A stretch of DNA of 45,384 nucleotides from Flavobacteriales bacterium (GTDB lineage: Bacteria; Bacteroidota; Bacteroidia; Flavobacteriales_D; Sanyastnellaceae). This document shows, one piece after another, positions 1 through 45,384 of this stretch. How positions within the stretch are numbered: the stretch's first letter is position 1; every line of letters starts with the position of its first letter. The notes beneath the pieces are model-generated. The model was given only the letters and a program-made list of their open reading frames with translations. It made no database searches and was not told the origin of the DNA. The stretch lies in NCBI GenBank assembly GCA_947442505.1, contig CANEVR010000013.1, forward strand, positions 1 to 45,384, read 5' to 3'. A program made the position numbers and the translations under genes.

Positions 1-146
1 ACAGGAGCCATAGCAGCAACTGCCATAGGCGCACCCATCACTGGCGTTTTGATGGTGATTTTAAAATCTTTTTGTTCGATTTCCACCTCACTCACTCCAC
101 TCTTGGACACGAACTTGATTAAGTCTTGAATTTCTTTGATATTCAT
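1..146 (-). CDS. accB: Biotin carboxyl carrier protein of acetyl-CoA carboxylase, N-terminal part (cut by window edge)
   Basis: Only the first 48 or so codons are inside the window. The start is the ATG whose complement lies at 144-146, and the product begins MNIKEIQDLIKFVSKSGVSE. This is the usual AccB N-terminus, which binds the carboxylase, followed by an acidic stretch and the start of the Ala/Pro/Met-rich linker (TPVMGAPMAVAAMAP). The biotinyl domain with its lysine lies outside the window, so that part is inferred. The protein carries biotin in the first step of fatty-acid synthesis. It sits 37 bases downstream of fabH on the same strand, the common Bacteroidota order fabH-accB(-accC), and has its own -7 box at 168-175. 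Confidence 0.88.
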   Translation of the reverse strand, partial: MNIKEIQDLIKFVSKSGVSEVEIEQKDFKITIKTPVMGAPMAVAAMAP

Positions 147-167
147 TTTAATTTGATTTTATCGGTT

Positions 168-175
168 CAAATATA
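168..175 (-). promoter_or_regulatory. -7 promoter box for accB
   Basis: The minus strand reads TATATTTG, a perfect match to the Bacteroidota TAnnTTTG box. It lies in the 37-base gap between fabH and accB, 21 bases before the accB ATG, so accB can be transcribed apart from fabH. I see no convincing -33 TTTG element. Confidence 0.6.
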
Positions 176-183
176 CTTTAATA

Positions 184-1176
184 TTAGGAATTATAGGACC
201 ATTTTACCCAAACGGCGCCCCAGGTAAAACCACCACCAAAGGCGGCTAAAATAAGGTTGTCTCCTTTTTTCAATTTCTTTTCCCACTCCCACAGACACAA
301 TGGAATGGTACCGGAAGTGGTGTTTCCATAACGTTCAATGTTGACCATCACTTTGTCTGGACCAACACCCATGCGGCGTGCAGTAGCGTCAATGATTCGC
401 AAATTGGCTTGATGGGGAACCAAATAGGCCACGTCATCGGCCGTTAAACCATTCTTCTCCATGATTTCTGCGCTGACATCGGCCATGCTTACCACAGCTG
501 CTTTAAATACGGGTTGCCCATCTTGAAATACAAAATGTTCTTTGGCATCTACCGTTGCGTGGGAGGCGGGCTTCACTGATCCACCAGCCTTTTGATGCAA
601 ATAGTGGCGACCATTGCCGTCTGACTTTAATATAAAATCTTTGATCCCTGTTTCATCAACGGATGGCTCTAACATAACAGCGCCGCAACCGTCACCGAAA
701 AGAACACATGTAGTACGATCGGTATAATCCACGATGGAGGACATCTTGTCTGCACCTACCACCACGATACGCTTGTACTTTCCTGTTTCAATGAACTGAG
801 AAGCGGTGGATAAAGCATATAAAAATCCTGAGCAAGCGGCATTGATATCAAAAGCCCAACAATCTTTGGCGCCAATTTTATCGCAAATGATGTTGGCTGT
901 AGCTGGGAATTGATGATCTGGAGTAACCGTGGCACAAATCAACAAATCGATGTCACTGGGTTGCAAATTCTTCTTGGCCAGAAGTCCTTTAACAGCCTCC
1001 GCGCCCATGTCACTGGTACCTAAACCTTCGCCTTTCAGGATGTGGCGTTCTGAAATACCTGTTCTTGATTTAATCCACTCATCGTTGGTATCCACCATTT
1101 TTTCTAAATCCGCGTTGGTCAATAGATCTGGTGGGACATACCCTTGGATACCTGTAATGGCTGCAGTAATTTTCAT
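184..1176 (-). CDS. fabH: Beta-ketoacyl-ACP synthase III (FabH)
   Basis: This 330-residue protein has the normal FabH length and starts at ATG. FabH condenses acetyl-CoA (or a branched acyl-CoA) with malonyl-ACP to begin fatty-acid elongation in the cytoplasm. The catalytic triad is readable: Cys115 in [12 protein letters not shown], His255 in VPHQANLRI and Asn285 in [12 protein letters not shown]. The glycine-rich C-terminal segment [12 protein letters not shown] is also typical. It lies upstream of accB and downstream of DUF177-rpmF, the conserved lipid/ribosome neighbourhood, although an unrelated lipoprotein gene with its own terminator separates it from rpmF. The gene therefore probably needs a separate promoter; the best candidate is a one-mismatch box at 1196-1203. 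Confidence 0.97.
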
Positions 1177-1195
1177 TCCGTTAAATTAGCGTTAA

Positions 1196-1203
1196 CAAAG
1201 ATG
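1196..1203 (-). promoter_or_regulatory. Possible weak -7 box for fabH
   Basis: The minus strand reads CATCTTTG, one mismatch from TAnnTTTG, 19 bases before the fabH start. It lies just beyond a hairpin terminator at 1222-1239, so a promoter is expected here. The match is imperfect and unconfirmed. Confidence 0.35.
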
Positions 1204-1211
1204 AGCGAAGG

Positions 1212-1239
1212 TAAACACAAAAGCCCTGCGGACAGGGCT
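1212..1239 (-). terminator. Intrinsic terminator after the YqaE-domain lipoprotein gene
   Basis: On the minus strand a 7-bp stem (AGCCCTG/CAGGGCT, loop TCCG, 1222-1239) is followed by TTTGTGTTTAC. It lies between the stop of the lipoprotein gene and fabH. A closely similar hairpin with the same AACACAAAAGCCCTG flank lies on the other side of that gene, at 1903-1930. Confidence 0.75.
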
Positions 1240-1291
1240 CAATGTTTATTTTTATTCACATGCGATGATGAATTCAATACTGAATATCGGA

Positions 1292-1867
1292 TCACAAATA
1301 ATGAAGAAAAACCAAGAATGCGTAAATCACTCCTGGAAGAACTCCCAAAATCCAAAGCAGTAGGGCTATCAAAATTTTCTCAATATTCCCATTGGACATG
1401 AGGGCTACAGCAATAGGCGGAATAAATATACAGAGCAATACAATCAACCAGTCCGGCGCCAAAGGAGCGGCGCCTGCGCGCGACAGCACATTTGTTGGCA
1501 TTCTGTTCTGAGGGATTCTAATTCTTTGACGATTTTGAGCTGCATCAACATGGGACAATGGCTTGATTTCAACGATTGCTTTTTCCATCACCGGAGCGGC
1601 CTTATCCAAGAGAACAGCCGGCATCAGTGTGGTGTCGGGTAAAGAAAGCGATTCGGCCATATCATTTGAAGCAACGTGCTCCGCGCACTCAACGGCATCA
1701 CCTAGCTCATTTTTGTTTGATGTGGTGTGGGTTGATTTTTTTACCCCATGGAAACCTTTAAAGTCCACATTAAAACCTTTGCTGTACACGCATTTTTGCA
1801 CCGAGCAAGCATTCCAAAAAAGGGAGAGCACAATCAGACCCAAGTAAATTTTTATTTTATTTCTCAT
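1292..1867 (-). CDS. Lipoprotein with C-terminal YqaE/Pmp3 membrane domain
   Basis: The 191-residue product starts with a lipoprotein signal whose lipobox ends in WNAC, giving a lipidated Cys21. A low-complexity, probably periplasmic stretch covers about residues 22-135. The C-terminal ~55 residues form two hydrophobic helices, LIVLLCIFIPPIAVAL and LLLWILGVLPGVIYAFLVF. The IPP and LPGVIYA signatures belong to the YqaE/Pmp3 (UPF0057) family of small stress-linked membrane proteins, which usually have only 50-60 residues. Here that domain is fused to a long secreted N-terminus. Its cellular role is unknown; in other organisms Pmp3 relatives affect membrane potential under salt or cold stress. 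It interrupts the rpmF-fabH cluster and has a terminator on each side, so it is probably its own transcription unit. I found no clear TAnnTTTG box before it. Confidence 0.85.
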   Translation of the reverse strand: MRNKIKIYLGLIVLSLFWNACSVQKCVYSKGFNVDFKGFHGVKKSTHTTSNKNELGDAVECAEHVASNDMAESLSLPDTTLMPAVLLDKAAPVMEKAIVEIKPLSHVDAAQNRQRIRIPQNRMPTNVLSRAGAAPLAPDWLIVLLCIFIPPIAVALMSNGNIEKILIALLLWILGVLPGVIYAFLVFLHYL

Positions 1868-1902
1868 ACTTCGAATTTAAACCAAATGATTAAGATAAGA
1901 AC

Positions 1903-1930
1903 AAACACAAAAGCCCTGAAAAACAGGGCC
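1903..1930 (-). terminator. Intrinsic terminator after rpmF
   Basis: On the minus strand a GCCCTG/CAGGGC stem (1913-1929) with a five-T loop is followed by TTTTGTGTTTG, 31 bases after the rpmF stop. It closely resembles the hairpin at 1212-1239. Confidence 0.72.
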
Positions 1931-1960
1931 AATGTAAATTCAATCTGATTCAAAAAAAAC

Positions 1961-2149
1961 TTATGCGTTTTCTTTTTCCATCACTACTTTACCCTTGTAG
2001 TAAAGTTTTCCTTCATGCCAATGGGCATGATGAAATAGGTGAGGTTGACCAGTTGTTGGGCAAGTAGCTACGTTAGGAGCTTCCAACTTGTAGTGTGTAC
2101 GTCGCTTAGCTTGGCGCGTCTGCGAAATTCGGTGTTTGGGATGTGCCAT
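1961..2149 (-). CDS. rpmF: Large-subunit ribosomal protein L32
   Basis: The product is 62 residues, the usual size, and begins [20 protein letters not shown], the standard L32 N-terminus of basic residues that contacts 23S rRNA. The usual paired-cysteine zinc ribbon is reduced here: a single Cys remains ([10 protein letters not shown]), and histidines follow (HLFHHAHWH). It starts 12 bases after the DUF177 gene, so the two are almost certainly co-transcribed from the promoter at 2739-2746. The DUF177(yceD)-rpmF pairing is widespread in bacteria. A hairpin terminator follows the stop codon. Confidence 0.97.
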
Positions 2150-2161
2150 CGTTTTCCGTTT

Positions 2162-2716
2162 TTATTCGTCATCTTCTTCCCAGTCTTCGATGTCCTCCAA
2201 CTGGTCCAAAGGGGTTTCCATTTGTAAATTCTTTAAAGCGATCCATTGGGTATCTGCATCTTCTTCCATTCGGTAATCCTTCATTTTTTTCATGATGCTG
2301 GGGTTGCACATTCCTTCTTCATGTGCTCTGCGCATGGGAAGGGAAAGGTGAACCAGCTCAAACAAACGTTGTCGGATATCGACTTGGTGTTCCTGCGGTC
2401 CGTAGGTCCAGATATCATCATCTTGATCTTCCGTGTGGTCGCCAAATTTGATGATCCAGTGGTCATTGCCTGTTACTTTCACAGAGACAGGGTCTCCGCA
2501 AACATCACAAGGCCAAGTCATTTCACCATTCAAGGATAATGTCATTTCCATCATATTGGATCTTTTGTCCAACACAACCGAAACGACAAAACGACCATTG
2601 TCCACTTCTGAATACTCGAATTCTTTAAAGAACGATTCCTCAAGGAGAAATTCAAATTGATGCGATCCCGGCTTTAAACCTACGAAAGGAATGATGAAGG
2701 GATGTTTAACACGCAT
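2162..2716 (-). CDS. DUF177 / YceD family protein
   Basis: The 184-residue protein has the DUF177 layout: an N-terminal beta-rich part, the cysteine pair WPCDVCGDPVSV near residues 74-77, and an acidic C-terminal tail (LEDIEDWEEDDE). YceD-family proteins are linked to 23S rRNA accumulation and ribosome assembly, and in plants to 23S processing. The gene leads the DUF177-rpmF operon, which fits that role. It starts at ATG, and a perfect TATATTTG promoter box lies 22 bases upstream. The assignment rests on position, length and the cysteine pair, because the family is poorly conserved in sequence. Confidence 0.9.
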   Translation of the reverse strand: MRVKHPFIIPFVGLKPGSHQFEFLLEESFFKEFEYSEVDNGRFVVSVVLDKRSNMMEMTLSLNGEMTWPCDVCGDPVSVKVTGNDHWIIKFGDHTEDQDDDIWTYGPQEHQVDIRQRLFELVHLSLPMRRAHEEGMCNPSIMKKMKDYRMEEDADTQWIALKNLQMETPLDQLEDIEDWEEDDE

Positions 2717-2738
2717 CTTAAATTCTCATTAAGGGGTG

Positions 2739-2746
2739 CAAATATA
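2739..2746 (-). promoter_or_regulatory. -7 promoter box for DUF177-rpmF
   Basis: The minus strand reads TATATTTG, a perfect TAnnTTTG match, 22 bases before the DUF177 ATG. It lies in the 150-base divergent gap shared with the plus-strand gene at 2867, for which no comparable box is visible. Confidence 0.65.
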
Positions 2747-2866
2747 GCAATAATCAGACTTATGAACAAAAAAAAGAAAATGACCGATTTTACTTGGGTT
2801 TTCACGGTGGAAATTAGGCAACCGCTATGATTTCCTTCGTCATATCAATACCTTAATTAAAGATTC

Positions 2867-5569
2867 TTGAAACCTATCCCCACTTTGTGGTGCTTGTTTG
2901 GCTTGTTGGCCCATTCTGTGTTTTCACAGAACAATGCCGCATTTCAAAATATCGCCTTTGATCAAGGCATTTACAATTATTATACATCTGCACTTTACGG
3001 AGAAGGAGTCTCTTTCTTTGATTTCAATGAAGATGGGTGGGATGACTTAACCCTTTGTAACCAAAACAATGAAACCTACATCTATCGAAATACAGAGGGG
3101 GTTCTAGAAATTTGGCAGGTCTTAATTGTTCCTCAGGCCAAATCTTGCGTTTGGGCTGACATTGATAACGATGGAGACAATGAGGTAATATTCTCAACTT
3201 TAAATCAAGGTCTTTTTTTGTACCAATCCAATCCCCAAGGATATTTTGTATTGGTGCCCAACGCGTTCAATTGGACAGATGTCTTTCCTTCAACGCAAGG
3301 ATTTTGGCTTTATGGGATGAGCCTTGGCGATGTGAATGGTGATCACCTGCTGGACTTGGTTGTCGCCAATTACAATTATGAGTTTCAAAACTTCTTATTT
3401 CTGAACAATGGAAACAATGGATTTGAGCTCTTTCATAACAATAGTTTAAAATATGATTTGAAGTCGAGTTTTCAACCAGCTTTCATTGATCTCAACAAGG
3501 ATCGCAGAACCGACCTATACATTGCCAATGATTTTGAGCAAGGCAATAATTTTTATTGGAATCAAATGGAAGACCCTGCCATTCCACCCTTGCTTGAAGA
3601 CGCGGAAAACATGGGTTTAGATATTCACGTCAACTCCATGTGCAACAGTTGGAATGATTACGACAATGATGGTGATTTGGATGTATACGTCAGCAATTTA
3701 GAGCCAGGCAACCGGCTCATGCAAAACAACGGGAACAATCATTTTCTAAATATTGCAGAGCAAATCAATGTCGCGGTTCATCGTCAGTGCTGGTCTTCGC
3801 TTTGGGTAGATGCTAACAATGACCAATGGACTGACTTATTGGCCTCGTCGGCCAACGCAGATTGGCCTATCAATTATTGGCCGGGAAGTTTATTCATGGG
3901 TAACGGCAATGGACTATTCAGTGAGCCAGACACCACCATCTTCGTTAATAGTGCATACAGCGCTTGCAAAGGAGACATCAACCAAGATGGCTTGTACGAC
4001 ATTGCGCTCAATGCGGCCAATGAAGACTTTTTTCAATTGTACCTGAATACCACATCAACAGACCATCACTATATTAAAATTCAACCCAAAGGCACCATTA
4101 GCAATCGAAACGGTATTGGTGTACATTACAACTTATACACATCAGACAATCATCAATATGGCTATACTCAAAGCGGAGAGAATTATCTGGGGCAAAATTC
4201 TCAGAACTTAATCCTCGGTTTAGGAAATAACACATACATCGACAGTCTAACTCTCATTTGGCCGAGTGGCATCATTGACAAATACTTTGATTTGAGCATT
4301 GATCAATTTCACATCTTGTATGAAGGACAAAGTGGATGGGGATTATCATTAAGTGCCGATAAAGTTTGCTCCAATCAAGACACTGTGCTGGCCGTGATGA
4401 ACTCCGCATTCAGCGCCATCTGGGACAACAATCTGACAGGACAAAATATATGGTTACATCCCGGAAATCACTCAGTATTGATTCAATACAACGGAACAAG
4501 CATTGACACAGTATTATTTACCCTTTCCTTGTACAATGATGAAACATCATTAATCACAGTAACAGGAGAACATTGCAACGCATTAGATGGTGCAGTAATC
4601 ATACAATTCAACAGTGACACGTTGTACTACATGACCAACCTTTCGGACGGACCCCACGTTGCATTGTACAACAACTCCTACGGATGCCCTGTCAATGATA
4701 CCATTGCCATTCATGCTGAAGATTTCTTTGAACCACTCTTTTCTACTGCACCGGCGGCTTGTCAAAAGGGTTCACTCGGCAGCATTCAAATACCAGAACA
4801 GCCTGACGTTTATTATACTAGTGAGCCTACCATTGATCCCAATGGAGTATTGCCTGGAGAATATCAATTGCATTTTTTCAACATCTCGGGATGCATTTTG
4901 GATACTGCCATTTTCATTCTTCCTGAACAACAATGGGAAATATCTATTCCAGATACCATTGAAACTTGTCTCCAACAAATCGTTCAACCTGAAGACTGGA
5001 TTGAAAGCAATTTACCTGTTGTTCTATATGGCAATTGGCCTATTGAGCCAATGACAATGGACAATACCGTGACCATTGTCGTAGAGACAGATCAAGGATG
5101 TAGCATCATCGATAGCCTCCATTTCAATGTCACCATTCCTCCTCAATACATTGTAACCCAAGAAACGCAGCCAGATGGCTCATGGATTAATCTACAAGCA
5201 CAGAACAATGGTGATGTCTATTTTCAAAACAATGGTTCAGAACAAATATTTTGCACCGAAAGTCAATGGATTGAGATTGTTTTGCTTGAAAACAATTGTC
5301 AATGGGATGATAGCATTTGGGTTGAAATTGAGCTACCCCAAAACACTACTGAAATAGAAACAAATGAAGCGTGGGTATTGAACCATGGTATATTGTTTAA
5401 TAAAACAACAAATACACCAAAAGAAATACAACAGATTGTCAATGTTCTTGGTCAAAGAATCTCCTACACACCAATTGGTTTGAATCAGTGGAAAATAGAA
5501 ACTGGGCAATATCCCATTTTCATCTTCGACGAAAAAAAATGGAGCAAAGTTCATTTACAACAACCATGA
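2867..5569 (+). CDS. Secreted FG-GAP/VCBS repeat protein with ASPIC/UnbV domain, first of a tandem pair
   Basis: The 900-residue product starts at TTG: an in-frame stop lies three codons upstream, and the signal peptide (KPIPTLWCLFGLLAHSVFSQ) begins directly after it. Seven FG-GAP calcium-loop motifs of the D-x-[DN]-x-D type (for example FDFNEDGWDD, ADIDNDGDN, YDNDGDLDV) occur near residues 50, 97, 153, 206, 263, 313 and 368, consistent with a seven-bladed beta-propeller. An ASPIC/UnbV domain follows at about 412-487 (GENYLGQNSQNLILGLG, LIWPSGIIDKY), then several immunoglobulin-like segments. The end resembles a degenerate T9SS type A sorting domain (IVNVLGQRISYTP...GQYPIFIF). The family is extracellular or surface-bound; its ligand is unknown. 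Its stop overlaps the ATG of a paralogue by four bases, so the two genes form an operon. Confidence 0.88.
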   Translation: MKPIPTLWCLFGLLAHSVFSQNNAAFQNIAFDQGIYNYYTSALYGEGVSFFDFNEDGWDDLTLCNQNNETYIYRNTEGVLEIWQVLIVPQAKSCVWADIDNDGDNEVIFSTLNQGLFLYQSNPQGYFVLVPNAFNWTDVFPSTQGFWLYGMSLGDVNGDHLLDLVVANYNYEFQNFLFLNNGNNGFELFHNNSLKYDLKSSFQPAFIDLNKDRRTDLYIANDFEQGNNFYWNQMEDPAIPPLLEDAENMGLDIHVNSMCNSWNDYDNDGDLDVYVSNLEPGNRLMQNNGNNHFLNIAEQINVAVHRQCWSSLWVDANNDQWTDLLASSANADWPINYWPGSLFMGNGNGLFSEPDTTIFVNSAYSACKGDINQDGLYDIALNAANEDFFQLYLNTTSTDHHYIKIQPKGTISNRNGIGVHYNLYTSDNHQYGYTQSGENYLGQNSQNLILGLGNNTYIDSLTLIWPSGIIDKYFDLSIDQFHILYEGQSGWGLSLSADKVCSNQDTVLAVMNSAFSAIWDNNLTGQNIWLHPGNHSVLIQYNGTSIDTVLFTLSLYNDETSLITVTGEHCNALDGAVIIQFNSDTLYYMTNLSDGPHVALYNNSYGCPVNDTIAIHAEDFFEPLFSTAPAACQKGSLGSIQIPEQPDVYYTSEPTIDPNGVLPGEYQLHFFNISGCILDTAIFILPEQQWEISIPDTIETCLQQIVQPEDWIESNLPVVLYGNWPIEPMTMDNTVTIVVETDQGCSIIDSLHFNVTIPPQYIVTQETQPDGSWINLQAQNNGDVYFQNNGSEQIFCTESQWIEIVLLENNCQWDDSIWVEIELPQNTTEIETNEAWVLNHGILFNKTTNTPKEIQQIVNVLGQRISYTPIGLNQWKIETGQYPIFIFDEKKWSKVHLQQP

Positions 5570-8280
5570 GAATCTTTGCCCTGGTGATATGGATGGTGTT
5601 GGGATCTGGTATTTATCCAATCCTAGGACAAAACAACCTATTCCAAGATGTAGCCATGCAGCAAGGATTGAACTATCTGTATGGAGTAAGTCAATTTGGC
5701 AATGGGATGAGTTTCTATGACTATGATGAAGATGGTTGGGACGATTTAACGCTGAGCAGACCCACTTACGAAACCACCATTTACAAAAATATCGAAGGTA
5801 GTTTCTTCCCCGTTGCGCAAATTCCATCTGGACTAGAAACCAAGTCCGTATTGTGGTTTGACATGAACAATGATGGCATGAATGATTTACTAACGTGCTC
5901 CAAGGATCAAGGAATTAAGCTATTTAGAAATATTGACAACTGGACATTTGAAAATTACTCCAACGGCATTGATTGGTCGTTTCAACCTCAGTATCAATTG
6001 TGGGGAGCTGCCTGCAGTGATATCAATCAAGATGGGCTTTTGGATATTTATATATGCAATTACAATACCAACGTTCCCAATTTGACGTTCATCAATCAGG
6101 GTAATTTCAATTTTGTACTAAATACCAATTACTTCTCACCAGATTATTTACGCAATTCGTTTCAAGGTTCATTTATTCCAATCAATGGAGATTCCATACC
6201 TGATCTTTACGTAATCAATGATTTTCTTCAAGGAAACAATTGTTATTTATCACAACCTGACGGAGGTTTCGAGGATAGCGCAATAGTAAATGGACTAGCC
6301 ATACCGTCTGACGCCATGAGCAATTCGTGGTCTGATTTTGACCATGATGGAGACTGGGACATATACATCACCAACCGGTCAACAGGTAATCGACTCATGA
6401 TTAATGATGGTTCTGGGATATTCAGCAATCAAGCGCAAGAAAGAAATTGCACCATCAATCAATGGTGCTGGTCAGGACTTTGGGTGGATTACGACAACAA
6501 TGGTTGGGAAGATCTTTGGGTAACCAATGAATTGCCTTGGACCAACTCGGCCAATTTTGGCAACAACTTGCTGACCAATACACTTGGAAACTTTACCACA
6601 TTAGATCTTGGTGAATTTGCCGAAATTGATGGTTACACCAGCGCCAAAGGAGATTACAACGGGGATGGACGTTATGACATTGCATACCAACCAAAAGAAA
6701 ACTACAGTTTGCGACTGCTGGAGAATCAAACAGATAACGCAAACAAGTTTATCAAAATCACACTGAATGGCGTTTACTCCAACCAACAAGCCATTGGTAG
6801 CATTGTACAATATCACCATGGCGGATTGTTTTCACAAACCACTTTACAAATCGGTGAAAACTATCTTAATCAAAATTCACAGCATCTCATTATAGGCATT
6901 GGAGCAGACACTATCATTGACAGCTTGATTATACATTGGCCCAGCGGAATAATAGATAGGCATTACCAATTACAGGAGAATTCGAACTATACATTTATTG
7001 AGGCAGAAAACCGAGTTAAATATACCGTTTCAATGGTTGATTCATGTTCTGCAGACAGTGGGTTTTACATTCAATTTCTTCCCCTCTTTAATGTATATAC
7101 GTTGAATTCCATCACTCAAAATATGGGTGGCAATATTTACTGGGTGCCAAGCGCAGGAAACTGGAATTTTCTGCATGGCGTTTTTCATAGTATTAAAGTT
7201 CCCATCACCATTCACATTGACGAGCCTTATGTCCCTTTGGTCAGCATCATAATGCCAACTTGTGCTGACAGTGAGGATGGATTAATTGCTTGGTATACTC
7301 CAGATGAAGTTTGGTACAACCATTTGGACTCACTCAATGCTGGGCAACACACCATTGAAATTGATTACGGTCAATGTACCTGGAGGGATACACTCCTCTT
7401 GGTGGAACAAGAAGTTCTAATTCTGGACAGTGTGCAAGTTCTGCCTGCGGCATGTGTCTCACTCAACAATGGCAGCCTAACACCCTATTACACCACCAAT
7501 TCACCCAGTGTAACTTGGGCAATTGGAGATTCCGCCATCAACGGAAATTTGGCCGCAGGATCATACCCCATCAACCTTACATCAGCTGCAGGCTGTCAAA
7601 TCTCAGACACGATCTATATCCCTCTGCAAATAGAACTACCTTCATTTTCGGGAGACAGTGCTTTTTTCTGCTCATCAGAACATTTGAATTATGAGAGTTT
7701 CACAGAACAGTGGTTGTTCAATGAATGGACGCTAACTTCATGGGACATCAACACAACTGAAGACAGCCTCATTATTCATTACATGCACCCCAATGGCTGC
7801 ACAATGGAACATCCTCTAGAATTGATTTGGATAGAAGAACCCATTCCTATGGTGGATACTGCATACACGATAAACGAAAATTGGGTAGCCTGGAATGTTG
7901 CATTAGAAAGCAATTTCGATTTCAATATTTACTGGGAAGATGGAACGGACTTGTGGAACAATATTCACCCTTGCGATGATTCCACCTATTTTGTATTGCA
8001 ATACCAAAACATATGCGCATGGACCTTCCCCGTAGCCACCCTATGTGTGGTAAATGAAATTGACGAGCACCAAGAGTTGGACATGGAATGGCTATTCTGC
8101 TCCAATCAGTTGTCCAATGACATGGGATATTGCGGGGAAATCATCGTTTTCAATTCATTGGGACAAAGTATTTTTTTGGGGTCAACTTCCAACGGTATTT
8201 TCCTCACGTCTGCTTCCCAGCCTAGATGGGTCAAAACAAAAGAAAAGATTTATCCTATCCGTTGGTGTCTGAAGGACTAA
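5566..8280 (+). CDS. Secreted FG-GAP/VCBS repeat protein with ASPIC/UnbV domain, second of a tandem pair
   Basis: I place the start at the ATG at 5566 (904 residues), which overlaps the upstream stop as ATGA and gives a clean signal peptide, MRIFALVIWMVLGSGIYPIL. An upstream in-frame ATG at 5488 lies inside the preceding gene and would bury the signal. Seven FG-GAP loops (YDEDGWDDLTL, MNNDGMND, INQDGLLDIYI, FDHDGDWDIYI, YDNNGWEDLWV, YNGDGRYDIAY, plus one weaker) fall at almost the same residues as in the preceding protein. An ASPIC/UnbV domain (GENYLNQNSQHLIIGIG, IHWPSGIIDRH) covers about 403-480. The C-terminal half has SprB-like/Ig-like segments and a weak sorting-domain remnant (IVFNSLGQSIF). 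It is a surface or secreted protein of unknown ligand. Confidence 0.87.
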   Translation: MRIFALVIWMVLGSGIYPILGQNNLFQDVAMQQGLNYLYGVSQFGNGMSFYDYDEDGWDDLTLSRPTYETTIYKNIEGSFFPVAQIPSGLETKSVLWFDMNNDGMNDLLTCSKDQGIKLFRNIDNWTFENYSNGIDWSFQPQYQLWGAACSDINQDGLLDIYICNYNTNVPNLTFINQGNFNFVLNTNYFSPDYLRNSFQGSFIPINGDSIPDLYVINDFLQGNNCYLSQPDGGFEDSAIVNGLAIPSDAMSNSWSDFDHDGDWDIYITNRSTGNRLMINDGSGIFSNQAQERNCTINQWCWSGLWVDYDNNGWEDLWVTNELPWTNSANFGNNLLTNTLGNFTTLDLGEFAEIDGYTSAKGDYNGDGRYDIAYQPKENYSLRLLENQTDNANKFIKITLNGVYSNQQAIGSIVQYHHGGLFSQTTLQIGENYLNQNSQHLIIGIGADTIIDSLIIHWPSGIIDRHYQLQENSNYTFIEAENRVKYTVSMVDSCSADSGFYIQFLPLFNVYTLNSITQNMGGNIYWVPSAGNWNFLHGVFHSIKVPITIHIDEPYVPLVSIIMPTCADSEDGLIAWYTPDEVWYNHLDSLNAGQHTIEIDYGQCTWRDTLLLVEQEVLILDSVQVLPAACVSLNNGSLTPYYTTNSPSVTWAIGDSAINGNLAAGSYPINLTSAAGCQISDTIYIPLQIELPSFSGDSAFFCSSEHLNYESFTEQWLFNEWTLTSWDINTTEDSLIIHYMHPNGCTMEHPLELIWIEEPIPMVDTAYTINENWVAWNVALESNFDFNIYWEDGTDLWNNIHPCDDSTYFVLQYQNICAWTFPVATLCVVNEIDEHQELDMEWLFCSNQLSNDMGYCGEIIVFNSLGQSIFLGSTSNGIFLTSASQPRWVKTKEKIYPIRWCLKD

Positions 8281-8289
8281 GTTTCATCG

Positions 8290-8297
8290 TAATTTTG
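8290..8297 (+). promoter_or_regulatory. -7 promoter box for nadC-yihY, very close to the start codon
   Basis: TAATTTTG is a perfect TAnnTTTG match that ends seven bases before the nadC ATG at 8305. Transcription should therefore start at or within a few bases of the start codon, leaving little or no 5' leader. Confidence 0.65.
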
Positions 8298-8304
8298 CAC
8301 CCTT

Positions 8305-9156
8305 ATGGGTGAAGATTTCAAAACAAAAATCAAAAAGGCCATTTCCGATGCGTTAGCAGAAGACATTGGAAGCGGAGACCATACCAGTTTAGCCACCATC
8401 CCGGCGCATCATTTGGGTCAAGCCCGCTTGCTGATTAAGGAGGATGGCATATTGGCTGGTGTGGAAGCAGCCAAAGAAGTGGTTAGACAAGTGGATAAAG
8501 ATTTGGTTTTTGAGTCTTTACTGGAAGATGGAACTGCTGTAAAATTTGGAGACATCGCTTTTGTATTAAAAGGCAAAACACAGAGCATCACCATTGCCGA
8601 GCGATTGTTGCTCAACATCATGCAACGGATGAGCGGTATTGCCACACATACGAACCGCATACAATCCAAAATAGCCCATACCCATTGTAGACTATTGGAT
8701 ACCAGAAAAACCACTCCAAATTTCCGTGTATTTGAAAAATGGGCGGTAGCCATTGGAGGCGGAGAAAACCATCGATTTGGTTTGTATGATATGATTCTCA
8801 TCAAAGACAATCATGTTGACTTTGCTGGCGGAATGAAACAGGCCATTGCCAATACTTTAGAATATTGTCATAAAAATCAACTTGAAATCCCCATTGAAAT
8901 TGAAGCCCGCAATATGGAAGATGTGAAAATCATCGTAGAAAGTGGCGTAGCGTTTAGGATACTATTGGACAATTTCACACCTGAAAAAATCAAGGAAGCT
9001 GTGCATTGGATTGATGGACGTGTGCTCACTGAAGCATCAGGAGGCATCACAGAAGACAATGTAGTAGCCTATGCTGAGGCAGGGGTTGATTTCATTTCTA
9101 TGGGCGCGCTAACGCACCAAATACATGCGTTGGATTTTAGCTTAAAATCTTTTTAA
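8305..9156 (+). CDS. nadC: Nicotinate-nucleotide pyrophosphorylase (quinolinate phosphoribosyltransferase)
   Basis: The 283-residue protein has the normal NadC length. NadC joins quinolinate and PRPP to give nicotinate mononucleotide, CO2 and pyrophosphate, in de novo NAD synthesis in the cytoplasm. Family motifs are readable in order: EDIGSGDHTS near the N-terminus, ERLLLNIMQRMSGIAT, the active-site LLDTRKTTPNFR (Arg/Lys/Thr contacts to substrate), GGGENHRFGLYDMILIKDNH, and the barrel-end motifs IEIEARN, LLDNF, EASGGI and DFISMGALTH. A gap of one base separates it from the downstream membrane-protein gene, so both are co-transcribed from the promoter at 8290. No nadA or nadB is in the window. 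Confidence 0.97.
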   Translation: MGEDFKTKIKKAISDALAEDIGSGDHTSLATIPAHHLGQARLLIKEDGILAGVEAAKEVVRQVDKDLVFESLLEDGTAVKFGDIAFVLKGKTQSITIAERLLLNIMQRMSGIATHTNRIQSKIAHTHCRLLDTRKTTPNFRVFEKWAVAIGGGENHRFGLYDMILIKDNHVDFAGGMKQAIANTLEYCHKNQLEIPIEIEARNMEDVKIIVESGVAFRILLDNFTPEKIKEAVHWIDGRVLTEASGGITEDNVVAYAEAGVDFISMGALTHQIHALDFSLKSF

Positions 9157-9157
9157 G

Positions 9158-10180
9158 ATGGTATCCGAAAAGAAAGAGCGGTACAATCTTCGCTTGAGAA
9201 AAGCACTTGAACGCCGATTGAATGGCGTTGTATGGCCTGGTGTCGAAGGTTTGTCGTTGCTTTTGGTGGGACGTTTTTTCATTGAGTCTGTCACAAAAGG
9301 AAGCATCACAACACGTGCAGCTGCCATTTCTTTTCGCTTATTCCTGGCCTTCTTCCCTGCCATCATCCTTTTGCTATCACTGATTCCTTATATCCCCATT
9401 CCCAACTTCCAAAAAGAATTGATGGACAACATTCATCAATTTTTTCCAGGCGATACTTTCTCATTGGTGGAAGATACCTTGAACGATTTGATCAACAAGA
9501 AATACAGCTCATTGATATCCATAGGTTTCATTTTGGTAATCTACTACGCCTCCAATAGCATCAACGCCATCCTATTGGGTTTCAACGAGAGCTATCATTT
9601 TGAGGATAACACCCACCCCATTTTGCGACGCGTTTTGAGCATAATGTTAATTTTCATTTTAGGATTGCTCTTGGCTTCTGCTATCACCTTGATCGTTTTC
9701 AGTGAGACGATTATTGGCATGATAGGCGCTAAGGATGTATTGGCAGACAAGGCCATTGTTTTCATGTTAGACATTGCCCGATGGGTGATCACCCTGATCT
9801 TGGTTTATTCTGTGAATACGACATTGTATAATGTGGGCATGGGTGTGCGCAGAAGACGCAGCTGGCGTTTTTGGAATTCAGGAGCCATCTTGGCCACTTC
9901 TCTTTTCATCATCACATCATTGGCGTTTGCCTACTTTATCAACAACTTTTCGCAATTCAATAAGCTCTATGGTTCTCTGGGAACCTTGATGGTTCTATTG
10001 ATCTGGATGAACCTCAACTGCATTATTCTGCTAGCTGGTTTTGATTTGAATGCCAGCATTCGCAAGGCATTGCGAACCATGCATCAAATGAAGGAGGAGA
10101 AATTAAAAGAAACCACTATTGTTATTGAAGACAAAGCTGAATCTTCGCCTGAACCGATTAAAAACACATTCAAATCCTAG
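9158..10180 (+). CDS. YihY/BrkB-family inner-membrane protein
   Basis: The 340-residue integral membrane protein has about six hydrophobic segments. The N-terminal family signature is TRAAAISFRLFLAFFPAIILLLSLIPY, the family's 'A-x-x-x-x-[FY]-x-x-x-x-x-x-P' region, and the C-terminal one is LYGSLGTLMVLLIWMNLNCIILLAGFDLNA. These place it in the YihY/BrkB (UPF0761, former 'ribonuclease BN') family. The ribonuclease label is historical and should not be used: the family is a putative transporter or envelope protein of unknown substrate. The N-terminus is basic and the C-terminal tail is charged and cytoplasmic. It lies one base after nadC. Its stop codon overlaps that of the convergent mutS gene, with no terminator between them. 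Confidence 0.93.
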   Translation: MVSEKKERYNLRLRKALERRLNGVVWPGVEGLSLLLVGRFFIESVTKGSITTRAAAISFRLFLAFFPAIILLLSLIPYIPIPNFQKELMDNIHQFFPGDTFSLVEDTLNDLINKKYSSLISIGFILVIYYASNSINAILLGFNESYHFEDNTHPILRRVLSIMLIFILGLLLASAITLIVFSETIIGMIGAKDVLADKAIVFMLDIARWVITLILVYSVNTTLYNVGMGVRRRRSWRFWNSGAILATSLFIITSLAFAYFINNFSQFNKLYGSLGTLMVLLIWMNLNCIILLAGFDLNASIRKALRTMHQMKEEKLKETTIVIEDKAESSPEPIKNTFKS

Positions 10181-12768
10181 TTTTTCAAAGCTTCTTTTTT
10201 CAATTCAGCAATAAAATTCAATGCTTCCAACGGTGTCATTTGATTGACATCCAACTGAGAAACTTGCTGTTTTACTTTATTCCATCTCGGATCTTCCATT
10301 TCAAAGATGGCCAATTGGGTTTGGTTGGATAGCGTCTGAGCTGTCTGTGAATGGTCGCCTCTTTGGGCTTCCAATTCTTTGAGCAAGGCCGAAGCCTTAT
10401 TGGTCACTGCAGTTGGCATTCCCGCTAGCTGCGCCACGTGTATACCAAAGCTGTGATTGCTTCCACCTGCAACCAATTTTCTTAAGAAAACTATTTGACC
10501 ATTGCCTTCTTTGACCGCTACATTGAAATTCTTGATACGCGCAAATCGATGAGTCATTTCATTCAATTCATGGTAGTGCGTGGCAAACAAAGTTTTGGGA
10601 TGATGTTGGGGATGCTCGTGCAGATACTCTGCAATGGCCCAGGCAATGCTGATGCCATCATAGGTGCTGGTTCCTCTACCAATCTCGTCCATCAAGATCA
10701 AACTTCTACCCGTCATTTGATTCAAAATACTGGCCGTCTCATTCATTTCTACCATGAAAGTAGACTCCCCACTGGACAAGTTATCGCTGGCACCTACACG
10801 TGTAAACACTTTATCCACGATACCGATGGTGGCGGATTGTGCAGGTACATAGGATCCCATTTGCGCCATCAATACAATCAATGCTGTTTGTCTCAACAAA
10901 GCGGATTTACCACTCATGTTGGGACCTGTAATCATCATGATCTGCTGCTCCGTTGCATTTAAAGACAAATCATTGGCAATGTAGGATTGACCAGTAGGAA
11001 GCAAACGCTCAATCACCGGATGGCGACCCTCTTTGATTTCCAGCACATCACTGTCTTCAACAATGGGCTTATTGTATTTATACTTTAATGCATTGAAAGC
11101 AAAGCAAGTCAACACATCAGATTGGGCTATTTTTTGCGCATTGCTCTGAATGGCCGTCAAATAAGGCATTACATCTTGCAACAATTGTTGAAATATCCGT
11201 TGCTCAATGCTCAGGATTTTTTCCTCCGCACCCAAGATTTTGGTTTCATATTCCTTCAACTCTTGGGTAATGTATCGCTCGGCTTGGGTCAATGTTTGTT
11301 TTCTGATCCAATCTTGTGGCACCTTGTCCTTGTGCGTATTTCGCACTTCCAAATAATAACCAAATACATTATTGAAAGAAATCTTGAGCGATGAAATTCC
11401 CGTGCGTTCGGTTTCGCGCTCTTCTATTTCCATCAACTTATCTTTTCCAGATGTTTGCAAACCTCTCAGTTCATCCAACTCTTCGTTTACTCCAAAGGCC
11501 ACGGTATAACCTTTGCCAATGGCGTGTGGCGCATCTTCATGCAATTGACTTTTGAGCAATTGATAAAATGCTGAAAGATCTTCTAAGTCGTTGCCGAGTT
11601 TCGCTATGTTTCCCTTTTGGCTTTTCCAAGACAATGCCCTTTCCAAGGATCGGCACATTTGAACCAACTCACGTGGTGTAATTTTTTGCACCGCAATGCG
11701 CGCCGCCATTCTCTCCCAATCGCCTACTTCTTGAAGTTCATCTCGAAAGCCTTCTAATTCTTCTCGATCTGTTAGCCATTGCTCCACGGCTTGCAAACGG
11801 TCTTGAATGGCGGTTAAATTCCTCAAGGGCGTTCGCATCCAACGGCGAATCAATCGCGAGCCCATTGGATTTTTTGTGTTGTCTAATATGTCAACAAGTG
11901 CGGTACCTCCCTGATAAGGGGTAAACAACAATTCTAAATTCCGAACGGTAAAAGCATCCAACCCCACCAATTGACCCTGATCCAGTGGAGATATCTTTTG
12001 GATATGGGCCAACTTATCGTGTTGGGTGTCTGATAAATATTGAAAGATGGCACCAGCTGCGCCAATGGCCACATCCTGATCTTCCACGCCAAAACCTTTG
12101 AGGCTTTGGGTACCAAAATGTTTGTTCAATTGATCACGACCAAAGTCAGTGGTAAAAGCCCAATCATCCATTCTAAAAACTGCAATGCCTTCACCAAAAT
12201 TGGATTTGAACCAAAGGTCTTTGTGCTTTTGGTACAACACCTCCTTGGGCTGATAGACACTCAATAATTTGTGTACAAAATCCAATGAACCCTGAGCCAC
12301 TTCAAACAAACCAGTTGAAACATCAACAAAAGCGATGCCCCAATCTTTTTTCCCTTCATGAATAGCAGCAAGGAAGTGATGGTCTTTGGCGTCGATGGTT
12401 TTTTCATTGTAGGAAACACCTGGGGTTACCAATTCTGTCACCCCTCGCTTGACAATGCCTTTGACCATTTTGGGATCTTCCAACTGATCACAAATTGCCA
12501 CACGGTGCCCTGCCTTAACCAGCTTGGGCAGATATGCATCCAATGAGTGGTGAGGGAATCCAGCCAAATCAACATAAGCCGCCGCGCCATTTTTTCTCTT
12601 GGTTAAAACAATGCCCAAAACTTGCGCAGCCCTAACAGCGTCCTCGCCAAAGGTCTCATAAAAGTCGCCCACCCTGAACAATAAAACGGCATCTGGATAC
12701 TTGGCCTTAATAGCATTGTATTGTTTCATAAGCGGGGTTTCCGCTATTTTATCTGAAGCTGCACTCAT
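10177..12768 (-). CDS. mutS: DNA mismatch repair ATPase MutS
   Basis: The 863-residue protein is full-length MutS1, which recognises mismatches and small loops in newly made DNA and recruits MutL. The mismatch-binding Phe36-x-Glu38 motif stands in VGDFYETFGED, at the same numbering as in E. coli. The connector, lever and clamp domains follow, and the ATPase carries Walker A TGPNMSGKSALL (about residues 613-624), Walker B LILMDEIGRGTSTYDG (about 690) and the switch histidine in LFATHYHELNE. No mutL gene is in the window. It starts at ATG with a perfect -7 box ending only five bases upstream, so the mRNA may be leaderless. It lies 33 bases after the YwaF-like gene and may also receive read-through from that operon. 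Confidence 0.98.
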   Translation of the reverse strand: MSAASDKIAETPLMKQYNAIKAKYPDAVLLFRVGDFYETFGEDAVRAAQVLGIVLTKRKNGAAAYVDLAGFPHHSLDAYLPKLVKAGHRVAICDQLEDPKMVKGIVKRGVTELVTPGVSYNEKTIDAKDHHFLAAIHEGKKDWGIAFVDVSTGLFEVAQGSLDFVHKLLSVYQPKEVLYQKHKDLWFKSNFGEGIAVFRMDDWAFTTDFGRDQLNKHFGTQSLKGFGVEDQDVAIGAAGAIFQYLSDTQHDKLAHIQKISPLDQGQLVGLDAFTVRNLELLFTPYQGGTALVDILDNTKNPMGSRLIRRWMRTPLRNLTAIQDRLQAVEQWLTDREELEGFRDELQEVGDWERMAARIAVQKITPRELVQMCRSLERALSWKSQKGNIAKLGNDLEDLSAFYQLLKSQLHEDAPHAIGKGYTVAFGVNEELDELRGLQTSGKDKLMEIEERETERTGISSLKISFNNVFGYYLEVRNTHKDKVPQDWIRKQTLTQAERYITQELKEYETKILGAEEKILSIEQRIFQQLLQDVMPYLTAIQSNAQKIAQSDVLTCFAFNALKYKYNKPIVEDSDVLEIKEGRHPVIERLLPTGQSYIANDLSLNATEQQIMMITGPNMSGKSALLRQTALIVLMAQMGSYVPAQSATIGIVDKVFTRVGASDNLSSGESTFMVEMNETASILNQMTGRSLILMDEIGRGTSTYDGISIAWAIAEYLHEHPQHHPKTLFATHYHELNEMTHRFARIKNFNVAVKEGNGQIVFLRKLVAGGSNHSFGIHVAQLAGMPTAVTNKASALLKELEAQRGDHSQTAQTLSNQTQLAIFEMEDPRWNKVKQQVSQLDVNQMTPLEALNFIAELKKEALKN

Positions 12769-12773
12769 CCTGA

Positions 12774-12781
12774 CAAAAGTA
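12774..12781 (-). promoter_or_regulatory. -7 promoter box for mutS, very close to the start codon
   Basis: The minus strand reads TACTTTTG, a perfect TAnnTTTG match, with only TCAGG between it and the mutS ATG. It sits in the 33-base gap after the preceding gene, which gives mutS a promoter independent of the upstream operon. Confidence 0.62.
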
Positions 12782-12801
12782 AACCCTAAGGTTGGAAAAG
12801 A

Positions 12802-13503
12802 CTAAAGGATGGACTCGTTTTTTCTGCGCCACCACCAAAATGGAAGATACACCAGTGCATAGGAAATGGCACCAATCAATTCCAACTCCAACAGGTAATA
12901 AGGCCAATCGTGCAAGACATCTAAAAAAGAACCTCCAATTGGTTTTTGTCTTAAATAACCATAATTGCCTCCCACTAAAAAATTGATAACAATGGCCATT
13001 GCAAAATAGATTTGACTCCAGGCTGCAGCTCTTAACCACGCGCCTTTCTGTGGCTTCAAATTCATTCCCAATGCCAGATACAGCACACTCCAAACCAAAC
13101 CAGTATGACCCACCATAAAGGTAATGTAGGTCAAGTGCGGAAAGGGTTGGTGAATATCTGGTGTAATGATTCCGTGGATACTCCCTGCCATCACCCAAAA
13201 GAAAGCGAGCTCTGCGGCTCGTTGTTTTTTAAACCAAAGTGCATAAGCCGTTAAAAAAACGGCCCAGTTGCAAAACTCCATGGGTAGGTCATATTGGACT
13301 GACCAAAATCCCGAGTACAAGCGATAACCTTGATAGGTAAACCAATTGAGTACCAACATGGCTCCCAATATTTTCCCCAATCCATCCCTTTCTTTTTGTG
13401 TCCTTGTTCTGGCCCATCGGACAGAAACAATAGGGAGCAAGACCGTCAATAAAATAATGACCGCATGTTCCGTTCCCCAAAAAACAAATTGATACGTATT
13501 CAT
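12802..13503 (-). CDS. YwaF-like (TIGR02206) integral membrane protein
   Basis: The 233-residue protein has about six or seven membrane-spanning helices. It matches the YwaF/TIGR02206 family: an N-terminal segment FGTEH-like (here FWGTEHAVIILLTVLLP), the motif LPMEFCNWAVFLTAYAL, and HGIITPDIHQPFPH followed by HTGLVWSVLYLALG. The C-terminus holds GGNYGYLRQKPIGGSFLDVLHDWPYYLLELE, close to the family's 'N-Y-x-Y-L-x-x-K-P' block. Function is unknown. It is the last gene of an overlapping operon: its ATG overlaps the rsgA stop by four bases (ATGA). That suggests co-expression with ribosome maturation and envelope genes but does not reveal a role. Confidence 0.9.
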   Translation of the reverse strand: MNTYQFVFWGTEHAVIILLTVLLPIVSVRWARTRTQKERDGLGKILGAMLVLNWFTYQGYRLYSGFWSVQYDLPMEFCNWAVFLTAYALWFKKQRAAELAFFWVMAGSIHGIITPDIHQPFPHLTYITFMVGHTGLVWSVLYLALGMNLKPQKGAWLRAAAWSQIYFAMAIVINFLVGGNYGYLRQKPIGGSFLDVLHDWPYYLLELELIGAISYALVYLPFWWWRRKNESIL

Positions 13504-14435
13504 CGGTAAGGTGATTTGCCCTTTTCATCGTCCAACATGGACAGATAACTTTGATAACGACTCTCTGCTATTCTACCTTCCTGCAAAGCCTTTTTCACTG
13601 CACAACCGGGTTCTTCCAAATGCTTGCAGGTATTGAATTTACATTCAGGCAGCAATGCAAACATTTCCTTAAAGTACAACGGAATATCTTCAGCACTGAG
13701 GTCAACCAATCCAAAACCTTTGATACCGGGAGTATCAATGATCCAGCCTCCTTGCTTGGTAGGAAAGACTTCAGCAAATGTGGTGGTATGTTGACCTTTT
13801 TCACTCCAATCCGAAATATCGCCGATGCGCAGTTCACGGGTAGGAACAAAATATTGAATCAAAGAAGATTTGCCTACGCCGCTATTGCCGGAAAATAGAA
13901 CCACTTTGTCCTTCATCATTTCCGTCAATTCAACCATGCCCATCTCCGTTTCAAGAGAAGTCATCAATGTGGTGTAGTCGGCATCTTCATACAAGGCCAT
14001 CCAATCCGCCACCTCATCCAATTCTTGATCATTGTATTGGTCCATTTTGTGGAACAATAAGACAACAGGAATATCGTAAGCTTCAGCACTCACCAAGAAG
14101 CGATCGACAAACCCTTTGGTGGTAGCGGGCTTGGAGATGGTCACCACCAAAAAAGCGATATCGATATTGGCGGCAACAATCTGTGCCTCTTTAGAAAGGT
14201 TGACCGACTTGCGAATGATGTAATTTTTTCTGGGAAGAATTTCATTGATACTGGCCACACCCTCCTCGTCTGTCTCTGAAGGAGAAATAACCACAAAATC
14301 TCCTGCAGCTACAGGATTGGTAGTTTGAAGTCCCTTGGTTCGTAATTTACCCCTGACCCTGCATTTGTAAAATTGCCCATCGTCTCCGATGACATCATAC
14401 CAATGACCTGTGGACTTGAGGACGCGAGCATTCAT
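13500..14435 (-). CDS. rsgA: Small-ribosomal-subunit biogenesis GTPase RsgA
   Basis: The 311-residue protein is a circularly permuted GTPase that helps late 30S maturation. The N-terminal OB fold (about residues 1-75) binds RNA. The GTPase motifs then come in permuted order: G4-like HKMD near 129, G1 FSGNSGVGKSSLIQ near 180-192, G3 DTPGIKGFGL near 233. The C-terminal zinc site is complete, CKFNTCKHLEEPGC (Cys-x4-Cys-x-His-x5-Cys). It starts at ATG, overlapping the MerR gene stop by four bases, and overlaps the next gene by four bases, so translation is probably coupled along the operon. Confidence 0.96.
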   Translation of the reverse strand: MNARVLKSTGHWYDVIGDDGQFYKCRVRGKLRTKGLQTTNPVAAGDFVVISPSETDEEGVASINEILPRKNYIIRKSVNLSKEAQIVAANIDIAFLVVTISKPATTKGFVDRFLVSAEAYDIPVVLLFHKMDQYNDQELDEVADWMALYEDADYTTLMTSLETEMGMVELTEMMKDKVVLFSGNSGVGKSSLIQYFVPTRELRIGDISDWSEKGQHTTTFAEVFPTKQGGWIIDTPGIKGFGLVDLSAEDIPLYFKEMFALLPECKFNTCKHLEEPGCAVKKALQEGRIAESRYQSYLSMLDDEKGKSPYR

Positions 14436-14773
14436 GCTCCTTGAACCGTGACGTTGAGGTCTTCCAGTTTTTTACGAATCAATTGCAAACGCTCTACCAC
14501 CACTTGTTTGCTGGCGGCATTTTCTTTGGTTTTTAGCACTTTCTTAGCACCCTCCAAGGTATACCCTTTCTCTCTCACCAAATGATGGATCTGTGTAAAC
14601 AACTCCATATCTTTTTTGGAGTACATGCGATTGCCACGGGTATTTTTTCTGGGTTGCAATTGCGGAAACTCTTTTTCCCAAAAGCGCAACAATGATGCGT
14701 TGACTTGAAACATTTCCGCCACCTCGCCGATGGAGAAATAAATTTTTTCTATGGTTGTGTGTCTGTTCAGCAT
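14432..14773 (-). CDS. MerR-family transcriptional regulator
   Basis: The 113-residue protein has the MerR winged-helix DNA-binding domain at about residues 10-80. It begins YFSIGEVAEMFQVNASLLRFWEKEFP and has the wing motif NTRGNRMYSKKDMELF; a short C-terminal coiled coil (LQLIRKKLEDLNV) serves for dimerisation. No effector-binding domain is present. Such short MerR proteins, close to M23 peptidase and rsgA, are common in Bacteroidota; their targets are not known to me. Start ATG and the upstream stop overlap by one base (TAATG), which points to coupled translation with the peptidase gene. Confidence 0.92.
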   Translation of the reverse strand: MLNRHTTIEKIYFSIGEVAEMFQVNASLLRFWEKEFPQLQPRKNTRGNRMYSKKDMELFTQIHHLVREKGYTLEGAKKVLKTKENAASKQVVVERLQLIRKKLEDLNVTVQGA

Positions 14774-15726
14774 TAGTCAAATGATTGTCCTGATTGTGAC
14801 GCCCGCTCCAGCAATGCTGCGTATTGATCGGGCGACAAATCATTGTAAAAATAATAAGCTGGGTTCACTTTTTGACCATTCTTGATAACTTCATAGTGCA
14901 AATGGGGACCAGATGAAACCCCTGTATTACCCACGTAGCCTATGATTTGACCCCTTTTTACCTTGGTTCCAGGACGCACTGCCATTCGGCTCATATGTGC
15001 ATAAAGTGTTTGGTATCCAAAGCCGTGATCAATGACAATATGTAATCCATAACCACTTCCACCATCGGGACTTTTCACTACACCATCTCCTGTGGCATAG
15101 ATTTCTGTTCCAATAGGCGCTGTGAAATCCAATCCTGTGTGCATGCGCGCCACACGATAAATGGGATGAATGCGGTATCCAAAACCGGACGCCATTCGTT
15201 TCAAATCTTTGTTGTCTACAGGCTGAATGGCTGGAAGACCCGCCAAGAATTGATCCTGCTTCTTGGCCAACTTCATGATCTCCTGGTAGGACTTGCTTTG
15301 CTGAATGAGGTTTTGTTGAATGGCCATCAAACGATTTTGCGTTTCAATAATGCCCTCTTCAGAGCTGTATTTGGCTATTTCATTGTAACGATTCCCGCCC
15401 ACGTATTTGTGATCAATGGGCGCCGCTCCAAAGATGGTTCTGTAAATTTCATTGTCCCTCTTCTGCAACACATCTACGTATTGATCCAATGAGTCCATTT
15501 GCTCTCTCATGCCGCTGATTTGGGCGTCCATGTATTTCAACTCTTTCTGAAGCCTACTTGTCTCTGGATCTTTGAAGAACGAAGCGTAAAGAATGACACC
15601 CAATCCACCGATGACCAATCCCACGATGAGGTACTTCAAAACCAACCACACATAGTCCCGCACGGTGTAACTGATCATCTCAAAGTTGAGCGTCGTCGGA
15701 TTGAATATGTATTTAAACTTTGGCAA
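14773..15726 (-). CDS. Membrane-anchored M23-family metallopeptidase (cell-wall endopeptidase)
   Basis: The 317-residue protein begins with a TTG start (MPKFKYIFNPTTLNFE). The 'KYxxNPxTLxFE' N-terminus recurs in Bacteroidota M23 proteins, so I prefer this start to a later Met17. One membrane helix (about 27-52) anchors it, with a periplasmic coiled coil after it (about 55-170). The C-terminal LytM/M23 domain carries the zinc ligands: His and Asp in HTGLDFTAPIGTEIYATGDG (about 195-215), then YAHM (about 240) and the final HLH in GPHLHYEV (about 273-280). All are present, so an active DD-endopeptidase cutting peptidoglycan cross-links is likely. It leads the M23-merR-rsgA-YwaF operon, from the promoter at 15749-15756. 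Confidence 0.94.
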   Translation of the reverse strand: MPKFKYIFNPTTLNFEMISYTVRDYVWLVLKYLIVGLVIGGLGVILYASFFKDPETSRLQKELKYMDAQISGMREQMDSLDQYVDVLQKRDNEIYRTIFGAAPIDHKYVGGNRYNEIAKYSSEEGIIETQNRLMAIQQNLIQQSKSYQEIMKLAKKQDQFLAGLPAIQPVDNKDLKRMASGFGYRIHPIYRVARMHTGLDFTAPIGTEIYATGDGVVKSPDGGSGYGLHIVIDHGFGYQTLYAHMSRMAVRPGTKVKRGQIIGYVGNTGVSSGPHLHYEVIKNGQKVNPAYYFYNDLSPDQYAALLERASQSGQSFD

Positions 15727-15748
15727 TTCCGTTTGTATTGGATTCTGA

Positions 15749-15756
15749 CAAATTTA
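15749..15756 (-). promoter_or_regulatory. -7 promoter box for the M23-merR-rsgA operon
   Basis: The minus strand reads TAAATTTG, a perfect TAnnTTTG match, 22 bases before the TTG start of the peptidase gene. It faces away from the alaS box at 15780-15787, with 23 bases between the two. Confidence 0.62.
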
Positions 15757-15779
15757 GGACAATCAAGGCAATTTGAGAT

Positions 15780-15787
15780 TAGTTTTG
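15780..15787 (+). promoter_or_regulatory. -7 promoter box for alaS
   Basis: TAGTTTTG matches TAnnTTTG and ends 19 bases before the alaS ATG at 15807. It is divergent from the box at 15749-15756. The two promoter regions overlap, so polymerase probably cannot occupy both at once. Confidence 0.6.
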
Positions 15788-15806
15788 TGTCCCATCAATA
15801 GGCATT

Positions 15807-18413
15807 ATGACATCACAAGAGATTAGAAAACAATTTTTGGATTTTTTCGCGCAGCAAAAACATCAAATCGTTTCATCCGCACCCATGGTCATCAAAGGTG
15901 ATCCCACCTTGATGTTCACCAATGCGGGAATGAATCCATTTAAAGATATTTTCTTGGGCAATGCGCCCGTGGTGCATCCACGGATTGCCAATACACAAAA
16001 GTGTTTGCGCGTCAGTGGAAAGCACAATGACTTGGAAGAGGTAGGAGTGGATACCTACCACCACACCATGTTTGAAATGTTGGGCAACTGGAGCTTTGGT
16101 GACTATTTCAAAGAAGAAGCCATTGGATGGGCGTGGTCATTATTGACAGATGTATATAAAATCCCCAAGGATCAATTGTATGTTACAGTCTTTGAAGGCG
16201 ATGCTTCAGAGAACTTGGACTTTGATCAGGAAAGCTATGACATCTGGAAAAAATACATTGCAGAGGATCGCATTTTAAAAGGAAATAAAAAAGACAATTT
16301 CTGGGAGATGGGCGCCATGGGACCTTGCGGACCTTGCTCTGAAATACATGCAGACATTCGCTCCGCAGAGGAACGCCTAAATGTTGATGGAAAAACATTG
16401 GTCAACAATGACCATCCGCAGGTGATTGAAATCTGGAACAATGTGTTCATGCAATTCAACCGCAAAGCGGATGGAAGCCTAGAAGCATTGCCCAACAAGC
16501 ACGTGGATACAGGGATGGGATTTGAGCGCTTGTGTATGGTATTGCAAGGCAAACAATCCAACTATGATACGGATGTGTTTTCTCCATTGATTCAAAAAAT
16601 TGAACAACTCAGCGGATTGTCTTATACTGCAACAGCAGAAAAGAAAGATGTTGCCATGCGTGTGATTGCCGATCACGTTAGAGCGGTATCTTTTGCTATC
16701 GCCGACGGACAATTGCCTTCTAGTTCTGGGGCAGGATATGTCATCAGAAGGATTCTAAGAAGAGCGGTGCGATACGGATACAGCTTCTTGCAGTTCAAGA
16801 CAGCCTTTATACATCAGGTTTTTGAAGTATTGGAAAAACAAATGGGCAGTGCATTCCCTGAGTTGAGTAAGAATAAAACATTGATTCAATCCGTGATTAG
16901 AGAAGAAGAAGAGAGTTTCTTGCGCACATTGGAAAAAGGCATTGAACTATTGGATAACGTGATTCAAAAGACCAGTGAAAAAGAAATTTCAGGTGCCATT
17001 GCTTTTGAATTATATGACACCTTTGGTTTCCCGATTGACTTGACGCAATTGATTGCGGGTGAAAATGGTAAGACCATCAACCAAGCCGAATTTGAGGAAC
17101 AACTTCAAGCGCAAAAAGAGAGAAGTCGTGCAGCAACCAAATTGGAAACAGATGATTGGGTGAATTTGGCGGAAGGTGATACTGCTTTTGTTGGATATGA
17201 TGAAATGGAAGTAGAAACCAAATTGCTCAGATACCGACGCATCAAATCCAAAGGAAAAGAAATGTACCAATTGGTATTGGAGACAACGCCATTTTATGCA
17301 GAAGGTGGAGGACAGGTAGGAGACAATGGCGTGTTGTATTTTGGAGAAGACCGCATCAATGTGGTAGATGTCAAAAAGGAAAATGGATTGATTGTCCATT
17401 TCACAGAAGAACTTCCCACCACACCAGAGAAAATGGTTTTGGCTAAAGTTGACGCCACCTGGAGAAGAGATACCACAGCGCACCACAGCGCAACGCATTT
17501 GTTGCATGAGGCATTGCGAGAAGTATTAGGGACGCATGTTGAGCAAAAGGGATCTTTGGTTAATCCCAACTATTTGCGATTTGACTTTTCCCATTTTGCC
17601 AAAGTCGGCGAAGAAGAATTGACACGCATTGAAGGTTTGGTGAATGACCGTATCCAATCCAATTATCCATTGATTGAAAATCGCGCGGCCACCATAGAGG
17701 AAGCCAAAAACAGCGGTGCCATGATGTTGTTTGGTGAGAAATACGGTGATAAGGTTCGCATGATTCAATTTGGAAACAGCATTGAATTGTGCGGCGGAAC
17801 ACATGTTGGAAGTACCGGCATGATCAAGCGATTTAAGCTTCAATCAGAAGGAGCTGTAGCAGCAGGAATTAGAAGAATCGAGGCCATCGCGGGAGAAATA
17901 GCTGACGCACACATTGCAGGAGAGTTGGCCGAGTTGGAGGAAGTTCGCGTTGCATTAAAAAACAAAGATGCTGTAAAGGCCGTTAAGGATTTACAGCAAA
18001 AGGTAAGTGACTTGCAAAAGCAACTGGAAGAAATGCAACGTGCGCAAGCTCAGCAGGTGAAGCAAGTTTGGAAAGGACAGATTACCACCCACAATGGACG
18101 CAATCTTTTGTTTGTCGATACCGATTTGGACGCAGGATCCATCAAAGATGTTTGTTTCCAACTGAAAGCAGAATTTCCATCCTTTGGTGCTTTGATTACC
18201 AGTGTAAACAATGGAAAACCCATGATTACCGTAGCCTTGAGTGAAGATGCGGTTCAAGGATGGGGTTGTCATGCAGGACAACTTGTAAAAGAGTGGGCCA
18301 AAGAAATCAAAGGCGGAGGTGGAGGTCAACCCAGCTTTGCCACTTGTGGAGGAACAGATGTCAGCGGATTGACGGCTGTTGTAGAAAAAGCCAAAACGTT
18401 ATTCCAGGCCTAA
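15807..18413 (+). CDS. alaS: Alanine--tRNA ligase
   Basis: The 868-residue protein has the full bacterial AlaRS length. It charges tRNA-Ala in the cytoplasm and edits misacylated Ser and Gly. The class II core opens with FTNAGMNPFKDIFLG and NTQKCLRVSGKHNDLEEVG, then MFEMLGNWSFGDYFK and GPCGPCSEIH. The editing domain holds the zinc motifs HHSATHLLHEAL (from His559) and CGGTH (Cys662, His666), both intact. The C-terminal DHHA1/oligomerisation part includes a coiled coil (about 730-755) and the glycine-rich KGGGGGQPSFATCGG. It is divergent from the M23 operon. Its stop codon overlaps the stop of the convergent membrane-protein gene. Confidence 0.98.
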   Translation: MTSQEIRKQFLDFFAQQKHQIVSSAPMVIKGDPTLMFTNAGMNPFKDIFLGNAPVVHPRIANTQKCLRVSGKHNDLEEVGVDTYHHTMFEMLGNWSFGDYFKEEAIGWAWSLLTDVYKIPKDQLYVTVFEGDASENLDFDQESYDIWKKYIAEDRILKGNKKDNFWEMGAMGPCGPCSEIHADIRSAEERLNVDGKTLVNNDHPQVIEIWNNVFMQFNRKADGSLEALPNKHVDTGMGFERLCMVLQGKQSNYDTDVFSPLIQKIEQLSGLSYTATAEKKDVAMRVIADHVRAVSFAIADGQLPSSSGAGYVIRRILRRAVRYGYSFLQFKTAFIHQVFEVLEKQMGSAFPELSKNKTLIQSVIREEEESFLRTLEKGIELLDNVIQKTSEKEISGAIAFELYDTFGFPIDLTQLIAGENGKTINQAEFEEQLQAQKERSRAATKLETDDWVNLAEGDTAFVGYDEMEVETKLLRYRRIKSKGKEMYQLVLETTPFYAEGGGQVGDNGVLYFGEDRINVVDVKKENGLIVHFTEELPTTPEKMVLAKVDATWRRDTTAHHSATHLLHEALREVLGTHVEQKGSLVNPNYLRFDFSHFAKVGEEELTRIEGLVNDRIQSNYPLIENRAATIEEAKNSGAMMLFGEKYGDKVRMIQFGNSIELCGGTHVGSTGMIKRFKLQSEGAVAAGIRRIEAIAGEIADAHIAGELAELEEVRVALKNKDAVKAVKDLQQKVSDLQKQLEEMQRAQAQQVKQVWKGQITTHNGRNLLFVDTDLDAGSIKDVCFQLKAEFPSFGALITSVNNGKPMITVALSEDAVQGWGCHAGQLVKEWAKEIKGGGGGQPSFATCGGTDVSGLTAVVEKAKTLFQA

Positions 18414-18823
18414 GCTACAACATTGGATGAATTAGCAGCGCTCTGATAAACGGGGCCTTGGTATTCTATGGAGTAGGAAAAGGCCAAGTGAAGGATGTAA
18501 AAAATATTGAACACACCAGCCAAAGCATAGTCGGTCCATTTGTTTTTTCCAAATGATTGGGACAATTCTGTACAGATTAAAAAGGCAAAATAAATATTGT
18601 AGATGGGGATGAGCATGCGAAAAGCGTGTGTATCTGGACGACCCACAATGCGCATGGTAATAATCACATCATAGACGGGAACAAAGGCCGTCCAAAAGGG
18701 TTGATTGGCTTTGCTAAATAGTGCAACTTTTCCTAAAAAACCAACAGCGGAAACAACAATAAAGGTCATGATAAAAGGAGCGAATTGCTTCCAGATATCA
18801 CTCCAAGCGAGCAAGAATTCCAT
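18410..18823 (-). CDS. Small DUF5684-like membrane protein
   Basis: The product from the ATG at 18823 has 137 residues and about four hydrophobic helices. Its central motif, PFWTAFVPVYDVIITMRIVGRPDTHAFRMLIPIYNIYF followed by a S-FGK block (ELSQSFGKNKW), matches the DUF5684 group. The same motif occurs near the N-terminus of some Bacteroidota signal peptidase I proteins. The peptidase domain is absent, so it is not an active signal peptidase. A longer form beginning at an in-frame TTG (18856, adding 11 residues) is possible, but that N-terminus would add nothing recognisable. Its stop overlaps the alaS stop (tail to tail). Function is unknown. Confidence 0.8.
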   Translation of the reverse strand: MEFLLAWSDIWKQFAPFIMTFIVVSAVGFLGKVALFSKANQPFWTAFVPVYDVIITMRIVGRPDTHAFRMLIPIYNIYFAFLICTELSQSFGKNKWTDYALAGVFNIFYILHLAFSYSIEYQGPVYQSAANSSNVVA

Positions 18824-18992
18824 AGGTTTAAGGTATTTGTGAGCAACAGCGCTCAATAAAAAGACGAATGAAAAAAAAATTGGTTGCCTACGCTGGGCTA
18901 TTGAGAGAGGCTGGGAGCATCATTTAGATCATGAACGTTTGTCATAATTAAACAAACTATAGTAAGCATAAAAGCCCACTCACTGCATAAAG

Positions 18993-19024
18993 CAACAAGG
19001 GAAGCATTTCTGCTTCCCTTGTTG
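18993..19024. terminator. Strong hairpin, likely terminator
   Basis: A perfect 14-bp stem (CAACAAGGGAAGCA and its complement) encloses a TTTC loop. The plus strand continues TTTGTTTAGG, a U-rich tail; the minus strand continues GCTTTATGC, a poorer tail. It can end transcription from the LuxE-like gene (minus), but its better orientation is plus, where no protein gene precedes it directly. Confidence 0.65.
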
Positions 19025-19050
19025 TTTGTTTAGGAAATCATGTTTCTCAA

Positions 19051-19076
19051 GTTGGTTAACCGTTGTTAATTCCAAC
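19051..19076. other. Second hairpin downstream of the LuxE-like gene
   Basis: GTTGGTTAAC pairs with GTTAA-TT-CCAAC, ten base pairs with a two-T bulge and a CGTT loop. It lies 65 bases after the stop of the minus-strand gene at 19141 and has no U-tract on either side, so it is more likely an RNA structure or a protein site than a terminator. Confidence 0.4.
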
Positions 19077-19140
19077 GCAAGTACTTTGGTGCGATTTGCT
19101 CTTCGCATTCAAAAGACGATGAAAAATAAAAAGGGTTGCC

Positions 19141-20133
19141 TCAGGGTTGATACAAAAGATTACAACCCCTGGTTTCCGCATAGGACAGGCGTCCCAACAC
19201 TTTGAATCGGCCATCTGGGCCAATCTCTCCCAAATCTTGGGTGGCAATAAAAGCACAGCTGTCCACATTGGCCAAATCCATAATGTGCAAGCTCCCTCTG
19301 CCCTGCGATTGCAATGGTCCCAACGGATCTTGTATATCTCTAACCCAAACCCGCATCCAATCTGGCGTCTCCAAAGTGTCCATCTCAGCAGCATAGGCTT
19401 GACTCAGCAATTCGGTCATGCCATATTCACTGTGAATCACAACATTTGGCCAAGCGTCATACAATGCGTCATACACCTCCTGGCGGATGGGTTCACGGCC
19501 TCTACCCTTCATCCCTCCCGTTTCCATGATGATGGTATCGCGCATGCCCCCGGGAAATTGTTGGGCAAAATCCAACAACGCAAAAGTCACCCCCCACAAC
19601 ATCACCTTTTTTCCTGCGGACAACGCGGCTTCCCAACGTTTTTTCAATGCATCAAAATCGTACAGAAAAAAAGCACTTTCATCACCACCACTGGCCTTGA
19701 CCAAATAATCCACCATGTATACCAACGAAGAATTATTGCGCTCCAAATATGAGGGGAGCAAGGCCAACATTTCATATTCTGATGGATGACCATAACGCTG
19801 AATAAAATGAGTCAAAAAAGCGCGCTCATACAACTTCAAATCCAACAAATGATGCTTGGAAGTTGTCTGGCCCGTCGTGGCACTGGACTCAAATGTGCGC
19901 AACACGGGGCCAGGTGAACCTAGCACGCGATGTGTCTTAAAAAATGAAATAGGCAGAAATGGAATCTGCTCGATGGAGTTCACATTTTCAAGCGAAATAC
20001 CCAAAGCATCTGTGAATGATTGATAAATTCCGTTGTGTAGGTATTGATAGCGAAACAAATCCAAGGCACGCTCCTCAAAATAATCGGAGACTTGTCCTTG
20101 AAACAAAGATGTAATAAATGTTTCGCGATTCAC
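19141..20133 (-). CDS. LuxE-like acyl-protein synthetase / acyl-activating enzyme
   Basis: The 330-residue protein resembles LuxE-type acyl-protein synthetases, a compact branch related to the adenylate-forming enzymes. Motifs seen are the P-loop-like TFESSATTGQTTSKHHL (about residues 80-96), VMLWGVTFALLDF, METGGMKGRGREPIRQEVYDAL (about 205-225) and HSEYGMTELLSQAYA (about 234-248). The substrate is presumably an acyl chain activated with ATP. Its partner is unknown, because no luxC/luxD or acyl-carrier gene lies beside it. Similar stand-alone genes are common in Bacteroidota. The start is GTG at 20133, four bases after a perfect TAACTTTG box, so the mRNA is probably leaderless. Confidence 0.85.
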   Translation of the reverse strand: MNRETFITSLFQGQVSDYFEERALDLFRYQYLHNGIYQSFTDALGISLENVNSIEQIPFLPISFFKTHRVLGSPGPVLRTFESSATTGQTTSKHHLLDLKLYERAFLTHFIQRYGHPSEYEMLALLPSYLERNNSSLVYMVDYLVKASGGDESAFFLYDFDALKKRWEAALSAGKKVMLWGVTFALLDFAQQFPGGMRDTIIMETGGMKGRGREPIRQEVYDALYDAWPNVVIHSEYGMTELLSQAYAAEMDTLETPDWMRVWVRDIQDPLGPLQSQGRGSLHIMDLANVDSCAFIATQDLGEIGPDGRFKVLGRLSYAETRGCNLLYQP

Positions 20134-20137
20134 TGAG

Positions 20138-20145
20138 CAAAGTTA
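20138..20145 (-). promoter_or_regulatory. -7 promoter box for the LuxE-like gene, at the start codon
   Basis: The minus strand reads TAACTTTG, followed by CTCA and then the GTG start. A transcription start a few bases after the box would fall on or next to the start codon. It is head-to-head with the identical box at 20165-20172, with 19 bases between them. Confidence 0.65.
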
Positions 20146-20164
20146 CATCAAGGCCATGTTTGAT

Positions 20165-20172
20165 TAACTTTG
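20165..20172 (+). promoter_or_regulatory. -7 promoter box for the lipoprotein gene, at the start codon
   Basis: TAACTTTG is followed by TGTT and the ATG at 20177. The box and the four-base spacing are the same as for the divergent LuxE-like gene, so both genes probably make leaderless mRNAs from overlapping promoters. Confidence 0.65.
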
Positions 20173-20176
20173 TGTT

Positions 20177-20683
20177 ATGCGCAAAAAAATGGGAATCCTT
20201 CTTTTCAGTTTATCCATCCTTTGTTGGGGATGTATGGATTTGGAAACTTTTCCCGATGAGCCACAAATCACTTTCAAATCTTTTGTTGTAAAATCAGACG
20301 GAACCGGCGCACAACTTATTTTTTCCTTCACGGATGGTGATGGGAACTTTGGATTGAATCAAGAAGACACAGCCGGAGTGTTTGCTGATTGCACCACCCG
20401 TTACAATGTTTTTTGTGATTATTATGAAAAGCAAAATGGCACATGGGTTAAAGTGAGTTTGGATCCTTGCCTAGACCCGAACATCATCCCATTTTATTAC
20501 CGAGCACCTGTTGCAGTGCCCGAGGGACAATACAAAGCGCAGAAAGGAAATGTTACATTGGACATTAATCCCATTTACTATTTACCCAGTAATCACGATA
20601 CGTGCAAGTTCAAAATGCATGTGATAGATAGAAGTCTTAATCAGAGCAATGAGATTGAGACCAATGAATTTTATAAACCATAA
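20177..20683 (+). CDS. Putative lipoprotein of unknown function
   Basis: The 168-residue product has a basic N-terminus, a hydrophobic stretch and the lipobox LCWGC near residue 19, so it should be lipidated and exported. The mature part looks like a single beta-rich domain: a 'P-Q-I-TFKSFVV' first strand, an acidic loop SFTDGDGNFGLNQEDT that could bind calcium, and four further cysteines. The layout (lipobox, 'DEPQITF', 'DGDGNFG') is one I associate with uncharacterised Bacteroidota surface lipoproteins; I cannot name a family. The ATG at 20177 is supported by the promoter box just upstream. A strong terminator follows the stop, so it is a single-gene unit. Confidence 0.85.
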   Translation: MRKKMGILLFSLSILCWGCMDLETFPDEPQITFKSFVVKSDGTGAQLIFSFTDGDGNFGLNQEDTAGVFADCTTRYNVFCDYYEKQNGTWVKVSLDPCLDPNIIPFYYRAPVAVPEGQYKAQKGNVTLDINPIYYLPSNHDTCKFKMHVIDRSLNQSNEIETNEFYKP

Positions 20684-20699
20684 TAGGAGAATAAGAATT

Positions 20700-20732
20700 A
20701 AGAAAACTGCTCCTAAAGGAGTAGATTTTCTT
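20700..20732. terminator. Intrinsic terminator after the lipoprotein gene
   Basis: A stem of about 14 pairs (AAGAAAACTGCTCC against GGAGTAGATTTTCTT, one G-T pair and one bulge) has a TAAA loop, 16 bases after the stop. It is A-rich on the left arm and T-rich on the right, so it could act in both directions. Confidence 0.75.
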
Positions 20733-20734
20733 TT

Positions 20735-20749
20735 GCTACAAGTTGTAGC
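20735..20749. promoter_or_regulatory. Perfect 15-base dyad in front of the sensor kinase gene
   Basis: GCTACAA-G-TTGTAGC is a perfect inverted repeat with a one-base centre. It lies just after the terminator and eight bases before the GTG start of the histidine kinase. It has the size of an operator for a dimeric regulator, and self-regulation by the adjacent NarL-type response regulator is a reasonable guess. A short RNA hairpin over the start region is the alternative. Confidence 0.4.
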
Positions 20750-20757
20750 TTAGTACT

Positions 20758-22632
20758 GTGCAAAGTAGATTGATTTCCACCCTAAGCAATGCCTGGATGA
20801 CTATCCTCATTGCCATCTCGCCAATGGTTATTTTGGCTAGAAGTGAACTCAATTTTTACTTCCAAAACAAGCTACAGTCTTTCCCTGCAGGAACGGAATT
20901 TCTTTGGGAACCAAAAGGTGAACCCGGTTTTTCTGTCTATCAAAAAAACAAAGACTTATTCACGACCAACACTCCTCAAACACTCAGCAACCAAGATCCT
21001 TCACTATGGATTAAAATACCACTTCAAGGATTAACAAAGCAACCATCTCTCTTTTTACTTATTCCCAACAGCCACATCAACCGTATTCAATGCTATTACC
21101 TCAACGACCAAGGTGAATTACTAGACAGCACACTCATTATGGGAGATCACATTGCGTTTTCCAATAGGCCGGTGCATTTTCCTGAATATATTTTCCCCAT
21201 TTCAGAAGACACCATTCAGCAGTATATGCTCCTTTACTTGGATAAGCGAAATGAACCTTTCTTCACCTCGATCCAAATACTCAATCATGAAGAGCTAGAC
21301 AGCAGAAAGACCAATTACTTCTTGTTGTCTGGTATACTTTTAGGAATACTCGTCGCCGCTTTCATTATCAACATCTACATTGTACTCAATGCCAAAAATG
21401 TATTGAACTACTTGTACAGCCTATTCTTGGGACTTTGCATCATTTACATGCTTTCTGATTTTGGATATATACATTGGATCATCAACTATGAATCCAATTG
21501 GATCATCGATATCATCCGTCCATTATCGCTCTCCATTGCCTTTCCCATCTATTTGTTTTTCTTCTTGAACACCATAACATTTCAAGAGCATTTTCCCAAA
21601 TGGTCCAAACGGATTCGCATATATGGATGGACTTGGTTGAGCTATGTAGTGATTGCCGCGTCTATTTCGCCTTGGTTATATGATCAGTCCTATAAATACT
21701 ATTCTTTAGCCCTTTCATTGCTTTTTCAACAACTGACTTTGATTATTGTCATTGTTTGTTCGATTGCTCTAGCAATAAGAAAAGTGCCTTATGCCATTCC
21801 CTTTTTAACCACCTCATTTCTTTTTGTTTTAACGCATATTCAATACATCAGCCACCGATTTGGCATCACCGATGATACCGTTTTTCAACAACATTTTGTC
21901 CCTATTATTTTGGGAATGGACTGTCTGATCATCGGAGGCATTGTTGCATTAAAATTCATCGAGTACATCAAGAAAAACAAACACCTAGAACTCGCATTAT
22001 TGAACAAAGACATCGAAATCAATGAGCGCATCGCTTCCATCCAATTAAGAGAGTTATCTCGGATTAGTCAGCTTCTCCACAATCATATTGGCATGGAACT
22101 TATTGGCCTAAAAAACAACTTAGAGCAAAATAAAAACGAGATTCCAAATGAATTGCATGATAGGCTCTATACGCGCACCAAAGGATTGATAGAGGATGTT
22201 CGAAACACGGCCCACTTTCTTTCTCCACAAGTATTGAGAAAGTTTGGATTGGCTCATTGTATACAACTCTTTGTGAAAGAGATTTGCAAAACCAAACAAA
22301 TTAAAAATTACGTCGAAATTACTCCTGCCTGTAATCAGACAACCACCAATATTCAATTGGTTGTAATGTTGATTATTCAGGAGTGTTTAAATAACACCAT
22401 CAAACATGCAAAAGCCACGGAAATACAAGTGCAGTGCTTTGTAGAAAACAAACACCTTTACATTTCCTATCAAGACAATGGCATTGGCATGAAAAACAAC
22501 GAGGAGGCCAATGACGGAATAGGAATATTGCAAATCAAAGAAATGATCAACGTATGCCGCGGCATCTGCAATATAGAGAGTAACCCTGGAGAGGGTTTTC
22601 AATTGAATGCTGAAATACCATTAGACATATGA
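20758..22632 (+). CDS. 7TM sensor histidine kinase (7TMR-DISM type, HisKA_3)
   Basis: The 624-residue product starts at GTG, which gives a signal peptide with a basic residue (MQSRLISTLSNAWMTILIAI); an ATG 13 codons later would lack it. A periplasmic 7TMR-DISM extracellular-like sensor domain covers about 35-175, then seven hydrophobic helices about 183-395. A HisKA_3 dimerisation domain has His441 in SQLLHNHIGMEL as the likely phosphorylation site. An HATPase follows, with its N box QECLNNTIKHAKA (from residue 541) and DNGIGM (about 575). The stop overlaps the response regulator ATG by four bases, so they form a two-component pair. The signal is unknown; 7TMR-DISM sensors often detect carbohydrates or other small ligands. 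Confidence 0.93.
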   Translation: MQSRLISTLSNAWMTILIAISPMVILARSELNFYFQNKLQSFPAGTEFLWEPKGEPGFSVYQKNKDLFTTNTPQTLSNQDPSLWIKIPLQGLTKQPSLFLLIPNSHINRIQCYYLNDQGELLDSTLIMGDHIAFSNRPVHFPEYIFPISEDTIQQYMLLYLDKRNEPFFTSIQILNHEELDSRKTNYFLLSGILLGILVAAFIINIYIVLNAKNVLNYLYSLFLGLCIIYMLSDFGYIHWIINYESNWIIDIIRPLSLSIAFPIYLFFFLNTITFQEHFPKWSKRIRIYGWTWLSYVVIAASISPWLYDQSYKYYSLALSLLFQQLTLIIVIVCSIALAIRKVPYAIPFLTTSFLFVLTHIQYISHRFGITDDTVFQQHFVPIILGMDCLIIGGIVALKFIEYIKKNKHLELALLNKDIEINERIASIQLRELSRISQLLHNHIGMELIGLKNNLEQNKNEIPNELHDRLYTRTKGLIEDVRNTAHFLSPQVLRKFGLAHCIQLFVKEICKTKQIKNYVEITPACNQTTTNIQLVVMLIIQECLNNTIKHAKATEIQVQCFVENKHLYISYQDNGIGMKNNEEANDGIGILQIKEMINVCRGICNIESNPGEGFQLNAEIPLDI

Positions 22633-23240
22633 ATAAGGTTGGAATCATTGAAGATCACCCCATTGTAGCAAATGGCGTCAAGGGCATGGTTCATCTCATT
22701 TGGGAAGAATATCTCGTACAAATTTTCACATCATTTCCAAAAATTGAAGACGAACTCCTGGAAATTGCACAATGCGATATCGTCATTGCAGATATACACT
22801 TAAAAGACGAGCACATTTTAGATGATTTAATTCTATTGCAAATTCAAAATCCAGAGCAAAAAATTGTCTTATATACCAGCTCTCACCCTTATGAATTGGG
22901 ACTTCAAAAGGAGGACTTTCCATTTTGGGGCTATGTTCAGAAGAACTCTGATCTACAAACACTCACGGAATGTTTAACAAGTGTAAAGCAAAAAAGAAAA
23001 CATTTTGAATCTGATCTAATTTGGGGAAAAACCATGGTCAATACAGAATCTACCATTGTGTTAACCAAAAGGGAGCAAGAGATACTCCATCTCATTAAGT
23101 TAGGAAAGACAAGCAAGGATATCGCAGAAATGCTGTTCCTGAGTGAACTCACCGTCAAGTCGCATAGACAGAACATGATGCGGAAGTTTGATGTAAAAAA
23201 TGTTGTTGAGTTGTTGGATAGAACAAAAAATAGAATTTAA
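22629..23240 (+). CDS. NarL/LuxR-family response regulator
   Basis: The 203-residue protein has a receiver domain (about 1-115) with the acidic pocket Glu8/Asp9, phosphoacceptor Asp55 in VIADIHL, a Thr/Ser at 83-84 and Lys105 in YVQKNSD. The LuxR-type helix-turn-helix at about 140-190 is LTKREQEILHLIKLGKTSKDIAEML followed by LTVKSHRQNMMRKF. All receiver key residues are present, so it should be phosphorylated by the overlapping HisKA_3 kinase and bind DNA as a dimer. A bidirectional terminator follows at 23248-23277. The giant secreted-protein operon ends just beyond, so regulation of that locus by this pair is possible but unproven. Confidence 0.95.
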   Translation: MNKVGIIEDHPIVANGVKGMVHLIWEEYLVQIFTSFPKIEDELLEIAQCDIVIADIHLKDEHILDDLILLQIQNPEQKIVLYTSSHPYELGLQKEDFPFWGYVQKNSDLQTLTECLTSVKQKRKHFESDLIWGKTMVNTESTIVLTKREQEILHLIKLGKTSKDIAEMLFLSELTVKSHRQNMMRKFDVKNVVELLDRTKNRI

Positions 23241-23247
23241 TCCCAAC

Positions 23248-23277
23248 AAAAACCCCCATCTCTCGACAGGGGTTTTT
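23248..23277. terminator. Bidirectional terminator with ATCTCTCGAC loop, copy 1
   Basis: A stem AAAAACCCC/GGGGTTTTT encloses the loop ATCTCTCGAC, with one C-A mismatch at its base. It serves the response-regulator gene (plus, stop at 23240) and the 2516-residue protein gene (minus, stop at 23301). The same loop recurs at 32069-32098 and 45240-45269. Confidence 0.85.
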
Positions 23278-23300
23278 CTTAAACCTATTTCAAAAGTAAC

Positions 23301-26300
23301 CTACCTAACCACCAACATTCGTTGTGACTCTTGCATTGAACCCTGTTGGATTCTGATTTCATACAAACCACTGCTCAATGCTTGAGCAAATCGCCATTCG
23401 CGTTGTTTGTATTCCTCCACATTCCATGTTGTCTTTTCTAACAACCTGCCTGTTGCATCCAATAACTCGATATTGACATCACCTTCCATTCCTTCGAGGT
23501 TGATGGTGATTCCTTCACCCTGATTGGGATTGGGGTAAATCAACATTCTACTTTTCCATTGTTGTGTTGTGGGATCTTCATTATCGATAACCGGAGCTCC
23601 TGCAAATCCATACGTCCGCATGCATTGTGTTGAGCCGTAATTGCTCTGCGTCTGTTGATCCACATGCAATGATGCGATGCGCACATTGTATTGCTGATTG
23701 GTATTGATTCCAGGTATTGTATTGATAGAAAAAACACGCGATCCTCCGACAGGTCCATTTACTACCTGGGGCAAACCAGGTGAGGGCGCATTCATCGTCA
23801 GCTGCCAAATGTACCTGCTTGTTCCACACACACTGCGATTGGTCGCCATGGATCCTGTAGTAGGACTTTTGTAAACTGGGCAACGATCTGTTGTTCTTAA
23901 GTTCAAATCGGCTTCCGCATTCAACGTAAACACCCCTGGTGTGACGCCATATCCCACTACCTGCTCCGTATTGCCATAGGCATCCTTTAAGGCATAATGC
24001 GCATCCACCTTCACCGTGTGTTGAATTGGTGCATTGTTGATATTGGCTCCAACCAACTTACCAAGTTGCACTACCGTGGTGGCATTGCTCGTTGTGGTGG
24101 GTGCTGTGGAGTAAATCCAGTTCGCTGTTCCTTGTGCAATGTTCCCATTCCACAAGTTAAACGTATAGTAAGAAGCCCCTGGTTTGAATTTGCACTTGAA
24201 GTTTTGGCAAGTACTGCCATACGTATTGGAATAGTTGGTGTAGGCGCCGATGTCCATTGCGCTTCCCCTAAGGTAAGCCATTCTCAGTGATGATGATCCG
24301 TAGTTGTTGTTCAAGTTTCGCACGCAAATCCAATACATTGTACCCACCTCGAGTTGATCATAATACAACACCTCATTTCCTCCGTCCGTTGAGATACCCA
24401 TGTTAGTGGGTGTTACATCATTTTCAATATCCAATGGAATCAAAGCCTGACCGGTGGTGGTTGTATAATCATACAACGACAAGTCATTGTCATCTCCGAC
24501 AGATGTGCTGCCCATCAGCTCCAATCGAATGGCATTGGCTTGAGCTGTGAATTGGTACCAACGATCTATACCCGTTCCTGTTGACTCGACGTTGTCAGCA
24601 CCCAAACCAAAATTGATGGCCAATGTGGTTTGCGTTCCTGTTCCATAGTTGCCGATAGAAATCACATTCACTGTATTCAAATCACCATTGCCTGGACAAA
24701 TCAAATCTGACCCTGAACAGTCCTCATCAATGCCATTTCCGCAAATCTCTGCCGCGCCAGGTTTAATGGCTGCGTTATTGTTATTGCAATCGGTGTTGAC
24801 AACAGAGTAACCCGCAGGGGCGATGGATGCAGACTGCGCGCAAACAGGAGTCAGCACATTCCCAGCACCATAGCCATCTCCATCTGAATCGGTATAGAAA
24901 TTAAATAGGGAATTCATCAAAGGGTTGGCATCATTGCAATCTCCTCCAACCGCAGAACTGCCTGGGGTCCCTGGACATCCCATCACTGTAATTGCTGAAT
25001 TTCCGAAACCATCACCATCCGCATCCTGATAAAGCACGGCCAAAGCTTGATCAGGGTTGGCATACGTCGGACAATTGTCGCAGACATTTCCTATTCCATC
25101 GGCATCAGAATCCAATTGGTCGGCATTGGCTATCAAGTAACAATTGTCCAACAAGTTTATAGTACCATCGGCATCATAGTCTTCCTCCACACATGGAAAA
25201 TTCAAGGCCAAAATCGCAGAAGTAGAAGAGCCGCACTGGTTGGCCGCTGTTATTGACAATGAACCTGAGGAGGCCAAAACATTCTCAAATGTTATTGAAG
25301 CATTATTGGTGTTGTTACCTGTAAGCAAGGCCGCTCCAGTGGGCATGTTCCAAGTATAGAACACCGCATTCTCCACAGGGTTGATGTAATAGGCCTCTGG
25401 ACCATCATAGGGACAAACAACCTGAAGTCCTGATAAATTCTCAGTTACTACTGGCTGCTCCAATATTGTCAAATGATACAACGAAGGTTCACTGTAGCAT
25501 CCTGGCTCATTGCCCAATGCTTGCACCCAATAAAAACCACTGTCTTGGATACTCAAATTTGTTCTGTTCCAACTATTCCCAACATGGGTCTGCAGACCAT
25601 TGGGCGAAGTCCACCTTAAGCTATAGCTATTATTCTGAGCGACAAAATTGTAAGTGCTTCCCAAACAAGCTTGACCAGCATTGATGGTATCACCCAAAGC
25701 ATTCAATGTCAAAGCAGGAGCAGCTGGTGGAAAACAAGTATTGAACACAGCTGTTTTGGTAATGCTCCATTTTCCGAACGAATCTTTAACGCGCATTGAA
25801 ATCTTATGATTACCAGGACCCAAAGCTGCACAGCTGATTGAATAGGTTTCAGTAATCAAAGTATCACTCGCAGTTAATGGCAATGAAACACCATTGGTTA
25901 CGCCTGGATCTGAATTATCAAAGAAATACTCCACCTCAGTAATATCAGGCAACTCTGAAACGGCTTCGATTTGCGCCGGACTAATATAGACGGGCATCGT
26001 GCGGGTAATCCCCCATTTGCCTTCTGTATTAATCATCCTTATTGACAACAAATGATAACCCGCCGGAAGTCCTGTGGTAGCAATGTTTGCAAAAGCATTC
26101 ACAGGAGAACCTTGTGTAATGAAAATATCAGTTCCATTTCCCGCTCCGGGGTCTGTAGTACCCCAGAAGAACTCACCCCTCACTAAGCCACCGTTCACAA
26201 TTGTATTGTCCACTACAACACTTAATGTTTCAGGACAAAATCCATCGGTAACCGTTACCGAATAATTTCCGGCCAATACCGATGCAATGATGGGCGTTGT

Positions 26301-29300
26301 TGCTCCACTGGACCACGAATAATCATAAGCCGGTGTAGAACCTCCTGTTACAATCACACCTGCGCTACCATTGCTCAAACCATTGGTAGACGAACTAAAT
26401 GCTGGATTCAACACCAAAGATGGCCTAACCAAAACAAAGACAGAATTGGTCTGAACCCAAACGCCGTTGGCGGTTTGAAAAGTACAATTGTATACGCCTG
26501 TTTCTGACACCACAATACTTGAAGTCACTGCAGCATTGCTCCAAATATAATTGGACCCAATTGGCGCCGTCAATTGCGTACTGTCTCCTTCGCAAATTTC
26601 TAAAGCCCCATTGACGGAGAGTGTCGCTGAAGGATTTGCCCCCACGGTAATCAGCTGAGAAGCGGTCGATGTACAAGTTGCATTTCCGTTGTTGACTTGT
26701 AAAACAACCAAATAATTTCCAGGATTGACAAAGCTGTGCGCAGCATATTCACCAGTAGATTCATAAATACCATCACCATTCCAATCCCAAGAATACACGG
26801 AACTCAACAAAGTATTGGTAGATGTATTGACTACTGAAATATTCGTGTTTTGATTACTACCTGTTAAATCAAATGAAACTACTGGTACAGGACAAGTTGG
26901 GGCAACCACTTGAATGTTAGAAACCTTGGTATGGGACCAAATACCCCACTGATCCTTTACGCGAACGGACAATTTATGAGCGCCAACAGCAAGTCCTGCC
27001 GTATTGATGGACGCTGATGAATTCACACTGGTTCCAATTGGGATATCCGCGGCTATGCCATTTCCTACTCCTGGATCTGAACCACCAAAGAAATATTCCA
27101 TGGCCACGATTGGGAATTGAAAATCTGGTAAGTTGGGCGGCAGAACAAATTCGATGATGAACATGCTTCGCGCGATCATGCCCCATCGTCCATCTGCATC
27201 TTGAAAACGAACATAAACAAAGTGTACCCCAGAATTTAATCCTGTTGTGTTAATGGAAATGGATTCCAAAACATTCACTCCTGGATTGCTTACGGCAAAA
27301 GAAACTGCGTTTCCAGCACCGGGATCATTGTTATCAAAGAAATACTCCCCTCGAATCAAATTGTCCGCCGGAGTATTCTGCGAAAGGGCATTGGGATCCC
27401 AAACCATAAAAGGCATCGGTCGTGAAAAACCCCATTCCCATTGGGCATCCATGGTTCTCACAAACAACGTGTGATAGCCCGCGGCTAAGTTAATGGGCAC
27501 ATTTACGTAAGACAGTACCGGAGTTCCTTGAGCAATCATCATGGATATTCCATTTCCTACACCTGGATCTGTATCAAAATAATACTCAGCTGCGATGATA
27601 CCTGTCAACGGTTGAATCACAGTATTGCCCACTTGTACATTCAGTGTTTGAGGACAGACTCCATCAGAAACCGTAACTGTATAGTTAGCTGAAGCAACGG
27701 CTGTTATTGCTGGAGTGTTGACACCATTGCTCCAATTATAAGAATAAACATTTCCACTTCCCCCAGACAATTGTACCAAAGCGCCTCCGTTCGACAAACC
27801 ATTGGTAGCGTTCGCTACAGTGGTGACGACATCTATCGAAGGGATAACCAAAACCTCAAGCGATGTCGAAAAAACATAATTCCCATTCAGATCAATATAT
27901 GCGCACTGATACAAACCAGATTCAGTTACCAACAGTGAATCCGCCTGTGAAAAATCATTCCAAATAAAACCAGTTCCCGCAGGGGCATATAATACAACTT
28001 GATTTCCTTGACAAAAAGTCAATGGTCCATTCGCCAGCAAAACATTACTCAACGGATTTCCAACTTGAATGGTCTGAAGGACGCTGGATTGACAATTGAC
28101 AGCATTGCTCACGGTGAGCATAACATCATGCCACCCTGAATTTGCAAAAGTATGTAACGCATTTTGGGTTGTATAATCAATAATTCCATTGGCATCGATA
28201 TCCCAAGAATAAGTTGCTCCTGCAACTGTTCCCGTTGAGGTTGAAGTCAACGTCAATTGATTCAAGCTGCTCTCTGCAGTTACAAAGTTGGCCTGTGGCA
28301 ATGAACAAGGATTGGTTATGGTAATGAATGACGTTTTGGTAGTACTCCAAACTCCTGACAAATCTTTCACTCTAATATTTAATCGGTGAGTTCCGATGGT
28401 CAATCCCGCAGTATTAATAACGCGATTCACATTCAAGCTAGAATCCACTGGTACTGAAATGGGGATACCATTTCCTTGTCCAGGATCTACATTGTCATAG
28501 AAATACTCTGCTGCAACCATTGGGGATTGCAATGGAGATAAAGTAGGTGGCAATACATAATCAATCAAAAACACAGTAGTTCTGGTTATACCCCAATCGC
28601 CATGACTATCTTGCATACGCACCGAAACCTTATGATATCCTGGTGATAAGCTTGCAAGCGAAATGTTGTTAGCGGTAAAACTCAAAGCTGTATTGGCATT
28701 AAACACAACAGGAATTCCGTTGCCTGTGCCAGGATCAACATTATCAAAAAACAATTCACCATGTACCATATCCAATGTATCATAACTCACTGGATTGGTA
28801 TAATCAGGTTTGATGTGAATCCAATGTGTTTTGGTCATGGACCAAGACTGATCAGTGTGTCGCGTTCTAACAGACAAAAGATGGAAACCTATAGCAAGTC
28901 CCGTTGTGGGAACATCAAATGCTCCACCAGTTGTAAGCGCGTTCATGGGAACCAAGAAGGAAATACCATTGCCAATACCAGGGTCCACATTGCCATAAAA
29001 AAACTCTGCTTCAATAAATCCAATAGGTGGATTAACAACCACATTGATCATTGGGAAGGTTAAAGATTGTGGGCAATACCCATCTGAAACATTCACCGTG
29101 TATGTACCGCCGGAAAGTTGAGTCAAACCAGCTGTGGTATTGCCATTGTTCCAAGCATAAGTGTAAACAGGAAAAGAACCTCCTGTAACGCTGAGAAAAA
29201 CACTTCCATTATTGTTGCCGTTTGTGGGTTGATAAACGGAAGGAGTAACAACAGGAGTAGGTCTAACCAAAACATCTTTTTGAACTGAAGCGATGCTGTA

Positions 29301-30851
29301 CGCTCCAAAATTCATCACACACTGGTATGAACCCGTCTCTGTAACAACAATGCTTTGGGTGGTTTCACCCGTATTCCAATAATAAGAACTGGCCAATGGC
29401 GCAGTTAATATCACGCTGGAGCCAGAGCAAAATTCCAAGGGGCCATTGGCGGAAAGTTGAAGATTAAATACTGGACCTACAGGTATCTCATGAACCTTGG
29501 TCGAAGCATACATCTCTTGCCAAAGGTTCTGAACTTCAACAGCACTCAATATTGTATCAAAAAACAACACATCATCTAACTGCGTAGCACTTGGTCCCAA
29601 TTGAATTTGATTTACTACCAAGCCAATATTGTTTGATGTGCTGGTTTGGGTCAATGTACCGTCAATGTAAGTTTTAACATCCGAACCATTCACCACCAAG
29701 GCGACATGTCTCCACTGACCATTATACAAACCATTGACACCATTGTTGTAACTGTTTGCATACACCGAATACCCATTGGACCAACGGTGATAACCGTCTA
29801 GGTCAATTCCGTTGTACTTCAATGCACTTGAACCAAGTTGAATGGATGTGCCAGTGTTGCTATTTCCTTTCATCCAGTAGGAAATGGTGTATTGACTATT
29901 CAATTGACTGCTTGAACCTGTGGCATTCAGAGCTGTGGCAGGATGATTGGGAGCTCCGCTCAAATCACCTTGACGACCATACTGCCACTGAGTAGATCCT
30001 GACAAATTCCCCAACAAACCTCCTGCATCAACTAGTGAGGCATTGGTAAAATAATACCGCATATCCGCACTTTGCGCAAGCGATGAAGGAGGATTACAAA
30101 CTGTCAAGGCAACATGTTTGTATCCTGCTGTGCTGTAGGCGTGATTTGCGTTGGTAGTGCTGGCATCTGCGGCTCCGTCTGAATCAAAATCCCATTCATA
30201 GATTGCACCTGGCAAGGCGCCAGTAACTTGGGAAGTCATGGAAATACTCTGATTCAAAGCTGCAGGATATGGACTCAATGTAAAGTCCACATTGGCCACA
30301 TTGGCGCTGGCAGGCCACACTTGAACAGACTTAGATTTTGTGATTCCCCATCTTCCATCGAGGTCCTGAGCACGCACATTGAGTATGTGCAAACCAGCAG
30401 TGCTTGGAGCAATGACTGAAAAAGTGGAAACGATATTGTTACCCGCCGGGATGTAAAAAGGTATTCCATTTCCGCAGCCAATGTCTGCATCCCAAAAATA
30501 TTCAGCAGCCACAATAGGCATACTCAACACTTGATCTGGAAAAGGAAAGAAAGGTTGATTGATATAAATCTTGTGCGTACCCGTTATACCCCAATGACCA
30601 AATTGATCTTGAAAGCGCATGGAAAAAAAATGAAAACCAGGCGCCAAACCATTGGCAGGGGCATTAAAGGTAATGGTAGGATTGGAAAACTGAGGATTGA
30701 CGTAGATCAATGTACCGAAACCTTCTCCAGGATCGTTATCAAAGAAATATTCACCCTTGGTCAATAGCTGAGCCGTTGCATTTCCTGACAATAGGATGCA
30801 CGCCCAAACAATCCAAAGCTTTACGCGTTGGGGAATCACTTTTTCTATCAA
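23301..30851 (-). CDS. Giant multidomain T9SS-exported protein with ten 'DPG-GNG' repeats
   Basis: The 2516-residue product has no ATG near its start. TTG at 30851, two bases after the previous stop, or GTG at 30839 both lead into the signal peptide LWIVWACILLSGNATAQ. An unnamed ~75-residue repeat (AEYFFD-DPG-GNG ... GxHxLxVRxxDxxGxWSxTK) occurs about ten times, in groups of 2, 3, 3 and 2 (near residues 33, 116, 614, 697, 782, 1087, 1169, 1249, 1559, 1640). Three PKD domains (about 190, 855, 1320), a LamG-like domain (267-440), Ig-like and SprB-like segments lie between groups. Then come thrombospondin-3-like and MopE-like acidic motifs (1890-2050), a module of unknown type (2060-2420) and a T9SS type A sorting domain. 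It is probably a surface adhesin; its partner is unknown. Confidence 0.9.
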   Translation of the reverse strand: MIEKVIPQRVKLWIVWACILLSGNATAQLLTKGEYFFDNDPGEGFGTLIYVNPQFSNPTITFNAPANGLAPGFHFFSMRFQDQFGHWGITGTHKIYINQPFFPFPDQVLSMPIVAAEYFWDADIGCGNGIPFYIPAGNNIVSTFSVIAPSTAGLHILNVRAQDLDGRWGITKSKSVQVWPASANVANVDFTLSPYPAALNQSISMTSQVTGALPGAIYEWDFDSDGAADASTTNANHAYSTAGYKHVALTVCNPPSSLAQSADMRYYFTNASLVDAGGLLGNLSGSTQWQYGRQGDLSGAPNHPATALNATGSSSQLNSQYTISYWMKGNSNTGTSIQLGSSALKYNGIDLDGYHRWSNGYSVYANSYNNGVNGLYNGQWRHVALVVNGSDVKTYIDGTLTQTSTSNNIGLVVNQIQLGPSATQLDDVLFFDTILSAVEVQNLWQEMYASTKVHEIPVGPVFNLQLSANGPLEFCSGSSVILTAPLASSYYWNTGETTQSIVVTETGSYQCVMNFGAYSIASVQKDVLVRPTPVVTPSVYQPTNGNNNGSVFLSVTGGSFPVYTYAWNNGNTTAGLTQLSGGTYTVNVSDGYCPQSLTFPMINVVVNPPIGFIEAEFFYGNVDPGIGNGISFLVPMNALTTGGAFDVPTTGLAIGFHLLSVRTRHTDQSWSMTKTHWIHIKPDYTNPVSYDTLDMVHGELFFDNVDPGTGNGIPVVFNANTALSFTANNISLASLSPGYHKVSVRMQDSHGDWGITRTTVFLIDYVLPPTLSPLQSPMVAAEYFYDNVDPGQGNGIPISVPVDSSLNVNRVINTAGLTIGTHRLNIRVKDLSGVWSTTKTSFITITNPCSLPQANFVTAESSLNQLTLTSTSTGTVAGATYSWDIDANGIIDYTTQNALHTFANSGWHDVMLTVSNAVNCQSSVLQTIQVGNPLSNVLLANGPLTFCQGNQVVLYAPAGTGFIWNDFSQADSLLVTESGLYQCAYIDLNGNYVFSTSLEVLVIPSIDVVTTVANATNGLSNGGALVQLSGGSGNVYSYNWSNGVNTPAITAVASANYTVTVSDGVCPQTLNVQVGNTVIQPLTGIIAAEYYFDTDPGVGNGISMMIAQGTPVLSYVNVPINLAAGYHTLFVRTMDAQWEWGFSRPMPFMVWDPNALSQNTPADNLIRGEYFFDNNDPGAGNAVSFAVSNPGVNVLESISINTTGLNSGVHFVYVRFQDADGRWGMIARSMFIIEFVLPPNLPDFQFPIVAMEYFFGGSDPGVGNGIAADIPIGTSVNSSASINTAGLAVGAHKLSVRVKDQWGIWSHTKVSNIQVVAPTCPVPVVSFDLTGSNQNTNISVVNTSTNTLLSSVYSWDWNGDGIYESTGEYAAHSFVNPGNYLVVLQVNNGNATCTSTASQLITVGANPSATLSVNGALEICEGDSTQLTAPIGSNYIWSNAAVTSSIVVSETGVYNCTFQTANGVWVQTNSVFVLVRPSLVLNPAFSSSTNGLSNGSAGVIVTGGSTPAYDYSWSSGATTPIIASVLAGNYSVTVTDGFCPETLSVVVDNTIVNGGLVRGEFFWGTTDPGAGNGTDIFITQGSPVNAFANIATTGLPAGYHLLSIRMINTEGKWGITRTMPVYISPAQIEAVSELPDITEVEYFFDNSDPGVTNGVSLPLTASDTLITETYSISCAALGPGNHKISMRVKDSFGKWSITKTAVFNTCFPPAAPALTLNALGDTINAGQACLGSTYNFVAQNNSYSLRWTSPNGLQTHVGNSWNRTNLSIQDSGFYWVQALGNEPGCYSEPSLYHLTILEQPVVTENLSGLQVVCPYDGPEAYYINPVENAVFYTWNMPTGAALLTGNNTNNASITFENVLASSGSLSITAANQCGSSTSAILALNFPCVEEDYDADGTINLLDNCYLIANADQLDSDADGIGNVCDNCPTYANPDQALAVLYQDADGDGFGNSAITVMGCPGTPGSSAVGGDCNDANPLMNSLFNFYTDSDGDGYGAGNVLTPVCAQSASIAPAGYSVVNTDCNNNNAAIKPGAAEICGNGIDEDCSGSDLICPGNGDLNTVNVISIGNYGTGTQTTLAINFGLGADNVESTGTGIDRWYQFTAQANAIRLELMGSTSVGDDNDLSLYDYTTTTGQALIPLDIENDVTPTNMGISTDGGNEVLYYDQLEVGTMYWICVRNLNNNYGSSSLRMAYLRGSAMDIGAYTNYSNTYGSTCQNFKCKFKPGASYYTFNLWNGNIAQGTANWIYSTAPTTTSNATTVVQLGKLVGANINNAPIQHTVKVDAHYALKDAYGNTEQVVGYGVTPGVFTLNAEADLNLRTTDRCPVYKSPTTGSMATNRSVCGTSRYIWQLTMNAPSPGLPQVVNGPVGGSRVFSINTIPGINTNQQYNVRIASLHVDQQTQSNYGSTQCMRTYGFAGAPVIDNEDPTTQQWKSRMLIYPNPNQGEGITINLEGMEGDVNIELLDATGRLLEKTTWNVEEYKQREWRFAQALSSGLYEIRIQQGSMQESQRMLVVR
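25917..30770 (-). repeat. Ten-copy 'DPG-GNG' coding repeat in four groups
   Basis: Within the 2516-residue protein the recognisable unit starts [AGV]E[YF][FYW][FYWD], then D-x-DPGxGNG, and ends xxGxHxLxxRxxDxxGxWxxTKT. Copies lie near 30755, 30505, 29010, 28760, 28505, 27590, 27345, 27105, 26175 and 25930 on the minus strand. They form units of two or three, each separated by a PKD-Ig-SprB block. I do not recall a named family for it. Confidence 0.8.
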
Positions 30852-30853
30852 AA

Positions 30854-31993
30854 TTAATCGCGGCTAACCGCTTGAATATTGATTTGCAACGTTCCGCCAA
30901 CTGGGACAGAAGAGACAGGAATTGTCAATGCTGTCACCGCTGGAATCTTGGCGTACTTATGCAATTGGGTCACTGGAGCATTACCACTGTTGATGCCGAT
31001 ATCTGTTCCATTGGTACCTGTTCCCAAAGCTGGAGATCCTGCTTGCAATGCATAATTATGCGCCCATGCAAATTCAGCTCCCAAAGCGGGATAAGTAGTG
31101 AACAATGGATTCTGGTTGACAATATTTCCACTTCCAATACTATTCGCGGGGGGAAGGGTATTCACATTGCATAGGTAAGTCAAATTGTTGTTGAATGTGC
31201 AATTGGTTACGTATGGATTGGAAGAATTGAGCAACTCAGCCTTATACCAAATGTTATTCTCGAAAACACCTTCTTGCAATTGGTAAAGTGAATAGTAGCT
31301 ATTGTTGAGGAACAAGCAATTTCTCACTACCAAATTTCCATTCATATCCAAACCTCCACTTCCGGAAATCCCAGAGTAGTTTCCAGTAAACACACAATTG
31401 GTTACTATTACATTTGAATAAGGTCCCAAAATAGGATCACAACTACCCACGCTATTAGAACCCATAAAATATAAATTACTACCCCCATATTCACTGAATA
31501 GACAATTTCTAAAAGTTAGATTGCTCATATTCCAATTGGCATAGATGTAGGAGTAGTTCACCTTACATCTTTCGAAAATGATATTACTCATTGTTTGTTG
31601 AGATGGACTTGAGCCGGAAAAAGAAGAATTGATGGACAAAGAATATACTTTACATCCATAAACACGTGTACCACTTGCCGACAATGAACTATTGAATCTA
31701 CCCAAGGTAAGGCCATAGATATCCGTTTGTGGAAAAGTACCACCAGCTTCAATGCCTTCACCAAAAATTACCAAAGGCTTCACAATGGTTGCTCCGGGGT
31801 AGTATTGCGTTGTTGATCCTGTCACCAAAAGGGTATCATTGGGAGAAGCTGCATCAACTGCGGCTTGAAGTGCAGTGTATTGCGCAGGACGATTGGGATC
31901 ATTGCTAACGGTCCAAACCGTAGCCATCATGTTCATTGTGGTTGTCACAAAAACAACCATCATTAATAGTTTTGAGGACACTGAAATTTTCAT
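30854..31993 (-). CDS. Secreted right-handed beta-helix protein
   Basis: From the ATG at 31993 the product has 379 residues with a signal peptide (MKISVSSKLLMMVVFVTTTM). A longer in-frame start at 32080 would run through the upstream terminator and hide the signal, so I reject it. The N-terminal block (VWTVSNDPNRPAQYTALQAAVD, then NDTLLVTGST) is the entry motif of many Bacteroidota parallel beta-helix proteins. Repeated N-C-x-F/N-N-x-L strands (TNCVFTGNYSG, VRNCLFLNNSY) fill the centre. Unlike its two neighbours it has no sorting domain at its C-terminus (LQINIQAVSRD), so it may stay periplasmic or leave by another route. Its stop is two bases before the start of the 2516-residue gene: these two are co-transcribed. 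Confidence 0.85.
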   Translation of the reverse strand: MKISVSSKLLMMVVFVTTTMNMMATVWTVSNDPNRPAQYTALQAAVDAASPNDTLLVTGSTTQYYPGATIVKPLVIFGEGIEAGGTFPQTDIYGLTLGRFNSSLSASGTRVYGCKVYSLSINSSFSGSSPSQQTMSNIIFERCKVNYSYIYANWNMSNLTFRNCLFSEYGGSNLYFMGSNSVGSCDPILGPYSNVIVTNCVFTGNYSGISGSGGLDMNGNLVVRNCLFLNNSYYSLYQLQEGVFENNIWYKAELLNSSNPYVTNCTFNNNLTYLCNVNTLPPANSIGSGNIVNQNPLFTTYPALGAEFAWAHNYALQAGSPALGTGTNGTDIGINSGNAPVTQLHKYAKIPAVTALTIPVSSVPVGGTLQINIQAVSRD

Positions 31994-32067
31994 CTTTACT
32001 TTTTTGGTAAACCTATACCTCAAGCAATTGGAAAACAATACTCCTTTAGTACCAATTTCAATCCAAC

Positions 32068-32213
32068 AAAAAACCCTCATCTCTCGACGGGGGTTTTTCT
32101 CAAAAAGTAATATTTACATTATCGATTCACCACCATGCGCATGGTTTGGCTTTGCTGACCATTGGTCAATTCCACCAAATACAATCCATTGCTCAAAGTG
32201 TAATCAAAATTCA
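32068..32213. repeat. 3' cassette duplicate A (terminator plus sorting-domain end)
   Basis: Bases 32078-32213 are identical to 45249-45384, with one A indel and one C/T change in the stem just outside. The shared block starts at an ATCCAACAAA border just beyond the terminator (32061/45231) and continues past the window edge. See duplicate B. Confidence 0.95.
32069..32098 (-). terminator. Terminator with ATCTCTCGAC loop, copy 2
   Basis: A ten-pair stem (AAAAACCCTC/GGGGGTTTTT with one G-T pair) encloses ATCTCTCGAC, 21 bases after the stop of the 4350-residue gene. It separates that gene from the beta-helix gene. Together with the 3' end of the gene it is repeated almost exactly at 45240-45269. 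Confidence 0.82.
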
Positions 32214-35200
32214 AATTGGTGTTCAAACTTCCCTCAACAGCATATTGACTGCGCTGAATCAATTTGCCTGTGGCGTCTGTTACTTTTACTTGCAACATGC
32301 CCTCCATTCCGTTGACATTTAAAGCAACAACATTTCCTTCATTGGGATTGGGGTAGATACTGGCTGTGATGCCATTGAAAGAGCGCTCTGCAATAACACC
32401 TTCATTCTCGAGGGTTGGCATACCAGCGGATCCCATGGTCCTTACACATTTTACCGAACCCCAAACTGTTGATGTCACATTATCAATATGATTGGATCTC
32501 ATTTGCACATCATATCGCTGTCCATTAGAGATTCCTGGAACCTGCGCCAAGCTCAATACTCTTGACCCACCCAATGGACCAGAAACCAAATTAGGCAATG
32601 ATACGGTTGGTGCTTGCATGGCAAAATTCCAATCATAATTCTTCGTTCCACAAACACTTCTGTTGGTCGCTACAGAGCCATGTACAGGACTTTTGAATAT
32701 TGGACATTGATCCGTTATCCTTACAAACAGGTCTGACTCTGTGGCCAAACCAACAACACCTGTAGCATTGGCACGCCCGACAATCCAATTACTGTTGCCA
32801 TAGGCATCCTTAAGCTGATAGGTGACATCAACAGAGATATTCAAATTCTGGTTAGCCCCTGTCAAATTAGCACCCGTAATTTTACCCAATTGACAAACGG
32901 TACTTGCCACTCCGTTCACTGAATAACTCAAATTTGGGATGCTATATGCCCATTCTGGGTTGCCATTCATCACTGCACTATACCATCTGTGAACGGTGTA
33001 TTGATAAGCATTTGGTCTAAACCTTGCCTTGAAATTCTGACATGTGTTATTGTAAATACCCGTATAACTCGTATAAGGCATAATGTCCGGAGCACTGCCG
33101 TATAAATAGGAAACGGTCAGCAAACCTGTTCCATAAACATCATTGGTATTCTGGATGCAGATGTAGTATGTTGAACCAACATTTAACTGGTCAAAATACA
33201 ATATCTCACTTCCTCCATCTGCATTCAGCGATCCAACATCTCCTGGATGAACATCATCTTCAATGATCAATGGAATCCATTGCATTGCAAAATCATCATT
33301 ATGATCATAGAGCATCAAACGGTTGTCATCTGTCAAACTCAAAGAACCGCGATAAGCAATACGGACGGCATTAGTTTGGGCTGTAAACTGATACCAATTG
33401 TCCACACCATCTCCATCAGATTGGATATCATTCACACCCAAATTTTGATTAACATTGATATTGGTTTGTACACCAGTTCCCCACTGCCCAATGTTGGATA
33501 TACTATTGGCTATTCCTGGGCCTGTATCCGCGCAATCCAAATCACCATTCAAACAATCATCATCCCAGCCGTTGCTGCAGGCTTCCACGCCCAAAGGATT
33601 TGCGCTGGCATTGTTATCGGCGCAATCCAAGGCATTCAAAACATAACCTACGCCTGGATCTGAACAGAATCCCAAGGCGCTTCCTGCGCCGAACCCATCA
33701 AAATCAGCATCTACAAAATACATCGTAGCGGGAGAAACCTCAACAAAAGCGGTATCTGTACATGTCTGAATGCCACTGGTGACAATCAAAACAAAGGTGC
33801 TATCGACATTGGGATTAGTATTGATGGAAGCCTGATTTTGGAGTCCATTGACTTGCCATTGATAACTCAGCATATCCCCTCCACCATAAGAAGTATTCAC
33901 TGTTACCGAATTACCTTGACAAATAGAATCAGCACTCAAAACCAAATCGCAGATTAACTCATGCTCCAAATGCAAATGAACAATTGAATCGCATCCTGAA
34001 ATTGATGAAAAAATCTCAGTATAATCTCCAGGGATACTGATCAATTGAGTCCCCAAAATATAAACAGAATCACTGGGTACAATGGATGTCAAATAAACAG
34101 TATCAACAGGATTTACTGTAATCAAAATGGAATCAATGCAAGAGAAGCCATTATTGCTGTAGATCAAGGTATACACCGTAGAACTTGTGGGTTGAACTTG
34201 CACAATGGCATCGGTTTGTCCCGTGCTCCAGATCAAAGGATTGGACTTATAAATATCAATTTCGAAATTATCGATTGCCCATGATTCATCACATAGTTCT
34301 TGACCGTTGTATTGATTAATTCTAAAATGAATACTATCCGAATCATCCTGCATTCTATAAGTAAAGCGGTAATAAGGATAACATGTGCTTGTAGAAGCGC
34401 AATAACCATTTGCACAACCTTGATTGACAAACATTGAATTGCTGCATCCACCTGAGTTGAAAACCGCACTGGCGACCAATGAATCGTTGATATATACTTC
34501 AAAAGGCTCAGCATAATCCCAAGTATCATAAGGATAAAGATCAAATGAAACTTCAATGGAGTCATGATCAATCAATGGCAACTGATACTCCAAATCAACA
34601 TTTGCAAATGGTCCCAAAACAGTATCACCATTAATAAACGTATTGCTACCCACACTCCATTCTGCATCGACCATTGTCATATCTAAATTTTTTACATTGC
34701 TCCAATTGCTTTGAGCAATCAGTTCAACCGTTCCGCCTTCACAAACCACTGTAGATGATGATTGAACCAATGGATTTAGGAAAGAAACATAAATGCTATC
34801 TAATCTAGAACACACACCTTCTAGCGCTGTAACATTAACCCAGTCATCCGTATGAATAAGAACTGAATCAGCTTCCAAATTGTCATTCCATACCAAATCA
34901 AAATCAACAACATCCGCAGCGAGCATCACTTCATTTCCGCAAACACCCATACTATCCAAATCAAGCAATGACAAAGGAATTGTATTGGGTTGAACTTCGA
35001 TATAAACGCTATCCCAACATTCAAAACCATTCCTAGACACTTTTAAACTGATCCATTGACTACTGGTCAGGTTTGGAGAAATAATATTGGAGACCTCTCC
35101 AGTGGACCAAAGAATATCCACATTGGAAACAGGAACAAAGGTGTAATAGTTCAGCAAACCTGGTGATCCATTTCCACCAAATCTTGAATCACCTTGTTTT

Positions 35201-38200
35201 CCGCCCATTCCTCCATCAACAAGAGAGGGAACATTGACATTTTCAGAATAAAAGCAAACGGTACCACCGCTTCCACCACCACCACCACCTGTCTCTCCAA
35301 ATCCATCGTTTCCAGATTCTCCTATAGACTCAACCAATCCATTGCCGGAGATCTCCGGTGTGTGAATCAAAATAATTCCACCCCCATTTCCGCCAGCACC
35401 TCCACCATCTGGATTGTCGCCATCTTGCCCCCCTGATCCACCACCTGAACCCAAATAAATACCTTCTACATTCATCAATCCTTCTCCTCCGTATCCACTT
35501 GTGGTGCAATCACCTGTTGCCCATCCACCTCCACATTGCATACAAGGAGCTCCACCATTGCCCCCTGGCATGACTAATCCTCCGCCTCCGCCTCCTTGTC
35601 CGCTATGACACCATTCAGCATTTCCTCCACCTCCACCTGCTCCATTGGAAAGATAGGTACCTGTTCCATTTGAAACTGCTGAAGCTCCTTGATTACCCAC
35701 ACCCCATGAGGTTAGGGCACTTCCACCTGCAAATCCTTTTCCATTTGCTTCAATTTTACCATTGTCATTTATTACAACTCCTTGTTCTGCATAAAATGCA
35801 ATGACTCCACCCACAGAACCATTCCATGGTTCGCAAGTAACAACTCCATTTACTATCATTTGATCATAGTGCAGTATTTTCAGCACTTGAGCCTTAGCAT
35901 TGGCGTCACCCACAAAATCACTCGACAACGGCAGCTGCAATTCCATGATTCCATCTCCAATGGCTTGAATAAAATTGTACTGATATTCGCCCGCATTGGC
36001 GCCCTGCATTTGCAAAAGAATAACATGATCACCTCCTTCAAATCCGTATTCATTGTCTATTTGCACAGCATTTTGTCCTATGGCATTAAAGCTCAAAATG
36101 GCAGACTTGACACCATCAACAAATAAGGTATCCCCATTGAAAACGGTGATATCCCCAAGAGAGGATATATTGCTCGCACCCAACAATAAATTGGCTTCCG
36201 TCTGTTCACAAATCAAGGTATCGTTGGTGAAAATTTCCGCCTTTAATATTTCTACCCAAACGCTATCATAGACAGAGCAAAAAGCATTGGACAATGAAGC
36301 GAAATACCAACCTGAATTATCCATGACTGCAAGGGAATCAAAATTTCCATGTTCCCAATTGTATTCATAATTTGAAAACGGCAACTGAATCACCGCGGTA
36401 TCACCACAAAATCCCATGGTATCCGATGCGATAAAATTCAATGGAATATCATGTTGCACGACATTGAATGAAATGGATTCTGAACAAGTCACTCCATCGA
36501 CAATAGATACAGCATTGATTGAAGAGGATGCCAATAGCGTTGCAGTCCAAGAATCTTCACTTGTTGCATCTGGCCATGTTATGGTTCCTTGACCCAAATT
36601 TTGCGCATTGATATTAACCGTCATACCCTCACAAATGGTAAACGGAACATTGGCATTTAACACAACTTTATTCAATGTTAAATTTAAATACACAGTAGAA
36701 TCGCAACCTGCGCTATTCTCACCAACCCAAGTATAAATTCCAGACTCGTAATAGGTCTCTCCATTCAAATCCCAAGTAAATTCATCACAGCTTGTTTCGA
36801 ATTGGTTGCTAAAATTGGAAAGAACTTGTATTGTAGCCGTATTACTGTACAATACCGTATTACTCGTTGTGATTTTAACCTTGTAATTGGCTTGGTGGCT
36901 ATAACCCACCGAATTGTAAATCAATACAGATTGATTGGCCCCTGGAATCAGTACATTATTCTTATACCATTGATACTGAATATTGGGACCATAGGCTTGA
37001 ACAAATAAAACAACCATATCACCCAAACAAGCCACTTCTGAAGTAGGATGCATTAAGATTGCAGTTCCGTTGGCATTGGCAGTGATGGCCACATTTTGAC
37101 TTATCGTATTGGAGCAACCGGTTGCCGGATCAGTGTATTGATATTGAATAACAGTGTTATTCTGATTGGGAATAGACATTGGGTTAAAAATGTTCCCCAT
37201 CACTCCTGCGCCGCTATAACTGCCGCCATAAGGTTCTCCCACCAAATAAATATTTCCTACATTTCTGGGATAACTCGAAAGTAAATTCAAAGTCAACTGC
37301 GGTGTCTCATATACTTCTACGATGCTCACAGCCGTATCACTGCAGCCCAGCGCATTGCTCACAACCAAAGTAATCTCATAGTCATTGGGTAGGGCGTATT
37401 GATGAGTTGGATTCTCATTGGTAGAGGCAAAACCATCTCCAAAATCCCAACTGTAATCAAACGCGCTTCCATAATCTACGGTACTGTTTTCAATATTGAT
37501 AGGAGCTCCATTGCAATGATTGAAAGCTGAAAATTGGGCAATCGGCGTTTCATTCATGAATATTGAATCACCAAATTCAGTGTAACATTCCTGATCAGAA
37601 TATGCTCGCACCGTTGCATAATAAGTCAAAGAATTGGGGTATAAATATTGAATTTGTGCAGGCAATATCAAACTGCTATCTCCAGTACCAAAATCCCATT
37701 CATATTGTGTTATTGCACCTCCAGGAACATAAGCCGTAGCGTTGAATAAAACAGGCTCATTTGAGCATCCTGCAGTGTAATCAAAAGTTACAACGGGAGA
37801 CTCAGCCGTCTTTCTCAAAACACGCAATGTATCATTGTTCATGTTATCATCACCGTTGTTCAGCAACCATATTTTAAAGAAATAGGCTCCATCATCAGAC
37901 AAATCTTCAGTGTCATTAAACGTAAACTCGATATCGTTATTGATGGAACCTGGAACAACATCATACTTCACGGGTCCATTATTGATTTGGTAGGCCAACT
38001 CAATATTCTGAAAAGGGATATCCCCAAATTGTCTGAGCAAAATGGTCACAGGTTCTGCACTGGTATGCTCACACGCATTGCTTGGACTTAGCAATTCAGA
38101 AATACCAAAATCAACCATAAATTCTTCAGCGCCAATATCAGGTGCTTGTTGATTTCTGATTTCATTCTCAATATCTAATACAATACCTCCGGATGCGATT

Positions 38201-41200
38201 CCTGCTCCGTTCAACTGCTTTTGATATGGTAAAAAAGACGTGCTTGATTCATAATACGGATTTAACTCCAAAGAATTGACATCGCCATTCACAACCGATG
38301 ACCATTGGCCCATTTGCGCATAAGATTGATTGGCAAAAAAACCAAAATGATCCCCACTTGAGTGGTAGTTATTAAAGTCAAAATTCTTCTGCGAAGGCAT
38401 GTTTACAATGTAAACGGCGTAACCTCCACCGGTATTAGAGAAAATATTGTCCTTGATCAAATAATTGTTTCCTCCCAAAATCTCCAATGCACGACCATTG
38501 ATCACATTGGTCCCTGTAATGGAAACACTATTGAAGACAATTTTAGAATTGCTTCCATTCGATCTTAAACTGATTCCCTTGGCATTTCCTGTTCCTTTGG
38601 CATGAACAAAATTATTGGCTACCACATGTTGATTGCCACTGACAACAATGCCATTTCCAGCCTCCGTGTCAAAAATACGATTTGAATCAAATCTCACTTT
38701 TCGACCATCGAGTGTCGCACCATTGTCTCGGACATTCTTAATGATATTTCTTGTAATCTTCCAATTGGATTGGTTGGGAGAATTAGAGTAAATTCCATGA
38801 TTCTGCACCAATTCCACCACATTGCTATCACAAAGCAATGTTGTGGTTACACCATTCAAGGATATGCCAACTCCTTTTTTGTTGGGCACAATGGATAAAC
38901 CATTGATGGCATTTCGAGTCACAGATATACTATCCCCATCACTGACTTGAATACCAACAAATGTCTCTAATTCAGACCAATTTTGATCTGGGTTGCGACC
39001 AATCACATTTTGATCTATGGTCACATTCCTTGAATTGGAACCAATCAACACCCCATAACTTGTCGTATTTCCTGCCTCATTGGATAAAATATCGTTGCCG
39101 CTCAGAACGGCATCTCTAGAAGCAATCAATTCTATTCCTCTGTTATCATACCCCTCCCTCATTGTGACTACATTGTCTTGAACAACAACATCTCGACATC
39201 CTTCTATTCTAATCCCTTGGTCACCGTTGTTCCATTCTAGATGATAAATATTATTGTCCAACAATTGAATATTCCGACTGGAATACACATGCATTCTGCG
39301 GAAGAAATTGTTAGACATCAGTGCATTCTGAGCATTGGTCACAGAACAATAAACCGCATGACCATATCCAGAAACAGAACCCTTATTGTCAACAATTACC
39401 AGAGGATCTGCATTGTTCACTTCCAAACTTGAAAGGACATTGCCTTGAAAAATAAACCTCCCTCTATCGCTTCCTGCAGGTGACTTAATGATCACATCCT
39501 TTCCTTCAATGTTGTTGTTATAAAAAACAAAAGAGCTATCTACAGAGGTTTCTGGAGAAAACACTTTAGATAATCGGCAATGACTGAAATGCAGATTGTG
39601 ACAACCCTGTGAAATCAAAAAGGCCATGTCCCCATTTTCTCTTTGAACAGTGATATTCTCAAAGTGGATATAGTCCGTCCCGATAAGATTGATTGTAAAA
39701 TCCGAAGCCAAATCCGGTTCTGAATAGCGGATTCCAGCCAAAGAAGAATCGGCATTCTCTCCTCTAAAAGTTACTGTATTGTAAGAAGAAGATCCTGGTA
39801 TTTGAGTAAGAAAAATATGCTCATTAAAAATCGTATCTCGTACATCAAAAATCACTGGACATGCAATACCCGCATTGTTCAATAAAATTGAAACATCCGT
39901 GAAGTTGGTAAAATCTGGATCATTACCCCCGATGGTGTAATACCCGCACATTTGGGTACCAAAGTCAATGGCCGAACAAGTATCATTGTAATGATTGCAA
40001 TCAACAAGACCATTGACAGTTGTGGTCCAAGCTTTAAATTTGTAGGCCTTACCAGACTCAAAAGTTACTGATCCTATATTAACATCTACACTTGACAAAG
40101 ACGTTAGATTTCCTGACCAGTTAAAAGGAGTCTGTGCAACGCCATTTACTGTCCAATAAACCATGGTACTCGTCAAATTGGTTGAACCATGATTCCTCAA
40201 TCTCACTTGTATACTCTGATTGGAAACGGGCAGCGGATTGACCAAACCAAGAAAGGATTCTACACCAGCATCTTTTGGACAAAGACCAAACTCCTTAATC
40301 CCCATATCAGGAGCAACACCTCTGTTAACTCCGATAATATCTTGCGAAACTCCCGTACCGGCTATCCCCATATTGTTCAGCATCCCGTGATTAACATACA
40401 ATAAGGTATCGGAACTGTAAAAGGGATTAAAGGTTTTTCCATGAACTTCCCAACCATGTGCTGCGCTAAAATCAGCTATCGAAGCAAAATCCTCTGCCAA
40501 ATAATAGGCTACCTTATCCCGACTACTGTAATAATCATTATAATCTAGAACCATGCTTGAAACAGGCGCTGAAATCGATAAGGCATAACCGCCTCCTTGA
40601 TTTGAAAAAACATTGTTCTTTAGTTCAACCTCCGTCCCATCTTCAATCATTAAAGCCGCGGCATTAACAATATCCCTGGACAATACTTGAACGCTGTTGA
40701 ACAAGACTTTGGAACCCGTTGCATCACCCCGAATAACAATTCCATTGGCAATCCCTATACCGACAGTATGAACTGCATTATTGGAAACCAATGCTGAGTC
40801 GCCGTCAATTGTAATACCATTTCCCCCTTTGACATAAGTGATTGTATTGCCATTGACCAAACAACCATGGCTTTCTATCAGAATACCATTATTCTTTACA
40901 TGCTCTATTTTATTGGAACGCACCCTCCAATTGTTGGATGCCGAAGGGTACAACTCAATTCCCGCATCCATGATGTTCTTAACAAGATTGCTATCGACAT
41001 CTAAGGTATTCATGCCTCCTACAATCGATATTCCGATACCACTGGTATTCTCAGAAATGCCTTCAATTAGATTGTGCTTGACAAAAACAGAGTCAGATGC
41101 ACCATGAACAGCAATGCAATAATTCAATTGATTGCCTATCCCATCCAATGGTCGGCGAACCTGATTGTGTTCCAAATGTATGCCGGATGACTGGCCACCA

Positions 41201-44200
41201 CTGATCAAAATACCAAAAGATGTATTGCAGCTGCTTCTAGAATATACATCATTGAAAACAAATTGAACCTCTTGTGAATTGCCAATCTCCACAGCTTTGG
41301 TGTTACAACCGTCATTCATAAATACCAGATTATCCTGAACAAAAGCTTGCGCGCAATTCAATAATCCCAATACGCGTGTATCCGACTCTCCTCCATTTCG
41401 AATAAAGTTATCTTGAATGTCAACTATGGTATCACTCTGCAAATTCAACAACCACAATCGATTCTGAGCAATTTGAACATTCCTTGATTTTTCAATGTAT
41501 GCCACTGTCCTTGAATCTTCAACCAGGGTATCCAATACCGCTCTATTACCATATAAGACCACGCTATCTGCATTGCTCACACTGATGGAAGCAATAATGT
41601 TATTTTCAAAAACGGCAGCTCCACGTACCACACCATCAGGATTTGAAATGGAAACTCCAAAACCAGGCTGATTAGACATTAAGCTTCTAAATGAATTGCC
41701 TACAAAATACAAATCCTTATTGTTGCTGTTGTTTAATGTTACAACATTACTTAAACGACAATGGCTAAAGTGTATATCTTCAGATTCCCCCTCAATTTTA
41801 ACCGCAGTTGACCCATTTCTATAAATGGTTAGATCTTGAAAATAAAGGTGTTTGGTTCCAAACAAATTCAAAGTAAAATCATTCTCAGAATTAATTCCTG
41901 AATACTTCCATTGCGCCAAGGAACTATCTGCTGACTGCCCTCTAAAAGTAATTGTATTGATTTCAGAAGATCCTGCAACTTCATAAAGTGTTGCCTGTTC
42001 ATTGTACACCCCATTTCTGACATCAAAAACAATTGGACAAGTGATTACAGAATTATTCAACGCTTCAATGGCCTCATTGAAGTTTAAGAAATCAGGATTG
42101 GATCCGCCAATGGTATAATTTCCACACAATGGGGTAGCAACATATACACTTGATGAATCATTGATTAAATTACAATCAGCCAGTCCATTGGGCAGAGCTG
42201 TCCAAACTTCAATGTTGTATTGGCTAGCAGATGCAAAATTAAAACTGCCCAAACTCACTGGGCTGGTTTGCGCTGTGCTCAAGGATCCAGTCCAATTAAA
42301 TGTGGGCATTGCTACATTATTGACACTCCAACGGATTTGAACATTGTTTAAGTTTGATTGACCATGATTTTGCAACAAGACTTGAATAACTTGGGTTCCT
42401 ACTTGCACCGAGCCCGATAGATTTAAAATTTCAGAGATCCCAGCATCCTGGGCACATGGTGTAAACTCCTTTGCGCCAATATCAGGCAACGACGCGCGGA
42501 GTGTATAATCTATGTCACTTGTCACCAAGGGATCAGATATGGCAGCTTGATTCAACTCTACATGATTCGGTTTTAGATTGGATATACTCTGATAATAAGG
42601 ATTCACAGATACCGAATGTTCATCGAGTCCTGTCTGGGTTTTGTGGTCTTCAAAGGAGTTTAACATCTGCGTTCCATAACTTCCAAACACAGCCCCTTGG
42701 GTTCTTAGATTGTTATAATCCATCGCATTATTGGCCGGTATAAAATCCAAACCCATTGAAATGGCCAAGCCCTTCTTGGCATTGTAAATCGAGTTGCTTT
42801 TTATTGCATTGTTGGTCCCTCCGTTCAGCTCAATCCCTACAGCTGTAAATAAATTAGTCGCTGTCAAGTAAATACTATTGTGTAGGACATGATTATTACT
42901 TGATGCTGAGCCAATGCTCAACCCCTTTGCCAATCCGGCTCCTTCCACATGAGCAAAATTATTGGCAACCAAATTCTCAGACCCTAGAACATTAATTCCC
43001 ACACCTGCTTTAACTCTAGAAATTTTATTTCCTACGATTGAACTACCGGAGCCTGAAACAATAACCCCAGCTTCGCGAACTGTTGAAATCGTGTTCTTTC
43101 TCACTTTCCAAGTTGTACCAAAAGCAGAATTGACCTCTATACCTGAATTTTGAAAATTACTGATTACGTTGCTGTCCGCCTCTAAGGTGAAATAACTTCC
43201 GCCCAAGAACATTCCTTTGCCTCTTTTCAAACCATTGATGGTTAAACCATTCAGCTCATTGGATTTAATGTAAATACTATCTCCTCCTCCATCGGTATAT
43301 ATACCAATAAACGTATCCTCGGAATCAGGACCATAATTAAAAGATCTGGAAATATTGTTGTCACGCAAAGATATTCTCCTCGAATTACCACCTCCAAGGT
43401 GAATTCCCAATGGCATTCCACAATCCCCGGTCATTAAAATTTCATTCTCGGCCACAACACCATCCTGAACATCGATTAATCGTACCCCTCTAGAATCACA
43501 TCCACTCAAAGACTTCAGTTGATTATTCAGAACAAAAACAGTATCACAACCTTCAACATTTACCAAATAATCAGCACTTTGCAATTTGTTGTTCTGCATG
43601 TTGACATCTCGACAATTCACAAAATCAACCCTTCGACTTCTGTTGTCTTCTACAACAACCTGATCACAACCTTCTACTTTATAAAAACCAGTGTAGTTGC
43701 TGGTATCTGCGCTAAACTGATTACCATTTAAATATACAGGGCCGGCGTTATTGATATAGATGTCACCAACCCAACAATCCTCTACCAAAATAGCTCCATG
43801 ATCGGCATCGGCAGGCTGTCTGATGTCAATCGCACTTCCATTCAAATGTGTACCAACAATAGAAATCGAGTAGTTATTTGACTCTTCGGACGCTTCTATT
43901 TTCCCCGTGTTGCAATGATCAAAAAAGATGTTATTGGCTCCGCTTTGAAGGATAACATCACTCGAACCATTGGTTCTCAAAATACCCAAGTCTTTGAATT
44001 TGATGAAACTTGTGCCAGACAGGCTCAAAGTATAATCATTGGGATTAACATCTTGATAATGTAGCGCTGCCAGTGAACTATCTGCAGATTGTCCCTTGAA
44101 GGTAACCCACTTATTGGCAGCAGTTCCTGCAACGTTGTTGATGAGAATCTGCTCATTGTAAACACCGTCCCTAACATTGAAAAAAACATTGCAAGTTACC

Positions 44201-45171
44201 CCGCCAATTTCAAGTGCCTCAACCGCTTCTGAAAAATCTAAAAAATCCGGATTCGAACCACCAATAGTATAAGAACCGCACAGTCCCGCTGAAACACGCA
44301 TGCTTAATGTATCATTTTGGTGATTCAAATCCATCTGAGCGTTAATTGAATTGACCCAAATCTTCAGGCGTTTCACATTTCCATCTTCAAAAAGAAAATT
44401 TCCAATTTGAACATTCTCTGCTTCCTGACCAATGGCCAAATTCCCCGACCAATTGAAAGGTGATTGCACAACACCATCAACCGACCATTGGATATTGGCG
44501 CTGGAGATGTTTTGCAATCCCTGATTTTGAATGGTTATGGATACTGGGACATTTCCAGTTTGAAATGGACGCAATGGAGAATCTAGGCCGGCCATATTCA
44601 AATCAAGTGATAATGGAGAAAACAATTTCACGTTGTCAATCATCCAATAGCCCTCACCATTTCCAGACCATGTAAACCTGATTTTTGCATTCGCAATACC
44701 ACCAATCATAGTGCTCAGATTCATGACAATCGATTCAGACCCATTGGTTGAACTGTTATAACTTCCTGCCAATTGCCATGTAAATCCATCAAAAAACTCA
44801 ACCTTGCACAGTGCTCCCGCTATATCATTAATCTCATGGTCGAAAAACAACAAAATATTTGGACTTATAGAACAATCTAAAATTGGCGTTTCTAACGACA
44901 CTTCCTCAGGCAAAGAATCATTGGATAATACTTGAGCATCGAATATCGCTGAGTTACCAGATATTGGAAAATTAACCAACCGCCCACCAGGGTTATTAAA
45001 ATTCCATTTGTTCCATGTGGGATCTCCTGTAATCGTTAGGTTAGACCAACCTGCAGGAGCAACATTCTCCTCCGCATCAGAAAAATCCTCATTCATGATA
45101 AACACCTGAGCGTTTGAATTCAAACCAATCAATGCCAAAACCATCAAGAAAAAACGGTAACAATTCTTCAT
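32119..45171 (-). CDS. Giant T9SS-exported adhesin-like protein with three beta-helix modules
   Basis: The 4350-residue protein starts at ATG with a clear signal peptide (MKNCYRFFLMVLALIGLNSNAQ). A choice-of-anchor/MAM-like jelly roll (about 25-180) comes first. Three ~724-residue modules follow, each a CARDB-like domain (starting about 185, 910 and 1634) plus a long right-handed beta-helix that opens YTIGG-[SN]-[DN]-PDF. A fourth CARDB-like domain (about 2355) precedes two PKD domains (about 2460-2620), Ig-like domains, a glycine-rich region (about 3137-3337), further jelly-roll and Ig segments, and a MopE-like acidic motif (about 3816-3884). The end is an unrecognised module (3885-4250) and a T9SS type A sorting domain (YPNPNEGNVVALNVNGMEG...RMVVNR). 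It is likely a surface adhesin; its ligand is unknown. Confidence 0.92.
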   Translation of the reverse strand: MKNCYRFFLMVLALIGLNSNAQVFIMNEDFSDAEENVAPAGWSNLTITGDPTWNKWNFNNPGGRLVNFPISGNSAIFDAQVLSNDSLPEEVSLETPILDCSISPNILLFFDHEINDIAGALCKVEFFDGFTWQLAGSYNSSTNGSESIVMNLSTMIGGIANAKIRFTWSGNGEGYWMIDNVKLFSPLSLDLNMAGLDSPLRPFQTGNVPVSITIQNQGLQNISSANIQWSVDGVVQSPFNWSGNLAIGQEAENVQIGNFLFEDGNVKRLKIWVNSINAQMDLNHQNDTLSMRVSAGLCGSYTIGGSNPDFLDFSEAVEALEIGGVTCNVFFNVRDGVYNEQILINNVAGTAANKWVTFKGQSADSSLAALHYQDVNPNDYTLSLSGTSFIKFKDLGILRTNGSSDVILQSGANNIFFDHCNTGKIEASEESNNYSISIVGTHLNGSAIDIRQPADADHGAILVEDCWVGDIYINNAGPVYLNGNQFSADTSNYTGFYKVEGCDQVVVEDNRSRRVDFVNCRDVNMQNNKLQSADYLVNVEGCDTVFVLNNQLKSLSGCDSRGVRLIDVQDGVVAENEILMTGDCGMPLGIHLGGGNSRRISLRDNNISRSFNYGPDSEDTFIGIYTDGGGDSIYIKSNELNGLTINGLKRGKGMFLGGSYFTLEADSNVISNFQNSGIEVNSAFGTTWKVRKNTISTVREAGVIVSGSGSSIVGNKISRVKAGVGINVLGSENLVANNFAHVEGAGLAKGLSIGSASSNNHVLHNSIYLTATNLFTAVGIELNGGTNNAIKSNSIYNAKKGLAISMGLDFIPANNAMDYNNLRTQGAVFGSYGTQMLNSFEDHKTQTGLDEHSVSVNPYYQSISNLKPNHVELNQAAISDPLVTSDIDYTLRASLPDIGAKEFTPCAQDAGISEILNLSGSVQVGTQVIQVLLQNHGQSNLNNVQIRWSVNNVAMPTFNWTGSLSTAQTSPVSLGSFNFASASQYNIEVWTALPNGLADCNLINDSSSVYVATPLCGNYTIGGSNPDFLNFNEAIEALNNSVITCPIVFDVRNGVYNEQATLYEVAGSSEINTITFRGQSADSSLAQWKYSGINSENDFTLNLFGTKHLYFQDLTIYRNGSTAVKIEGESEDIHFSHCRLSNVVTLNNSNNKDLYFVGNSFRSLMSNQPGFGVSISNPDGVVRGAAVFENNIIASISVSNADSVVLYGNRAVLDTLVEDSRTVAYIEKSRNVQIAQNRLWLLNLQSDTIVDIQDNFIRNGGESDTRVLGLLNCAQAFVQDNLVFMNDGCNTKAVEIGNSQEVQFVFNDVYSRSSCNTSFGILISGGQSSGIHLEHNQVRRPLDGIGNQLNYCIAVHGASDSVFVKHNLIEGISENTSGIGISIVGGMNTLDVDSNLVKNIMDAGIELYPSASNNWRVRSNKIEHVKNNGILIESHGCLVNGNTITYVKGGNGITIDGDSALVSNNAVHTVGIGIANGIVIRGDATGSKVLFNSVQVLSRDIVNAAALMIEDGTEVELKNNVFSNQGGGYALSISAPVSSMVLDYNDYYSSRDKVAYYLAEDFASIADFSAAHGWEVHGKTFNPFYSSDTLLYVNHGMLNNMGIAGTGVSQDIIGVNRGVAPDMGIKEFGLCPKDAGVESFLGLVNPLPVSNQSIQVRLRNHGSTNLTSTMVYWTVNGVAQTPFNWSGNLTSLSSVDVNIGSVTFESGKAYKFKAWTTTVNGLVDCNHYNDTCSAIDFGTQMCGYYTIGGNDPDFTNFTDVSILLNNAGIACPVIFDVRDTIFNEHIFLTQIPGSSSYNTVTFRGENADSSLAGIRYSEPDLASDFTINLIGTDYIHFENITVQRENGDMAFLISQGCHNLHFSHCRLSKVFSPETSVDSSFVFYNNNIEGKDVIIKSPAGSDRGRFIFQGNVLSSLEVNNADPLVIVDNKGSVSGYGHAVYCSVTNAQNALMSNNFFRRMHVYSSRNIQLLDNNIYHLEWNNGDQGIRIEGCRDVVVQDNVVTMREGYDNRGIELIASRDAVLSGNDILSNEAGNTTSYGVLIGSNSRNVTIDQNVIGRNPDQNWSELETFVGIQVSDGDSISVTRNAINGLSIVPNKKGVGISLNGVTTTLLCDSNVVELVQNHGIYSNSPNQSNWKITRNIIKNVRDNGATLDGRKVRFDSNRIFDTEAGNGIVVSGNQHVVANNFVHAKGTGNAKGISLRSNGSNSKIVFNSVSITGTNVINGRALEILGGNNYLIKDNIFSNTGGGYAVYIVNMPSQKNFDFNNYHSSGDHFGFFANQSYAQMGQWSSVVNGDVNSLELNPYYESSTSFLPYQKQLNGAGIASGGIVLDIENEIRNQQAPDIGAEEFMVDFGISELLSPSNACEHTSAEPVTILLRQFGDIPFQNIELAYQINNGPVKYDVVPGSINNDIEFTFNDTEDLSDDGAYFFKIWLLNNGDDNMNNDTLRVLRKTAESPVVTFDYTAGCSNEPVLFNATAYVPGGAITQYEWDFGTGDSSLILPAQIQYLYPNSLTYYATVRAYSDQECYTEFGDSIFMNETPIAQFSAFNHCNGAPINIENSTVDYGSAFDYSWDFGDGFASTNENPTHQYALPNDYEITLVVSNALGCSDTAVSIVEVYETPQLTLNLLSSYPRNVGNIYLVGEPYGGSYSGAGVMGNIFNPMSIPNQNNTVIQYQYTDPATGCSNTISQNVAITANANGTAILMHPTSEVACLGDMVVLFVQAYGPNIQYQWYKNNVLIPGANQSVLIYNSVGYSHQANYKVKITTSNTVLYSNTATIQVLSNFSNQFETSCDEFTWDLNGETYYESGIYTWVGENSAGCDSTVYLNLTLNKVVLNANVPFTICEGMTVNINAQNLGQGTITWPDATSEDSWTATLLASSSINAVSIVDGVTCSESISFNVVQHDIPLNFIASDTMGFCGDTAVIQLPFSNYEYNWEHGNFDSLAVMDNSGWYFASLSNAFCSVYDSVWVEILKAEIFTNDTLICEQTEANLLLGASNISSLGDITVFNGDTLFVDGVKSAILSFNAIGQNAVQIDNEYGFEGGDHVILLQMQGANAGEYQYNFIQAIGDGIMELQLPLSSDFVGDANAKAQVLKILHYDQMIVNGVVTCEPWNGSVGGVIAFYAEQGVVINDNGKIEANGKGFAGGSALTSWGVGNQGASAVSNGTGTYLSNGAGGGGGNAEWCHSGQGGGGGGLVMPGGNGGAPCMQCGGGWATGDCTTSGYGGEGLMNVEGIYLGSGGGSGGQDGDNPDGGGAGGNGGGIILIHTPEISGNGLVESIGESGNDGFGETGGGGGGSGGTVCFYSENVNVPSLVDGGMGGKQGDSRFGGNGSPGLLNYYTFVPVSNVDILWSTGEVSNIISPNLTSSQWISLKVSRNGFECWDSVYIEVQPNTIPLSLLDLDSMGVCGNEVMLAADVVDFDLVWNDNLEADSVLIHTDDWVNVTALEGVCSRLDSIYVSFLNPLVQSSSTVVCEGGTVELIAQSNWSNVKNLDMTMVDAEWSVGSNTFINGDTVLGPFANVDLEYQLPLIDHDSIEVSFDLYPYDTWDYAEPFEVYINDSLVASAVFNSGGCSNSMFVNQGCANGYCASTSTCYPYYRFTYRMQDDSDSIHFRINQYNGQELCDESWAIDNFEIDIYKSNPLIWSTGQTDAIVQVQPTSSTVYTLIYSNNGFSCIDSILITVNPVDTVYLTSIVPSDSVYILGTQLISIPGDYTEIFSSISGCDSIVHLHLEHELICDLVLSADSICQGNSVTVNTSYGGGDMLSYQWQVNGLQNQASINTNPNVDSTFVLIVTSGIQTCTDTAFVEVSPATMYFVDADFDGFGAGSALGFCSDPGVGYVLNALDCADNNASANPLGVEACSNGWDDDCLNGDLDCADTGPGIANSISNIGQWGTGVQTNINVNQNLGVNDIQSDGDGVDNWYQFTAQTNAVRIAYRGSLSLTDDNRLMLYDHNDDFAMQWIPLIIEDDVHPGDVGSLNADGGSEILYFDQLNVGSTYYICIQNTNDVYGTGLLTVSYLYGSAPDIMPYTSYTGIYNNTCQNFKARFRPNAYQYTVHRWYSAVMNGNPEWAYSIPNLSYSVNGVASTVCQLGKITGANLTGANQNLNISVDVTYQLKDAYGNSNWIVGRANATGVVGLATESDLFVRITDQCPIFKSPVHGSVATNRSVCGTKNYDWNFAMQAPTVSLPNLVSGPLGGSRVLSLAQVPGISNGQRYDVQMRSNHIDNVTSTVWGSVKCVRTMGSAGMPTLENEGVIAERSFNGITASIYPNPNEGNVVALNVNGMEGMLQVKVTDATGKLIQRSQYAVEGSLNTNLNFDYTLSNGLYLVELTNGQQSQTMRMVVNR
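35160..35760 (-). other. Glycine-rich region of the 4350-residue protein
   Basis: About 200 residues carry long glycine runs (GGGGGG, up to seven in a block) spaced by Asn, Ser and Trp/His, plus several Cys residues (HSGQGGGGGG, CMQCGGGWATGD). It is preceded by a beta-rich VDGVKSAILSFNAIGQNAVQI segment. I associate this arrangement with gliding or adhesion proteins of Bacteroidota and Myxococcota; the role here is unknown. Confidence 0.75.
38110..44620 (-). repeat. Three tandem ~2.17-kb coding repeats (CARDB plus beta-helix)
   Basis: Equivalent positions of the CARDB start lie near 44615, 42440, 40270 and 38105, a period of about 2170 bases (724 residues). Each module opens after the CARDB domain with YTIGG-x-DPDF and closes with a PDIGAKEF-like phrase. 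The copies are diverged in protein sequence rather than near-identical, so the duplication is old and the repeat is not an assembly artefact. Confidence 0.85.
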
Positions 45172-45190
45172 AACTGATAAAATAATGAAT

Positions 45191-45198
45191 CAAATATA
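45191..45198 (-). promoter_or_regulatory. -7 promoter box for the giant adhesin gene
   Basis: The minus strand reads TATATTTG, a perfect TAnnTTTG match, 19 bases before the ATG at 45171. It lies after the terminator at 45240-45269, so the 4350-residue gene is likely its own transcription unit. No -33 element is clear. Confidence 0.65.
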
Positions 45199-45239
45199 AA
45201 TATTTTATGAGTGGATTCTCTAATATTCTTATCCAACAA

Positions 45240-45269
45240 AAAAACCCCCATCTCTCGACGGGGGTTTTT
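45240..45269 (-). terminator. Terminator with ATCTCTCGAC loop, copy 3
   Basis: A perfect ten-pair stem AAAAACCCCC/GGGGGTTTTT encloses ATCTCTCGAC, 20 bases after the stop of the partial gene at the window edge. It is the best-formed of the three copies. Confidence 0.85.
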
Positions 45270-45289
45270 CTCAAAAAGTAATATTTACA

Positions 45290-45384
45290 TTATCGATTCA
45301 CCACCATGCGCATGGTTTGGCTTTGCTGACCATTGGTCAATTCCACCAAATACAATCCATTGCTCAAAGTGTAATCAAAATTCA
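45290..45384 (-). CDS. C-terminal end of a further T9SS giant-family protein (cut by window edge)
   Basis: The visible 31 codons encode the last part of a T9SS type A sorting domain: NFDYTLSNGLYLVELTNG, then the final RMVVNR. The DNA is identical to the 3' end of the 4350-residue gene for every base inside the window. This implies a close paralogue, or at least a gene with the same sorting domain, upstream in the same orientation. Nothing can be said about its N-terminal part or length. Confidence 0.8.
   Translation of the reverse strand, partial: NFDYTLSNGLYLVELTNGQQSQTMRMVVNR

Follow-up and report, generated by a model that had tools for sequence, protein, structure and literature searches.

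The analyzed window, a 45,384-nt stretch of a Flavobacteriales genome, carries two giant reading frames for T9SS cargo proteins, P0001 and P0002, the features of which are listed in Table 1. In P0001, GEYFFDNDPG-type repeats and PKD, laminin-G-like, SprB, TSP3, and MopE domains precede a shared module and a sorting domain; in P0002, beta-helix repeats and PKD domains precede the same two elements. The sorting domain that the initial annotation had recognized in both proteins exceeded the cut-offs of TIGR04183 (23 bits) and PF18962 (27 bits) in each.

Table 1. Features of the two giant proteins in the window.
Feature	Position	Strand	Basis
2516-aa T9SS cargo protein (P0001)	23301..30851	-	ORF
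P0001 MopE-type acidic metal-binding motif, residues 2021-2048	24708..24791	-	PF11617, 36.1 bits
P0001 whole shared module, residues 2058-2421	23589..24680	-	alignment
P0001 predicted PPC/collagen-binding-type beta-sandwich, residues 2054-2195	24267..24692	-	AlphaFold2 model; 5sv5 match
P0001 predicted Fn3-like domain 1 (Fn3-1), residues 2196-2312	23916..24266	-	model strands; Fn3-pair matches; profile match to Fn3-2
P0001 predicted Fn3-like domain 2 (Fn3-2), residues 2313-2415	23607..23915	-	2ibb match; profile match to L148 tandem repeats
P0001 T9SS type A sorting domain	23313..23540	-	PF18962 35.7 bits, TIGR04183 26.7 bits
4350-aa T9SS cargo protein (P0002)	32119..45171	-	ORF
P0002 weak MopE-type motif, residues 3849-3875	33547..33627	-	PF11617 14.3 bits, E 0.05, below cut-off
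P0002 whole shared module, residues 3886-4253	32413..33516	-	alignment
P0002 predicted PPC/collagen-binding-type domain, residues 3884-4022	33106..33522	-	5iku (ColG s3as3b) match
P0002 predicted Fn3-like domain 1 (Fn3-1), residues 4024-4146	32734..33102	-	model strands; Fn3-pair matches
P0002 predicted Fn3-like domain 2 (Fn3-2), residues 4147-4249	32425..32733	-	2xyc match
P0002 T9SS type A sorting domain	32128..32358	-	PF18962 38.8 bits, TIGR04183 40.0 bits

The two modules were homologous from end to end, with 47% identity over the whole length, and the C-terminal 506 residues of P0001 as a query retrieved P0002 with a domain E of 2.4e-140 over query residues 4-505. The short phrases quoted in the initial annotation recurred in the alignment, and its "at least four conserved cysteines" proved to be exactly four invariant positions (reference residues 158, 267, 285, and 353) across all 14 own-genome copies, retained in 99, 88, 99, and 67%, respectively, of 76 family rows. 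The N-terminal parts (heads), previously described as unrelated, differ in overall architecture but not in every domain, PKD being present in both. In a head-versus-head BLASTP comparison with one alignment per pair at E <= 1e-5, 72 columns aligned with 39% identity in the acidic region immediately upstream of the module. The MopE motif claimed for this region passed the PF11617 cut-off in P0001 but not in P0002. It was matched in 51 of 75 upstream stretches (E <= 0.01) and is thus usual, not obligatory, before the module.

No family in Pfam or NCBIfam directly matched the module, either in P0001 and P0002 or in a scan of the 14 copies, nor was there a strong full-length match to a named family of the kind that would have contradicted the earlier view of an unnamed assembly. 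The five genome matches of PF04151 (PPC; E <= 10) and the four of PF23759 (GBD_T9SS_assoc; E <= 10) included no module, and neither family appeared on the 14 copies (E <= 1 for PF04151). None of the copies reached the PF00041 (fn3) cut-off of 25 bits; one of the 14 scored 12.4 bits in the genome search, and the scan of the copies gave one member with E 0.093. Naming by PDB sequence profiles gave 3wcy at E 0.0066 over 50 positions of Fn3-2 and two rows with E >1, and was not relied on. The parts are ordinary domain types, but none of the searched libraries has a name for their fixed combination. In a literature search with thin coverage of subscription journals, no title or abstract start described a PPC-Fn3-Fn3-sorting-domain assembly.

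AlphaFold2 models of both modules (mean pLDDT 79.0 for P0001 and 83.6 for P0002) predict that the module begins with a PPC/collagen-binding-type beta-sandwich and continues as two diverged domains of Fn3-like type. The first domain is predicted to have the PPC fold, with Z 10.4 to 12.3 over about 100 aligned residues; among beta-sandwiches, Z values between 8 and 12 count as intermediate. In P0001 it matched 5sv5 (PPC; Z 10.4, rmsd 2.8, 104 aligned) and in P0002 5iku (ColG s3as3b; Z 12.3, rmsd 2.6, 103 aligned), with 2o8o, a ColG collagen-binding domain, also among the matches, in line with the jelly-roll or pre-peptidase-like character first suggested for this half. The second half, left unnamed by the initial annotation, likewise stayed unnamed in the sequence libraries, but models, fold matches, and profiles allow it to be named as two Fn3-like domains. 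Fn3-2 matched 2ibb in P0001 (Z 9.2, rmsd 2.8, 94 aligned) and 2xyc in P0002 (Z 9.7, rmsd 2.3, 88 aligned), and its profile matched the tandem Fn3-like repeats of the protein L148 (97.8%, E 9.1e-13 for one comparison); its predicted fold together with this relation to Fn3 repeats places it in the Fn3 superfamily. Fn3-1 was covered solely by two-domain PDB rows of Fn3 pairs with rmsd about 9 to 15, such as 1qr4 and 9a3v in P0002 (rmsd >11). With the 76-row family alignment, an internal repeat test by profile linked Fn3-1 to Fn3-2 (94.9%, E 4.3e-8 for one comparison), in support of Fn3-1 as an Fn3-like domain; run on the 14 own-genome rows, the test gave no such link (0.9% probability).

The likeness to collagen-binding domains raises the alternative that the module itself binds a ligand, such as a glycan, matrix, or algal polymer, through its PPC/collagen-binding-like domain and the Fn3 pair, with the heads adding specificity. 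For P0002, the first domain indeed found its best fold matches in ColG domains (Z 11.6 to 12.3), the paralogous modules of the own genome have diverged (mostly <65% identity), and large proteins of other families contain PPC-like relatives in repeated form, two of three examined having a sorting-domain match. Fold likeness is, however, no proof of binding, and the module adjoins the anchor, whereas the recognized carbohydrate-binding or lectin domains sit in the heads; we regard a primary binding role as possible but unlikely.

The module occurred 14 times in the 2.6-Mb own genome, P0001 and P0002 included, each time directly followed by the sorting domain; all 14 frames exceeded the cut-off of TIGR04183, in two cases only when in-frame neighbors were counted. 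Across the own and 17 related genomes, 82 module-bearing frames were collected (76 first found and 6 regained with the HMMER speed filters off), 81 of them spanning >250 model positions and 79 having a complete 3' end. In a tail test that omits matches in G003, G004, G005, G007, G011, G022, and G026 and part of the other genomes' matches, all 79 complete frames had a TIGR04183 match (E <= 0.01) directly after the module, the distance from the module end to the C-terminus being 89-159 aa, and no full module stood apart from a T9SS domain among these fetched frames, a part of all matches. A further 19 loci also bear the module, 3 of which run off the 3' end; several are, to judge by length, contigs already counted (e.g., L055/L113 and L057/L111), and the 19 were kept out of the 82. 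Module counts across genomes are lower bounds, as the best 16, 11, or 5 candidates at most per genome were scored; the search with up to 5 per genome showed 5 of the 14 own-genome copies. Among the matches listed for the sampled genomes, those with the complete assembly came only from the taxonomic family of the window; parts of it occurred outside this family as well.

The invariable position before the sorting domain in the 79 complete frames would also suit a longer signal for secretion or targeting of which the module is a part, required when the cargo is large or when one specific shuttle is used; type B CTDs are reported to need a region of >200 residues (PMC10202324). The tails of the module proteins match the type A model, however, and type A CTDs are reportedly recognized by one shuttle, PorV (PMC12618676). 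Moreover, of 96 TIGR04183 matches in the own genome (95 over the cut-off), only 14 follow a module; since the other 82 lack a full one, the export-assisting role first proposed is unlikely as a general function. Size alone does not demand the module, because a 2439-aa frame with a sorting-domain match is without a full one (C25:21973-22191), and ORFs of 943 and 967 aa are among the module proteins. An export signal is therefore, in our judgment, very improbable.

The best reading is that of a membrane-proximal stalk of anchored adhesin-like proteins. We consider it probable, at roughly 70%, that the module forms a C-terminal stalk of three domains, serving as a membrane-proximal spacer between the type A sorting domain of T9SS and a variable head, which often carries a MopE-type acidic linker. 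The varied N-termini before the module support the stalk-like assembly under varying heads that the initial annotation had envisaged: a starch-binding CBM (C2), laminin-G (C62, C26, C5, and the window), C-type lectin (C5), GEVED with fn3 (C40), Ig_7 (C43), MopE arrays (C51 and C56), and beta-helix (window). The genome encodes the translocon and sortase expected for type A cargo, namely, SprA (C6, 2434.8 bits) and PorU (C38, 1211.3 bits). Following the type A cleavage and anchoring model (PMC10202324) and the published placement of the cut in the linker that joins the CTD to the folded domain before it (PMC11969387), the protein would cross the outer membrane via its sorting domain, which PorU would remove by cutting in the linker after Fn3-2. 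The mature protein would then be joined to surface lipopolysaccharide at the Fn3-2 end, and the module would keep adhesin- or lectin-like heads off the surface, while the PPC-like domain may add glycan or matrix binding. The module proteins presumably act in adhesion, and any calcium dependence is likewise presumptive. A bolder version, which we hold to be quite unlikely, is that the module serves one Flavobacteriales family as a dedicated adaptor and not as a generic spacer, the PPC-Fn3-Fn3 unit fixing different adhesins in one surface arrangement and two ancient module sub-classes marking two sets of surface structures.

Comparison of the modules and of the heads indicates that the paralogues stem from an old expansion. 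Recent gene conversion of the whole C-terminal part, the extent compared here as opposed to short local tracts, was unsupported, the closest pair (C62/C5) being 83% identical at the DNA level and 66% identical at four-fold sites. Nor was recent free exchange of modules between heads the main pattern, as the heads of best pairs were related where alignable. In seven best pairs between G000 and G002, the modules were 87-97% identical; with the last 170 residues upstream of the module excluded, the heads were alignable and related in five, and the G002 frame was cut in the other two. Two cases hint at shuffling: the modules of L016 and L018 are 88% identical and their heads about 45% identical over 294 aligned aa; the head of G006_L130 resembles that of L010, and the module of G006_L130 falls in an unresolved fork, not within the supported clade of L010.

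The module provides a searchable signature for a paralogous set of surface proteins, in whose recognizable heads repeats and binding domains predominate. If the module forms the constant part next to the membrane, the heads are the place to look for specificity, and one Flavobacteriales family could be surveyed for adhesion targets.

Among known systems, the metallopeptidase cytophagalysin CPL1, whose status as T9SS cargo is still undetermined according to its authors, has predicted Ig-like domains, an Fn3 among them, upstream of its last, T9SS-CTD-like domain; the available part of its description (PMC11674741) has no PPC-Fn3-Fn3 cassette common to many heads. Three class-level relatives of the module's first third, L137, L139, and L141, matched GBD_T9SS_assoc at overlapping residues, but with no own-genome copy among the matches of this family the link runs via intermediates only. 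L148 resembles the module in that Fn3-like units in tandem precede a sorting domain of T9SS (PF18962 at its C-terminal end; PF00041 45.2 bits over the whole protein, with no single stretch passing E 0.1). Its repeats are near-identical in the part seen, the 5' end being cut, and L148 has no match to the PPC-like third, whereas the module consists of two diverged domains after that third. The predicted fold of the first third is like that of PPC domains (PF04151) and clostridial ColG s3a/s3b, but it is only 14-18% identical to those chains, none of the 14 copies obtains a PF04151 score, and in the module two Fn3-like domains and the T9SS tag come after the PPC-like domain. The domain types composing the assembly are already known; what is new is their conserved arrangement.

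The two giant ORFs of the window, which is one entire contig (C13, 45384 bases) of a 2.64-Mb genome in 106 contigs, are on the minus strand and are separated by a 408-aa ORF. As the initial annotation had it, the 2516- and 4350-aa proteins end alike. Homology extends over the whole of their last ~460 residues, with a module of 47% identity followed in each by a T9SS type A domain. Their N-terminal parts (heads), described there as unrelated, indeed have different domain sets, but PKD domains are common to both and BLASTP (one alignment listed per pair, E <= 1e-5) joined 72 columns of the acidic region immediately upstream of the module. The genes for the 4350-, 408- and 2516-aa proteins share a strand and are 38 and 2 bases apart, which suggests an operon; for the 408-aa protein, NCBIfam gave no match and Pfam none above a cut-off.

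Coordinates of the module and associated features, and domains in the own-genome heads
Feature	Place	Coordinates
Module, 2516-aa protein	window	residues 2058-2421
Module, 4350-aa protein	window	residues 3886-4253
AgmC_N match (NF047640, gliding protein model), 75.8 bits, far under cut-off 275	window, 4350-aa protein	residues 3054-3338
Genes for 4350-, 408- and 2516-aa proteins	window	23301-45171
Two adjacent overlapping ORFs, FG-GAP and UnbV_ASPIC domains in each	window	2867-8280
Partial match to module second half (module positions 205-355)	C51	2130-2606
Short palindrome in module locus L018	C5	58792
Short palindrome in module locus L015	C22	1826
Short palindrome in module locus L017	C26	25297
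Short palindrome in module locus L019	C60	14533
Head: seven starch-binding-type CBM stretches	C2	
Head: laminin-G-like domains	C62, C26, C5, window	
Head: C-type lectin domain	C5	
Head: GEVED and fn3	C40	
Head: Ig_7	C43	
Head: twelve MopE stretches	C56	
Heads: beta-helix and PKD domains	window	

The module received no name from Pfam or NCBIfam, and its parts were assigned from AlphaFold2 models (21 rows; mean pLDDT 79.0 for the 2516-aa copy including the sorting domain, 83.6 for the 4350-aa copy) by second-look structural alignment. The proposed jelly-roll or pre-peptidase-type first half was recovered in the first ~140 residues, which matched PPC 5sv5 in the 2516-aa copy (Z 10.4, rmsd 2.8, 104 aligned) and collagen-binding 5iku (Z 12.3, rmsd 2.6, 103 aligned) and 2o8o (Z 11.9, rmsd 2.1, 100 aligned) in the 4350-aa copy. 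The last ~100 residues (Fn3-2) matched 2ibb (Z 9.2, rmsd 2.8, 94 aligned) and 2xyc (Z 9.7, rmsd 2.3, 88 aligned), respectively. For the middle ~120 residues (Fn3-1) the only structural matches were two-domain Fn3 rows of large rmsd. These rows, a similar strand pattern and a profile match to Fn3-2 (94.9%, E 4.3e-8 for one comparison) are the grounds for calling this part Fn3-like too; a profile comparison made earlier from just 14 rows detected no such relation. Fn3-2 is also related by profile (97.8%, E 9.1e-13 for one comparison) to the tandem repeats of L148, a protein from another family of the class, which has a whole-protein score of 45.2 bits with PF00041 and a PF18962 domain at its end. 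Relatives of the first third overlap PF23759 and PF04151 matches; no own-genome copy rose above the cut-offs of PF04151, PF00041 or PF23759, and the parts are therefore named PPC-like and Fn3-like.

When the last 399 residues of the 2516-aa protein served as query against the own genome, 15 places were found, 14 of them with the full module; the fifteenth (C25) was rejected as a copy, having MopE-like repeats and a sorting domain without the module. Across the 14 modules 34 columns are invariant, and exactly four of these are cysteines, in line with the at least four noted initially. A 971-aa frame on C51, which has a sorting domain and matches positions 205-355 of the module, is a possible relative without the PPC-like part. 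In a tree of 35 fetched modules from four genomes, two well-supported groups each hold seven own-genome copies and occur in all four genomes. Modules are 87-97% identical in seven pairs with a same-genus genome (G002), compared with mostly <65% for best paralogue matches inside the own genome (71-88% in a younger cluster, C62, C5, C22 and C26); the expansion thus predates the split of these genus members. The head diverges faster than the module in some pairs (loci L013/L114, module 89%, head about 45%) and slower in others (L010/L120, module 57%, head 77%). Own-genome heads, of which those on C22, C60 and C56 are cut by contig ends, align with one another mostly within the MopE-like part; C62 and C26 have nearly the entire head in common (941 columns, 49%).

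The predicted position directly before a T9SS sorting domain was confirmed in every complete frame. Of 82 module frames (76 and 6 more) from the own and 17 related genomes, three are cut off at the 3' side by the limit of the fetched stretch or of the contig; in all 79 complete frames 89-159 residues separate the end of the module from the stop, and TIGR04183 matches the tail at E <= 0.01 (73/73 and 6/6). One 4773-aa frame (L074, contig C33 of genome G016) has two tandem modules, then one sorting domain. Of the stretches upstream of the module, 75 were compared with MopE (PF11617; 60 to 150 residues each, from 76 frames) and 51 matched at E <= 0.01; the match is weak in the 4350-aa protein, and the own-genome loci L012 and L015 have none at that threshold.

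A short palindrome, GTAGGGGCGAAT-N4-ATTCGCCC, occurs eight times in the own genome and zero times in a reversed control; four of the eight lie in frame in genes of module proteins (L018, L015, L017 and L019), within the stretch that encodes the sorting domain, and read RRGExIFAQ. In four paralogues (C26, C62, C5 and C22) the linker that joins module and sorting domain contains another palindrome-like stretch.

With genome counts as lower bounds, since the number of candidates scored in each genome was capped, the module matched at E <= 0.001 in 35 of 60 sampled relatives, own genome included: 6/6 of the same genus, 18/30 from other genera of the family and, weakly (best E 8.5e-8), 10/23 from other families of the order. 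Across the phylum at least 9 of 395 genomes match, the two from the window's own family spanning the module and the remaining seven the first third only. Within the class, the first third occurs in at least 95 of 247 genomes and the second half in at least 15, outside the family mostly as Fn3-2; one genome (G100) has nearly the whole second half (E 1.6e-6). Parts of the assembly occur widely; among the genomes sampled, only one family showed all of it together. A named-genome scan gave 19 loci, several on the same contigs as the genomes already searched, in MAGs titled Flavobacteriales bacterium or Chryseobacterium gleum. The latter MAG (CAMCTV; L055, L057, L059, L060, L066 and L067) carries the same modules as the Flavobacteriales MAGs, and its label is probably wrong. 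The source may be freshwater plankton, a guess from isolate codes that read as lake and reservoir abbreviations.

The own genome encodes SprA and the sortase PorU. In the model published in PMC10202324, PorU removes type A sorting domains and the mature C-terminus is then joined to surface lipopolysaccharide; PMC11969387 places the cut in Prevotella intermedia in the linker downstream of the last folded domain. Under the published type A model, the module would become the portion of the anchored protein nearest the membrane. The export-assisting role also proposed initially fared worse: only 14 of 96 own-genome TIGR04183 matches follow a module and 82 do not, so a general export role is disfavoured.

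The module is real and conserved and, within the genomes sampled, specific to one family. Among the papers listed by the literature searches, none was found to describe an assembly of PPC-like, two Fn3-like and T9SS domains. Judging by the models, the module is probably built from beta-sandwiches of familiar types, and its setting is familiar as well: Ig/Fn3-like domains ahead of the CTD in T9SS surface proteins. In PMC11674741, which leaves open whether cytophagalysin is T9SS cargo, that protein has a comparable predicted architecture.
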